In this document: positions 1 through 64,000 of the stretch, one piece after another
Position numbering within the stretch: position 1 is the stretch's first letter
Layout: each line of letters begins with the position of its first letter
Source: Apoderus coryli
Taxonomy: Eukaryota; Arthropoda; Insecta; Coleoptera; Attelabidae
Direction of reading: 5' to 3'
Assembly: GCA_911728435.2 (NCBI GenBank)
Contig: OU452205.1
Coordinates: 19,400,080-19,464,079 of the forward strand
Length of the DNA stretch: 64,000 nucleotides
Notes under the pieces: model-generated
Seen by the model: only the letters and a program-made list of their open reading frames with translations
Databases searched by the model: none
What the model was told of the DNA's origin: nothing
Translations under genes and position numbers: made by a program

Positions 1-389
1 TATTTAACTAACCATCTGCAGGTGTGTCGGGTCTCAATACGTTTCAGTTTAATTAAGCTATTGCGCGAATAATAAGTACGAGGTGTAGGATAGAGATAAT
101 TTGAAAGACATTCTGGCAGCAAAGCATTGTAAGTTGGTATGTTGTTTAATCGAGTAGATTCCATAAGAATAGCACACAAATCTGTTTTCTTTTCTACTGA
201 CTTTACTTTAATGAAAAATGTGACGATTTGGGAACTATTTTAAAAATGTTTCCCTTCAAAGGAGCCTCACCAAAAGTAGCCTATTCCCGATTCTCAATAT
301 TTAACTGCATGTTAAAACACATGGCATATTTTACACTTGTTTTGATTGTCAGAAATCTGTGCCCAACTTTATCCTGTTTTCGTTCAAGA
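1..389. other. AT-rich flank, no gene seen
   Basis: No open frame, LTR or repeat end is recognised here. The 3' LTR of the neighbouring Gypsy element would be expected in this stretch, but nothing matches the 5' LTR at 4710-4968, so either the element is truncated here or this is host DNA. Confidence 0.5.
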
Positions 390-1899
390 TTAGAGTGAGT
401 AAGGGCTTACACAGTTTATACTTTTTGATAGATTAGATAAATTGTTACCTGATTGTCGTCCCGGCCTGACCACGTCTGACTCTGACCGGCGTCGTCCGGC
501 GTTGTTCTCACCTTCATTATTGTCGCTAGGAGCATCGACAGTCGGCATCGCAGGCCCCCCCTGACTACAAGTTAGATCGGCAGTCGCCGGCACGCTAAGA
601 CGTCGGACATCGTCGGATCTTCGATTACCGATACCCGGGTCGTGCTGATGTGTAATTTCTTCTTGGAAATCTTCGCCTGTCTTCAGCATCTGATTTGCAT
701 GACGTTTCCAAGTGTCTCCTTCTCGATTTTTACATAAATAGACCGTACGACCAATTCTTTTCGATATAATCGCCGGAATCCACTTTCTAGTATTAGTTGT
801 TCTATAATCTCTTACCATAACTCTCTCTCCCACCTCAAATTCTCGTCTTCTGCCACCATAATATTTAACTTGATTTTCCTGCGCTAGCTGGTGGTTCAAT
901 GGTGGTTTATTGTTGGCATCGTCGTTGTTCTCTTTCAACACATCTAATCTCGTTCTCAGCTGTCGTCCCAACAGTAACTTGCTGGGCATCTCTTTCGTAG
1001 AACAGTGAGGCATGATTCTATAGGAAAATAAAAATTCAGATACCAACATATTCAAACTTTTACCTTTATTTTGAGGGTCGGCAAGTCTAGATTTTATGTT
1101 CGTTTTAAAGGTTTTTACGGCGTTTTCAGCGAACCCATTCGAACTTGGGTTCCCTGGAGGTGAAGTAATATGTCTAATAGCATTTCTGTTGAAAAATTGT
1201 TGGATGTTATCAGCTACAAACGATCTACCGTTATCACTCACCACAACCTTCGGCAAACCTCGCAAACATGTCTTTGATTTTTTCTTCCAACAACTGTGAC
1301 GTCATGTCCTTCATTGGGTAAATTTCCATCCATTTGGAGTATGCGTCGACAGCCACTAAGAACATAGTCTTCTCTATTGGCCCAAGGTAGTCCATATGCA
1401 CTCTCTCCCATGGTCTTGAAGGTATTTCCCACGGTGTTAAGTCACATTTGGGCGGATTTGGTCTGTTTTCCAAGCAATGAATACACGACCTGCACATATC
1501 TTCAATTTGTGCATCCATGTCTGGCCAATACATATATGATCTAGCCAATGATTTGGTTTTGACCATGCCAAAATGGTGTGAATGAAGTTCCTGCAATAAT
1601 CCATGTCTCAAGAGCTGCGGAATTACTAAACGATAACCTCGCATTAAAATATTATTTTCAACATGTAATTCTTTTCGTCTATGACCATACGGTAATAAAT
1701 TTTTACTCAAATTGTTCGGCCAAGTCCCTGATTCAACGTATTCTATTATCGAACTTATTTCTTTATCTTTTTCAGAAAACTCTCTAATTTCATCATTATC
1801 AACTGGCCAATTTTCTACTTTAGTTGTAAAATGTAAATATTGTCCTTTTTCTGTTAGTTCGTCTGATATAAAGTTAGTCTTTATATAAATAATCTGCAA
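390..1899 (-). pseudogene. Gypsy integrase (two frames, frameshifted)
   Basis: The right part (1899-1234) holds the H2C2 zinc-binding domain (H106/H109 with C136 to C142 of that frame) and the first catalytic Asp in 'HMDYLG' (D170). The left part (1265-390) continues with 'SDNG' (D11) and 'FAEN' (E47), giving a D-35-E spacing. After the core come a basic region with 'GERVMVRDYR', the usual integrase C-terminal fold, and a charged tail. A single-base-type shift at about 1250-1262 separates the two frames, and another at about 1880 separates integrase from RNase H. Integrase would join the cDNA to host DNA; this copy cannot make the whole protein. Confidence 0.88.
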
Positions 1900-4405
1900 T
1901 TTTATTATCTATACCTTTTATGTACTGAATTTCATATGAAAAACTTGACAAAAATGCCGCCCAGCGTTGTAACCTACTGGCGTACATTTGTGGAATGCCT
2001 TTATGCTCACCAAAAATACTTACAGGCGGTCGATGATCTGTTCTAAGTATAAATCGCTTACCATACAAATATTGGTAAAACTTCGTACATCCATAAATAA
2101 CTGCTAAAGCCTCTTTCTGAATTGTTGGGTATTTTTCTTCGCTTTCCATAAGCGTTCTTGAAGCACAGGCTGTCGGTCGTTCATCGCCGTTTTTCATTCT
2201 ATGCGATATTACTGCCGAAATTCCAGAATTACTTGCATCCGTTGTCAAAATAAGTGGAAGATCTGGGTTGAAGTGCACTAAAACAAGATCCGATGCTATT
2301 ATATTTTTTACCTGTTTAAATGCTCTTTCACATGCTTCTGTCCACTGAAACATATTTTCTATTTTCAAAAGATCGTAAATAGGCATCATAATACTTGCTG
2401 CATTTGGAATAAACTTATTATAATAGTTTACTATTCCCAAAAACTGTCTAACACCTTTAATTGTTGTTGGCCTAGGTGCGTCTGCTATTGCTTTACATTT
2501 ATTTTCGGACTTTCTTAAACCATCAGCTGAAATTTTAAACCCAAGATACTCTACAGATTCCTTAAAAAACTGACACTTTCCAATCATTAGGGTTAAACCA
2601 GCATCCTGTAAAATTTGACAGACCTTCTTAAGGTTCTTAATGTGTTCCTCATCATTAGTTCCAGTTACCAAAATATCATCCAAAAAACAAATAACATAGT
2701 CCATCCCTTTAAATAATGCTTCCATTGATCTCTGAAAAATAAAACTTGCAACCGTTAAACCAAACTGGAGTCTGTTTACCCTGTATAAGCCTCTCAAAGT
2801 GCTCACGGTTGCTATATCTCGTGATTTTGGACATAAAACAAACTGGTTATATGCCGATGCCATATCTAATTTAGAATACTTGCCTCCTTTATGTAGCTTA
2901 GCGAATATTTCCTCTATTCTTGGTAGTGGGTATTGCATATCTTTCAAATATTTATTGACCGTAACGGAGTAGTCTCCACATAACCTTAAACTACCGTCTT
3001 CCTTTTGCACCGGTACAAGCGGTGTTGCCCATTCACTAGTCTCTACAGGCGTAATTATGTCGTTTTCTTCAAGTCTATCCAATTCTTTTTCCATTAAGGC
3101 TCTATATGCTAGTGGAATCGGTCGCGGTTTGCAAAAAACAGGCGTAGCGTCCTCTCTTAAATGGAGTGTTACCTCAGCATGCCGGTACCTACCGATCTTT
3201 TCGCTGAAAACCTCCTTAAATTCTTCGGCCAATACCTCAGCAACTCCAGCCGCCGACACTCCACCGACCATCCAAAATCTCACGTCAAACGTGCTCAGCC
3301 AGTCACGACCTAAAATTGGAATACCAGCATTATTAACTATATAAAATTTAATCGGGGCTTGTTTTTTCTTGTATTTGACATTTAAATTAATAAAACCTTC
3401 TGGTTTAAAAACAGCATTGTTATATGATTTTAAAATTATGTCATCCTGTTTAATATCATAGTGCGAAAAATATTTATCAAAAATATTTCTAGTCAGTGCT
3501 GACACTGACGCCCCTGAGTCGATTTGACATTGTATTTGATACTTGTCAATATTTAATTTGACTAAGAAATCGTCCTCGGTAACCTTCCCGTCATTATATT
3601 TACTATTTCCTATACATACATCATTATTTACATTCACATTTAAAATTTCATTAAAACATTTTGAACTATTCCTATATACTCGTACATTAAAATTATTTGA
3701 GTCTACAGTAGCATTAACTGTCCAAAGATTTTGAGCAACGTCCGTGTTTACATTAATACTGTCTTCTAAAAAATTAAATTGTGTGTTCCTTTTACAAACC
3801 TTAGCAAGGTGTCCCTTTTGTTTACATTTGGCACATTTAAAATCAGAATAAATACACTCACCGAAATGGTTTTTACCACAAATTTGACATTGTCGATTTG
3901 TTTTTCTGTCATTTCTACCTCCATCTTGGTTCATTTTTTTCTGGAATTTGCTTTGGTATCGTGGTGTCTCACCATTGGTTGAATGTTGACCAGCCCAAAA
4001 TCTTGGTTTTCCATTGGTTCCCGCTTTTGCAATTCGTTCTGTCCTCTGATTGGTTGATTGACCATGGTGTGATCTTTGATTTTGCTGTCTGCGCACAAAA
4101 TTCACATCCCCCGTTCCCGTCTGAAGCACATTTTCCTTTTTTCTAGCTATTTCCAGCAGATTTGATAATTCCGAGTTTTCACTTTCCTCACATAGACGAT
4201 CGAAAACTGGCCCACCACATAAACCGGTAACAAATTTTTCACGTAAAAATGTTTTTAAACTGGCACCAAATTTGCAATCAATCGCTAATTTGCACACACG
4301 TGCATACCATTCTGTTGTCGCCTCCATTTTTTCTTGCTTGGCCTCATGAAATTTTCGCCTTTCTCGCCATACAATTGGTATTTTTCCATAGTATTGTTTT
4401 AACAA
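1874..4405 (-). pseudogene. Gypsy gag C-part, protease, RT and RNase H
   Basis: One 843-codon open stretch. A two-part zinc knuckle lies at about residues 173-204 (CQIC, then 'CAKCKQKGHLAKVC'); the protease 'DSGA' is at about 296; RT follows with 'LDMASAYNQ' (~513), 'FGL' (~548) and 'FLDD' (~574, a YxDD variant); RNase H has 'TTDAS' (~722) and 'TDHRP' (~789). This is a Ty3/Gypsy fused gag-pol. The first Met shown is internal: the true gag start is at 4634, beyond a frameshift at 4461-4470. RT and RNase H would copy genomic RNA into cDNA in cytoplasmic particles. The domains look catalytically complete, yet the product would lack the gag N-terminus. Confidence 0.92.
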
Positions 4406-4461
4406 ATCATCGAGAAATTGAAATGTTTTGGTGTTTGGCGCGTCTGGGAAGCATAAATCTC

Positions 4462-4634
4462 TAATTACTTAATAAATATGTTGTCGTCCCCACAAGGCTC
4501 AACAGGTGTGAAACTCGTTGTTCTTCATCAATTTTATTAGCTTTGAAATATTCTAACAATTGCTCACTATAAATTGTCCAATCGTCCTTCCCGGGGCAAA
4601 ATTCACTAAAGTGACCCAATACATTGGTCGCCAT
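4462..4634 (-). pseudogene. Gypsy gag N-terminus, cut by frameshift
   Basis: ATG at 4634 opens a frame starting MATNVLGHF, followed by a stretch typical of Mag-type gag N-termini. It reaches an in-frame TAG at about 4463. Shifting by one base at 4461-4470 reconnects it to the downstream gag-pol frame ('IRDLCFPD'), so a one-base insertion probably broke the gene. Confidence 0.75.
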
Positions 4635-4695
4635 TTTAACTTCGCGTACAGCACTTTTTCTTAATAATTTTTATTGAAATTATTTTATATTTTTA

Positions 4696-4707
4696 TCCTA
4701 GTCGCCA
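4696..4707 (-). other. Primer-binding site of Gypsy element
   Basis: On the minus strand, two bases after the LTR end, the sequence reads TGGCGACTAGGA. It begins with the TGG complement of a tRNA CCA end, as required for minus-strand priming. I do not assign the tRNA. Confidence 0.75.
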
Positions 4708-4709
4708 CT

Positions 4710-4968
4710 TGTTATGTTTGAGGTTAGTCGAGTGGTAATAAATTAACGCTCAAAACAAGAAATACATTTATTATGGATAACAGCTGAATATATTATGTCA
4801 CAATTAATATTCTGTATTATATTTACAGTAAAGCTATACATGAATCGTACGTGCGTGCTTGAGCTTGGCTAACTGTAGACTGCCGGCCGTAGTGCCAATG
4901 CTTCGTCGGCTAGTCTTCGTATTATGATCGGGCGTGTTCGTCCTGTCATGCAATGTTGCGACATTACA
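4710..4968 (-). repeat. 5' LTR of Gypsy element (259 bp)
   Basis: In element orientation it starts TGTAATGTCGC and ends ACATAACA, so it has TG...CA termini, and a primer-binding site follows two bases later. There is no second copy in the window for comparison, so the right boundary rests on the TG rule. Confidence 0.7.
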
Positions 4969-5422
4969 CTTAAATAACCTAATAACTTAAAAGAACTATA
5001 TTTATTTTCACTATATTTATTTCCACTATTTATATTTCACAACACTGTTCTTAATTATTGACTTCATTTCTGAGTGTCTGTTCCTCTTCCACCGTGGCCT
5101 TATATATTATGATTTGTTTCTTTCTCGAAAATAGGCATTTGTTCTACAACATACTGACGCGCGTACGTTTATTCCGTATCGGTACGGAGAGCGAGGCACA
5201 TTCTACCAAATTAACACAGCGCTGCCCCGGACGAGGTACAGCATACTAAATCTGTACAGAGGCGCCTACCGTTAGTTTGTCTCGCGATCGTTCATCATTG
5301 CTGACTTTTCTTAGCATTTTGTTTGTTTATTATTATTTTTGTTATAAAGTTCACTGTACTTAAAAATAATTAATTTAAACACACTACGTCGGTAGGTACT
5401 CATATTTGTTTATTCTATATTA
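4969..5422. other. Flanking DNA, no gene seen
   Basis: No recognisable coding or repeat structure between the Gypsy 5' LTR and the next transposon. It contains a moderately GC-rich patch at about 5155-5290. Confidence 0.4.
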
Positions 5423-5424
5423 TA

Positions 5425-7079
5425 CAGGGTGTCTCTAAAAGGTCTGTACAAAATCATACCACAGATTTGTGGGATCAAACTAAGCCGAATAAACGTAACT
5501 TACCTCAGTCAAAAATTGATGCGTTTCAGAAATACAGGGTGATAAAGTTAAAAAATAAAATTTGAAAATATTTAATATTATGGACATTTTTCAACGAATT
5601 ACCTTAAAAAGTGATACACGAGGGTTTTTTGGAGTGCTAACTCCGAATATGGACCCTATTTCACTGTGGTCGTTAGAGGGTGGCACTCCACACTGCAATT
5701 GTGATCCAATCAATTAACCGTAACTTTTTCTTTTTCCTCAGTGTATAATTTTTTCCTTTTTTTATTAACCAAATAATGCACTGTACATTTCCAAGCAAAA
5801 CCTCTATCTACCTACCACTCTCTTGTTGAAATTCACTAGAGGAAGTCGATTTCGAGATATTTCGGTGTCTTGTGTCGCACTGGAATATTTGAATTATTTT
5901 GAACAATAAAAATTTGTTATTGCCTCTTATTGTCAAATATTTTTAAGGTTCGGTCTCCTTGGTGCGTCTAGTCGCTGGGCCTGTCAAGCATATTTTTTTG
6001 TCAAACAGTCCAAAAAATTTACATTTTCCATCGGAAATTGATGAATTTGTCATAGTTCATGTAGGTATCAATTTTTTATTATCAGGTATTCAAAACCAGA
6101 GTATACAATCGTTTTTAAGGATGCCCATAAAATATAATCCAACAGAGTTATATCCGGTGAGCGTGGCGGCCAGTTTAGAGGAACCTCATTGCCTCTACCA
6201 ATTCATCTGTTTGGATACTGTTCATGTAAATAATTTCGAAGATTTAAAGTAAAATGTGCTGAAGGGTGGAGCACCGTCATGCACAAACCCCATGTCCTGC
6301 CGGAGTTGTAATGGCAAACCTGGAAACGTATTTTGTAAATGTTCCAAATAATCAACACCATTTAGTCTTGGCGGTAAAACAACAGAGCCGATAATAAAAT
6401 TGTCAATTATTCCTGCACATACGTAAACCCTAAACTCATGTTGATAATGAGTTTTTTTTTTGTAAGGGTCTTTTCGACATTAGTCCCCGATTGTGAAAAA
6501 ATTTGATAATGAGTTACTTTGGTGGCATTTGATTTTCTAAAATTAAATTTTTATTCAATGAAGAAACAAAAAAGTTTGATACTAATAAGCAACTATATTT
6601 CATTCTTAATGCAATAACAAATTATTATTGTTCAAAATAATTAAAATATTCTAGTGCATCACCAAACACTAAAAAGCCCAATATCTCGAAATCGACTTAC
6701 TCTAGCGAATTTCAACAAGAGTACCTTTGTGGCTTGGAAATGCGCAGTACATTATTTCGTGAACAAAAAAAGTAAAAGATTACACTGAGGAAAAAGATAC
6801 GGGTATTTTATTGGATCACCATTGCTGTGTGCACCAAGCTCTAACGACCACATTGTAATGGTGTCCATATTCGGGTTTAGCACTTCTTAAAATTTGTTAA
6901 GATAATTCGTTGAAAAATGTCCATAATATCAAATATATTAAGTTTTTATTTTTCAACTTTATCACCCTGTATTTCCGAAACACAGCAATTTTGGACTAAG
7001 GTAAGTTACTTTTATTCGGCTTATTTTGACCCCACAAATCTATGGTATGATTTTGTACAGACCTTTTAGAGACACTCTG
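5425..7079 (-). mobile_element. Degenerate Tc1/mariner-superfamily element
   Basis: It is bounded by TA (5423-5424 and 7080-7081). The ends start CAGGGTGTCTCTAAAAGG and read inwards as an inverted repeat of roughly 500 bp (5425-5935 against 6590-7079) with many mismatches. Between them lie remnants of an IS630/Tc1/mariner transposase on the minus strand. The divergence of the ends and the broken gene mark an old copy. Confidence 0.82.
5980..6450 (-). pseudogene. IS630/Tc1/mariner transposase remnant
   Basis: Reading leftwards in shifting frames I recognise the family landmarks in order: a 'VYVCAGII'-like strand (INVWxGI), 'VLPPRLNG', 'FVHDGAPP' with the second catalytic Asp, 'WIGRG', and 'WPPRSPDITLLDYILWASLK' with the third catalytic Asp. 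Stops and frame changes separate the pieces, and the N-terminal DNA-binding part and first Asp are not seen. The open frame on the opposite strand here (5959-6252) is a shadow. Confidence 0.75.
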
Positions 7080-7081
7080 TA

Positions 7082-7439
7082 TATCCATATCTTACAATGG
7101 TTCAACCAATTCTGATTTTTACCAAAATGTTTTATAAAATTATTTATTTAGGAGTTGCAAATTAATTACAATTTAATAGCAAAATATATTTAGTGTTTAT
7201 ATTGCAAAATTTTGACTATAAAATAATAAAATATATAGGGTGTGACAAGTTTATACATTTAAAATAAAAGTAATTAAATTTATCTTTACACCTCCCCCGA
7301 AAAAGAGAAAAAAAAAAGAATAGTTATATAGATATATAAACTTATTATATAAATATATATATTTTTTTTACCCAAATATCTTAAACTAACGTAATGTACA
7401 TATTTAAAGAACTTTATTCATAATATATCTTAGCTCTAT
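7082..7439. other. AT-rich spacer, no gene seen
   Basis: Very AT-rich, with a short A/T-only ladder around 7320-7370. No coding or repeat structure that I can support. Confidence 0.4.
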
Positions 7440-8035
7440 TTTGAAATTAATACTGTAAGTAGTCAACCATATGTGCTTATTAAAAATATATGTCAGAATC
7501 ACTTACACTCCGTCAGAGCCGTACTATTTATTTTTTTCCCCCGCCAGCCACATTTAACTGCTGGCCTCATATCTAAAGACTGGCAAAGCGTGCATTCTTG
7601 AAATTAATACTCTAAGTAGTCAACCATATGTCCTTATTAAAAATATATGTCACAAACACTAACACTCCGTCAGAGCCGTACTATTTATTTTTTTCCCCCA
7701 CCAGCCACATTTAACTGCTGGCCTCATATCTAAAAACTGGGAAAGCGTGAATTCTTGAAATTAATACTCTAAGTAGTCAACCATATGTCATTATTAAAAA
7801 GATATGTCAGAATCACGAACACTCCGTCAGAGCCGTACTATATATTTTTTTCTCCCGCCAGCAACATTTAACTGCTGGCCTCATATCTAAAAACTGGCAA
7901 AGCGTGCATTCTTGAAATTAATACTCTAAGTAGTCAACCATATAAAATATATGTCAGAATCACTAACACTCCGTCAGAGCCGTACTATATATTTTTTTTC
8001 CGGTCAGCAACGTTTAACTGCTGGCCTCATATATG
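7440..8035 (+). repeat. Tandem 157-bp repeat, left array (4 copies)
   Basis: The landmark CAACCATATG recurs at about 7464, 7621, 7778 and 7935, a period of 157 bp. Each unit contains CCGTCAGAGCCGTACTAT, a T/C-rich tract, ACTGCTGGCCTCATAT and CTGGCAAAGCGTG. The last unit is slightly shortened. The same unit reappears in the opposite orientation at 9415-12046. Confidence 0.92.
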
Positions 8036-9249
8036 GTCGTTTGCGTAAACCAATTTAGAGTATATATAAGTATATAATAAATATTCCATTACTATTCAAA
8101 AACGTAAATGGCTTTCAAAGGAATTGCAAAAATTTTGAGAAAAAGTAATTTACTTTTGTTAAAACGGTATTACACAGAGATATTAAAAAAATAAAAACAA
8201 CTCTTTTTTCAGTGCTTCTAGCAAACTATTTTGCAGGAGTGGATATAGTTCCAGTCTGTTCGTTCGCCTATTTTCTGATAATAATTATATAGAGCTTGTT
8301 AAGTTTAAACAATAAAGAAGCAAATCTTGAAGTCTGAGTGAAAGAAAGTCTTGATTATTTATTAAAAATATATCAATCACCAATTAAGTAAAGCTGGCAA
8401 CATTATTTGTAAACCGAAATTGTTAAAACTTGGTTTACTCAATTGTCGAAGTAGAGCTTTCCCTGTAGTTAAAAAGTATGAAGTACCTAAAGATATTAAT
8501 TTAATAATCTGATTGAGTTTTTTTAACACATTTTAGTGCTAAAAATGTAATTCAAATAAACTTCTTTGAATTGATGATTTATAACATCAGCAAATATTCC
8601 GCATATTTGAATAAATTCGAACGGTACATTTTTAGTGCAAAATTATATTTTTATGTTATTGAAATAGTCGATTTTCTTACGAGGAGTTTTATTTTTAAGG
8701 ATGAATAAATTAAGTCTGCTCCACAAACGAATATCATATATTGTTCAAATCAATAAGCATTTAACCATACATGTTTCGAGAAACTAATTCTCATCTTCAG
8801 CGGTATGTAATGGGAATTACAGACAGTTATATCTAACGATTCTACAACCAAATGTATATCACGACTCAGATAAATTATAAGATAATATTAAATTACTCAC
8901 CATTTGTGAAAAAAGTTATTGTTATAATTGAGTAACTATTAGAATTCTTAAACTGTGATATAAAATAAAAATAAACTGGAAATTAAAAGCAATTCTATGG
9001 TTTTTTTTTTCGATTATGACTACATAATTTCGCATGTGATGTATATAGTTTTTTTACGTTTTTTTCTCATATTCTTCAAGTTATGATCAATAAACTTTAA
9101 TTATTAATCAAAGAGACATCCCTGTTAAATTTTTTTTGAAATGCATTAAATATAAAACAAAATAGTGATTGAAATTGTTTGTGATAAATCTTAGATTTTA
9201 GTATGTAGGTGGATATGAAAACAATTAAAAAAAATATATTTATAATTAA
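8036..9249. other. Spacer between inverted 157-bp arrays
   Basis: AT-rich. Contains the motif CATGTTTCGAGAAACTAAT followed by CTCATCTTCAGCGG at about 8768-8802, a kind of sequence often found at insect Penelope-like or related element ends (recollection, not proven). No intact gene. Confidence 0.45.
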
Positions 9250-9380
9250 CTATGGGATTAGAGAAGGTAGAGGCACTCTTAATTTCTTCAGTATTTTCGG
9301 TTAAAGCACGATTTATAATTTTTAGGTGTTCATTAATACGTATTTTAAATGATCTTCCTGTTTGACCAAAGAAATATTTT
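9250..9380 (-). pseudogene. Penelope-like element endonuclease fragment
   Basis: Minus-strand translation gives 'YFFGQTGRSFKIRINEHLK', then about 20 further matching residues. This matches the GIY-YIG endonuclease core of Penelope-like retroelements, where 'YVGQTGRSFxxRxxEH' is typical. The reverse transcriptase is not found, so only the C-terminal end remains. It lies between the inverted 157-bp arrays and points leftwards. Confidence 0.65.
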
Positions 9381-9869
9381 TATTTTCATGGCGGTCTAAA
9401 ACATATATGTTTAATAACTACATATGGTTGACTACTTTAAGCATTAATTTCAAGAATGCACGCTTTGCCATTTTTTATATATGAGGCCAGCAGTTAAAAG
9501 TTGCATCCGAAAAAAAATATATATAGTACGGCTCTGACGGAGTGTTTGTGATTCTGACATATATTTTTAATAAGCAGATATGGTTGACTACTTACTGTAT
9601 TAATTTCAAGAATGCACGCTTTGCCAGATGAGGCCAGCCGTTAAAAGTTGCACCCGAAAGAAAAAAATATATAGTACGGCTCTGACGGAATGTTAGTGAT
9701 TCTGGCATATATTTTTAATAACGACATATGGTTGACTACTTACAGTATTACTTTCAAGAATGCACGCTTCGTCAGATTTTAGATATGAGGCCAGCATCAG
9801 TTAAAAGTTGCATCCCAAAAAAAAAATTATATAGGACGGTTTTGACGGAGTGTTAGTGATTCTGACATA

Positions 9870-11956
9870 CAGGGTGGTCCAACGAAAAGTTTGCACCTAG
9901 CTTTTCTCTTTTTTTTGTAGTCGAATGCGAAAATGCTTGGACACGTCGATTTTGCTTTTGAGGGGGACACATTTTAAACATATTTTTCGATCTGCGCCTT
10001 TAACCCCCTAGCGGGGGTGAGTAACAACCCTAAAATTTTAAATGGAAAGAGGGGTCTAATGACATATCATTTGAAAGGACACAAAATTGTCTTTCTAATG
10101 ATACCCTATTTGTCGAATTTTACTAAAACAGTTAATACGAAAACGACTTTAAAGACATTAAGCCGATAATTTTGGTATTAATGAGAAATACAAATAAGTT
10201 TTAATTATTGCGAGTGAAAACACCTGCAATCGTTAGTACATTCCAATGTTTGTTAGTTTTAACATTGCTTTGTAAAAAAAGTAAACAAGCTGTTAAATTG
10301 ATTTATTAAAACGTTACATTAACAAATGTTGAAAATGTGACCCATTTGATTCCATACAATAATACAGATTTTGTTCAAATCTATTTCTAACATTTTGTAG
10401 CATATCAGGTGTTATGTTTCTGCACTCTTCTGTAATGCGTTGGCGAAGATCTTCTATGGACTCGGGCTTCGTGGCAAAACATTTATTTTTTAAGTGCCCC
10501 CAAAGAAAAAAGTCTAAAGGCGATAAATCCGGTGACCTGGCAGGCCATTCAATTGGGCCCCTCCTTCCAATCCACCGTCCAGGGAACCGGTCATCTAAGA
10601 ACTGTCTTACAGGAGCCACATAGTGCGGAGGTGCTCCATCTTGCTGGAAATAAAGCCGATCAGCAGTATGATTTTGGTCATCTTCTATTATTTGTGTTAT
10701 TAAAGGATCAATTGTGTCTTCAAGCATGTTTAGGTACACTTCACCAGTTAAATTTCCAGGAATAAAAAGTTGTCCTATAATATGATTTCCTAATATGCCA
10801 CACCAGACGTTTATTTTTTGAGGATACTGGGTATGAACCTCACGGAATAAATGTGGGTTACTGTCATCCCAGTAACGGCAATTGTGCCTATTTACAGCTC
10901 CATTCAAATAAAATGTGCATTCGTCGGAAAAACAAATGTTAAATAATAATTGCGGATCTTCAATTAAACGCTGGCTCATTGCTTCACAAAATTGCAGCCT
11001 TCTATCAGGATCATCCTCATTTAGTTCCTGTACTAATTTGATTTTGTACGGATGAAATTTGTACGCTTTTAAAATTCGTATTATGGACGAACGGGAGACA
11101 CCTGAGGCTTCAGCTAGTTGACGGGTACTTTGACTATGATCCATTTTAACATGCCCTAAAACAGCGACTTCCACAGCTTCATTTCTGATCGGTTTCTGCG
11201 GCTGGTGTTTTACATTACAGACAGATCCGGTATCTACAAACTTTTTAACTAACTTGCCAACGTACACATCATTCACATTTTTATCGGGATGTCTCTCATT
11301 AAATAAGCGAGCCGTAAGTCTAGCACTACTATTATTTTGAAAATAAAGTTTAACAATTTCAACTCGTTCTAGAATGGAATAAATCATTTTGTACGGTAAA
11401 AGTAAAATAACTTGAGAAGCAACCAAACTGAATCAATGAAAAGACTAAAATAAACGGTGTAAATTCTTTTCCTACACGTATCTGCAGTTTTTATTTCAAC
11501 AAAAAACGCAAACGATTAGTGAGGAATTTAGTTCTGATAAATAAGATAGTGTTTTTGAAATCCCGTTTTTCTTCAAAGTAAATAATTTAGAAATGATTGT
11601 AGTTGTTTTCAGTCGTAATAATTAAAACTTATTTGTATTTCTCATTAATACCAAAATTATCGGCTTAATGTCTTTAAAGTCGTTTTCGTATTAACTGTTT
11701 TAGTAAAATTCGACAAATAGGGTATCATTAGAAAGACAATTTTGTGTCCTTTCAAATGATATGTCATTAGACCCCTCTTTCCATTTAAAATTTTAGGGTT
11801 GTTACTCACCCCCGCTAGGGGGTTAAAGGCGCAGATCGAAAAATATGTTTAAAATGTGTCCCCCTCAAAAGCAAAATCGACGTGTCCGAGCATTTTCGCA
11901 TTCGACTACAAAAAAAAGAGAAAAGCTAGGTGCAAACTTTTCGTTGGACCACCCTG
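9870..11956 (-). mobile_element. Intact DD41D-type Tc1/mariner transposon
   Basis: Length 2087 bp. Terminal inverted repeats of about 335 bp (9870-10204 and 11622-11956) start CAGGGTGGTCCAACGAAAAG and are almost identical; one mismatch stands out at 'cttggacacg/cgtgtccgag'. TA flanks both ends (9868-9869, 11957-11958), and removing the element restores a continuous 157-bp repeat unit. One full-length transposase frame lies inside. The near-identical long ends and open gene point to recent arrival. Confidence 0.93.
10314..11426 (-). CDS. IS630/Tc1/mariner transposase, DD41D spacing
   Basis: 370 codons, uninterrupted. The N-terminus (~20-130) is a helix-turn-helix DNA-binding region; the DDE core has D168 in 'FSDECTF', D263 in 'QQDGAPPHY' and D305 in 'SPDLSPLDFFLWG'. 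The interval D263 to D305 is 41 residues, which separates it from mariner (34D) and Tc1 (34E). Met14 is the likelier start, because family proteins usually begin shortly before 'ERVEIVKLYF'. The enzyme would cut and paste the element at TA sites in the nucleus. All three catalytic acids are present, so it may be active. It is the only gene of its element and is centred between the long inverted ends. Confidence 0.93.
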   Translation of the reverse strand: MVASQVILLLPYKMIYSILERVEIVKLYFQNNSSARLTARLFNERHPDKNVNDVYVGKLVKKFVDTGSVCNVKHQPQKPIRNEAVEVAVLGHVKMDHSQSTRQLAEASGVSRSSIIRILKAYKFHPYKIKLVQELNEDDPDRRLQFCEAMSQRLIEDPQLLFNICFSDECTFYLNGAVNRHNCRYWDDSNPHLFREVHTQYPQKINVWCGILGNHIIGQLFIPGNLTGEVYLNMLEDTIDPLITQIIEDDQNHTADRLYFQQDGAPPHYVAPVRQFLDDRFPGRWIGRRGPIEWPARSPDLSPLDFFLWGHLKNKCFATKPESIEDLRQRITEECRNITPDMLQNVRNRFEQNLYYCMESNGSHFQHLLM

Positions 11957-12046
11957 TATATTTTTAAGGACATATGGTTGACTACTTATAGTAATAATTT
12001 CAAAAATGCACGCTTTGCCCATTTTTAGATATGAGGTCAGCAGTTG

Positions 12047-12711
12047 AAACTCTCGTGAAATATTTATGTTATTTGTCTGTAGGCTATATAACCATATTGA
12101 ATCTAAATGTTTTATTTGACTACATATACCTACTACTTTCAAATATGTTATGTCAATGGAAATAGTATATTGTGCAACGAACATGAAATGACATATATTT
12201 CCTACGAGTATGATCGTTTGCAGCATGAGCCGCAGGCGAGTGCTGCAAATCATACGAGTAGGAAATGGTCATTTCATGTGAGTTTCACACTATACTTTTT
12301 CTACGACTGTTTTAATGCTTTTGAATAAATTTAACATAATTTTTAGGAAAATATTTGTTTTTCGAAACTTACTGTTGTTAGCATATAAGTCTAAATACGA
12401 TAAATTAGAAGTATTAAATTGACTAGGTGGTGTTAAACTATATTCACTATCACTGTTTATGTGTTTTGAAATTAGGGAAATACTTAATTATAATTATTAT
12501 TAATTGTAAATACCAAAACTGGCAATTTGGTGTTTGTATTTTTGGCGTTGCTATGGTGATTTTTCATGCCCGCCGCTACTTTTGTCATTACTAGGAAATT
12601 TTATAATAATATTTCGCACTAGTTGCTAGGCAACTTTAACTGCTAGATTTTAACTGCTGTCTTCTCAGAGGTGTTTTAGTATGCCAATGTTATTTTATTT
12701 ATTATTTTCAG
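12047..12711. other. Probable intron sequence upstream of receptor exon
   Basis: No open frame of interest. It holds a hairpin (listed separately) and ends in a T-rich tract and AG at 12710-12711, the splice acceptor of the exon that follows. Confidence 0.6.
12165..12295. repeat. Imperfect hairpin repeat with GC-rich loop
   Basis: The arms 12165-12222 and 12241-12295 pair through CATGAAATGAC, TTTCCTACGAGTATGAT and TTTGCAGCA; the loop is TGAGCCGCAGGCGAG. This is probably the end or whole of a small foldback MITE. Confidence 0.7.
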
Positions 12712-13009
12712 ATATCCTTACGTATTCGGTAGAAAATTTTGCTTCTTTCGGGGTCTTCTAGCCGAAACATCTGGTAATGCAACGGTTCTAACAATCACTG
12801 GCTTCACAGTGGAACGTTATTTGGCGATATGCCATCCGTTCCTATCACATACAATGTCAAAATTAGCGAGAGCTATTAAATTTATAATTGTTATTTGGAT
12901 TTCGTCCATCTGTTTGGCAATACCACAGGCATTAGCGATGAAACTAATTACGGTGGATGGATGCACGCTATGTCTTCCAATCGATGTCATCATCGAAAAT
13001 TCCTTTGAG
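12712..13009 (+). CDS. Pyrokinin/CAPA-type neuropeptide receptor, internal exon
   Basis: One 298-bp exon between acceptor TTATTTTCAG and donor GAG|GTGAGT. It is open throughout; the first base completes a split codon and the 3' end is in phase 0. The 99 codons begin YPYVFGRKFC, contain 'AETSGNATVLTITGFTVERY' at the cytoplasmic end of TM3 (E-R-Y form of DRY), then 'LAICHPFLSHTMSKL' (second intracellular loop), a TM4 helix around 'IIVIWISSICLAIPQAL', and cysteines of extracellular loop 2. This matches class A PRXamide receptors (pyrokinin, CAPA), which couple peptide hormones to G proteins at the plasma membrane. I cannot tell pyrokinin from CAPA receptor from one exon. Neighbouring exons are not in the window, implying very long introns. 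Nothing suggests a pseudogene. Confidence 0.88.
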
Positions 13010-13627
13010 GTGAGTTTTTTTAAATTATGAAAAATTTCCATTGAATCCCCAGGAAAGGTATAGTAATATACTTATGGTGAAAATTTAGGTTGTACCAGTG
13101 GCTGCTTCTCTGTAAGCGCTAAAGTTCTACAGGCACCTAGCACAAGGGAAAGCGGATACAAATTATTATAAATATAAAATGAAAATCTAATATGTTATTT
13201 TTTAAAGCTTCTTTGTTAGTTTTGTTATTTCCCTACGCGCACAGCTGCAACTATAAAGGCTACAAGTAATCAACTTCTATATTCTATATCTATCGAAAAC
13301 CTTATTATCCTGACAATGTTATAGGTAGTCCTCGTGGCGATAGTTTGACCTCAATGATTGATAAATGTAACTTAGTCGGGTTTACCAGGATAAGATATTT
13401 ACAAATTCTGGCTCAAATGACCGTTTTACTACTATTGTTTATCAATCGAGCTTTAAATTAAGTTTCTTTTTTTTTAGAAAATTTACTACTGCTTTTCCGG
13501 CCATCGTTTATGTGAACTGTGTTTCACCGCGCGTATTGCCTGCTTGCGCTAGATGTCGCCAAAAACATCTCTTGGTCAGTCATCTCTCGTGCGAGTATAA
13601 GCTCTTCGTAAATGTTGGAAATTTGGG
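13010..13627. other. Probable intron downstream of receptor exon
   Basis: It begins with the splice donor GTGAGT at 13010. No further exon of the receptor is seen before the BEL fragment. A less AT-rich patch at 13500-13620 was inspected and gives no recognisable product. Confidence 0.55.
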
Positions 13628-14391
13628 TCACACTTTCACGGTGACTGGATTAATGAGACCCATTGGATTGAATATTTGGGCTATTATAGAGAGTACTTCG
13701 CGTTTTGTGTAAGTTGGTTTCGGATATATCTCATAAGCAGATATTAAAAAATTATCTGACAATGAATCCCAACGTATACCTAGGACTTTATTAGAAGATT
13801 TTTCTGGAGTAATTACATAATTAGAAACTGACGAATTGTTAGATATATTATTTTTACAGAATTCAGTAGAATTCACTCACCCCATTTATGTAAAGAGATA
13901 CAAGCTTTGCCTAAAAGTTCAGTGATTTCATTATAGGCTTTAAAGAGATTTTCCAAATCATTAGTTCCATACAGTATATCATCCATGTAACAAGAGTTAA
14001 GAAGTGCATCACTAGCTAAGGGATATAAATCTTGATGAGATTGAGCGAGTTCCATTAAACATATGGTACTTAAAAATGGTGCACAGTATGTTCTATATGT
14101 GGCAGTCTGTAATTCGATAAGTTTTAATTCTTCTTCAGGATAATCACGCCAGAGAATATTTAATAAAAATGTCTGATTAGGATTTATTCTGATTTGTCTA
14201 AACATTTTTTTAATGTCAGCCGTAAAAACGTATCTATAACTTCTAAACCGCATCAAAATGTCAAATAATTCGGGCTGAGTAGTGTATCCTTTCAGTAAAA
14301 TATCATTTAACGAAACTGCTGAAGAGGTCTTCATGGAGCCATCAAAAACTACTCTTAACTTGGTAGTTAGACTTTGTTTGCAATTGTCCAA
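13628..14391 (-). pseudogene. BEL/Pao reverse transcriptase fragment
   Basis: Two frames. 14391-13873 encodes 'TKLRVVFDGS', 'SLNDILLKG', 'ADIKKMFRQIRI', 'NILWRDYPEEE' and 'CYMDDILYG' (catalytic YMDD), the signature order of BEL/Pao RT. 13876-13628 continues in another frame with 'VLGIRWDSLSDNF', 'TKREVLSIIAQIFNPMGLI', the BEL connection after RT. RNase H, integrase, protease and gag are absent. The adjacent 5' LTR (14531-14907) suggests an internally deleted copy. Confidence 0.88.
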
Positions 14392-14530
14392 TTATAAATT
14401 TTGGTTATGCGAGATTTATATGACTTTGTTTCCTTCTTTCAATCTTCCATTACAATACGAATTTTTAAATTTTGGAGATGTTTCAATTAATTAATAATAA
14501 TTTACCTTATCCGGCTCGAAGGACCAATTA

Positions 14531-14907
14531 TGTAGGGGATTAAAAGGTCCCTTATCTACATAGGAGCGCAGGTATCCATTTCCAGTTGAATGGCTATCAA
14601 TTGGTAAAACAACTGTATTTCGATTACTGGTTACTTTATTTATATCGGTATCAATAAACAATGTTCACAATATAAACCAACTGCAGAGACCTATATAACG
14701 TTATATTGAGCGGAATATTAACAATGAATCGAAAAGGAGAGACATTTTACCTATAATTCTTTTTTACAGATTGAGTGACAGTACTTTTCTTAATAATGAT
14801 ATATTTTTGACAATACAAACTTATTGTTAACTTGACAGTGTCACAGAATTATAGAATTATTGACATATACCTAAATATCATGTATTGAGTGTTGAGTATA
14901 CTCAACA
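14531..14907 (-). repeat. Probable 5' LTR of the BEL/Pao element
   Basis: In element orientation it runs from TGTTGAGTATACTCAACA to CCCCTACA (377 bp) and contains an ATAAATAAAG signal. It is followed after a few bases by TTGGTCCTTCGAGCCGGAT, a leader sequence I associate with BEL elements. The link to the RT fragment is by position and strand. No second LTR is seen. Confidence 0.6.
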
Positions 14908-15179
14908 ACTATCATTATCGCTATACAGCTCTTGTGGAAAACCTCTTTTACAGCCAAATTGTCGAAGTAGATGTATAAAACTATCAGTGATCACTGTGAA
15001 AGTTGTGTTGGTAGTTTTTAAGTAACACAGTCGCAGAGATTGTATGATTTCTATAACATAAACAAATAATAAATATCTGATATCTTATCTATTTTGTTGG
15101 AATATTGATAAGAACACAATAGATAGTGTGTGCTCGAATCAGAGAAACTTAATCCGGTTCGCACTGAACTCATATATTT
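14908..15179. other. Upstream flank or 5' UTR of CR1-type element
   Basis: No coding signal. It may include the untranslated leader of the CR1-type element whose ORF1 begins at 15225. Confidence 0.4.
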
Positions 15180-15224
15180 TTGACCTGTTTGAAGATTTTT
15201 GGACGGTTGATTACACTAATTGCA

Positions 15225-16788
15225 ATGGAAACATCGTCTGCATGCGGAGAATGTGCTGTGGTAATCAAAGCGAATGAACGTTCAATTGAATGCATGGAGT
15301 GTAGAACTTGGTACCACAAAGGTTGTTCACAAGTTACCAATGAGGAGTTTAATAAACTTGTCACCAAAGTAAAGAAAAAGAAGAAACCGAAAGTGGAAGT
15401 GGTGCAGGAATATACAGTGAGACGAGGAACACGAATCTAAGATTCTCACTGGGGAAAAACACATCCGTATTTCAAGCGGAAGTGTTTGCAATTCTGCAAT
15501 GTGCAAAACTAAACAGATTGAGGGCTTATACAAACAAGCGAATCAATATATGTTCAGATAGCCAGGCGGCCTTAAGGGCTCTGAGAAGCCCCAAGGTTAC
15601 AACCAAACTGGTATGGGAATGCCAAACAGAACTGGCGGACCACAACAGGGTTAATCTAGTGTGGGTCCCGGGGCACTCGGGAATAGAAGGCAACGAGAGA
15701 GCGGATTGGCTGGCTAGACAAGCCTCTGAAACCACATATACTGGCACGGAACCTGCGCTGGGCTTGTCTAAAAGAACGGCGAGGGAACTCCTCAAGTGCT
15801 GGGCCAGAAGCGAGCACCAGAGATATTGGGAACATATTCCCAAGCAGGAGCATGGGAAGAGGTTTATACCTGGTGCCGCAACAAAACGCACTGAAAAACT
15901 GCTATCATTAAGCAGGAGTCAGATGCGAATAACTATGGGACTCCTTACTGGGCATTGCGCTCTGAGAGACCACCTAAATAAGATGGGGCTGTACAATGGG
16001 GACCTGCAATGCAGATTGTGTAATGGGGCAGTTGAAACAGCTTACCATGTAATATGTGAGTGTGTAGTTCTACAACGAAGAAGACACGCTATTTTTGGGC
16101 ATTCGCTGATTGCGGCAGCAGATATTGACACCCAACACATAACTGAACTCCACAAGTTAGTGGAGGGTACAGGGCTGCTGGATTGGGTGGCATAATATAC
16201 GGGGATTTTTCACAATAAGCCCATGAAGCTGCAGTGAAACCGGGGACTTAAGTCGTACGGACCCTTTCAAAAAAAAAGAAAAACAAGACACATGGATGCA
16301 TTTGTCAGGCATGTCGACTTGTGCGACTAACTAGCAGGCAAAGCTTGGGAGCTACTTCTCGGCCAGTCGCGGGAAATTCTGACAGGACACGGGAGGTGAA
16401 TTTTAAGTTTCCAGAGGATATTGAAGGTTTGTTAACTAAGCATAATTTTAGTATGAAGGATATGATTAACATGATTGCACAGCTTTATAAATTGGTCGTC
16501 GAGCAGAGATATGACTTTCATCATCTGATTGAGAATTCCATACGCTAGAAGGAAGAGATGACGAATATTATTACGAATATTGCGGAAAGAATAGAGCGTG
16601 TTGAACTTGAAGTGGACAATTTAAGAAGTCGGATGGAACCTGTAAACGATAGTGATTCTAATGCGGAAGTCAGCAATGAGGATGTTATAAATGAAATGGA
16701 AAGGCGTGAGAGAAACATTATATCTATAAAATTCCTTTATCCACCAATCAACCCGAATCGGATACTGATGGTGTTTAGAATATCCTGA
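15225..16788 (+). pseudogene. CR1-type ORF1: PHD finger and coiled coil, split
   Basis: From ATG 15225 the protein begins METSSACGEC and supplies most zinc ligands of a PHD finger ('CGEC', 'CMECRTWYHKGC'). After the inserted fragment the last ligand pair reappears at about 16295 ('CICQAC'), followed by a helical, charged stretch to a TAG at about 16548, then 'IAERIERVELEVDNLRSRME' (coiled coil) and 'NEMERRERNII' leading to a stop at 16786. ORF1 proteins of CR1 elements bind RNA or histone tails and accompany ORF2 in the retrotransposition particle. The insertion, nonsense codon and shifts make it non-functional. Confidence 0.7.
15369..16285 (+). mobile_element. 5'-truncated non-LTR retrotransposon (RNase H end)
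   Basis: A 3' fragment of a second non-LTR element lying inside the CR1 ORF1. It starts within RNase H ('NTSVFQAEVFAI'; the first catalytic Asp is missing), keeps 'CSDSQAALRAL' and 'GNERADWLA', and ends with a CCHC-like motif 'CRLCNGAVETAYHVICEC' and a stop at 16195. An ~85-bp 3' UTR with an A-rich tail (about 16268-16286) follows. RNase H plus a terminal zinc motif fits the I/R1/Jockey-group elements; I do not choose the clade. The open frame at 15482-16195 has 237 codons. Confidence 0.8.
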
Positions 16789-17104
16789 GCACTATATGTC
16801 CAGATATTCAAACTAATGACATAAAAATATTGAAAATGGGTAGGGGCAATAACACTCGAAATGGAAATCCGCCTCCTATTGGAGTAACATTACCACCCAG
16901 GGCACAAGTTTGTAACGTGTTAAGAAGCAAGAGGAAACGTCCGGATCGGTACAGAACTATAAGTATATCTACGGATCAAACTCATATGTAGAGAGATATA
17001 TAAGCGAGTTCGTTCGCAGTTGGATGAAAGAAGATCAAAGGGTGAAGGAAATTTGAATATTAAATATATTAATGCTGCGCCTTCTATTGTTAAATCAAAT
17101 AACT

Positions 17105-17255
17105 GAATATTAAATTAGGACACTTAAATGTGCGTTCACGCATAAACAATTTTGTCGCTGTTAAGGAATTTTTGTCTATTCAGGAATATGATATTTTAGC
17201 TATAAGTGAAAGTTGGCTTGATTGTGAATATCCGAGTAAATACAACTACTACACT
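17105..17255 (+). pseudogene. CR1-type ORF2 endonuclease N-terminus
   Basis: Translates as 'LNIKLGHLNVRSRINNF' and later 'YDILAISESWLD', matching the apurinic-like endonuclease start of CR1 ORF2 (N in 'LNVRS', E in 'SESWL'). It is cut off at about 17255, and RT is absent on this strand. Confidence 0.75.
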
Positions 17256-17261
17256 TAATTA

Positions 17262-19143
17262 GATTAGCTAGCGTGAAGACGTTAAATGGTCTTGGAATCA
17301 AACTCAAGACAAAGCGTTTACATTCATTAAACAATAGCTCGCCTCACCTAAGGTTTTGGTACATTATGATCTTAATTTACCTTTAACTTTAGCTTGTGAT
17401 GAGAGTGCTTATGCTGTTGGTGGCGTTATATCACACACCATGCCGAATGGTGATGCGCGACCGATAGCATTTGCTTCACGTTCTTTATCGGAGGCTGAAA
17501 AGTATTATAGCCAGATCGATAAGGAAGGGTTAGCTATAATATTTTGTGTAAAAAAATTTCACGACTATTTATATGGTAGATTTTTCACACTTTTATGTGA
17601 TCACCAAGCACTAATTAAAATTTTTGGAGAAAAAAGTGGCATACCAGTATATGCCGCTAGTAGATTACAACGTAGGAGTATAATTTTAAGTTCTTATAAT
17701 TATCAAATTAAATTTATTCAAAATCATTCAGATGCACTTTCTAGGCTACCATTATCAGTCAAAATTAAAAAAGAAAATGATTTAGCCCATATTTTTTTGT
17801 TCAAGAAAATTTTTTCATTGATTTTTAAAAAATTGCTGTTTATACAAAAAACGATCCTGTTTTAAGCAAAGTTTTTGGGTTTTGTTTACGTGGCTGGCTA
17901 TCAAATGTAGAAAAAATATATAAGGATTATTTTAATAAACGAGATCAGCTTCATTTGGAACAGGGGTGTATTCTGTGGGGACTTAGGATCGTAATACCAA
18001 AACTGTTGCAATCTTAAATCAGGCACATTTAACGCATATGGGCATTTCTAAATGCAAATCTCTAGCTAGGTCATATACATGGTGGCCCAAAATGGATAAT
18101 AACATAGAAAACATTTGTAAAAATTGCAAAGTTTGTAATACTGTACAGTGCGACCCACCAAAGACTAAGCCTCACCCATGGCCTGACGAAACTTTGCCTT
18201 GAACTCGTTTACACATAGATTTTTTTGGGCCGATATTTTGTGCTAAATATTTTATCATTATTGATTCTTATACAAAATGGCCCGAAGTTTTTAAAATGAG
18301 TAACACTGATAGTGATAGTGTCATTCGTATTTTAAAATCATTATTTTCTCGGTTTGGGTTACCCGTTAACTTGCTTTCAGATAATGGACCCCCATTTACA
18401 TTTTCAGATTTCGAAACTTTCCTTAAATTGAACGGTATCAGGCATCTATTTGCAACCCCTTATCATCCTTCTAGTAATGGTCAAGCGGAGAATTATGTAA
18501 AAACTTTTAAAAATACTTTAAAAAAGGTTATGTTGGAAAATAAAAATATCGATTCATTTTTCGAAATGTTTTTATTTGATTATAGGAATTGTCCTCATTC
18601 AACTACAGGTGTTAGTCCAGCCTACAAAATGTTTAACAGAACATTGAGATCTAGATTTGATTTACTTTTACCCAATTTTGATGCTTGCATGGCTAATAAA
18701 AATGAAACTTTAGTAAATAATTACGGAGGGAAGAAAAAGATTTGTAAGGTTGGTGAGCAAGTTTTGGTTAAAGATTATCAAAACCCCTCTAAGCCAAGTT
18801 GGACTGAGGCTGAAATAATTAATAAAGAGGGATCGGTAGTTTTTGACGTTAAAACTAAAGATGGCAGATATTTGAGACGTCATTCAAATCAAATTCGTCA
18901 ATCGGGAAGGTTATCAGGAAGTTTCATGCGTACTAATGATGACGAAAATATAAAAAATGATAAAAGTAATGTCACGAGTGATTCTGAACTATCAGAGAGT
19001 TCCGATTCTGGTGAACGATTTTTAACACCCGAAAAAAGCAATATTAAAAATGATGTCAATGATAACAGAGGTTTTCATAGCGAAAATTCAAAAAATAATG
19101 CTCGATATAATTTAAGGAACAGAAAATGCATTCAATATAAATA
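17262..19143 (+). pseudogene. Gypsy RNase H and integrase, several breaks
   Basis: In order: the end of RT, RNase H ('LACDESAYAVGGVIS', 'ARPIAFASRSL', 'LLCDHQAL', 'HSDALSRLP'), the H2C2 finger ('HLTHMGISK' to 'CKNCKVC'), and the integrase core ('HIDFFGPIF', 'LLSDNGPPF', 'SSNGQAENYV'), so the D, D and E are present. The C-terminal 'GEQVLVKDY' and an acidic/serine tail follow to a stop at 19143. Breaks: TAG at 17335-17337, a frameshift near 17850, a TAA at about 18017 and a TGA at about 18201. The 282-codon stretch 18296-19144 is the longest intact part. Confidence 0.88.
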
Positions 19144-19199
19144 AAGTAAAATATAGAATACAAAAATAGTATTAAGTATAAGGGAGGAAAGTGTTGTAT

Positions 19200-22100
19200 C
19201 TTCTTCTTCCTGGTCGGGAGCTCGACTGCGAGCATCGTGATCATGGGCTATCTTTTGTAATGGCTTTCCATTGTTGTCGATCTTCGGCCAATTTGAATGT
19301 TTCTGTTAAGTTTTCCTCCGTAATATTCGTTATGAGGTCTGTATATCTTGTTGGGGACCTTCCTCGGGATCTTTTGCCATTTACCCAACCCTCCAAAGTG
19401 AGTCTTTCTAATCCGTTCCTCCTCACTACATGGCCAAAAAATTTGGCAATTTTTTCTACTACTATTGTGCGTAGTCTCTTCTTTATTTTTAGTTGATCCA
19501 GAATGGATTGATTGGTCCTCTTTTCGGTCCACGACACTCTCAGCATTCTACGCCAACAGAACATTTCGAAAGCGTCTATTTTATTCTTATCCGACTGTTT
19601 CACTGTCCAGCATTCTGACCCGTAGAGAAAAATGGAGAAGATCATGCTTCTGACCAACCTCATTTTGGTGTTAATTGAGATGTCGTGGCTTTTCCAGATG
19701 TTTGAAAGTTTTACCATTGCTTCCTTTGCCACTGCACTTCTGCGTTTTATTTCATCACTAGAGCCACCATCATTAGATATTAAGGAGCCCAGATAGACAA
19801 ATTTGTGGACCGTTTCTATATGATTCATACTTTTTGTCTCAGGTTGATTGTTATTTACTCTGTCTACAATCATAATTTTGGTCTTGTTTTTATTGATACT
19901 TAGGCCAACCTCATTACTAAACCGTTCCACTCGTTTTAAAAGTTCAGTGAGCTCCTCCTTCGATGCCGCAATCAGGGTAGTGTCATCGGCATATCGAAGG
20001 TTACTGATTTTGTTGCCTCCCATAGTTATACCTCCATTCCAGTCTTCTAAGGCTCTTCTCATGATCCATTCCCCGTAAATGTTGAATAGAAGGGGACTTA
20101 GAATGCAACCCTGTCTGACACCTTTTTCCACACGAAAGGGGTCTGTTAGATCATTTTCGACTCTGACATATGCTATATTATTGTCGTAGAGATTTTTAAT
20201 GAGTGATGTTAGGTGATGCCGTATTCCCATCTCCGCAAGAATCTGCCATAAAGTTTGCCATCGGACGCAATCAAAAGCCTTAGTATAATCTATAAAACAC
20301 ATGTAGGTGGTCACATTGAACTCTCTCGACTTCTCGATTATCTGCCTTACGTTCAGTATTTGTTCTTTGGTTCCACAGCCCGGTATGAAGCCGGCTTGTT
20401 CTGGTGGCAGCTGTGATAGAACATATGGTTTTATTCTCCCAGAAATGATTTGTAACATCACCTTACTTGCGTGTGAGATGAGAGCTATCGTTCTATAATT
20501 TTCGCAGATATCCCGCGGTCCTTTCTTGTGTAGTGGGACGTAGATTGATTTCGTCCAGTCCTCGGGCCAGGTGTCTGAGTTCCAGATTTTATGTAATATA
20601 TCCACATCAACGTCTTCAAGTGCAATTAGCATTTCGGAAACAACACCGTCTTCGCCAGGGGATTTGTTGGCTTTCAGCTTCTTTATTGCGGCAGTCACTT
20701 CTTCTCTTAATATTGAGGGTTCTTTCTCTGTATGTCTTATTTGTGGTTGACTGTCTAGTGTGTTGTCTTCCATTAGTTGGGTGCAATAGGTTTTCCACCG
20801 GTTCTTTATCTGAGCTTTATCTGTCAATAGTATACCGTCATCTGATCGTATTGCTGAATATTTCGGCGTGAAACTGCGTGTTATCTGCTTGACTTTCTTG
20901 AACATGTCCTTTGTCTCATTTTTGTGTGTGTGTTCTTCTATTTCCTTGCAGATATCGTTTAAATAATTGTTCTTCTCATTCCTGCATCGTTGTTTGATTT
21001 CTTTGTTCAGTTCCGTGTATTTATCTTTTGCGTCTTTATTATGAAGTCCCCTGATTTTAAGTTGTTTCCGTGTCTCTATTACTTTCCATATTTCTTGAGT
21101 CATCCACGGCTTTCTTGATTCCTCTCGGTTAATATTTTCTTGTGAAGCTGCGTCCAGTAATATGGCTTTGGTTTTGGTCCATATGGAGTTGGCGGTTGTG
21201 TTCTGGTCAGTGTGACTATTAAGTTTTGTGATTTCTTTCTTAGCTGTTATTTTGAAATTTTCATTATGTTTAAGGTTCCACATATTCACAGAAGGTTTGC
21301 GTGCCTTTGGTTTACTCAACTTTATGCATAGCTTTGCAGCGAGGAACTGGTGATCACTGTTGCAGTCATATCCTGGGTAGGTTTTGGCGTTTTTGATCGA
21401 TGTTCTCCACCTTGATTTTATTAGGATATAGTCGATCTGATTCTTATATTGCCCTCCTGGAGATGTCCAAGTGTATAGCCTTCTTGGGTGATGTTGGAAC
21501 CCTGTGTTGGCTATAAATAAGCTGTTCTCCGCGCAGAATTCTATTAAACGCTCTCCCCTGGCGTTTCTGTCTCCCAGGCCATATCTACCCATTACCATAT
21601 ATAGGTTTTGATCTTTGGGGTCTCTCCCTACTTTGGCGTTGTAGTCGCCTATTATTAGGGTGATTTCTCTGTTTGGAAGGCTGTCCAGAAGCTGCTCCAG
21701 TTGACTGTAGGTTGCCTCAACTTCATCGTCTGGTGCCTCGCTTGTGGGGAAATAGACTTGTATGATGTTTAGGTTGGTTGGATGAGATTTTAATCTAACC
21801 ATTATGATTCTCTCGTTAACAGCTTTGAATTCTTTGATGGTGTGTGAGAGCTTTTTGTTTATTATTATAGCTACCCCATTTCTAGATAAGTGTTCAGAGC
21901 CCGAATAGAAAACGATATTGTGGTTTCTGGTATCAAAATACCCTGAGCCTTTCCAGTGAGTTTCAGATAGTCCAACAATAGGATTAGTTTTTATTTCTTT
22001 TTCAATGATGGCAAGTTTCCCTGTATGAAGTAATCCGCGGACATTCCAAGTGCCGATATTTAAAGTCCACCTTACGTTTATTCCAGTATCTGAGTTTCCA

Positions 22101-22419
22101 CATGGTGCCTGGTTTCCCACGAACATATGGCCGGTCGCCCATTTCACACCACTAGGCCCGGAACCTGAGTGGCGCCAATTGCTAGTTGGATCGCTCGGCA
22201 CAACAAAGGCAATATAAACGCAGTGGGGCCCCCAGTCCTTCTGCGTGGAGTGGTGGGATTAGGGTAGGATAATCTTGGTTGATGGAAGAGATGAAGGTTA
22301 GGACCTGATTCCCCACAGGAAAGGATAATGGGGACGTCAGAGCTCGCGTGGGCAGGGGCGCATCCCTGAGGTAGCCCTTTCTACACCGGGATCGTGGAGA
22401 GTGACTACCCGCTACCGAC
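19200..22419 (-). mobile_element. Near-intact RTE-type non-LTR retrotransposon
   Basis: About 3.2 kb, minus strand, flanked by an 11-bp target duplication AAGTGTTGTAT (19189-19199 and 22420-22430). The 3' end (left) has a short AAGAAGAAG-type tail instead of poly(A), as in RTE elements. It contains one uninterrupted 986-codon ORF covering endonuclease and RT and a short 5' leader (22202-22419). It looks full length or almost so, and young. Confidence 0.9.
19241..22201 (-). CDS. RTE endonuclease-reverse transcriptase
   Basis: 986 residues, single frame. Endonuclease: 'GTWNVRGLL' (~50), 'GLSETHW' with the catalytic Glu (~80), 'IIGDYNAKVG' (~184-192), 'SDHQFL' (~282). Reverse transcriptase: 'ENYRTIALIS' (~567), 'FIDYTKAFD' (~636-644), 'GVRQGCILSPLLFN' (~694), 'LRYADDTT' (YADD ~737-740). 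A C-terminal region has 'FGHVVRRNG'. Fragments of such proteins are often mislabelled craniofacial development protein 2 in insect annotations. The enzyme nicks target DNA and primes cDNA synthesis there. No stop or shift is seen, so the protein may be functional. Confidence 0.95.
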   Translation of the reverse strand: MPSDPTSNWRHSGSGPSGVKWATGHMFVGNQAPCGNSDTGINVRWTLNIGTWNVRGLLHTGKLAIIEKEIKTNPIVGLSETHWKGSGYFDTRNHNIVFYSGSEHLSRNGVAIIINKKLSHTIKEFKAVNERIIMVRLKSHPTNLNIIQVYFPTSEAPDDEVEATYSQLEQLLDSLPNREITLIIGDYNAKVGRDPKDQNLYMVMGRYGLGDRNARGERLIEFCAENSLFIANTGFQHHPRRLYTWTSPGGQYKNQIDYILIKSRWRTSIKNAKTYPGYDCNSDHQFLAAKLCIKLSKPKARKPSVNMWNLKHNENFKITAKKEITKLNSHTDQNTTANSIWTKTKAILLDAASQENINREESRKPWMTQEIWKVIETRKQLKIRGLHNKDAKDKYTELNKEIKQRCRNEKNNYLNDICKEIEEHTHKNETKDMFKKVKQITRSFTPKYSAIRSDDGILLTDKAQIKNRWKTYCTQLMEDNTLDSQPQIRHTEKEPSILREEVTAAIKKLKANKSPGEDGVVSEMLIALEDVDVDILHKIWNSDTWPEDWTKSIYVPLHKKGPRDICENYRTIALISHASKVMLQIISGRIKPYVLSQLPPEQAGFIPGCGTKEQILNVRQIIEKSREFNVTTYMCFIDYTKAFDCVRWQTLWQILAEMGIRHHLTSLIKNLYDNNIAYVRVENDLTDPFRVEKGVRQGCILSPLLFNIYGEWIMRRALEDWNGGITMGGNKISNLRYADDTTLIAASKEELTELLKRVERFSNEVGLSINKNKTKIMIVDRVNNNQPETKSMNHIETVHKFVYLGSLISNDGGSSDEIKRRSAVAKEAMVKLSNIWKSHDISINTKMRLVRSMIFSIFLYGSECWTVKQSDKNKIDAFEMFCWRRMLRVSWTEKRTNQSILDQLKIKKRLRTIVVEKIAKFFGHVVRRNGLERLTLEGWVNGKRSRGRSPTRYTDLITNITEENLTETFKLAEDRQQWKAITKDSP

Positions 22420-22673
22420 AAGTGTTGTATATATGTATTTAATTATCCCTCGTATATATTGTTTAGTTTAAATACCTTATCTCCTTTTGTTCAGGCTTTT
22501 AATATACCTAAATGTGATTGACTTTTCAGTTGTATTTAGAATAGAAAGGAATAAATGTTTAGTTAAACAGATATATAGATTTCGTATTTATTTACAAGTA
22601 TATTAAATTAAATATTTAAATCAAATATATAACAAGTACAAGTTCTGCGGCCGCCAAAATATGTTTTAATGTA

Positions 22674-23989
22674 CGAGGCATGTTTTTTAATTAAGTACCG
22701 TTTTGGAATTAAAAAAAGACGTGCAAAGATATCGCAATAATTTTATTTTTACATGAAAGCCTGTACCTTAATCTACTTTTCTACATAATTTCCGTGAATA
22801 TTGAGGCACTTGTCATAACGTGGCACCAGTTTTTGAATACCCTCCTCATAAAATTCTGCCGCCTGACTTGTTAACCAATGTATCACAAATGTTTTGACTT
22901 CATTATCGTCTTGAAGACGCTGACCACCCAGGTGTTTCTTCAAGTGCAGCTGGGCGCCAGATCAGGGCTGTATGGAGGATGATCTAGAGTTTCCCATTTA
23001 AAAGATTTGATGAGATCGTTGGTCTGATTAGCCACATGTGGACGGGCATTGTCATGCAGCAAAACGAGACCCTTACTCAACTTGCCACGTCTTTTGTTCT
23101 GGATTGCACGACGCAGATTGTTCAATGTCTCACAATAAGACGCTGCATTGATTGTCTCATTACGAGGCAGAAACTCCACTAGCAATACTCCTTTTCTGTC
23201 CCAAAAAACTGTGCACATGATTTTCCGGGCAGAAATTGTTTGCATAAACTTCACTCTTTTGGGTGATGATGAATGTCGCCATTCCATGGATTGTTGTTTC
23301 GATTCTGGTGTGACGTAGGCCACCCATGTTTCGTCACCAGTAACAATTTGGTCTAAAAAATCTGCACCTTCATTGTGGTACCAATCAAGGAAAGTCAATG
23401 CACTGCCTAAACGTTGGGTGTTGTGCAAATCCGTCAACATTTTTGGAACCCAACGTGAACACAATTTCCGGTAATTCAAGTTCTCGGTCACAATGCGATA
23501 CAAAACACTACGAGAATATTGAGGAAAGCAGTCGCACATTGACGAAATTGTAAAGCGTCTGTTTTCTCTCACCTTTTCCTTCACTTTCTGCACCAAATCT
23601 TCATTAACGACCGAAGGACGCCCTCTCCGTTCTTCATGATGCACATTTGTGCGGCCATCTTTAAATGCTCTCACCCATTTCCTTACCATTCCATCACTCA
23701 TAAAGTTTTGCCCGGAAACTTCACAGATCTCACGATGAATATCGATCGGTTTTACGCCTTTAGCACTAAGAAATCGTATAACAGCCCGTACTTCACAATC
23801 GGAGGGACTCACGATTGTCAGAGGCATCTTAAACACTCAGTAAACAACGTATACAATGAGGAATCAGACTGTAATGGCGTCAGTGCGTAGACAAGAGATG
23901 TAGGTAATCAGCGCGCATGCGCGGAACACCTACCGTAGCGCTGCGGCGGCGGAATCGCAAAACGGTACTTACTAAAAAAACGTGCCTTG
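22674..23989 (-). mobile_element. mariner transposon with internal deletion
   Basis: 1316 bp, TA on both sides (22672-22673, 23990-23991). The ends pair as CGAGGCATGTTTTTT against CAAGGCACGTTTTTT, and continue to AAGTACCGTTTT. It contains a mariner transposase on the minus strand. The target was the 3' coding end of a CR1/Jockey element, whose frame is restored when the mariner is removed. Confidence 0.93.
22773..23836 (-). pseudogene. mariner transposase lacking third catalytic Asp
   Basis: The frame 23836-22940 encodes two helix-turn-helix units ('VRAVIRFLSAKGVKPIDIHRE'-type start; 'GRPSVVNEDLVQKV'), a WVPKML linker (WVPHxL in the family), D168 in 'TGDETW' and D262 in 'LLHDNARPHV'. After 'PYSPDLAPS' the reading jumps: a short deletion near 22945 removes the residues that normally include the third Asp (SPDLAPSD) and shifts the frame. 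From 'LHLKKHLGG' the C-terminus is readable to TAG at 22773. The protein would normally cut and paste the element; this copy cannot be active. The first Met may be residue 4. Confidence 0.92.
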
Positions 23990-24700
23990 TATCATGAAAC
24001 AAATCACAATTCCGGCACACCACATTAAACGTGCGAGACATAGTGGACAATGGGGACCTCAACATAATATTTGTTCGAGCTCTATTACAATGAAATAATT
24101 GGTAATTTCTTGAGTTTATTCGCGGAACAGTCAGACGGAATCCTTCAAGCAGCTGAGGACAATCAATAACGCCATTAAACACTTTACAAACATTGCTTAT
24201 GCATGCAAGATCCCGCCTCAATTGCAATGATTGCACACCAAATCTGCCCGTTAGATAGCCATATGGCACACCACGCTCAGGATAACTACCATCGGATTTA
24301 AAGCAAAGATACTTTAAAAATTTGCGCTGTACTCCTTCGATGTTTTGCTTGTAACAACCATAGCAGGGATACCAGATCAGAGAGCAATATTCAAGTTTGG
24401 ACCTGACGTATGCGAAGTACAGTTTTTTTAGCGTATTAATATTGCGAAAAGATCTGCCATTTCTAACGATGTAACCATATGCCTTGGATGCATTAGCTAT
24501 CATCGTCATTATGTGTTCGATGAAGGTAAACATTAGACTGATAATTGCATTCAGGGCAATTATCAATCAACCTGTTGCTACGCTTTATTTTACTCATTAT
24601 ATAATACTGGAGAGCTTCAAAAATCGCGGACTGTGTCTTGTCTGGTCTAGTTGTGCAAAAATCTCAAAAAACAAAAGGGGTGGGCCGACGCCACTGACTT

Positions 24701-25049
24701 AATTGCGGGAAAAGCCAGAACCCTACGATCTTTAGTACACCCTATGCCACACAAGCCAACATCAAACAGTGAAACGTGTTGCAGAATTGAAATAAAATTA
24801 CAATGTAAAATTGTAAATATGTAAATATAATTGTATAAATAAATCTATAATACGACTAGGAGTAATGATGATTCAAAATAAATTCCAATAAACAGGACTA
24901 AATCCAATAATGACAAAGTAATTCCTTTTCTTGCGAAATAAGGAAAAAAATATTTTAATACATTGGTTCTGTTACCGCACGTGATCATGTTTGGTGCACA
25001 GTAATAGCACCTACCAAACTAATCATTTAAATAACTATCATAGATGAAA
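24701..25049. other. AT-rich spacer, no gene seen
   Basis: No coding or repeat structure that I can support. Confidence 0.4.
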
Positions 25050-25306
25050 ATGTTTGTGAAATAATGAAACTCGTTAAACAATGAAACTTTTTAAATAATG
25101 AAACTTATTAATCAATGAAACTTATGCAACAATGATTCTTGTTAAACAATGAAACTTGTGAAATAATGAAACTGGTTAAACAATGAAACTCGTTAAATAA
25201 TGAAACTTTTTAAATAATGAAACTTATTAATCAATTAAACTTATGAAACAGTGAAACCTGTTAAATAATGAAACGTGCGAAACAATGAAACTTGTTAAAC
25301 AATGAA
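25050..25306 (+). repeat. ~20-bp AT-rich minisatellite
   Basis: About 12-13 tandem units of the type AATGAAACTTGTTAAACA(AT), alternating 'TTAAACAATG' and 'AATAATG' junctions and drifting by point changes. It begins and ends within low-complexity AT-rich DNA. Confidence 0.9.
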
Positions 25307-26477
25307 ATAACCATCACAGAAAATCCGATCCAATATGTAACTTATTTTACCTACAACCTACTTCCCTTATGAGAAAACTATACTATGTAAAACAACGCAA
25401 AACAATAATAAACGCTAAACACTAGGTATACCTTACTTAACATAAACACTTTGGGGTATCACGAAAACCCTGTGATACGCCTTTAGCGAACTTAATTTTC
25501 TAGAGCATATACTTAAAACTATCCCCTATCACGTGGCTCTTGGAATTCACAGAAAGTTTGGTAGCATCAAGTAGTACCAAAGAAAATGGTTCGAGTCGAC
25601 CAATTACATCCACTCCAAACTTATGGCTTGCACAATACCAGCACCAAAATATCAGCACTAGTGGGATTAGGTCTCAGTGGATCATCCAAGAAAATCCTCA
25701 GGAGATAGCAGAAGCCCTAAAACCATAGGCAATTAATCAGTGACTGATTACACAAAACTCATAATTCACTCAATCACCTACTTGATCCAATTCAATAAAC
25801 AATAATTTCATCAAGTATTTAATGAATTAATAATTGACAACAACTTACTCAGATCTTGTGGAGGCGTGTTGAAAATGGAATTAACGCAAAATAACTTTAG
25901 TACTCGTCGCAGAAATACGACGATTTGTGGGCCGTGAAGGTATATTTATTTAAATCCGAGCTAAACTCGAAATTGATACGTACTAAACTAGATCAATCAC
26001 ATCTCAGAAAGCTTTCAATTATCCCATTACCAAACGGAAATTTTCACATAAATTCTAACGGCAACTTTCCTACCTTGAAGCCCACAAATTAATAAAAAGT
26101 CGTTTTTGTCTTCTTGGACTAGAAGAAGGGTCAAGAAATGTTCAATCATGTGACCGGAAACGTCAACATGAATTTGAATTCAAAAATTAGAGATTGGTTA
26201 GTCACCATAAACAATACAGGTCATTATCGGAAAAATATTTACTAATATATTATTTAATCATCATAATATATCAGATCATATAATATATAACTGCGCCCTA
26301 GGGGATAAATTACTCACTCATAATATATATTCAATAAATAACTTATTCACAGCACTTCATGCGAAAATCATAAAGGCCGCGAGTCTCAGCTAATACCAAC
26401 ATTACATTTCCATGTCCACCACTCAATACAACGAATACCCCATTCAAATAAGGATCAGGAGCAATAAACTAATAATA
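25307..26477. other. No recognisable gene; one short open frame
   Basis: A 62-codon open frame at 25540-25728 (contains 'PNLWLAQYQHQN') has slightly higher GC than its surroundings but matches nothing I know. The rest is AT-rich without structure. Confidence 0.4.
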
Positions 26478-27057
26478 GGGAGTTAAGGCAAAGCCAGTGA
26501 CGTATACGTAAACGTATCTTTTGACATCTCCACATGCGCTCTTTAAATTTATGATACGTTTAACGATACGAAGGCCGTAAACATATGTACCTCTACGCGT
26601 ATCGTATACTTAAATGTATTGAACCGATTGTTGTCGGAATTACATGAACTTGTACGAATATCTAGAATAGAACATTAAAAACTCAATCTAAATTGAAAAT
26701 TAAGCTAAGCTATTTTGCAATAAATACTTTATTATTATTATTAGTAGTAGTAGTTTATTTTGTAACAATTATAAACATTTTTCTGTTATTGTTTAGACAT
26801 ATACATAATAAAATCTATATGTATTTGGTTAATAATTAAAAATACAATAATATTAACAACATAGTAAATGGAAGTAGAAAAATCTAAAATAGTCTTTTTC
26901 TCAAGTAAAGTGTTATCTCTACCTTCCGCATATACGATACGTATTGGATGGCACCTTAACTCTATTTTGAATGACTGCTTATCTAGTGTAAACATAACCA
27001 AAATCTCACGTTTACGTATGGAGATACGTATACGTCCTTGGTTTTGCCTTAACTCCC
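26478..27057. mobile_element. MITE-like inverted-repeat element (580 bp)
   Basis: The ends pair as GGGAGTTAAGGCAAA(G/A)CCA and then share GACGTATACG. TAATA lies directly outside both ends, a candidate 5-bp target duplication. There is no coding capacity: the open frames inside read across both ends. Superfamily not assigned. A TTA/GTA microsatellite (about 26731-26755) sits inside. Confidence 0.72.
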
Positions 27058-27549
27058 TAATATTAGATTTTTGGGACAAGTCTAATAAACACCGATAATA
27101 CACCTAAGCAATGAGAGAAAAGGGGTAAATAAACAACATTCGTAGGCCACAATTCCAATCCGACAACATAGTAATAGATTTGCCACCTACGCTCTTCTAG
27201 GCATCAAATCAGTCAACAACAAATTTAATTTCAACAGTATCAACAAATATGGACGACAATAATAACAATATAAATTAAACCATCATTAATTGTGGCAACT
27301 AAATCTGCATGTAATGAACATGTATTTAATTCATATGGTGTTAAGCGCTAAGAATATATTATGTGGGTTATTATTATGCGATTCTTTAAGTTACAAAAAT
27401 TGTTTGTGGTTAGTGCAGTACCAGCCTTCAAAACAATAACAAATGAGTGCATTATACAATTTCAATAATCAGGATTCTACTGCAATAAAATAAGGTATGA
27501 ATTAAAAATATATCTTTAAGGACATTATGGCCAAACTGAACCGTAACAC
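27058..27549. other. AT-rich spacer, no gene seen
   Basis: No gene or repeat end recognised between the MITE and the LTR at 27556. Confidence 0.4.
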
Positions 27550-27555
27550 TGTACA

Positions 27556-27777
27556 TGTACATGATATTTTTTTAATATATTGCTAACGAATATTGATGAT
27601 AGGTAAAATAATAGTACCTATTGTGAGTAGTTCATTGTACTGTATTGATCTAATTATTTATGCTAACATCTGCATTTTATTACCTGTATATTTTATCGTA
27701 ATTATATAAATTATTAAGTTCACATTATTAATAAAGATATACTCAAAATAGTAACATCGTAGTTTCCATATTTTACA
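27556..27777 (+). repeat. LTR of an unassigned retroelement
   Basis: Starts TGTACATGATATT (an alternative start is 27550) and ends ATTTTACA, with AATAAAG inside, immediately followed by a primer-binding site. A second LTR of the same family begins at 63961: the first ~40 bases match closely (CATGATATT, AATATATTGC, ACGAATATTG). Confidence 0.68.
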
Positions 27778-27791
27778 TGGCGATCCTGCCA
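27778..27791 (+). other. Primer-binding site
   Basis: TGGCGATCCTGCCA directly abuts the LTR end at 27777, the normal position and start (TGG) for a tRNA-primed site. tRNA not assigned. Confidence 0.6.
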
Positions 27792-27870
27792 TGCACAAAA
27801 AAATATATAAATTTGGCATTAGTATCTGAAAGTATTGAGTTCATAAATAGTGTGTAAATAAATTAAAATT

Positions 27871-28130
27871 ATGGGGAAAAGTCACTCAAAGCAACAAGAG
27901 TTGACCGAAAACGGTGTAGTAAACTCAAATTTCGCCGTGCAAGAAAGTCAATTATTAAGCAGCGACGTTAAATTTGTGTAATATGCAATTTTGGTGTGTC
28001 TACTATTTTCCATAATTTTTCAAATAATTAAAGCTTATAGGAACCAAATAAAAAATCAAATTCAGCAGTATACATTTTTTTTTCCAAATATTTTAAGTAC
28101 GATAGGTACGTTATTTTAATATTGTTCGGG
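27871..28130 (+). pseudogene. Small ORF: myristoylation-like start plus TM helix
   Basis: ATG at 27871 opens MGKSHSKQQELTENG, a good N-myristoylation context (MGxxxS), and runs 36 codons to a TAA at 27979. In the same frame it continues with a hydrophobic helix ('YAILVCLLFSIIFQIIKAY') and a short basic tail. It is the first ORF after an LTR and primer-binding site, so it belongs to the retroelement and not to the host. I do not recognise the family with certainty. It could be a small membrane-associated accessory or degenerate Gag-like protein. Confidence 0.5.
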
Positions 28131-28145
28131 TTTTTTTCTTGTATA

Positions 28146-28567
28146 TGTAAGAAAACAAGAAATTTTCAATAACAACTTTATATTTTCCAATAAACAAGAA
28201 TCATTTAATAAAATCAGAATATAATATCAATTATGGCATCCGTTCTATATGCCGGCCCAAGAATAAGTGTTCCTTTCTTTTTACCAAGAGTCCTTTCTTT
28301 CCTACTCTATCATCTATAAATCTACTATAATATCAACACACAAAAGTTGAACATGTAACTCACTTAATATTATGGAAAAGATAACAAATAATTATTCCCA
28401 GCCTATAAACTAAAAATATTTGTTAGACACGTCTGGTAATAAATTGTCTTTAAGAGTCACATGAACCGTTGACACGTTAAGGTATTCTTAGACGGCCAAC
28501 CTGACTATAATTCGCTCTCGAATTATTCTGGAAACTTTCTGAACTTCTTTAACGTTAATCTGCAACA
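28146..28567 (-). repeat. Solo LTR-like repeat, partner of 57824-58162
   Basis: In minus orientation it runs from TGTTGCAG to TTTCTTACA (422 bp). About 340 bp is almost identical to 57824-58162, where a primer-binding site and gag follow, which identifies it as a Gypsy LTR. No clear target duplication flanks it (left ends GTATA, right starts ATGAA), so it may be a recombination product and not a clean solo LTR. Confidence 0.72.
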
Positions 28568-28579
28568 ATGAAAATAAAC

Positions 28580-30944
28580 TGTTGCCCCCGAGGCACGAAT
28601 AGCTCTCCATATTTAAGTAAAAAAATAATAATTTTATGACCTTTTTGTCATTTATCTAAATTTAATAAATTTTTGTTTTGTTTTAGACATCAGCTATTTT
28701 TTGAGGTATCGGGTTTTGTTCATTTTTCTTCACTTTGGAGGCACTATTTATACGTACATATTTTATATTTCAGATCTTCTAGGCCAAGTTCTTGGACGCA
28801 AAATAATTGATTTTTTTAGTTTTATTATAAAATTTATTTTGCCCCCTTTTCTACTATTTACGAACCCCTATGTAAACAAAATTGTTATGCTGTATGTTCT
28901 AGGTTATCTTATATCAAAGCTATATATAAGTAGTCAATTTTTCTGTTATATTTGGAAAAACATTTTTTTTCTCGTTTTTGACCCTTTTTCGAACGTCTAT
29001 GTGAACCAGTTCATTTATGTAACATTTTTTAGGTTATATTCTATCACAACTACGAAAAATTATTCCGTATTCCGAATAAGTTTAGGAAGTATATATGTTT
29101 TTATTTTAACCCCTTTTACACTATTTACGAACGCCTATGAAAACAACTTATTTATAACACATTTTTTAGGTTATATTCTATCAAAGCTATAAATAACTAG
29201 TCAATATTTCTGCTATGTTTAAGAAATACGTTTTTTCTAACCTTTTTACCCCATTTTACACTTTTTTCGCATGCCAATGTGGTCTAATTGTTTAGGTTAA
29301 ATATTTTGAGGTTATATTTAATTAAACGCACAAAAAATTATTCAATATTTCGGATAAGTTTAAGAACTATGATTTTTTAAATTTTTGACCCCTCTTTTAA
29401 ACTCCTTGCCTACGCTCAATGTTAATCACCACCTATAAATATCCTGTAGTATTTTCGTGCCAAATGTGGTTAAAATCCGTTAGTCGTTTTTGAGTTATCA
29501 CGGATACAAATTTAGTTTAGTTAGTTATAAAAAAAAATTACATTTAATTTTTTTTATTTTACCCCTTTTTCTACTATTTACGAACGCCTATGTAAATTAA
29601 AATTTTATGCTGCATTTTTTAGGTTATCTTATATCAAAGCCATATATAATTAGCCAATTTCTGGTATATTTGGGAAACATTTTTTTTTCGTTTTTGACCC
29701 CTTTTTTGACTATTTTCGAACCCCTGTGTGAACCAGTTCTTTTATGTAACATTTTTTCAGTTATATCCTATCACAACTATGAAGAATTATTCAATATTTC
29801 GGATAAGTTTAAGAACTATGGTTGTTTTAATTTTTGAACCCTCTTTTAAACCCCTTGCGTACGCTCAATGTTAATCACCACCTATAAATATCCTGTAGTA
29901 TTTTCGTACTAAATGTGGTTAAAATCCGTTAAGTGGTTTTTGAGTTATCAACGGATACAAATTTTTTCTAACCCTTTTATAGAATTTTCACGGACGCCTA
30001 TGGTACATTAATTTTTGTCGTGTATTTTTAACACCAATTCAACTAGTTAAATATAAAATTTTTTACATTTTAATTTTTTTTTATTTTACCCCTTTTTCTA
30101 CTATTTACGAACGCCTATGTAAATAAAAATTTTTTGCTGCATTTTTTAGGTGATCTTATATCAAAGCTTTATATAATTAGCCAATTTTTCTGGTATATTT
30201 GGAAAACATTTTTTTTTTTCGTTTTTGACCCTTTTTTTAGACTATTTTCGAACGCCCGTGTGAACCAATTCTTTTATGTAACATTTTTTAGGTTATATTC
30301 TATCACAACTATAAAAAATTATTCCATATTTCGAATAAGTTTAGGAAATATATATTTTTTATGTTTTGACCCCTTTTCCACTATTTACGAACGCCAATGA
30401 AAGTAAGTTATTTATGACACATTTTATAGGTTGTATTCTATCAAAGCTATAAATAATTAGTTAATATTTCTGCTATGTTTAAGAAGTACGTTTTTTTAAA
30501 ATATTTTTTACCCCATTTTACACTATTTTCGAACGCCAATGGGGTCTAATATTTTATGTTAAATATTTTAGGTTATTATTATTATTATTATTAAATGCGT
30601 AAAAAATTATGCAGTATTTCGGATAAGTTTAAGAACTATGAATTTTTTTAATTTTTGAACCCTCTTTTAAACCCCTTGCCTACGCTCAATGTTTCCCAAA
30701 ATCTAATCAGCTCCTTGCCATGTCCAATAGTATTTTTGTACCAAATTTGGTTAAAATCTGTTAAGCGGTTTTTGCGTTTTCGTGCATACAGACAGACAGA
30801 CTGACAGACAGACAGACATTTTTTTAAAATTACTTATTTATGTATAAAATGACCAAAAACAGGTATTTCCGGTAAAATTAAAAAAAAATTTTTTTTCATG
30901 AAAGTAATAGTCTCCATATATACATATATGATATGGAGAGCTAA
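28580..30944 (+). repeat. Repeat family R, copy A
   Basis: Starts TGTTGCCCCCGAGGCACGAA then TAGCTCTCCATAT, ends with a (CAGA)n microsatellite (about 30788-30816), CCGGTAAAATT, and a terminal hairpin TCTCCATATATACATATATG / ATATGGAGAGCTA. The interior is tandem ~130-bp monomers with the landmark CGAACGCCTATG. The strings of long Phe-rich open frames inside are artefacts of T-rich satellite sequence. It may be a non-autonomous Helitron/Helentron-like element. Confidence 0.82.
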
Positions 30945-32220
30945 AAATTTTTTTTAATTTCACCGGAAATACTTGTTTTTGTTCATTTTATACATAAATA
31001 AGTAGTTTTAAAAAAATGTCTGTCTGTCTATCTGTCTGTGTGTATGCACGAAAACGCAAAAACCGCTTAACAGATTTTAACCAAATTTGGTACAAGAATA
31101 CTATTGGACATGGCAAGGAGCTGATTAGATTTTGGGAAACATTGAGCGTAGGCAAAGGGTTTAAAAGAGGGTTCAAAAATTAAAAAAATTCATAGTTCTT
31201 AAACTTATCCGAAATACTGCATAATTTTTTACGCATTTAGTTGAATATAACCTAAAATATTGAACATAAAATATTAGACCACATTGGCGTGCGAAAATAG
31301 TGTAAAATAGGGTAAAAAACATTAAAAAAAAAGTATTTCTTAAAAATAGCAGAAATATTAACTAGTTATTTATAGTTTTCATAGAATAGGACCTATAAAA
31401 TGTGTCATGAATAACTTACTTTCATAGGCGTTCGTAAATAGTGGAAAAGGGGTAAAAACATAAAAAACATATATTTCCTAAACTTATTCGAAATATGGAA
31501 TAATTTTTCATAGTTGTGATACAATATAAGCTAAAAAATATTCCATAAAAGAACTGGTTCACACAGGCGTTCGAAAATAGTTTAAAAAAAGGGTCAAAAA
31601 CGAAAAAAAAATGTTTCTCAAATATACCAGAAAAATTGGCTAATTATATATAGCTTTGATATAAGATAACCTAAAAAATGCAGCATAAAATTTTTATTTA
31701 CATAGGCGTTCGTAAATAGTAAAAAAAGGGGTAAAATAAAAAAAATTAAAATGTAAAAAATTTTATATTTAACTAGTTGAATGGGTGTTAAAAATACACG
31801 ACAAAAATTAATGTACCATAGGCGTCCGTGAAAATTCTATAAAAGGGTCAGAAAAAATTTGTATCCGTGATAACTTAAAAACCACTTAACAGATAACCTA
31901 CAACATGCAGCATAACAATTTTGTTAACATAGGCGTTCGTAAATAGTAGAAAAGGGGGCAAAATATATTTTATAATAAAACTAAAAAAAAATCAATTAAT
32001 TTGCGTTCAAGAACTTGGCCTAGATCTGAAATATAAAATATCTGCGTATAAATAGTGCCTCCAAAGAGAAGAAAATGGCACAAAACCCGATACTGAAAAA
32101 AAAATAGCTGATGTCTAAAACAAAACAAAAATTTATTAAATTTAGATAAATGACAAAAAGGTCATAAAATTATTACTTTTACACTTAAATATGGAGAGCT
32201 ATTCGTGCCTCGTGGGCAAC
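30945..32220 (-). repeat. Repeat family R, copy B (inverted to A)
   Basis: Runs in the opposite direction from a truncated 3' end (TTTCACCGGAAATACTTG at about 30958) to its 5' end AGCTATTCGTGCCTCG at about 32198-32213. It shares its terminal hairpin with copy A, so A and B are tail to tail. The (CAGA)n equivalent is at about 31017-31040. Confidence 0.8.
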
Positions 32221-32846
32221 ATTTTTTTAATTTCACCGGAAATACTTGTTTTTGGTCATTTTATACATAAATAAGTAGTTTTAAAAAAATGTCTGTCTGT
32301 CTTTATCCACGAAAACGCAAAAACCGCTTAACAGATTTTAACCAAATTTGGTACAAAAATACTATTGGACATGGCAAGGAGCTGATTAGATTTTGGGAAA
32401 CATTGAGCGTAGGCAAAGGGTTTAAAAGAGGGTTCAAAAATTAAAAAAAATCATAGTTCTTAAACTTATCCGAAATACTGCATATTTTTTACGCATTTAA
32501 TTGAATATAATCTAAAATATTGAACATAAAATATTAGACCACATTGGCGTTCGAAAATAGTGTAAAATGGGGTAAAAAACATTAAAAAAAAACGTATATC
32601 TTAAAAATAGCAGAAATATTAACTAGTTATTTATAGTTTTGATAGAATATAACCTATAAAATGTGTCATGAATAACTTACTTTCATAGGCGTTCGTAAAT
32701 AGTGGAAAAGGGGTCAAAACATAAAAAATATATATTTCCTAAACTTATTCGAAATATGGAATAATTTTTCATAGTTGTGATACAATATAAGCTAAGAAAT
32801 ATTCCATAAATGAATTGGTTCACACAGGCGTTCGAAAATTCTTTAA

Positions 32847-35196
32847 CCTTCCGGACGGGGCGCCAAGTCTCTGAGACCCGCCGTTCGGAGAACTAGTCGC
32901 CAATTTTCGTAAAATTGCAATAACCGCCGAGCGGTCCGTCTACCTGTTTATTTTTAGCTTCAGTAACTACACAGCAATTCGTGGGTGTATACGTGTTTGA
33001 GTTTTTAAAATATTTTAGTTTTGATCTGTGAGACCCGGCGCACCGGTTTACGTTTTTGTTTTTATATCTGGCTAGTTTTATTTTTTCTACGGTAAGTTAG
33101 AATAAATGACATTTATTTTGTATTGTATAATTAAAATAATTATTAATTTAGCAGTAATGTCCAATTACGAGGAAGAGCAGGAAAAACTCCGTAAATTATG
33201 GGATGAAGCTGATTCGGACGTAGATCCGGATTCAGAGCCAGATGACGATGAAGAGGAGTTGGCTTTTGAAACAGACATAGTAGAAACCCGAAGTACCGAT
33301 AGTGATTCAGAGCAAGAGTGCAATGATAGCAATGATGACTATATACCCCTTGAAAAATCACCAAGAATCCCAACTTTCATTGGTAAAGATGGAATAACGC
33401 GATGGAATAAACATTGTCCAAACAAAGCAGTAAGAACTAGAAAGGAAAACATCATCGTTCGGTTACCAGGCGTCAAGAACTGTGGAAAAAACGCCAAACC
33501 AGCTGTTGAATGTTGGTCACTATTTTTTACCGATGAAATGCTTAGCATTATAGTGGAAAGCACAAATCTTTATATCTTTAAATTGGCTCAAGGTTATGCA
33601 AGAGAGAGAAGAGGAAAAATCACGGACTTTTGTGAAATAAAAGCTTTTCTCGGTCTATTATATTTGGCGGGGACTCTTAAAAGTGGACGACTTAATACAA
33701 AAGAGCTGTGGCAAAGAAATGAACTTGGCATTGAACGCTTCTGGTTAGTGATGTCTCACGATCGATTTCATTTTCTTCTTCGATGCATTCGGTTTGACGA
33801 CCTGACAACAAGAGAGGAAAGGAAACAATTTGATAAACTAACTCCAGTCAGAAACTTATTTGACCTTTTTGTTGAAAACTGTAAAAACACATATACAGTT
33901 GGAGCAAACACAACAATTGATGAAAAGCTTGAGGCATTTAGAGGGCGATGTGGTTTTAGGCAGTATATTCCAAGTAAGTCTAACAGATACGGAATAAAAA
34001 TATTTGCTCTAGTTGATTCTGCTACGTCTTATGCTTCAAATCTGGAGGTTTACGTGGGAAAGCAGCCTGAGGGTCCATATCAACGACCTAATAACCCCCA
34101 AAATATAGTTATGAGGCTAATAGAACCTATATCTGGGACTAATCGTAATCTTACCTGTGATAATTGGTTTACCAGTGTTGAATTGGTGAAAAAATCACAT
34201 ACGTGGGTACAATAAAAAAAAACAAAAGAGAATTGCCTCCTGAATTTTCCGACACAAGAGCTCGCCCGTCATGTTCCTCAATGTTTGGCTTTCAAAAAGA
34301 TATGACTATAGTGTCTTACATACCGAAAAAATATAGAAATGTTATTCTTATATCCAGCTTACATCATGATGATGAGATTGATGCATCTACAGCAGAAAAA
34401 TGCAAACCCGCTATAATAACCTATTATAACCATACCAAGGGAGGTGTAGATAATCTCGACAAATTGTCTGCTACGTATGATGTAGCCAGGAATACAAGAA
34501 GGTGGCCGATGGTGATCTTCTATTCAATGATGAATATGGCTGGGGTAAATTCCCAAATTATTTATGCTTGTAATAATAAAACATACAAGATTGTAAGAAG
34601 GTTATATCTAAGAGATGTTGGATTATCATTGACAAAAGATCATTTGGTGCGACGTTCTTACGAAACAAATGTTCCCAGGACGGTAAGACAAAGGAGACAA
34701 GAAGTTGCTGGAACAGAGGAAGCCAATAGAGATGAAAACATCCAACCAGGTACCAGAAAACGATGTTTTTTTTTGTAAAAAAGATTCAAAAACAAAATAT
34801 TTTTGCAAAAAATGTAAAAAATTTGTCTGCCTAACTCATCTCCATGCTTGGTGTTCTGAGTGCTCAGAAACTGCAATAAACCAATAAAGTCTATTGTCTT
34901 ATGATATTGTTACAATGTTTGACTAGAAAATATTTCTTTGTTTATCTACATATTTTTTATTTCCAGTTTTCAGGATATGTGACAATTTTTGACAACAAAT
35001 ATTTAAATAATAAATTTGTGCCTTTGTATATTTAAACCATTTTTTTTAATATAAAATCTGTAATTAAAAAGGTGTATTTTTTTCATTAAAACATCACATA
35101 AAAGCTATCATAAACAAAAACACGATTTTTTTAGATGGGTCTCTGAGACCCGGCGCCCCGTTTCAAGATCTATTCGGAGGCGCCCGGCCCGCAAGG
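32847..35196 (+). mobile_element. piggyBac-like transposon
   Basis: 2350 bp, flanked by TTAA (32843-32846 and 35197-35200). The ends pair as CCTTCCGGACGGGGCGCC against CCTTGCGGGCCGGGCGCC. A second inverted motif TCTCTGAGACCC lies near both ends. It contains a piggyBac transposase in three frames. The insertion falls in copy C of repeat R, and removal rebuilds the repeat monomer. Confidence 0.95.
33157..34887 (+). pseudogene. piggyBac transposase, two frameshifts
   Basis: The likely start is the second Met (33157, MSNYEEEQEK), giving an acidic N-terminus then the DDE core. D272 of the first frame lies in 'TTIDEKLEAFRGRC' and D352 in 'CDNWFTS'; the third Asp lies in 'GGVDNLDKL' of the second frame (34203-34778). 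The first break, near 34190-34210, may also have lost a few codons before 'TYVGTIKKNKREL'. The second is one extra T in a run of nine at about 34765-34774. After it the cysteine-rich zinc domain (CKKC, CLTHLHAWC, C) is readable to 34887. All catalytic residues survive, so the copy is recently broken. The enzyme would excise precisely at TTAA. Confidence 0.92.
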
Positions 35197-36628
35197 TTAA
35201 AAAAAGGGTCAAAAACGAAAAAAAAATGTTTCTCAAATATACCAGAAAAATTGACTAATTATATATAGCTTTGATATAAGATAACCTAAAAAATGCAGCA
35301 TAAAATTTTTATTTACATAGGCGTTCGGAAATAGTAGAAAAAGGGGTAAAATAAAAAAAAAATTAAATGTAAAAATTTTTATATTTAACTAGATGAATTG
35401 GTGTTAAAAATACACGACAAAAATTAATGTACCATAGGCGTCCGTGAAAATTCTATAAAAGGGTCAGAAAAAATTTGTATCCGTGATAACTCAAAAACCA
35501 CTTAACGGATTTTAACCAAATTTGGTACGAAAATACTACAGGATATTTATAGGTGGTGATTAACATTGAGCGTAGGCAAGGGGTTTAAAAGAGGGTTCAA
35601 AAAATTTAAAAAATCATAGTTCTTAAACTTATCCCAAATATTGAATAATTTTTCATAGTTGTGATAGAATATAACCTAAAAAATGTTACATAAAAGAATT
35701 GGTTCACACAGGCGTTCGAAAATAGTCTAAAAAAGGGATCAAAAACGAAAAAAAATGTTTCCCAAATATACCAGAAAAATTGGCTAATTATATATAGCTT
35801 TGATATAAGATAACCTAAAAAATGCAGCATAAAATTTTTATTTACATAGACGTTTGTAAATAGTAGAAAAAGGGGTAAAATAAAAAAAAATAAAATGTAA
35901 AAAATTTTATATTTAACTAGGTAGTTGAATTGGTGTTAAAAATACACAACAAAAATTAATGTACCATAGGCGTACGTGAAAATTCTATAAAAGGGTCAGA
36001 AAAAATTTGTATCCGTGATAACTCAAAAACTACTTAACGGATTTTAACCACATTTGATACGAAAATACTACAGGATATTTATACGTGGTGATTAACATTG
36101 AGCGTAGGCAAGGGGTTTAAAAGAGGGTTCAAAAATTTAAAAAATCATAGTTCTTAAACTTATCCGGAATATTGAATAATTTTTCATAGTTGGGATAGAA
36201 TATAACCTAAAAAATGTTACATAAAAGAATTGGTTCACACAGGCGTTCGAAAAAGGGTCAAAAACGAAAAAAAAACAATTTTGTTTACATAGGCTTTCGT
36301 AAATAGTAGAAAAGGGGGCAAAATAAATTTTATAATAAAACTAAAAAAAAAATCAATTAATTTGCGTTCAAGAACTTGGCCTCGATCTGAAATATAAAAT
36401 ATCTGCGTATAAATAGTGCCTCCAAAGAGAAGAAAAAGGCACAAAACCCGATACTTAAAAAAAAAATAGCTGACGTCTAAAACAAAACAAAAATTTATTA
36501 AATTTAGATAAATGACAAAAAGGTCATAAAATTAATATTTTTACACTTAAATATGGAGAGCTATTCGTGCCTCGGGGGCAACAGTTTATTTCTGTAATTT
36601 TTTAACAATACTCTATAATATTGCATTA

Positions 36629-37820
36629 AGGGCCGGTTTAATAATGTGCTGATAAACCCTCTAATAGCTACCAGGAGGATAACTTTTATCTCTCGGGTAA
36701 AGTTATTGATAAATTTATATCGGTTTATTAAACGAAATTTATCCTTCTGATAGCAATCAGCCGAAACACAACTTGGCAACAGCGCATTGTAGAGGCCACC
36801 ATCAAGAAGAAGAAAATTTGTAGGTTATGTTTTGTATTTTTGTTTTTATCTTGTTCTTAGTCTTGTGAACCTTATTTTTAGTTTGATTTGTTTTGCCCTT
36901 GTGGTCCCTTTTAAGTGAACCATGAACAAAGACCCTGAAAAAGCAAAATGTGCATGACATGTGTGCCATCTAGAAGTAATAAAGCTCTCGGAAACCCAGC
37001 AATACCAAAAAGCCCTTGCTGGATAGATAGTCAATCGGCAAAGAAACAAAATTATTTTTAATGCCACAAATTGCTCTAGTAACTCTTCTCACAATATTTG
37101 ATACTGTCGATTTATGCACTCCTGCGTGATTTCCTACAGATATCATGAAATCCCCCGAGGCGAAAAATCGTAGACAAAGCTAAAACTGTTGGAGTGGGCT
37201 TACTGAAAAATTCCTTAAATAAAAAAAATTATATAACTTCTAAAGTAATTGTAATGTTTTTTACATTATATTCTAAGAACGATTTTGGTTGTCTAGATTA
37301 TTTTGCTGTGTGGAGGTAGGTAAGAACCTAGGTATTATTTACCTTCCTGTCCTGAATTTGCTCAAGAACAAGTTGAACAGATTCTTTTGTTAGACGAAAC
37401 CGATTAAAAAATTCATAATCATCCCAATAGTTCATATGGTTTGGACGATCTTGAAATACTCTAGGCCGTCTGTGAACAATATTGATGTAATCTTCAATTT
37501 CTTCATCAGAAGAGTCATCAGAGAAAATATGAACATCAAAGAAAACGGTCATAATTTATTTCCTACTTAAACAATCTGGAAGCCAAAGAGAACAAAAACC
37601 ATTCACAACACAGTAATCAAACAACAAAATACCAAAGAAATATAGGTTAAGTGGCTGGCAACTCGCTTATCTGAACCTATTTTGTGCTGATAACTTATCC
37701 TGTTGATATGTCTAATTTATCCTTCAGATAGTCTAATCAGCATATTGATAAACGCAGTTTTAACACTATCATCAAGATAACTTTATCGGCAGCTTTATCA
37801 GGACATTATTAAACCAGCCA
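36629..37820 (-). mobile_element. PIF/Harbinger transposon remnant
   Basis: 1192 bp. The ends pair as (A)GGGCCGGTTTAATAATG against TGGCTGGTTTAATAATG, and both are flanked by TTA (36626-36628, 37821-37823), the target typical of PIF/Harbinger. Inside are HARBI1-like transposase pieces on the minus strand. The Myb-like partner gene and most of the DDE domain are missing. Confidence 0.88.
36880..37552 (-). pseudogene. HARBI1-like transposase fragment
   Basis: Starts near 37552 (MTVFFDVHIF) with 'DYEFFNRFRLTKESVQLVLEQI', the family N-terminal helix. After an intron or shift comes 'LRFFASGDFMISVGNHAGVHKS' (about 37190-37120), then 'STVSNIVRRVTRAI', and in another frame 'GFPRALLLLDGTHV' near 36960-37000 with the first catalytic Asp. 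The remaining catalytic residues are deleted. Confidence 0.8.
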
Positions 37821-37823
37821 TTA

Positions 37824-38284
37824 GCAAATTAAAATTACCATTTTATGAAGACAGTTTGTTGTCATAACAAACAAAAAACAATAAAATTGTTACCAAAATC
37901 CTTCACATATGACTTGTATGGCTACTAAAATTTCGAAATGAACAACGTATAAAGCCGCATGTGAAGGGATTTTTAGGGTTACGCCCAAATTTCACACGAT
38001 TTTACAATATGTAGGTAATCACTAATTATTTCTAAACATTTTGGTAAAAAACCAAGATCCTACGTTAAATATCAACCGAAATAAATTCAAATGAAAGTTA
38101 CAAATCTTTAAACGTCATTCTCCCAAAACTATCCGAAGTGTACATGCGGCCTTTTCCCTTAGCAGGGCAGATGAAAAGGTTGATATTTTACTTACTTACT
38201 TTTAAGGTATAAATATGTTGTCAATTTAAATCTGACGCGTAATCATTATTATAATTTATAAAAATTAGCCTAGTTCGATCGTTA
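37824..38284. other. Spacer, no gene seen
   Basis: Between the Harbinger remnant and the next MITE there is no recognised gene, LTR or repeat end. Confidence 0.4.
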
Positions 38285-39138
38285 TACAGGGTGTTTCTAA
38301 AAAAGCTGGACAAAATGTGAGCAAATTGGGGACATCTAATCATGAAAAAAACCTAAATTGTAATTTTTCGAAACGTCCTTATTTACAAAGATACAGGGTG
38401 TTAAAGATGACTGCCTGAGGACGATTTTTTTGAAGTATTTTCGAAACGAATAAAGATGAATTAATCAAAGGTAGTATATTAATTCACCTAGATAAATGTC
38501 GTAAACTGACATGAAATTAGATAAAAAAGGATGACCATAGGTGCGTAAACGGGGGGACTCTTGCCTTAATTATGACCTAACATTTTTTCCTTGTGATTTT
38601 CGAGAAATTCGAGTTTGAAAATTTTAGGACAAAACTGGTCCTTAGTAAACAGCATTAATAAAATTATTGAAATACGGTTTGCTAACGGAAAGTTTTCCAA
38701 AATTTTATTAATGCTTTGTACTAAGGACCAGTTTTGTCCTAAAATTTTCAAACTCGAATTTTTCGAAAACCTTTAAGTTTTTCGAGAAAAAAGAAGTATA
38801 CCTTTTTTTGTAGAAAACTTGATTTTATAACATTTTTAACACAAAGTGAATGAAAATCACAAGGAAAAAAAGTTAGGTTATAATTGAGGCAAGGGTCCCC
38901 CCGTTTACCCACCTATGGTCATCCTTTTTTATTCAATTTCATGTCAGTTTACAACATTTAACTAGGTGAATAAATATGCTACATTTGATTAATTCATCCG
39001 TATTCGTTTCGAAAATATTTCAAAAAAATCGTCCTCAGGCAGTCATCTTTGTAAATAAGGATTTTTCGAAAAATCACAATTTAGTTTTTTTGTTCGTTTT
39101 GCTTTCTTGAACCTTGGTTTTTAATTATAATTACTTTT

Positions 39139-40472
39139 TAGCTCTCCATATCATATATATAATATATGTATATATGGAGACTATTAGTTTCATGAAAATT
39201 TTTTTTTTTTTAATTTCACCGGAAATACTTGTTTTTGGTCATTTTGTACATAAATAAGTAGTTTTAAAAAAATGTCTGTCTGTCTGTCTGTATGCACGAA
39301 AACGCAAAAACCGCTTAACAGATTTTAACCAAATTTGGTACAAAAATACTATTGGACATGGCAAGGAGCTGATTAGATTTTGGGAAACATTGAGCGTAGG
39401 CAAAGAGTTTAAAAGAGGGTTCAAAAATTAAAAAAAATCATAGTTCTTAAACTTATCCGAAATACTGCATAATTTTTTACGCATTTAATTGAATATAACC
39501 TAAAATATTGAACATAAAATATTAGACCACATTGGCGTTCGAAAATAGTGTAAAATGGGGTAAGAAAGATTAAAAAAAAAAGTATTTCTTAAAAATAGCA
39601 GAAATATTAACTAGTTATTTATAGTTTTGATAGAATATAACCTATAAAATGTGTCATGAATATCTTACTTTCATAGGCGTTCGAAAATAGTGGAAAAGGG
39701 GTCAAAACATAAAAAATATATATTTCCTAAACTTATTCGAAATATGGAATAATTTTTCATAGTTGTGATACAATATAAGCTAAAAAATGTTACATAAAAG
39801 AATTAGTTCACACAGGCGTTCGAAAATAGTCTTAAAAAAGGGTCAAAAACGAAAAAAAAATGTTTCCCAAATATACCAGAAAAACTGGCTAATTATATAT
39901 GGCTTTCATATAAGATAACCTAAAAAATGCAGCATAAAATTGTTATTTACATAGGCGTTCGTAAATAGTAAAAAAGGGGTAAAATAAAAAAAAATTAAAA
40001 TGTAAAAAATTTTATATTTAACTAGTTGAATTGGTGTTAAAAATACACGACAAAAATTAATGTTCCATAGGCGTCCGTGAAAATTGTATAAAAGGGTCAG
40101 AAAAAAATTGTATCCGTGATAACTCAAAAACCACTTAACGGATAACCTACAACATGCAGCATAACAATTTTGTTTACATAGGCATTCGTAAATAGTAGAA
40201 AAGGGGGCAAAATAAATTTCATAATAAAACTAAAAAAAAATCAATTAATTTGCGTTCAAGAACTTGGCCTCGATCTGAAATATAAAATATCTGCGTATAA
40301 ATAGTGCCTCCAAAGAGAAGAAAAAGGCACAAAACCCGATACTTAAAAAAAAAATAGCTGATGTCTAAAACAAAACAAAAATTTATTAAATTTAGATAAA
40401 TGACAAAAAGGTCATAAAATTATTACTTTTACACTTAAATATGGAGAGCTATTCGTGCCTCGAGGGCAACAG
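39139..40472 (-). repeat. Repeat family R, copy D (complete, short)
   Basis: From TAGCTCTCCATATCATAT (3' hairpin end) through CACCGGAAATACTTG, a short GTCT microsatellite (about 39275-39292) and about ten monomers to the 5' end at CTATTCGTGCCTCGAGGGCA. It keeps both ends, which makes it useful for defining the element. Confidence 0.85.
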
Positions 40473-40480
40473 TTTATTGT

Positions 40481-40880
40481 TATTTCTTTTGGGTAATTAG
40501 GTTCGAATTTTTGAAATGAAGATTCCTTAATTCATACTTGTAAATAATTGGTTTAGCCAAACCATTAAAATTTGTCTTTTATTTTTTTAATTTTATCATT
40601 CGACGTTTCGACAATGGTTATTGTCTTCTTCATGGACCATATTATACTATTTCCTAATATCTTCAATTCAATTCAACATGATGTTGTAGGGTTAGAAACA
40701 AGATATTAGGAAATAGTATAATGTGATCCATGAAGAAGACAATAACCATTGTCGAAACGTCGAATGATAAAATTAAAAAAATAAAAGACAAATTTTAATG
40801 GTTTGGCTAAACCAATTATTTACAAGTATGAATTGAGGAAATCATTTCAAAAATTCGAACCTAATTACCCAAAAGGAATA
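40481..40880. mobile_element. Hairpin (snap-back) MITE, 400 bp
   Basis: Two arms of about 180 bp (40481-40662 and 40699-40880) pair with few mismatches around a ~36-bp loop. Landmarks: TTTTGGGTAATTAGGTTCG at the ends, TCGACGTTTCGACAATGGTT and AATGGTTTGGCTAAACCA inside. No coding capacity. It lies next to copy D. Confidence 0.85.
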
Positions 40881-41526
40881 AAAAAAAGTAATTAAAATTA
40901 CAATTTAATTATTTTTGTCAAGTTAGATGTCCCCAATTCGCTCACAAATTTTGGCCATCTTTTTTAGAAACACCTTGTATATAAAAATATGCTTTAATCG
41001 TTTATATTTATTGGGTTTGTTTAAGAAAATATTTGATTTTAATTTGTGCAAATTAATTTATAAAATGCAAAAAGTTAAATACCGCCTAGGATTGGTAAAA
41101 TATGTAATGTCAAGAACGGCTGCAGCTGGTATTAGCTATATTTTTGAAATCAGAACAAAAAGACCCACATTTTTAGTTATAAATTCTAATTAGACCAAAA
41201 ACACTCAAACAAAAAAAAAAACACATATATAAATAGCGAAAATATGAATTATATTACTTAATATAGGTACATTTAAGTCAAATTTAACTACAAAATAAAA
41301 ATTAATATACATATTTACAAACAAATAGAAAACATGACAATATATTACACAGGCAAGGAAATTTAGATTTTAATAATAAAAAAAATAAAACCAACCTAAA
41401 GAAATAATAAAAGTAAACTCTCGAATATACTACAACAGTCAAAATATTAATCTTACATTTAAATAAAAATTAACAAAAAAATAAAATTTAAATATACATA
41501 AACAAATAAAAAAACACGAGACAATC

Positions 41527-42150
41527 TTACCCAGTTTTAAATTTCTTAAAACTAACATCTGTATGTTCCTCTACATACCAATGACGTTTAAAACGTCGTT
41601 TCCCTGTATTTCCACTCGGAAAATCATCATCATCGTCCACAATCACAATTTTAACCGGCGGCACTTCAATTAAGATGACATCGTCATCATCTCTAACACA
41701 TTGTTCAGTATTTTGGTCACCCACACACACTTGTCGGAATTCTGAAGCATCAGTTGGATATATCCTACATATCAGTTCATCTATCCCGTCAAGTTTTGAT
41801 GTAGGAAATACATCATTCCACGTAGAACGTAGCCTTAACAAATCCAATCGTATTTGTGTATCAGCCACTAAAAATGTATGGCAAAATACGTTTACAATAT
41901 TGACGGCAAAGAGTTTAATATACCGACGTCCTATGTTCTTTGCGATGCAATCCATTAAATAGAAAATTATTAATTTTACATTAGGCTTGACTTTGCTAAT
42001 TTGACTTTCAATTGCTTCAACAATCACTTCAGCATGTTGTAAGTATTCCTCCGCTAAACTTGTCAACATGTTGATTAAGGGCTTGTAGTTGTATGTTAAG
42101 TCTTCCAAGCTTGACGTATATTCTACTTTAATTTCTTCTGGAGTCGTCAT
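41527..42150 (-). CDS. Pcf11-type CID protein, left palindrome copy
   Basis: 207 residues, single frame, no intron. Residues ~7-130 match the CTD-interacting domain of the cleavage factor Pcf11: 'SSLEDLTYNYKPLINMLTSL', 'YLMDCIAKNIGRRY' (the D-x-I-x-K-N segment lies in the CTD-binding groove), and 'LRSTWNDVFPTSKL'. In Pcf11 this eight-helix fold binds the phosphorylated tail of RNA polymerase II. The rest is unlike Pcf11: two hydrophobic-acidic stretches, DDDDVILIEV (154-163) and VKIVIVDDDDD (166-176), resemble SUMO-interacting motifs, and KRRFKRH (184-190) could be a nuclear localisation signal. Host Pcf11 is a far larger protein, so this is a captured or retrocopied domain. Expression is unknown. 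Confidence 0.85.
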   Translation of the reverse strand: MTTPEEIKVEYTSSLEDLTYNYKPLINMLTSLAEEYLQHAEVIVEAIESQISKVKPNVKLIIFYLMDCIAKNIGRRYIKLFAVNIVNVFCHTFLVADTQIRLDLLRLRSTWNDVFPTSKLDGIDELICRIYPTDASEFRQVCVGDQNTEQCVRDDDDVILIEVPPVKIVIVDDDDDFPSGNTGKRRFKRHWYVEEHTDVSFKKFKTG

Positions 42151-42556
42151 TGTTTTTGTAGTTTTAAAAATTAGATAGGTGGCACCAAAGAAACGAAACT
42201 ATTAAAGATTTTGTTTGAACTTACTATTAGTACCACTTGAAAATACAATATTTTTACAGTCTACGGAGTTTATAAACGAAATGGTCTATTACACAGATCT
42301 GTTTGAGAGATAGCTGGGATATCTGCATACTTATATACAATTCAAGGGACACATCAGGTAAGTACGATTTAAAAATAACTTAAAAGTAATAAAACCCATA
42401 CTACCTAGATTAAGGTAGAAGGTGGTTGTTACAATAATCCTTTTTCCTAATTACACAGCATAAAAGTCCCAACAATTTTTCCGTATAAGGTCAAATTATT
42501 AAATACCTAATACCTGATGAGGATATTCTACCAATTAGGCTTAAAATATTTTACTA

Positions 42557-44329
42557 CAGGGTGATTGCTGGTCGATAGTACCTTAGAAATTTTGGGAAAA
42601 GTAACCATACCATGTTTTGAAAATTTAAGTGATTACTCAGGTCAACCCAGTCTATAATATTGTCATATTTGCAGAACTTCCGGTTTCTTCTTTCAAATCG
42701 CACTTGGTGGTCGCAAATTTAACATTTAATTAACTTTTGATTATCTTTAAAGTTTCTTAAAAATATGCGAAACAAACGCAAAAAAAAACGAATTTATTAA
42801 CTCTTTAAGGTATTAATTAAACATTTGTATTTCTTGTTATGTATGATATAATCTTATAAAATATTTTATTTTTTCAACAAATGGTGAGTGTAATATAAAA
42901 TAGAACATTCATATAAATGTAACATACTTATATTGTATATCATTAAGGGTAATGTACAGGGTGTCCCAAACTCGGCGCCCCAGGCCTATTGTATGAAAAC
43001 CAGATAAGATAATAGAAATCTTTTTTAAAGGGTAAATTGAGTTGCGCTAAGATCCATTTTGGGAAAGCAAAATATTTGTTTCCAATTTCGCGAAATGGAG
43101 AAAATGACGTCATCAATGTTATTTGTCCACAAACATACCTATATTTTGCTACTACAATCAAAAAGATCTATTTTTTCCAAACACTTTTCGAAAAAAAATA
43201 ATTTCTATCTCTTTTCGTTAAAAAGTTAGCGCGCCCACACAAAAAAAATACTTAAATATTATTTAATTTAGTAATGTTACCAAACAAGTGCTCCATGGAA
43301 AAAATTATTCTTTTCATTATTAATGTATAGTGCAGGCAATGTCTCATCATATTTGTTTCTTTCAATTGTCAGCCATATTTTTTCGACAAAGAAAATAATA
43401 AAAATTAGATAATAAACCAAAAAATGTGATACAATAATAAGTTTAAAATTGCTTTCCATGTAGCATTTGATGATTTATATGGTTAAGTCAAATATCTTGA
43501 AAAACATTTTTTTGTTCATAAAATCATATATTTTCGTTTGTCGAGAACATCTTTTTGGTATAGACTTTGTAAATAATTACCTTCCGTATACAGGGTGTCC
43601 TACGGTGGCAACCCATTAGATTATTTCAGAAACTACTTCGAATTCAATTTTGAAAATTTCAGTGCCTATATTGTCAAATATGCTCCACTCAAATAATATA
43701 ATAGCAACGGCATAGCACTTCCGGTTATACCGGAAGTTGATGGCAACTTTGTTATTTTAAATAGAACACCCTATATATTATTACATTTTTGGATTCTAAA
43801 TAAGATTTCAGACATATTTCATGTATCATGTCCTATACCTTAAGTCAGTCGTTTTTGAGTTATATCAAGAATTATGTCAAAATTGACAGTTTAGGGCTCC
43901 ATAAGAATTCCGTTTTTTCCTTGTAAATCAGTATTTAATAATTATTTTGCAGGTATCTTCTTATCAGGTGGGATCTTCTTGTTCGAATTGACAAGACATT
44001 TTCTGATTAGTTTATACAGGGTGGTCAAAAAATTATATTGAAACCGGTTCAAGAAAAACAGTTGAAAGTCAATTTTTTCAAATGGAATGGGTATATTATT
44101 ATTATTTTATCTTTCTTAGCATTAAAAAATAATGCAATTTTGTAATAGGTTATCATTTTCTAAAATGCATAGTTTTCGAAATATCGTCATTTAAAATTTT
44201 TCTGCAGCGCCTGCCGTTGTCTACATATTATAGACTGGGTTGACCTGAGTAATCACTTAAATTTTCAAAACAATGGTATGGTTACTTTTCTCAAAACTTC
44301 TAAGGTACCATCGACCAGCAATCACCCTG
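42557..44329. mobile_element. Tc1/mariner-type element at the palindrome dyad
   Basis: 1773 bp with TA on both sides (42555-42556, 44330-44331) and ends starting CAGGGTGATTGCTGGTCGAT. The inverted repeats extend about 104 bp with a handful of differences. No transposase is readable. The interior contains other CAGGGTG-type ends on one side only (about 42957, 43589, 44017), so it is a composite of fragments of related non-autonomous elements. Confidence 0.82.
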
Positions 44330-44735
44330 TAGTAAAATATTTTAAGCCTAATTGGTAGAATATCCTCATCAGGTATTAGGTATTTAATAATTTGACCTTA
44401 TACGGAAAAATTGTTGGGACTTTTATGCTGTGGAATTAGGCAAAAGGATTATTGTAACAACCACCTTCTACCTTAATCTAGGTAGTATGGGTTTTATTAC
44501 TTTTAAGTTATTATTAAATCGTACCTACCTGATGTGTCCCTTAAATTGTATATAAGTATGCAGATATCCCAGCTATCTCTCAAACAGATCTGTGTAATAG
44601 ACCATTTCGTTTATAAACTCCGTAGACTGTAAAAATATTGTATTTTCAAGTGGTACTAATAGTAAGTTCAAACAAAATCTTTAATAGTTTCGTTTCTTTG
44701 GTGCCACCTATCTAATTTTTAAAACTACAAAAACA

Positions 44736-45359
44736 ATGACGACTCCAGAAGAAATTAAAGTAGAATATACGTCAAGCTTGGAAGACTTAACATACAACTA
44801 CAAGCCGTTAATCAACATGTTGACAAGTTTAGCGGAGGAATACTTACAACATGCTGAAGTGATTGTTGAAGCAATTGAAAGGCAAATTAGCACAGTCAAG
44901 CCTAATGTAAAATTAATACTTTTGTATTTAATGGATTGCATCGCAAAGAACATAGGACGTCGGTATATTAAGCTCTTTGCCGTCAATATTGTAAACGTAT
45001 TTTGCCATACATTTTTAGTGGCTGATACACAAATACGATTGGATTTGTTAAGGCTACGTTCTACGTGGAATGATGTATTTCCTACATCAAAACTTGACGG
45101 GATAGATGAACTGATATGTAGGATATATCCAACTGCTGCTTCAGAATTCCGACAAGTGTGTGTGGGTGACCAAAATAATGAACAATGTGTTAGTGATGAT
45201 GACGATGTCATCTTAATTGAAGTGCCGCCGGTTAAAATTGTGATTGTGGACGATGATGATGATTTTCCGAGTGGACATACAGGGAAACGACGTTTTAAAC
45301 GTCATTGGTATGTAGAGGAACATACAGATGTTAGTTTTAAGAAATTTAAAACTGGGTAA
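44736..45359 (+). CDS. Pcf11-type CID protein, right palindrome copy
   Basis: Same length and layout as the left copy, on the opposite strand and pointing outwards. I count eight amino-acid differences: S50R, K53T, I62L, F63L, D134A, T148N, R153S, N181H. Only about two synonymous changes separate the copies, so the pair gives no sign of purifying selection since duplication. The residues in the CID core and both SIM-like stretches are unchanged, except R153S just before the first one. Whether either copy is transcribed cannot be seen from the sequence. Confidence 0.85.
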   Translation: MTTPEEIKVEYTSSLEDLTYNYKPLINMLTSLAEEYLQHAEVIVEAIERQISTVKPNVKLILLYLMDCIAKNIGRRYIKLFAVNIVNVFCHTFLVADTQIRLDLLRLRSTWNDVFPTSKLDGIDELICRIYPTAASEFRQVCVGDQNNEQCVSDDDDVILIEVPPVKIVIVDDDDDFPSGHTGKRRFKRHWYVEEHTDVSFKKFKTG

Positions 45360-48300
45360 GATTGTCACGTGTTTTTTTATTTGTTTATGTATATTTAAAT
45401 TTTATTTGTTTGTTAATTTTTATTTAAATGTAAGATTAATATTTTGACTGTTGTAGTATATTCGAGAGTTTACTTTTATTTCTTTAGGATGGTTTTATTT
45501 TTTTTATTATTAAAATCTAAATTTCCTTGCCTGTGTAATATATTGTCATGTTGTCTATTTGTTTGTAAATATGTATATTAATTTTTATTTTGTAGTTAAA
45601 TTTGACTTAAATGTACCTATGTACCTATATTAAGTAATATAATTCATATTTCCCTATTTATATATGTGTTTTTTTTTGTTTGAGTGTTTTTGGTCTAATT
45701 AGAATTTATAACTAAAAATGTTGCACACGAGGCACGAATAGCTCTCCATATTTAAGTGTAAAAGTAATAATTTTATGACCTTTTTGTCATTTATCTAAAT
45801 TTAATAAATTTTTGTTTTGTTTTAGACATCAGCTATTTTTTTTTCAGTATCGGGTTTTGTGCCTTTTTCTTCTCTTTGGAGGCACTATTTATACGCAGAT
45901 ATTTTATATTTCAGATCTAGGCCAAGTTCTTGAACGCAAATTAATTGATTTTTTTTAGTTTTATTATAAAATTTATTTTGCCCCCTTTTCTACTATTTAC
46001 GAACGCCTATGTAAACAAAATTGTTATGCTGCATGTTGTAGGTTATCTGTTAAGTGGTTTTTGAGTTATCACGGATACAAATTTTTTCTGACCCTTTTAT
46101 AGAATTTTCACGGACGCCTATGGAACATTAATTTTTGTCGTGTATTTTTAACACCAATTCAACTAGTTAAATATAAAATTTTTTACATTTTAATTTTTTT
46201 TATTTTACCCCTTTTTTACTATTTACGAACGCCTATGTAAATAAAAATTTTATGCTGCATTTTTTAGGTTATCTTATATGAAAGCTATATATAATTAGCC
46301 AATTTTTCTGGTATATTTGGGAAACATTTTTTTTTCGTTTTTGACCCTTTTTAAGACTATTTTCGAAAGCCTGTGTGAACTAATTCTTTTATGTAACATT
46401 TTTTAGGTTATATTCTATCACAACTATAAAAAATTATTCAATATTTCGGATAAGTTTAGGAACTATGATTTTTTAAATTTTTGAGCCCTCTCTTAAACCT
46501 CTTGCCTACGCTCAATGTTCATCACCACCTATAAATATCCTGTAGTATTTTCGTACCAAATGTGGTTAAAATCCGTTAAGTGGTTTTTGAGTTATCACGG
46601 ATACAAATTCTGACCTTTTTATAGAATTTTCACGGACACCTATGGAACATTAATTTTTGTCGTGTATTTTTAATACCAATTCAACTAGTTAAATATAAAA
46701 TTTTTTACATTTACATTTTAATTTTTTTTTTTTTACCCCCTTTTTTTTACTATTTTCGAACGCCTATGTAACTAAAAATTTTATGCTGCATTTTTTAGGT
46801 TATCTTCTATCAAAGCTATATATAATTAACCAATTTTTCTGGTGTATTTGGAAAACATTTTTTTTCAGTTTTTGACCCTTTTTTAAGACTATTTTCGAAC
46901 GCCTGTGTGAACTAATTCTTTTATGTAACATTTTTTAGGTTATATTCTATCACAACTATAAAAAATTATTCAATATTTCGGATAAGTTTAAGAACTATGA
47001 TTTTTTAAATTTTTGAACCCTCTTTTAAACCCCTTGCCTACGCTCAATGGTAATCACCACCTGTAGTATTTTCGTACCAAATGTGGTTAAAATCCGTTAA
47101 GTGGTTTTTGAGTTATCACGGATACAAATTCTGACCCTTTTATAGAATTTTCACCGACGCCTATGGAACATTAATTTTTGTCGTGTATTTTTAACACCAA
47201 TTCAACTAGTTAAATATAAAATTTTTTACATTTTAATTTTTTTTTATTTTACCCCTTTTTTTACAATTTACGAACGCCTATGTAACTAAAAATTTTATGC
47301 TGCATATTTTAGATTATCTTCTATCAAAGCTGTATATAATTAGCCAATTTTTCTGGTGTATTTGAAAAACAATTTTTTTTCGTTTTTGACCCTTTTATAA
47401 GACTATTTTCGAACGCCTGTGTGAACTAATTCTTTTATGTAACATTTTTTAGGTTATATTCTATCACAACTATAAAAAATTATTCAATATTTCGGATAAG
47501 TTTAGGAACTACGATTTTTTAAATTTTTGAACCCTCTTTTAAACCTCTTGCCTACGCTCAATGTTCATCACCACCTATAAATATCCTGTAGTATTTTCGT
47601 ACCAAATGTGGTTAAAATCCGTTAAGTGGTTTTTGAGTTATCACGGATACAAATTCTGACCCTTTTATAGAATTTTCACGGACGCCTATGGAACATTAAT
47701 TTTTGTCGTGTATTTTTAACACCAAATCAACTAGTTAAATATAAATTTTTTTACATTTTAATTTTTTTTTATTTTACCCCTTTTTTTACTATTTACGAAC
47801 GCCTATGTAACTAAAAATTTTATGCTGCATATTTTAGGTTATCTTCTATCAAAGCTATATATAATTAGCCAATTTTTCTGGTGTATTTGAAAAACATTTT
47901 TTTTTTCGTTTTTGACCCTTTTTTAAGACTATTTTCGAACGCCTGTGTGAACTAATTCTTTTATGTAACATTTTTTAGGTTATATTCTATCACAACTATA
48001 AAAAATTATTCCATATTTCGAATAAGTTTAGGAAATATGTATTTTTTATATTTTGACCCCTTTACGAACGCCTATGAAAGTAAGTTATTTATGACACATT
48101 TCATAGGTTATATTCTATTAAACCTATAAATAATTAGTTAATATTTCTGCTATGTTTAAGAAGTACGTTTTTTTTAAATATTTTTACCCCATTTTACACT
48201 ATTTTCGAACGCCAATGTGGTCTAATATTTTATGTTCAATATATTAGGTTATATTCAATTAAATGCGTAAAAAAATATGCAGTATTTCGGATAAGTTTAA

Positions 48301-48600
48301 GAACTATGATTTTTTTTAATTTTTGAACCCTATTTTAAACCCCTTGCCTACGCTCAATGTTTCCCAAAATCTAATCAGCTCCTTGCCATGTCCAATAGTA
48401 TTTTTGTACCAAATTTGGTTAAAATCTGTTAAGCGGTTTTTGCGTTTTCGTGCATACAGACAGACAGACAGACAGACTGACAGACAGACAGACATTTTTT
48501 TAAAACTACTTATTTATGTATAAAATGACCAAAAACAAGTATTTCCGGTGAAATTAAAAAAATTTTTTTTTTCATGAAACTAATAGTCTCCATATATACA

Positions 48601-49103
48601 TGTTATATTAGATCAATAAGTACTATTACGTCTTATTTTTGAATTATCATATTATATTCCTAATTTTAATACGCAATTTCCCAGTAATTCAAACCCTTTG
48701 TTTTTCATTTTCAAAGACAATTCAAAGCCAATAATATTTACAAATTAAGCACGAATTATTGTTTATAAGTAATTTGATAATTATGTGAAAATCTACGATT
48801 TTCATAAATAATACAAATTCTAGATGCTATCTGATTCAGCACTTTAAAATAGTATAAATAGTATAAGAAAAATCAAATCAGGGAGATTCTAATAATAATA
48901 ATTCCGGCAGTCTAGAGATTCTTTTATTATAGTTCTCCGGCGGTCTTGATAATCTTAAGGATAATAATAATTATTATTATTCACTTGAACATTGTCGATC
49001 GTAGAAGTTCATTCTGTAATTTCAAAATTGAAAAATAAAGTTATGTGTTAATTGAATAAAGACCTTTTTTTAAAAAAGTAAACTTCAACATAAGTTTATA
49101 ACA
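48601..49103 (+). repeat. 5' LTR of errantivirus-like element (503 bp)
   Basis: TGTTATATTAG to TTTATAACA. Differs from the 3' LTR at about two positions (AATAATATTT/AACAATATTT; AGATGCTATC/AGAAGCTATC). AATAAAG occurs twice near its end (about 49035 and 49055). Confidence 0.95.
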
Positions 49104-49106
49104 AAT

Positions 49107-49124
49107 TGGCGCAGTCGGTAGGAT
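49107..49124 (+). other. Primer-binding site (tRNA-Ser type)
   Basis: TGGCGCAGTCGGTAGGAT starts three bases after the LTR. This is the site I know from the 17.6/297 group, which uses a serine tRNA. Confidence 0.8.
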
Positions 49125-49352
49125 CTCTAAAAAGGAGATCGCGAATAAAATAATAAAAATAAAAATAATTAAAAACAAGTGAGTGAAACTCCATTGGTCT
49201 TGTCAGATCAGGACTTGTGCTTGTGCCCCGCTCAGATCAGGACCCTGCATTCGTCGCCGCCGTACAAGATCGTATAGTCGCCCCGCTCAGATCAGGACAC
49301 TATATCGGTGGAACTAGCCACTTGTCAGCTCCAAGAAGCTCGAGCTAAGGCT

Positions 49353-49465
49353 CATTCCTAATTCAAAGCTCGTTGAAGCTCATAATTCAAAGCTCGTTGA
49401 AGCTCATAATTCAAAGCTCGTTGAAGCTCATAATTCAAAGCTCGTTGAAGCTCCAATTCAAAGCT
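49353..49465 (+). repeat. 24-bp leader repeats
   Basis: AAAGCTCGTTGAAGCTCATAATTC and variants repeat four to five times in the untranslated leader between primer-binding site and gag; the last units lose the AT-rich part. They create a short low-complexity open frame (49373-49702) that is not a gene. Confidence 0.9.
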
Positions 49466-49713
49466 CGTGGTAGCTCAAAATCCGAAGTTCATTGGAAAAT
49501 CCAAAGAAGATTTCCAAAATCAATCACAATCAAGATTTCCAGACCGCCAAACAAAGAAAAAAACGTGTTTTCAAGAAACGAAGACAAACGATCCAAGACA
49601 AAGTCAACATCAAATGTTTGTGACACTCTATATGTGAGTAATTTTAAAAATATTTTTGTAATAATTAAGATTGTTATTTCATTTATTATTGAGAAAATAT
49701 AAATTAATTTACA

Positions 49714-49860
49714 ATGGCTCAAAATACAAATCCAAATGAAGGTGAAATTGAAGCATTTAGGCTTTCAGAAATATTTTCATTAATTCTTGAATATGATGGA
49801 GACCAGATCGCTCTTAATACGTTCATCAATTCTTGTAGTTGTGCAATTGAATTGAATTGA
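49714..49860 (+). pseudogene. Errantivirus gag N-terminus, truncated
   Basis: ATG 49714 opens MAQNTNPNEGEIEAF and runs 48 codons to TGA at 49858, followed within a few codons by integrase sequence in another frame. The break marks the left edge of the large internal deletion, near a (GAATT)n slip at 49847-49864. Confidence 0.75.
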
Positions 49861-49881
49861 ATTGAAAGACTTTTTGTCACT

Positions 49882-51075
49882 TTGTATAAATGTGCTAATG
49901 ATATAAATGAATCAAAAACATATTATGTTGAAAATAATATTGAACTCCCGATATTGGAAATGTTTTCTTTTATTTTTGCAGAAAAAGATTTAAAATTAGT
50001 AATTTGTCAAAATATTATTATAACTCCTGATAATGATGAAATTCAAGTAATAATAGATAATTATCATTCAGGAAAAGCAAATCTACATAGAGGAATCAAT
50101 GAAACAATTCGTAGAATTAAAGAAAAATATGACTGGAATGGATTAACTAAAGATGTCGAAATGTTTATTAAAAAATGTGAAATTTGTCATAAAACTAAAA
50201 TTTATAGGCAAAATTTAAAAAATCGTTTGGTAATTACTGAAACTCCGAAAACTCCTTTTGAAAGAATCAATATTGATATTTTAGAAGTTCCAACCAAAAA
50301 CTATGTTTTAACAATTAGAGACGAACTAACAAAATTTACACAAGCTTATGCTTTACAAAATAAATCAGCTATTTCAGTTGCTAGTACTATACTCATATTT
50401 TTCCAACATTACGGTACACCCTTAAGAATACATTGCGATGGAGGAAAAGAATTTAATAATAAAATATTTAATGATTTATGTTTATTATATGATATTAAAT
50501 TAACATTTTCTAGCGTTGCTCATCCACAATCAAATGGATCTCTTGAAAGGTTTCACGCAACATTATTAGAAATGATTAGAATAAACAAAGTAGAAAATCC
50601 GAATGATCACCCATTAACTATTTTACCTTTCGCTTGTATATGTTATAATAATTCTGTAAATCAAACACATGGATTCACTCCATATGAGATAATATTTGGT
50701 CATACTTCAGGACGACCACCCGAAACTCTTTATAATGAAAAAGAATTAATTTCTAAGTATATTTTAGATTTAAATAATAAGATTAAGCATTTTTATAATA
50801 TGGCAAGGCAAAGAACTAATCTTAAGAAACAAAAAGCCAAGGAATACTTTGATAAAAATATAAATAAATCTAATGATAATTTTAAGGTAGGAGACAAAGT
50901 ATATGTCAAAGAATCTCAAATAAAAAATAAACTAGCAAATAAATTTAATGGTCCTTTTGATATTTTAAAAATATTTGATAACAATTCAGCATTAATTTAC
51001 AATCCTATTTCTGATAATACTTCACGAATAAATTTTGATCGTTTAAAACTATTTGAAGAAAGAGAAGTGAAATAA
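49882..51075 (+). CDS. Errantivirus integrase (partial pol)
   Basis: 397 codons. Zinc finger H62, H69, C99, C102; catalytic D132 ('NIDIL'), D186 ('HCDGGKEF') and E222 ('GSLERFH'), a D-35-E core without breaks; the C-terminal domain has 'FKVGDKVYVKE' and 'NKFNGPFDI'. It would insert cDNA into host chromosomes. RT and RNase H, normally in the same polyprotein upstream, are deleted, so there is no natural start; the first ~30 residues are the end of the RNase H linker. Env follows after a short gap. Confidence 0.9.
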   Translation: MYKCANDINESKTYYVENNIELPILEMFSFIFAEKDLKLVICQNIIITPDNDEIQVIIDNYHSGKANLHRGINETIRRIKEKYDWNGLTKDVEMFIKKCEICHKTKIYRQNLKNRLVITETPKTPFERINIDILEVPTKNYVLTIRDELTKFTQAYALQNKSAISVASTILIFFQHYGTPLRIHCDGGKEFNNKIFNDLCLLYDIKLTFSSVAHPQSNGSLERFHATLLEMIRINKVENPNDHPLTILPFACICYNNSVNQTHGFTPYEIIFGHTSGRPPETLYNEKELISKYILDLNNKIKHFYNMARQRTNLKKQKAKEYFDKNINKSNDNFKVGDKVYVKESQIKNKLANKFNGPFDILKIFDNNSALIYNPISDNTSRINFDRLKLFEEREVK

Positions 51076-51091
51076 TTTGATTTTCTGATAA

Positions 51092-52414
51092 AATATAATT
51101 GAATATATCGTAAATATAGAACAATCAATTTATGATATTTCAGATAATTTAAAATGGTTTAATTCAAAATTAGAAGTTATTGAAATTACACAGAAGTTAA
51201 CAGAATCATATTCATATATTGAAAATATTTTAAATGATATGTTAAATTCAATAACATTTGCAAGATTAAATATCATTCATACATCAATTATAACACCAAA
51301 AGACTTAATTGAAAATTTAAAATCAATATCTCAATCCTTACAAAAAAATAATTTACCTTTACCTATTTCAACAAATTCAATTGCTTCTTATCTTAATATA
51401 ATCGAATTAAAAGCTTTTCAAACAGATTCAAAAATAATATTTATTCTAGAAATACCATTAGTAGAAACGGAACTATATACAATATTTCGATTATTCCCAA
51501 TTCCTATTTATGATAATCGAACTGGTCTACATCACATTCTATCAACAAATCAAAAATATATAGCTAAAAGTGAAGAAAATGATGTTTTTATTCCTATAAA
51601 TGATTTAAGTAAATGTAAAGAATTATATTTTAAAACTATGCTTTGTAGAAATATTTATCATTACCCTATTGATAATAATGCTATATGTGAAGTTCAATTA
51701 TTGAGAGGTTTAGTTAAACTTCCAGAAACTTGTCAAATATCTTTTGTTTTTGCTAAAGAATATAAAATTCATTTATTAGAAACAAATAAATGGTTAATTG
51801 CAGTAAGTGAACAACTTCCAGTTAATATTAAATGTGTTACAAAAGAAGCTTATTCTGAAATTATTAAAACTAATTCAATTTTAACTCTACAACCAGATTG
51901 TTATGCTTTTGTAGGCACAACAAAAATTCAAGCAAGTAAAACTAAAAATTCTGATTTTCTTTATAAACCTCATTCAGTAATTATTCCATACGAGTGTTGT
52001 AAAAATATTCCAGATAAAATTAAATTACCTAAACTAAAACCTTTAAAATTAAATAATATTAATTTTGATGAATTAGATATAGCTAAACATAATTTAGATC
52101 AATATTCCAAAGACATTGATGATATTATTCATGAACCATTTATTAAAAAATACACACCTTGGTTTACCTATATAAGTATTACATTAATTATTATTGTTAT
52201 TATTGTTTACACATTTTGCAAATGTCGAAAGAAAAGAAAAATTCGTATTGGAATCACAACTTCATCAGATAATCCTCCTCAACCTCCAAATACAAGACTT
52301 TTTCAAATTAAAGAAAATTTTACAAAAATTTTACCTAACAGACGACCTTCAATCAGAATTAATGAACCGATTGAAGAAGGTTTTGAAATGAACGAAAATA
52401 AATCATTTGCATAA
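51092..52414 (+). CDS. Env-like glycoprotein, C-terminal part
   Basis: Open from 51092 (first Met at 51239) to TAA at 52412. Coiled-coil-prone N-terminal part, an ectodomain with paired cysteines, a single transmembrane helix near residues 312-328 of the Met-initiated frame ('ITLIIIVIIVYTFC'), then a basic cytoplasmic tail. This layout matches the membrane-anchored subunit of insect errantivirus Env, related to baculovirus F proteins. No signal peptide, furin-type site or fusion peptide is visible, so the N-terminal subunit has been lost with the deletion or lies in sequence no longer present. In intact relatives Env is made from a spliced RNA. Confidence 0.78.
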   Translation, partial: NIIEYIVNIEQSIYDISDNLKWFNSKLEVIEITQKLTESYSYIENILNDMLNSITFARLNIIHTSIITPKDLIENLKSISQSLQKNNLPLPISTNSIASYLNIIELKAFQTDSKIIFILEIPLVETELYTIFRLFPIPIYDNRTGLHHILSTNQKYIAKSEENDVFIPINDLSKCKELYFKTMLCRNIYHYPIDNNAICEVQLLRGLVKLPETCQISFVFAKEYKIHLLETNKWLIAVSEQLPVNIKCVTKEAYSEIIKTNSILTLQPDCYAFVGTTKIQASKTKNSDFLYKPHSVIIPYECCKNIPDKIKLPKLKPLKLNNINFDELDIAKHNLDQYSKDIDDIIHEPFIKKYTPWFTYISITLIIIVIIVYTFCKCRKKRKIRIGITTSSDNPPQPPNTRLFQIKENFTKILPNRRPSIRINEPIEEGFEMNENKSFA

Positions 52415-52539
52415 TGTTTTAGAAATAAGTTTGTTTTATATTTTATATTTTATCTAAGATTTTGTTCACAATTTCCTTTATTAAAGAAAGTAGAAATTTC
52501 AAGTAAAAGTCAAAGCATTGTGTAGCTTTAACTTTTTTT

Positions 52540-52552
52540 AATAAGAGGGAGT
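52540..52552 (+). other. Polypurine tract
   Basis: AATAAGAGGGAGT immediately precedes the 3' LTR, the usual plus-strand primer position. Confidence 0.75.
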
Positions 52553-53055
52553 TGTTATATTAGATCAATAAGTACTATTACGTCTTATTTTTGAATTATC
52601 ATATTATATTCCTAATTTTAATACGCAATTTCCCAGTAATTCAAACCCTTTGTTTTTCATTTTCAAAGACAATTCAAAGCCAACAATATTTACAAATTAA
52701 GCACGAATTATTGTTTATAAGTAATTTGATAATTATGTGAAAATCTACGATTTTCATAAATAATACAAATTCTAGAAGCTATCTGATTCAGCACTTTAAA
52801 ATAGTATAAATAGTATAAGAAAAATCAAATCAGGGAGATTCTAATAATAATAATTCCGGCAGTCTAGAGATTCTTTTATTATAGTTCTCCGGCGGTCTTG
52901 ATAATCTTAAGGATAATAATAATTATTATTATTCACTTGAACATTGTCGATCGTAGAAGTTCATTCTGTAATTTCAAAATTGAAAAATAAAGTTATGTGT
53001 TAATTGAATAAAGACCTTTTTTTAAAAAAGTAAACTTCAACATAAGTTTATAACA
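52553..53055 (+). repeat. 3' LTR of errantivirus-like element (503 bp)
   Basis: Same length and ends as the 5' LTR, with about two differences. Followed by the target duplicate TACA. Confidence 0.95.
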
Positions 53056-53087
53056 TACATATATTACATATATGATATGGAGAGCCA

Positions 53088-54058
53088 AAAACACAAACCA
53101 AAAATTTGCCAAAACATGCTATGTTGATAAACTATAAACGTGCGAGCGCATTACAAGTGGCATTGTCTGGTCATTACTAATCCTTCCACTGAATTAGTGA
53201 AAGTTCATAAATTTGCCTAAATGGCGTGACTACTATTTAAGCATACTGGCTTATAAACATTCCGACTTTTAACAAGTTTGTCAATTACTTTATTGGAGTA
53301 AAATAATAATTATCCATGTTTTGCAAAGCGTTCCGGCTTTCAACAAACTATCGTAAACAATTAATCGACGAACATTACATGTTTGAAAAGCGTTCCGGCT
53401 TTCATCAAACTTAATCGGAGATCCCGACATGTTTGCAAAGCGTTCCGGCTTTCAACAAACTATCTTAAACAGTTAATCGGAGAACATTATATGCTTGCAA
53501 AGCGTTCCGGCTTTCAACAAACTTAATCGGAAATCATGACATGTTTGCAAAGCGTTCCGGCTTTCAACAAACTATCGTAAACAATTAACCAAAGAACATT
53601 ACAAGTTTGCAAAGCGTTCCGGCTTTCAACAAACTATCGTAAAGAACTAATCGGAGATCATGACATGTTTGCAAAGCGTTCCGGCTTTCAACAAACTATC
53701 GTAAACTATTAATTGGAGAACATTACATGTTTGCAAAGCGTTCCGGCTTTCAACAAACTGTTCCTCAACATGTAAATCTAGGCAACATACCAACTATTAT
53801 AAACAAACTTGTTTGCAAAGCGTTCTGGCTTTCAACAAACTCAACATAAACTATTTTATCGGAGAACAGGACAATTGTTATGATAAAAGTTTACAAAGCG
53901 TTTCGCCTTTCAATAAAATTTTCGTATGCTATATAGTTAGCATCGGAGTAATGTCACAAACAGCTGTTAATTAACAAACATGACAATCGTAATCGTTCAC
54001 ACGTTAATACAAAAAACGTAAATAACTTTTTACCTGCTAACAAAAATTTAAAACTAGC
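53088..54058. other. Spacer between repeat copies E and F
   Basis: Unassigned DNA that contains the ~62-bp minisatellite listed separately. No gene. Confidence 0.5.
53316..53920 (+). repeat. ~62-bp minisatellite (about ten units)
   Basis: The core TTTGCAAAGCGTTCCGGCTT then TCAACAAACT recurs about ten times. Spacers alternate between a long form (CTATCGTAAACAATTAATCGG...) and a shorter one (TTAATCGGAGATC...). The core is nearly invariant while spacers vary; the last two units are degenerate. It could be mistaken for a CRISPR array but has neither constant spacer length nor unique spacers. Confidence 0.92.
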
Positions 54059-55926
54059 TGTTGCCCTCGAGGCACGAATAGCTCTCCATATTTAAGTGTA
54101 AAAGTAATAATTTTATGACCTTTTTGTCATTTATCTAAATTTTTGTTTTGTTTTAGACATCAGCTATTTTTTTTTTTTTTTTGTATCGGGTTTTGTGCCT
54201 TTTTCTTCTCTTTGGAGGCACTATTTATACGCAGATATTTTATATTTCAGATCTAGGCCAAATTCTTGTACGCAAAATAATTGATTTTTTTTTAGTTTTA
54301 TTATAAAATTTATTTTGCCCCCTTTTCTACTATTTACGAACGCCTATGTAAACAAAATTGTTATGCTGCATGTTGTAGGTTATCCGTTAAGTGGTTTTTG
54401 AGTTATCACGGATACAATTTTTTCCTGACCCTTTTATAGAATTTTCACGGACGCCTATGGAACATTAATTTTTGTCGTGTATTTTTAACACCAATTCAAC
54501 TAGTTAAATATAAAATTTGTTACATTTTAATTTTTTTTTCATTTTACCCCTTTTTTTTACTATTTACGAACGCCTATGTAAATAAAAATTTTATGCTGCA
54601 TTTTTTAGGTTATCTTATATGAAAGCTATATATAATTAGCCAATTTTTCTGGTATATTTGGGAAACATTTTTTTTTCGTTTTTGACCCTTTTTTAACACT
54701 ATTTTCGAACGCCTGTGTGAACTAATTCTTTTATGTAACATTTTTTAGGTTATATTCTATCACAACTATAAAAAATTATTCAATATTTCGGATAAGTTTA
54801 AGAACTATGATTTTTTAAATTTTTGAAACCTCTTTTAAACCCGTTGCCTACGCTCAATGTTAATCACCACCTATAATTATCCTGTAGTATTTTCGTACCA
54901 AATGTGGTTAAAATCCGTTAAGTGGTTTTTGAGTTATCACGGATACAAATTTTTTCTGACCCTTTTATAGAATTTTTACGGACGCCTATGGTACATTAAT
55001 TTTTGTCGTGTATTTTTAACACCAATTCATCTAGTTAAATATAAAATTTTTTACATTTTAATTTTTTTTTATTTTACCCCTTTTTCTACTATTTACGAAC
55101 GCCTATGTGAATAAAAATTTTATGCTGCATTTTTTAGGTTATCTTATATCAAAGCTATATATAATTAGCCAATTTTTCTGGTATATTTGGGAAACGTTTT
55201 TTTTTTGTTTTTGACCCTTTTTTTAAACTATTTTCGAACGCCTGTGTGAACCAATTCTTTTATGGAATATTTTTTAGCTTATATTGTATCACAACTATGA
55301 AAAATTATTCCATATTTCGAATAAGTTTAGGAAATATATATTTTTTATGTTTTGACCCCTTTTCCACTATTTACGAACGCCTATGAAAGTAAGTTATTCA
55401 TGACACATTTTATAGGTTATATTCTATCAAAACTATCAATAACTAGTTAATATTTCTGCTATTTTTAAGAAATACGTTTTTTTTTAATCTTTTTTACCCC
55501 ATTTTACACTATTTTCGAACGCCAATGTGGTCTAATATTTTATGTTCAATATTTTAGGTTATATTCAATTAAATGCGTAAAAAATTATGCAGTATTTCGG
55601 ATAAGTTTAAGAACTATGAATTTTTTTAATTTTTGAACCCTCTTTTAAACCCTTTGCCTACGCTCAATGTTTCCCAAAATCTAATCAGCTCCTTGCCATG
55701 TCCAATAGTATTTTTGTACCAAATTTGGTTAAAATCTGTTAAGCGGTTTTTGCGTTTTCGTGGATACAGACAGACAGACAGACAGACAGACATTTTTTTA
55801 AAACTACTTATTTATGTATAAAATGACCAAAAAGAAGTATTTCCGGTGAAATTAAAAATTTTTTTTTTTTCATGAAACTTATAGTCTCCATATATACATA
55901 TATTACATATATGATATGGAGAGCTA
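54059..55926 (+). repeat. Repeat family R, copy F (both ends present)
   Basis: TGTTGCCCTCGAGGCACGAA at the left, TAGCTCTCCATAT soon after, GGACGCC-type landmarks at about 54448 and 54976 (528 bp apart), (CAGA)n at 55768-55792, terminal hairpin and GATATGGAGAGCTA at the right. With copy D it is the best-preserved copy. Confidence 0.88.
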
Positions 55927-56059
55927 AAAAACAACTACTCCTTAAACTCCCCAGGCCACAGGCGAATCATATATTTTGCAATAACTCGTGTTCTGTTCGT
56001 CGAAAGATTTTTTTTTTTACTTCAAACCTATTATTCGGCAGTGCAGTTCCCTTCGAATG
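55927..56059. other. Short spacer
   Basis: Nothing recognised. Confidence 0.35.
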
Positions 56060-56720
56060 GCCCCTCGTATTTTTCATCTAATTTCGCCAGATGACTATTA
56101 CCTGATGGGTGAATTATCAGGTCTCCAACGGATATTACTTTATTAGACCTTTTGGTCATATCAAACAGATATTTTTTGAATAATCACCGGAGTAATCGAT
56201 AAGTGGTATAGAATCAGTCAGCTTGTTCCTATCCGGGTTACTAGCATTTAGTCCAGTCAACAAATAAATCGGCGTAAACCCCGTTGACTACTGAACAGTT
56301 GTATTTAAAGGGGTTTGCAATTTTAAAATATGAGATGACCATTCAGCTTTACTTTCAATTTCGCACCGTAGCAAATTTAAAACTGTCCGTACGTATCTCT
56401 ATCGGAAATTAATGTTTTTGTGACTGAAAACATGCTTAAATACAATTTTAGGGCCGCACTTGTTTCGGGGCCGGATAAAGTTTTAAGTAGTACTAGGAAT
56501 AAGTATTTAGTGAAGGAATAGATAATCAGTAACAGATGTTTAAAGCCCTCTTCGGAAATAGAAAAAAGGACCAATACAATCGGCATGTACTGTTTGAAAA
56601 GGATTGGTGCTTTATTAATTGAGTGCATTGAACCCTGTTTCGGCCCGCTGTGGCTTTTACTTACGATACATTTAAGACATTGGTCACAATATTTTTTTTT
56701 TCACAAAATTTGGTACAGAG
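56060..56720 (-). pseudogene. Gypsy integrase remnant
   Basis: Reading leftwards: 'KYCDQCLKCI' (end of the H2C2 finger) at about 56690, then 'GFKHLLLIIYSFTKYLF' and 'LISDRDT' (second Asp of the core). The first Asp and the Glu are not readable, and stops interrupt the remainder. Confidence 0.7.
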
Positions 56721-56889
56721 AAATTACAGAGAATTTGAGAGAAATAGAGAATTTGAGAGGCAGTCGACTAATGACGTTGTTTTTGAAAGCAATTCGACTC
56801 GTAATGACCACGGTTTTTTTACAGAATGAACAAACGATATTATCAGGTTTTAAAGTATCTATGGTTCCTTGACGACTATTTATTTTTTC

Positions 56890-57600
56890 AAAACAAAAAC
56901 GTTTGGCCTAACTACTGTTGCAATTACGCTTAAAATGTCCAGGTTGATGACAATTAAAACAACGTCGTGTATCAGACCCTCTTTGTTCTTTACTATCAAA
57001 TGAAAAACCCCTTTTAAATCTTTTTTCTCGGCAATTTTTTTCTACTTTTGTTTTATTATAATTACTTAGAAGATTCAAAAGACCGCTGACTGAAACTATA
57101 TTACTGTTAAACGCGGCTGTTTTTACATGAATATCTTTTATATCGCCAATAACTATTTCAAGTAAATGATTTTCAGATAGGTTAAAGCTTCAGGCTTTCA
57201 AAAGAGATAACTTTTTTCTGGCATACTCACAGTATGAAGCTGCATCGTTGCTGGTGTACAAACTTACCCTTCGCAATTTTTCGTTGAGATTGCGCTTCGC
57301 CGGGTAAAGGCTGCACAACTCTATTCTCATAAAATCCCAGGTTCGCTGTGCAGGTTTCCATGTTGATAACCACTCCTTAGCTTCTCCAACTAAGCCACAT
57401 GAACCTCTAGCCAACAGTTCATTCCTTGACCAATGGAAAACTTGGGAAAGTTCTTCTAGCTCATCACACCATTTTGAAGCTCCTTCCTCGTTTTGAATCG
57501 GATCAAAAATCGGAATGTCTATTGAAGTAGATACCGCTCTATTGTTCTGATCCTTCAGTGCGTTCAAAGAATCTGTTAAGATTTTCGCGAATTCTTCCAT
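56890..57600 (-). pseudogene. Gypsy gag with zinc knuckle
   Basis: 136-codon frame 57600-57190 starting MEEFAKILTDSLNALKD, with 'IPIFDPIQNEEGASKWCDEL' and 'WLSTWKPAQRTWDFMRIEL', the capsid-like part of insect Gypsy Gag. After a stop at 57190 another frame holds 'CFNCHQPGHFKRNC' (about 56970-56930), a CCHC nucleic-acid-binding knuckle. Nearby basic residues support nucleocapsid function. It is followed by deletion. Confidence 0.82.
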
Positions 57601-57804
57601 ATTTACTTCTATATATTAATTAATAAAACGTTTTTTTTTTTTTTAACTTTGTATAATTCACGTCACAATCGTTTTACACACCTCTTTGTCACTTCTAGAG
57701 GTATTCAATCTCACAACACTGGCGATTTGTAACAGTTATTATTTTAATTTGCAACGTAGGATAGCTCGCGTTGCGACGACTTTAAAACTTGTGGTACTTT
57801 TAGT

Positions 57805-57823
57805 AGTTGAATCCCACTTCTGA
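57805..57823 (-). other. Primer-binding site (tRNA-Leu-like)
   Basis: On the minus strand, next to the LTR end TTTCTTACA, the sequence reads TCAGAAGTGGGATTCAAC. This resembles the complement of the 3' part of an insect leucine tRNA (from memory). Confidence 0.55.
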
Positions 57824-58162
57824 TGTAAGAAAACAAGAAATTTTCAATAACAACTTTATATTTTCCAATAAACAAGAATCATTTAATAAAATCAGAATAT
57901 AATATCAATTATGGCATCCGTTCTATATGCCGGCCCAAGAGTAAGTGTTCCTTTCTTTTTACTAAGAGTCCTTTCTTTCCTACTCTATCATCTATAAATC
58001 TACTATAATATCAACACACAAAAGTTGAACATGTAACTCAATATTATGGAAAAGATAAATAATTATTCCCAGCCTATAAACTAAAAATATTTGTTAGACA
58101 CGTCTGGTAATAAATTGTCTTTAAGAGTCACATGAACCGTTGACAAGTTAAGGTATTCTTAG
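57824..58162 (-). repeat. 5' LTR of Gypsy element, truncated
   Basis: About 339 bp almost identical to 28146-28490. The outer ~75 bp present in the other copy (to TGTTGCAG) are missing because the sequence switches at 58163 to another Gypsy element on the plus strand. Confidence 0.8.
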
Positions 58163-58830
58163 ATATATATAATGATAACAATAACAGTAATTATCGCGGA
58201 CAAAACTCAAATTATTATCGAGGTACACAAAATAGGGGAAATAGTCGTGGATTTTCAGAAATCTCCCGGCATAATACTAACAATCTTAGTAGGTATAACC
58301 CGGATCAAAATAGGCAAAGGCAATTTCATTCGAGACCTGTCAGAGTATTAGAGGCGGAACCCGGGTCGGGAAACGAGTCCGGCCCCCAGGACCTGAGGAC
58401 TCTATCTATCCAATTTTGTAGCCTTTTCAACAGAAATGACTGGTGTAACTAACACATTTTTAATTACTGGCGCTGACATTTCTATTTTTAAAAGCCTCGA
58501 AAATTCATAAAAATCAATCAATTTTATCTAATGTCAACATTAATATCAAAGGCGTAACCGATGGTTATGTAAAATCTTTGGGCTTAACAAAAACCAACAT
58601 TTTGTTGAGGGTTACCGACTAGAACATTCTTTTTATGTAGTTAACTCAGATTTTCCGATACCTGTTCACGCAATATTAGGTAGAGATTTCATTTCCAAAT
58701 ACAAGTGTGTCTTAGATTATGCAAATTGGATATTAACTATAAATTATAATCGACAAAATATAACCGTACCGATATACTCTGGACCCGAGGAAAATTGCTT
58801 TTATGTGCCTGCTCGTTGAGAAGTTGTGAA
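58163..58830 (+). pseudogene. Gypsy gag tail and protease remnant
   Basis: Begins with an Asn/Arg/Gly-rich stretch ('NNNSNYRGQNSNYYRG') and 'RQFHSRPVRVLEAEPG', then in changing frames 'VTNTFLITGADISIFK' (protease; the usual D-T/S-G has become T-G-A), and 'VHAILGRDFISKYKC' (the ILGRD strand after the active site). Nonfunctional. Confidence 0.72.
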
Positions 58831-58852
58831 GAAGTGATATGTAACAAATTTC

Positions 58853-60498
58853 GTGAATCTCGAAAAAGACTCTTTAGTTTTAAACGATGAACATCAATCT
58901 GGATTTTTTGTAGCAAGAACAATTGTATCTAGCAGTTCACCTCTACTTAAAATTGTTAATACGACTCAGAATAATGCCGTTTTAAAAAACATTATTTTTA
59001 ACACAATTTCTTTAGCCAATTTTTATATTTATCAAGTTCACACTAACACGGATCAGCGAAAAGAAAAATTGCTTAATCAGATAAATGTCGAAGATACTTC
59101 TGAATATTTACGTTCAAAATTAATTAATCTTTGCACAAGTTTCTCAGATGTTTTTGGCTTAAAATCAGATAAAATTACTGTTAATAATTTCTATGAATAA
59201 AAATTACGTTTAAGTGATAACATGTATATACAAAAAATTAGAGTACCACATGCACAAAAAGAAGAAATAATAAATAGACATGTGCAACATATGTTAGACT
59301 CTAATATTATGGAACCTTCTGTTTCAGGGTTTACCCACCCAGTTTTACTGGTTCGGAAAAAATCTTATAATGGTGAAAAGACTACACGACTTGTTATAGA
59401 CTTTCGAAAAATTAATAAAAAAATTAATTGCTGATAAATTTCCACTTCCTCGAATTGACGACATTTTGGATTCGCTAGGTCGCGCAAAATGGTTTTCCGT
59501 AATCGACCTTATTTCAGGTGTTCATCAAATTCCATTTGTAGAAAGTAGTTGTGATATAACTTCATTTAATGTAGACGCTGGTTCCTTCCGATTCACTAGG
59601 TTACCTTTTGGGTTGTCAATAAGCCCTAACATTTTTCAACGAATGATGTCGATAGCTTTTTCTGGACTTGATCTGATTGTCGTACGTTGTTCAGAAAATC
59701 ATCATTTTAAAAATTTGGAAAAAGTTATCGAAACGTGCCGGAAGTTTCAGTTGAAACTCAATCCTGAAAAATGTAAGTTCTTTATAAAAGAAGTGACATA
59801 TTTAGGACTTAAAATCACCGATTCAGAGATTTTGCCTGATGATTCGAAGTATGACATCGTAAGCAATTATCCAACTCCGAAAAACGCCACTGATGTTATC
59901 GACGTGTCATTCCCAATTTCGCTGAGTTATGTCTGCCATTGAACAAGTTTACACGTAAAAAATCGATTTTCAATTGGACTTGTGAGTGTGAAAATTCTTT
60001 TGACTTGTTAAAACAAGCTCTAATATCTCCAAGCATTTTAGAATATCCTGATTTCACAAGAGCATTTATTATAACAACAGTCAAAATTTTAATGGTTGTG
60101 ATGTGCAAATAGCATATGCTTCACGAGCATTCACTAAGGGCGCGTCACATAAACCCACTATTCTCAAAGAATTAACAGCAGTTAAATATTTCAACTGCTA
60201 TGTCTATGGTACTAAATTTATTGTGAGAACAGATCACCGACCTTTAGTTTACTTGTTCTCAATGCGAGATCCAACTTCCAAACTAACTAGAATACGCGTA
60301 GGTTTAGAGGAGTATGATTTCGAAATTCATTATCTGAAAGGAGAATCAAATGTATGTGCAGACGCTTTATCCCGAATTACTATTGATCAGTTAAAACATA
60401 TTAATAAAAATAACGCTGAAATTTTCGCAATTACTCGATCTATGTCAAAAAATCAAAATTATAATACTGATAATGGAAACAAAACAAAAATCAATTAA
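58853..60498 (+). pseudogene. Gypsy RT and RNase H, YMDD deleted
   Basis: 58853-59200: spacer before RT. 59222-59434: 'TTRLVIDFRKINKK', then a stop. 59466-59942: 'WFSVIDLISGVHQI', 'FTRLPFGLSISPNIFQRMM', but the expected YMDD loop is absent: 'FSGL' is joined directly to 'DLIVVRCSENHH', an in-frame loss of about nine codons. 60103-60498: RNase H 'QIAYASRAF', 'KFIVRTDHRPLVYL', 'NVCADALSRI'; the first Asp strand before 'QIAYAS' is lost. Confidence 0.85.
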
Positions 60499-60780
60499 AG
60501 TATATTGACAGAACCAAGAGTTTCTGAACCATTATATAATATTATGTGTTTTAAATTGCCCTATTTAAAGTTTAGTAGCGAGCCGACTCATCTAAGGATG
60601 ATTGTAAGGTATCAAAATAATGTAATCGCTTCTACTTCTACTTTCTCGGTCGATAATGGCAACATTGCATTAGAGCAAGTGATTCGTTAGCTGTGTTAGG
60701 ATTAGGGCAAACATTTTTAAAGTATTTAAATATACCTAGTTATTTATAAGTATACAAAACTAATTACAAATAAGAAAGAA

Positions 60781-61678
60781 AAAATGATGCTGATTGAACA
60801 ATTTCATAATAATCCCTTGTTAGGCCGTCACTGCGGAGAGAAGAGGATTCTCAAAAAATTAAAATGTTTTTACTTTTAGAAACACATGTCTCTAGATGTT
60901 TTCAAATTTGTTGAAAGATGTCACTTATGTCAAACTAATAAAATAAAATTTAAAAATATCGAGCCATTTGTAATTACTCCGACGCCTTCGAGACCACTCG
61001 ATATTGTGTGTATAGACACGATGGGTAGATTTCCTCGATCCGACGATGGTTTTGACTATGCCATTACTATAAAGTGTGAGTTAACGAAGTATGTAATAAT
61101 CATTCCTCTTCCAAATAAGGACGCGGAAACAATTGCAAAAAATATCGTCGAAAACTTTATTATGGTTTACTGTCCTATGAAGGAAGTAAGAACCGACATG
61201 GGAACCCAATACAAAAATTAAGTATTTGAAAATATCAATAATTTGCTAAAAATTAATCACAAAATATCCACTGTATATCATAGCCAAACCATTGGGGCAT
61301 GTGAAAGAAATCACCGAGTTCTGAACGAGTATATACGCATGTATATTGATAACTCAAAAACAGATTAGTCTGCTTGGGCTCGGTATTATTCATTTTGTTA
61401 CAATACAACTCCCAGCAGCTACCATAATTTTACACAATTTGAGTTAGTATTTGCTTATGAACAAGAATTGCGTTATAGGATGCAGTGTGCACACACAAAA
61501 GGGTAAGAGAATATCTCGAGTCAGCTTAATTAAACGTAGGGTGGAATTTGATAACGGTATCTCAGAAATTGATTTAAAGTCCGGAGATTTGATTTTAATT
61601 ACAAACGAAAATCGACATAAATTTGAACTATGGTACATACGCCCATTTACAGTTGACGACATGCAAACATTAGTGTAA
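60781..61678 (+). pseudogene. Gypsy integrase, several stops
   Basis: 'QFHNNPLLGRHCGEKR' then 'CHLCQTNK' form a degenerate H2C2 finger; 'DIVCIDTMGRFPRS' and 'VRTDMGTQYKN' give the two catalytic Asps; after a TAA the sequence 'TIGACERNHRVL' supplies the Glu. The C-terminus, 'KSGDLILITNENRHKF' to 'IRPFTVDDM', lies in an open 75-codon frame (61451-61678). TAG and TAA codons separate the parts. Confidence 0.82.
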
Positions 61679-61767
61679 TGAACTTTTTAAACTGATCAGT
61701 AACAATTTTGTTAACAATTTTATTTCTAAGAATAAACATTATTGTAGAACTTAAATTGGGTTTTTTT

Positions 61768-62681
61768 TTAGTTAATATAACAAATTACGTTGTCAATTTT
61801 ACTAAGTAATTTGTCCATTGTTGCCTGAAAAATAGCAGGTGCACTTTTAATACCATATGGCATCATTTTATAAGAGTATAAACCTTGATGAGTATTTATA
61901 GTTAGTAATTCTTGTGCCTGCTTGGATAATTCTAATTGTTGATATGCATTTTTCAAATCAATTAAAGTAAAAATTTTACCTTCCTTTAATACAGCCATTA
62001 CATCATTAGGGTTGGGCAATGGATAATGTTCAGTTCTGGATACTGGATTAACAGTAATTTTATAGTCCCCGCAAATTCTTACCTTCTTTTGATCATTACC
62101 ACCGCGTTCAACAATAACTATTGGTGAAGCCCATTTACTATGGCTTACCTTTTGTATTATTCCACATTCCTCTAGACGATTTAGTTCTGCTGAAACCACT
62201 GGTCGTAAAGAATAAGGTACGGGACGTGCCTTACAAAACACAGGTGTCGGATACCCTCTAGTACAATTTCTACCTTAAAATTACTAAATTTACCATTGTT
62301 GTTATCGAAAACTCTAAATTGTTTTGAATATTCATTAATTAATTTGTCGATTTCTCCAAAGTTAGCCTCATTAGTTGTGAGCTTATTTAAAATTTCAAAT
62401 TTCAAGTTTAATTCACGCATCCAGTTTCTACCTAACAACATAGGTGCACGCATGCTTTTACTATCTACAACTAATAAGCTTAACTCTTTTTTTACGTTCT
62501 TATATTCTACTGGAACATAAATTTTTCCTATAACCAACAAATTTAACCCTGAAAATGTATACAGTTTAGTGTCAGACTTATATATCTCAAAATCTGCAAA
62601 ATAGTCATTATAATGTTTATCACTTATTAAAGATACAGATGCCCCAGTGTCTACTTCCATATTAACATATTTTGAAGCCAT
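61768..62681 (-). pseudogene. Gypsy protease and truncated RT
   Basis: 62681-62181: protease with 'EVDTGASVSLIS' (active site D-T-G) and 'MLLGRNWM'. A single-base shift near 62255 leads to 62241-61768: RT 'FCKARPVPYSLRP', 'KKVRICGDYKITVN', 'FTLIDLKNAYQQLEL', 'YKMMPYGIKSAPAIFQATM', ending 'VICYIN', where the catalytic YxDD should follow. The truncation therefore removes the catalytic Asp pair and everything downstream. Confidence 0.9.
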
Positions 62682-62693
62682 TTTAAGCTTAAT

Positions 62694-63560
62694 TTAAAAA
62701 GGATTTACACTTACATCATAGTCCATGGCATAAAATAGTTTTTCATCTATTACATTACCGTTATCTTCATATCCCTCTGTTTCGTTGCTTTCTTCTTCAG
62801 TGTAATGTACCGATTTACCCGTTACCTTGCATATTCTCATCAAATGTCCTTTTTTTCCACACTTTTTGCATGAATAGTCCAGATATTTACACTTCCCTGG
62901 GTGATGTTTTCCACAACAGTTACAAACTTCCTTATTCTGCATCGATTTCTTTCTGTTTTCGTTATTATTTGTCCACTTAATAGTTTTGTCATGTCCATGT
63001 TTTTCTCTTCTCGCAAAATTCACTTCTTGTACTTGCATTTCTTTAGCTTCTTTCTCTACCAGCTCCAGGCTAACAGCTAACTTTAAGGCTTCATCAAACG
63101 TTCTGTTTTTAACCAATATTTCCCTTTGAATACGGTCATTTTTAAGCCCCGATACAAATCTGTCTCGCAGAGCCTCGTTGATAAACGCACCAAAATTACA
63201 AGATATTGCCATTTTCTTCAGTTCAACAGCATATTCATTTACCGATTCTGACTCTTTTTGGTCCCTTTTTGAGAACTGAAACCGTTCTACTATCTCTAAT
63301 TTAGCTGGCTGAAAGTACGATAGTAACATTTGTTCAATTTCGATGAAACTCAATTCTTCCGGTTGTCTCGGCATAGCTAAGTTAGTCAGTATTTCATATA
63401 CTTTAGACCCAATTAATAATAAAAATATGTCTTTCTTTTTATCTTCTACAGTCCCATTAACCATAAAATACAATTTTAACCTTTTAATGTACGTCACAAA
63501 TGATTCTTTAGAAGAATCAAATTCTTTTATGCGGCCTATTTCACTCATTTTCAATTTCAA
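62694..63560 (-). pseudogene. Gypsy gag
   Basis: 288 codons; the likely start is the Met at 63548 (MSEIGRIKEFDS) just after the primer-binding site. Capsid-like part (~10-180) with 'FVTYIKRLKLYFMVNG' and 'LRDRFVSGLKNDRIQREIL', a basic linker, then two zinc knuckles: 'CNCCGKHHPGKC' and 'CKKCGKKGHLMRIC' (~213-245). A stop at 62694 precedes the protease frame by a few bases, so gag and pol are separated here by a frame change that may be damage. Gag would form the cytoplasmic particle. Confidence 0.88.
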
Positions 63561-63561
63561 C

Positions 63562-63573
63562 TCCTCGTCGCCA
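63562..63573 (-). other. Primer-binding site
   Basis: Minus strand TGGCGACGAGGA, about 13 bases inside the LTR end I chose. It resembles the site of the first Gypsy element (TGGCGACTAGGA). The distance suggests that the LTR boundary may lie closer to it. Confidence 0.6.
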
Positions 63574-63586
63574 GTTTAATATTCTT

Positions 63587-63812
63587 TGTTGGGGTTCGTC
63601 AATTAATAATGAGTGCACCGCAGTCTTAAAGTATTTATTAATAAGGCTATGATTAACAATACGTTGTATAATGTTTTTCAAACGTGATTAACCTCACTTT
63701 CTGAATGTCTGTCATCTCTTATCTTAAGGTTGCTACACACTATAATCTAAGACTGAATACACAACAGTTAAGTTATTTAGATATTACAGCATTGTAGATT
63801 AAGAACGTTACA
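63587..63812 (-). repeat. 5' LTR of Gypsy element (about 226 bp)
   Basis: In element orientation TGTAACGTTC to CCCCAACA. There is no partner LTR for confirmation, so the boundaries rest on TG...CA and on the position of the primer-binding site. Confidence 0.55.
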
Positions 63813-63960
63813 GAAATATGTGATAGCAATATATATATTATTTGATATTTGTTTACATTAATTAAAATTTAATCTTGTCATTTACCGAGCAAAGAATGCC
63901 TTTCACAAGTGGCCATAGTATAGGTCATTCTCCCGGAAAGGGTGGTGTAATGGTTCACCC
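63813..63960. other. Short spacer
   Basis: No gene or repeat end recognised. Confidence 0.4.
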
Positions 63961-64000
63961 TGCACATGATATTCTTTAAATATATTGCTTACGAATATTG
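63961..64000 (+). repeat. Start of an LTR, cut by the window end
   Basis: TGCACATGATATTC and the following ~25 bases match the start of the LTR at 27556 with a few changes. The rest lies outside the window. Confidence 0.6.

Follow-up and report, generated by a model that had tools for sequence, protein, structure and literature searches.

Two Inverted Copies of a Pcf11-Derived CTD-Interacting Domain Retrogene in Apoderus coryli

Introduction

The stretch of Apoderus coryli DNA analysed here (the window, 64,000 nucleotides) carries two divergent open reading frames for an RNA polymerase II CTD-interacting domain (CID) on the arms of a palindrome, which raises the question of where these genes came from, how they were multiplied, and whether their product may still act on the polymerase. 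A sequence-only reading had described them as a captured or retrocopied domain of Pcf11 (Inr-a in Drosophila), lying in repeat DNA and spread as repeat cargo. The explanation that we consider the most probable, though far from certain, is that two old Pcf11-CID retrogene copies with a new tail stand inverted to each other in the window and encode a protein that likely binds phosphorylated CTD in competition with Pcf11. The features are collected in Table 1, where wL and wR are the left and right copies.

Table 1. Positions of the retrogene copies, their parts, and the neighbouring repeats in the window.
Feature	Position	Strand	Basis or remark
T1, transposon-like insert, 3' side of left gene	38287..40981	.	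repeat U (39141-40486) nested inside
Left arm, copy wL	41167..42660	- (gene strand)	97.5% identity to 44225-45721
CID retrogene copy wL, 207-codon frame	41527..42150	-	frame and Pfam match
Acidic tail segment of wL, two SIM-like runs	41617..41694	-	copy alignment
CID of wL, codons 1-132	41755..42150	-	alignment and Pfam match
TATATAAG box of wL, putative	42330..42337	-	six-copy comparison
5' flank of unit, common to C7 copies	42661..43590	+	C7 layout and genome matches
T3 left terminal inverted repeat, about 632 nt	43591..44222	+	high-copy DNA transposon
Right arm, copy wR	44225..45721	+	inverted copy of inner part of left unit
TATATAAG box of wR, putative	44549..44556	+	187 nt before ATG; about 33 nt further, TCA initiator-like site
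CID retrogene copy wR, 207-codon frame	44736..45359	+	frame, Pfam, and solved-chain match
CID of wR, codons 1-132	44736..45131	+	lacks both host introns (after codons 53 and 95)
Acidic tail segment of wR, two SIM-like runs, codons 153-178	45192..45269	+	23/26 residues shared with distant copy H
Possible small terminal intron, GTAAGA...TTTCTTTAG	45356..45487	+	overlaps stop codon
Repeat U abutting right arm	45721..48600	-	split from its end (53056-53087)
LTR retroelement splitting repeat U	48601-53055		interrupts U between 48600 and 53056

The Encoded Domain and Its Tail

Both 207-codon frames were found exactly where they had been placed; 10 codons differ between them (8 nonsynonymous and 2 synonymous differences). 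The predicted domain was confirmed by the Pfam CID profile (PF04818) in both frames (E=2.8e-10 and 2e-10; 40.9 and 41.3 bits with a cut-off of 23.9 bits), the match of about 41 bits spanning positions 13-115 of the 120 in the profile, and by comparison of the wR protein with solved chains, among which the yeast Pcf11 CID was the nearest (E=2e-19), followed by weaker matches to RPRD1A (E=2e-6) and SCAF8 (E=0.15). The CTD-pocket residues Y64, D67, K71, and N72 are kept in the window copies and align with the helix-4 Tyr, Asp68, Lys72, and Asn73 of yeast, where excerpts of PMC10317158 describe the Asp68/Lys72 pair and helix-4 contacts with the CTD; in the distant copy H the pocket Asp is replaced by Glu. 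AlphaFold run on the copy protein without an alignment gave a pLDDT of 38, which provides no structural support. Residues identical in host and yeast were kept at 34 of 42 positions against 33 of 66 in the second class (p=0.0012; 6 of 9 copies taken in), but this test was given no weight because host-branch changes count only in the second class.

The tail, codons 133-207, has in both frames a basic end and two SIM-like runs, as had been noticed from the letters. Two such SIM motifs arise in 0.22% of 20,000 tail shuffles, the pattern having been written after the tail was seen, and the acidic SIM-like segment may bind SUMO. No match to the tail was found in the adjoining host exon, the host Pcf11 locus, or any other gene, and its derivation from a piece of Pcf11 or of another gene was accordingly rejected.

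Origin from a Host-Type Pcf11

In a search of the 428 Mb genome host Pcf11 was located on contig C10, where the CID is split across three exons (a, b, and c), with junctions a/b and b/c falling between codons 53 and 54 and between codons 95 and 96 of the copies. No intron stands at either place in the copies, and because they join both host introns exactly, they are, on this comparison of gene structures, a processed retrogene of the Pcf11 CID; the idea of a retrocopied domain thus held. The domain is colinear with that of the host over codons 1-132 at 61% identity (80/132 for wR and 81/132 for wL), with the CTD-pocket residues kept. Unlike host Pcf11, in which the introns after codons 53 and 95 are present and exon c runs on with other sequence, the copies depart from it after codon 132 and end after a new tail of 75 residues; Pcf11 sequence onward from the CID is missing in them.

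At least nine copies were found on four contigs (the window contig, C7, C16, and C19), four of them with an unbroken frame and five damaged by frameshifts, stops, or deletions, which agrees with the claims that the gene stands in repeat DNA and has spread. Six young copies diverge by about 0.5-2.7%, and sequences like the window arms occur at five other places, with 97-99% identity in four of them and 92% in the fifth. Outside this genome, relatives were absent from viral contigs in a single-protein query reaching close relatives only (one pattern match is unconfirmed), from phage records, and from a large protein set, where none of 65 candidates attained E<=0.001; the repeat motif was not found in viral contigs, nor any Rfam family in the analysed sequence at gathering scores.

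Promoter-Like and Splice-Like Signals

Every one of the six young copies has the stretch TATATAA(G/A), at -187 or -186, which would act as its TATA box and promoter. In H this stretch occurs at -777, behind an insertion; it was not found in K, and F is non-homologous at that place. At the stop codon lies an overlapping splice donor, GGGTAAGA, followed about 130 nt further by an acceptor, and both sites are kept in the six young copies and in H, which makes a small terminal intron a possible candidate. Thus, the description of the genes as intronless is correct for both host CID introns but may fail at the stop codon.

Past and Present Selection

In the six copies of nine that were compared with the host gene, synonymous sites have reached saturation (pS 0.73-0.78), with dN at about 0.29 (0.28-0.32), and because of this the retrogene is judged, from substitution counts, to have been long under purifying selection in the past. 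Simulated neutral decay at 0.75 changes per site gave about 8 stops and pN of 0.45, compared with the observed pN of 0.23-0.26 and four copies without a stop. These data speak for a gene family of host-type descent that is old and was selected over a long time, and not for a recent capture; the statement that these are not a host gene is therefore only half right. Part of the host-copy path reflects constraint on the host gene itself, and the present copies are secondary duplicates of the first insertion.

Between H and wR the nonsynonymous to synonymous ratio is 2.02 against a neutral mean of 3.15 (P=0.027), the parts taken separately being not significant (CID P=0.085, tail P=0.087); the neutral simulations for the host comparison, H, and F use a simple two-rate model. 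In the four intact copies 8 of 414 sites changed at codon positions 1+2 versus 41 of 958 at position 3 and flanks (p=0.038), while the same contrast gave p=0.054 in all six young copies and was not significant against position 3 alone (p=0.11-0.37). On these counts recent constraint in the youngest copies is weak. For the codon-position and flank counts the part of copy K between -180 and 126 was masked, whereas the tree took it in unmasked. The flank figures for F and H are too high because homology is lost in F upstream of -106 and in H past about +770; for H only -404 to -1 was used. There 62 of 387 sites differ versus 47 of 399 at codon positions 1+2 of H, a flank divergence not far above that of the codon positions and summed from bins.

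The most serious alternative, possible but rather doubtful, is that the copies are now non-functional, being a once-working old retrogene recently multiplied by repeat-driven duplication, with frames open through youth alone. It accords with the five damaged copies, the small distances among the six young ones, the prevalence of amino acid changes between wL and wR, and the path to F, where constraint is absent (N/S 6.2). Against it stand the host-copy comparison, which demands long selection, the lower rate of change at codon positions 1+2 in the four intact copies, and the TATA stretch kept in the six young copies and in H.

Proposed Function

According to the preferred reading of an old retrogene whose protein still docks on the polymerase, the product would be a free CTD reader that binds the phosphorylated tail of polymerase II and competes with full-length Pcf11, blunting or redirecting Pcf11-dependent termination, and might gain access to polymerase or SUMO-rich sites. 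In yeast, the episomal Pcf11 CID alone relieves pcf11-13 defects, as stated in the available part of PMC4403260. A small polymerase-docking protein would let a duplicated gene interfere with gene ending, and the family could be a natural test of whether free CIDs tune termination.

Retrogene families and repeat-driven duplication are already known, while no report of a stand-alone, multi-copy, long-selected Pcf11-derived CTD reader with a SIM-like tail was found among the matches listed, and a literature search on both terms gave no work combining "CTD-interacting domain" with "SUMO-interacting motif". The retrotransposed intact-ORF copies of Spodoptera frugiperda, as far as the accessible text of PMC13251582 goes, are similar in being intronless with open frames and relaxed constraint, whereas the CID retrogene arose long before its present duplications and has an added tail.

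Formation of the Palindrome

The palindrome proved real, its arms being alignable over 1503 columns and separated by 1564 nt. The right arm is a truncated one, because all three C7 copies run from arm into centre without a break at 42660/42661; for the same reason the central CAGGGTG ends were dropped as inverted repeats of a central element. Among the matches listed (40 of 2711 candidates scored), the run onward from 42661 occurs only in those on C7, and 37 of 46 centre matches cover 43591-44222 outside the window; shorter parts of the centre (query 289-590) match at other genome places. Several matches to the T3 repeat form inverted pairs 1.0 kb apart. In the window the rest of T3 is missing, while on C7 the element, its right repeat shortened, separates copies A and B, which are placed head to head. 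The reversed flank of B matches the left unit of the window right up to the T3 end, and about 260 nt of flank beside T3 are missing in A. A T3 transposase remnant in the A2 duplicate gave a weak Tc3-type HTH match of 20.5 bits, below cut-off.

This anatomy would be explained by a fold-back at the transposon inverted repeats that copied the flank in reverse, a later deletion leaving the shorter form seen in the window; this order of events is one of several possible. In the portion of PMC10622511 at hand, inverted repeats beside a break likewise yield inverted duplicates, which was shown in yeast, while here such a course is deduced from anatomy only. The family also offers an instance in which inverted gene pairs flank a transposon bearing long terminal inverted repeats.

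It is improbable that the inverted pair serves as a hairpin-RNA source, in which a transcript spanning both arms would fold into a 1.5-kb duplex and give siRNAs that silence the whole CID family. The arms are long and nearly identical, possible targets exist at the five related places, a second head-to-head pair is present on C7, and hp-Nmy silencing Dox in Drosophila simulans is a precedent (PMC10317233, partial text); however, the TATA boxes face outward from the centre, no read-through transcript is known, and repair makes inverted pairs without any function. The Dox/hp-Nmy system, in the same partial text, is also a young repeat-borne gene family with inverted copies as potential hairpin RNA, but of protamine/HMG type instead of CID, and in our case the hairpin role would be a prediction from sequence. 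A long shot is a selfish or conflict gene, in which the free CID with its SUMO-binding tail would displace Pcf11 on elongating polymerase, transcription would run through silent repeat-rich chromatin, the gene and repeats would be expressed and copied, and hairpin RNA from inverted duplicates would rein the gene in.

Spread of the Copies and Neighbouring Repeats

It is very unlikely that a mobile element with ends of its own carries the gene as cargo and still spreads it. Copies do lie on four contigs, and those of the window, C7, E, and K adjoin transposon-like repeats, but no ends are common to them: in the comparison of E, F, H, and K the 5' homology stops near -347 (E), -106 (F), and -404 (H) relative to the ATG, and the 3' limits differ as well. 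The limit of E may be made by a T1-like insert. The proposal of repeat cargo of a single element is therefore not supported. Moreover, the young copies have several kb of mixed transposons in common, as in segmental copies, and beside the C19 copy the site of T1 is empty, the two flanking sequences being joined there, with a T1-like piece further on. Spread of the young copies by segmental and inverted duplication within transposon-rich segments is thus supported. In the available excerpt of PMC8277862 the Ssk-FB4 Pack-TIR family of Drosophila is similar in that host-gene-derived proteins are multiplied with inverted-repeat transposons, yet the Ssk-FB4 gene keeps introns and sits inside the FB4 element, whereas the CID copies are processed and surrounded by no common element ends.

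Palindromes are an assembly hazard, but an artefact doubling one host gene is hardly credible because 23 substitutions and 5 gaps separate the arms, their flanks are unlike, and C7, C16, and C19 carry further copies.

The two U repeats (39141-40486 and 45721-48600) were also considered as one giant inverted terminal repeat of a foldback element, which was rejected because the left U resembles other U copies at least as well as it does the right one and because C7 copy B is without U at that place.

Palindrome and Encoded Protein

The palindrome and its two divergent 207-codon open reading frames (ORFs), as claimed in the sequence-only reading, are real: in pairwise alignment the arms form an inverted repeat of 97.5% identity over 1503 columns, separated by a 1564 nt spacer, with one ORF in each arm (wL and wR, left and right) diverging from the centre. 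The same reading had assigned both ORFs to the RNA polymerase II CTD-interacting domain (CID), which the profile search bore out, since both proteins match Pfam CID far over the cut-off; the top solved chain is yeast Pcf11, whose E-value is lower than that of the next protein by some thirteen orders of magnitude, and the CTD pocket is retained. Judged by its sequence, the gene is a Pcf11-type CID gene and not a full Pcf11. Its tail (codons 133–207) consists of two hydrophobic runs amid acidic residues followed by a basic end, and showed no convincing relative outside the family in the genome (11 of 12 matches belong to the family, the last having E=0.54).

Main features of the palindrome and other repeats in the window
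Feature	Position	Strand	Remark
Left arm	41167-42660		
Right arm	44225-45721		
ORF wL	41527-42150	minus	207 codons
ORF wR	44736-45359	plus	207 codons
T3 left repeat	43591-44222		sole T3 part remaining in window
Repeat U, six stretches	28567-32220, 32222-36590, 39141-40486, 45721-48600 with 53056-53087, 54050-55930		
Transposon-type element	32840-35199		Pfam DDE_Tnp_1_7, E=7e-52; inserted inside a U copy
LTR retroelement	48601-53055		503-nt LTRs, 99.6% identical

Origin and Copy Number

The window lies at C14:19400080-19464079 of a 428-Mb assembly, which its transposons suggest to be that of an insect. The protein search of the genome located the host Pcf11 gene on C10, where the domain is divided among three exons: exon a reaches as far as copy codon 53 and is followed by a GTAAG donor, exon b corresponds to copy codons 54–95, and exon c lies 3.2 kb further on; the continuation of exon c has no likeness to the copies' tail and presumably has the make-up of Pcf11. 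Both exon junctions are crossed gaplessly in the copies, which are therefore processed and RNA-derived. By intron loss the gene is a processed retrogene, in agreement with the earlier suggestion of a retrocopied domain, the CID being split into exons in the host gene and unsplit in the copies. A further CID match (31 bits, profile 4–119) with an unbroken 213-codon frame at C20:10095395-10095772 (G000) is perhaps a second intron-poor CID gene.

The search with the ORF DNA gave 10 genome matches representing at least nine copies, a lower bound: wL and wR in the window and at least seven beyond it, namely, three on C7 (A, B, and A2), three on C16 (E, F, and H), and a fragment on C19 (K). The frame is open over all 207 codons in four of the nine (wL, wR, B, and A2), and the other five are broken by frameshifts, stops, or deletions. 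In the tree the window and C7 copies together with E, the six young copies, form one clade (bootstrap 100, 0.5–2.7% apart, with poorly supported branching order inside it), while F, K, and H fall outside.

Divergence and Selection

Divergence along the arms is fairly even (3/103 innermost, 5/407 upstream, 10/624 over the ORF, and 5/353 downstream), with five gaps in all and none inside the ORF; ten codons differ between wL and wR, eight of them changing the amino acid. Of the wL-wR differences 4 are transitions and 16 are transversions, a stronger skew than in any other of the 15 young-copy pairs; the others range from 16:12 to 10:24, and pairs containing wR or E lean the same way.

Six of the nine copies were compared with host Pcf11: synonymous differences have reached saturation (pS 0.73–0.78) and dN is 0.28–0.32. 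A freely drifting copy simulated at as little as 0.3 changes per site acquires about five stops; together these values indicate that the retrogene was long under purifying selection, unless its source was the Pcf11 of another species. Between H and wR the N/S ratio was 2.02 versus 3.15 under neutrality (P=0.027; CID alone P=0.085, tail alone P=0.087), and 23 of 26 residues of the tail segment with the two hydrophobic runs are the same in H. Among the four intact copies changes amounted to 8/414 at positions 1+2 versus 41/958 at position 3 plus flanks (p=0.038), with p=0.054 for all six young copies; positions 1+2 versus position 3 alone showed no significant difference in the young copies, and no constraint was detected in F. 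We conclude that past constraint was strong; present constraint is weak and unproven.

Spread and Palindrome Formation

The flank common to the young copies is full of transposons, as expected from the proposed spread in repeat DNA; the gene itself was judged not to be the cargo of a bounded element, contrary to the earlier proposal. Window 40481-43421 matches copy B at 97.7%; for window 40665-43325 the identity is 95.8% to A and 94.3% to A2, the latter two being carried by a 7.2-kb direct duplicate on C7 (98.8%). The locus of K (L040, C19:13940500-13950499) joins at ~5075-5256 the sequences flanking window 38287-40975, making an empty site for the transposon-like insert T1, and a T1-like piece lies further along it.

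On C7 the DNA transposon T3, which has long inverted repeats, lies between copies A and B, themselves in head-to-head orientation; the reversed flank of B matches the window's left unit as far as the T3 end, and about 260 nt next to T3 are absent from A. T3 is abundant in the genome: the window centre gave 46 matches across the genome (40 of 2711 candidates scored), of which at least 37 cover its inverted repeat of ~632 nt outside the window, several of them as facing pairs. In the window the right arm begins two bases past the T3 left repeat, at the mirror of 42660. One alternative is that T3 inserted into the centre of a pre-existing palindrome. In the simplest interpretation, the flank was copied in reverse through fold-back at the long inverted repeats of T3, and a later deletion took the rest of T3 plus part of the mirror arm; a yeast study shows such reverse copying by fold-back at inverted repeats near breaks (PMC10622511).

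Possible Action of the Protein

A TATA box lies 186-187 nt upstream of the ATG in all six young copies; in H the stretch is found at −777, behind an insertion, the search of K did not find it, and F has no homology in this region. In another yeast study the Pcf11 CID supplied alone eases CID-mutant defects (PMC4403260), which shows that the domain is able to work in trans on its own. From this and from the kept TATA box, CTD pocket, and tail we infer, for all steps beyond the sequence, that the product is probably a stand-alone CTD reader in competition with Pcf11. Literature searches of open-licence papers on Pcf11 with transposons or retrocopies gave no description of such a gene among the matches listed, and the CID and SUMO-interacting motif phrases occurred together in no open-licence paper searched.

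A strong splice donor overlaps the stop codon with an acceptor ~130 nt further (45356-45487, same place in other copies), and both are kept in H; by sequence reading, splicing here would extend the protein by a short hydrophobic stretch in the young copies, but by no more than a few residues in H.

Other Repeats

The element at 32840-35199 is of the piggyBac type. Repeat U carries subterminal AGCTCTCCATAT...ATATGGAGAGCT, a TGTC microsatellite, internal tandem units of ~140 nt, and a hairpin near one end, features that resemble those described for the DINE-1/HINE non-autonomous Helentrons (PMC4067079). The LTR retroelement is inserted into the hairpin at the end of a U copy and splits the right-hand U.
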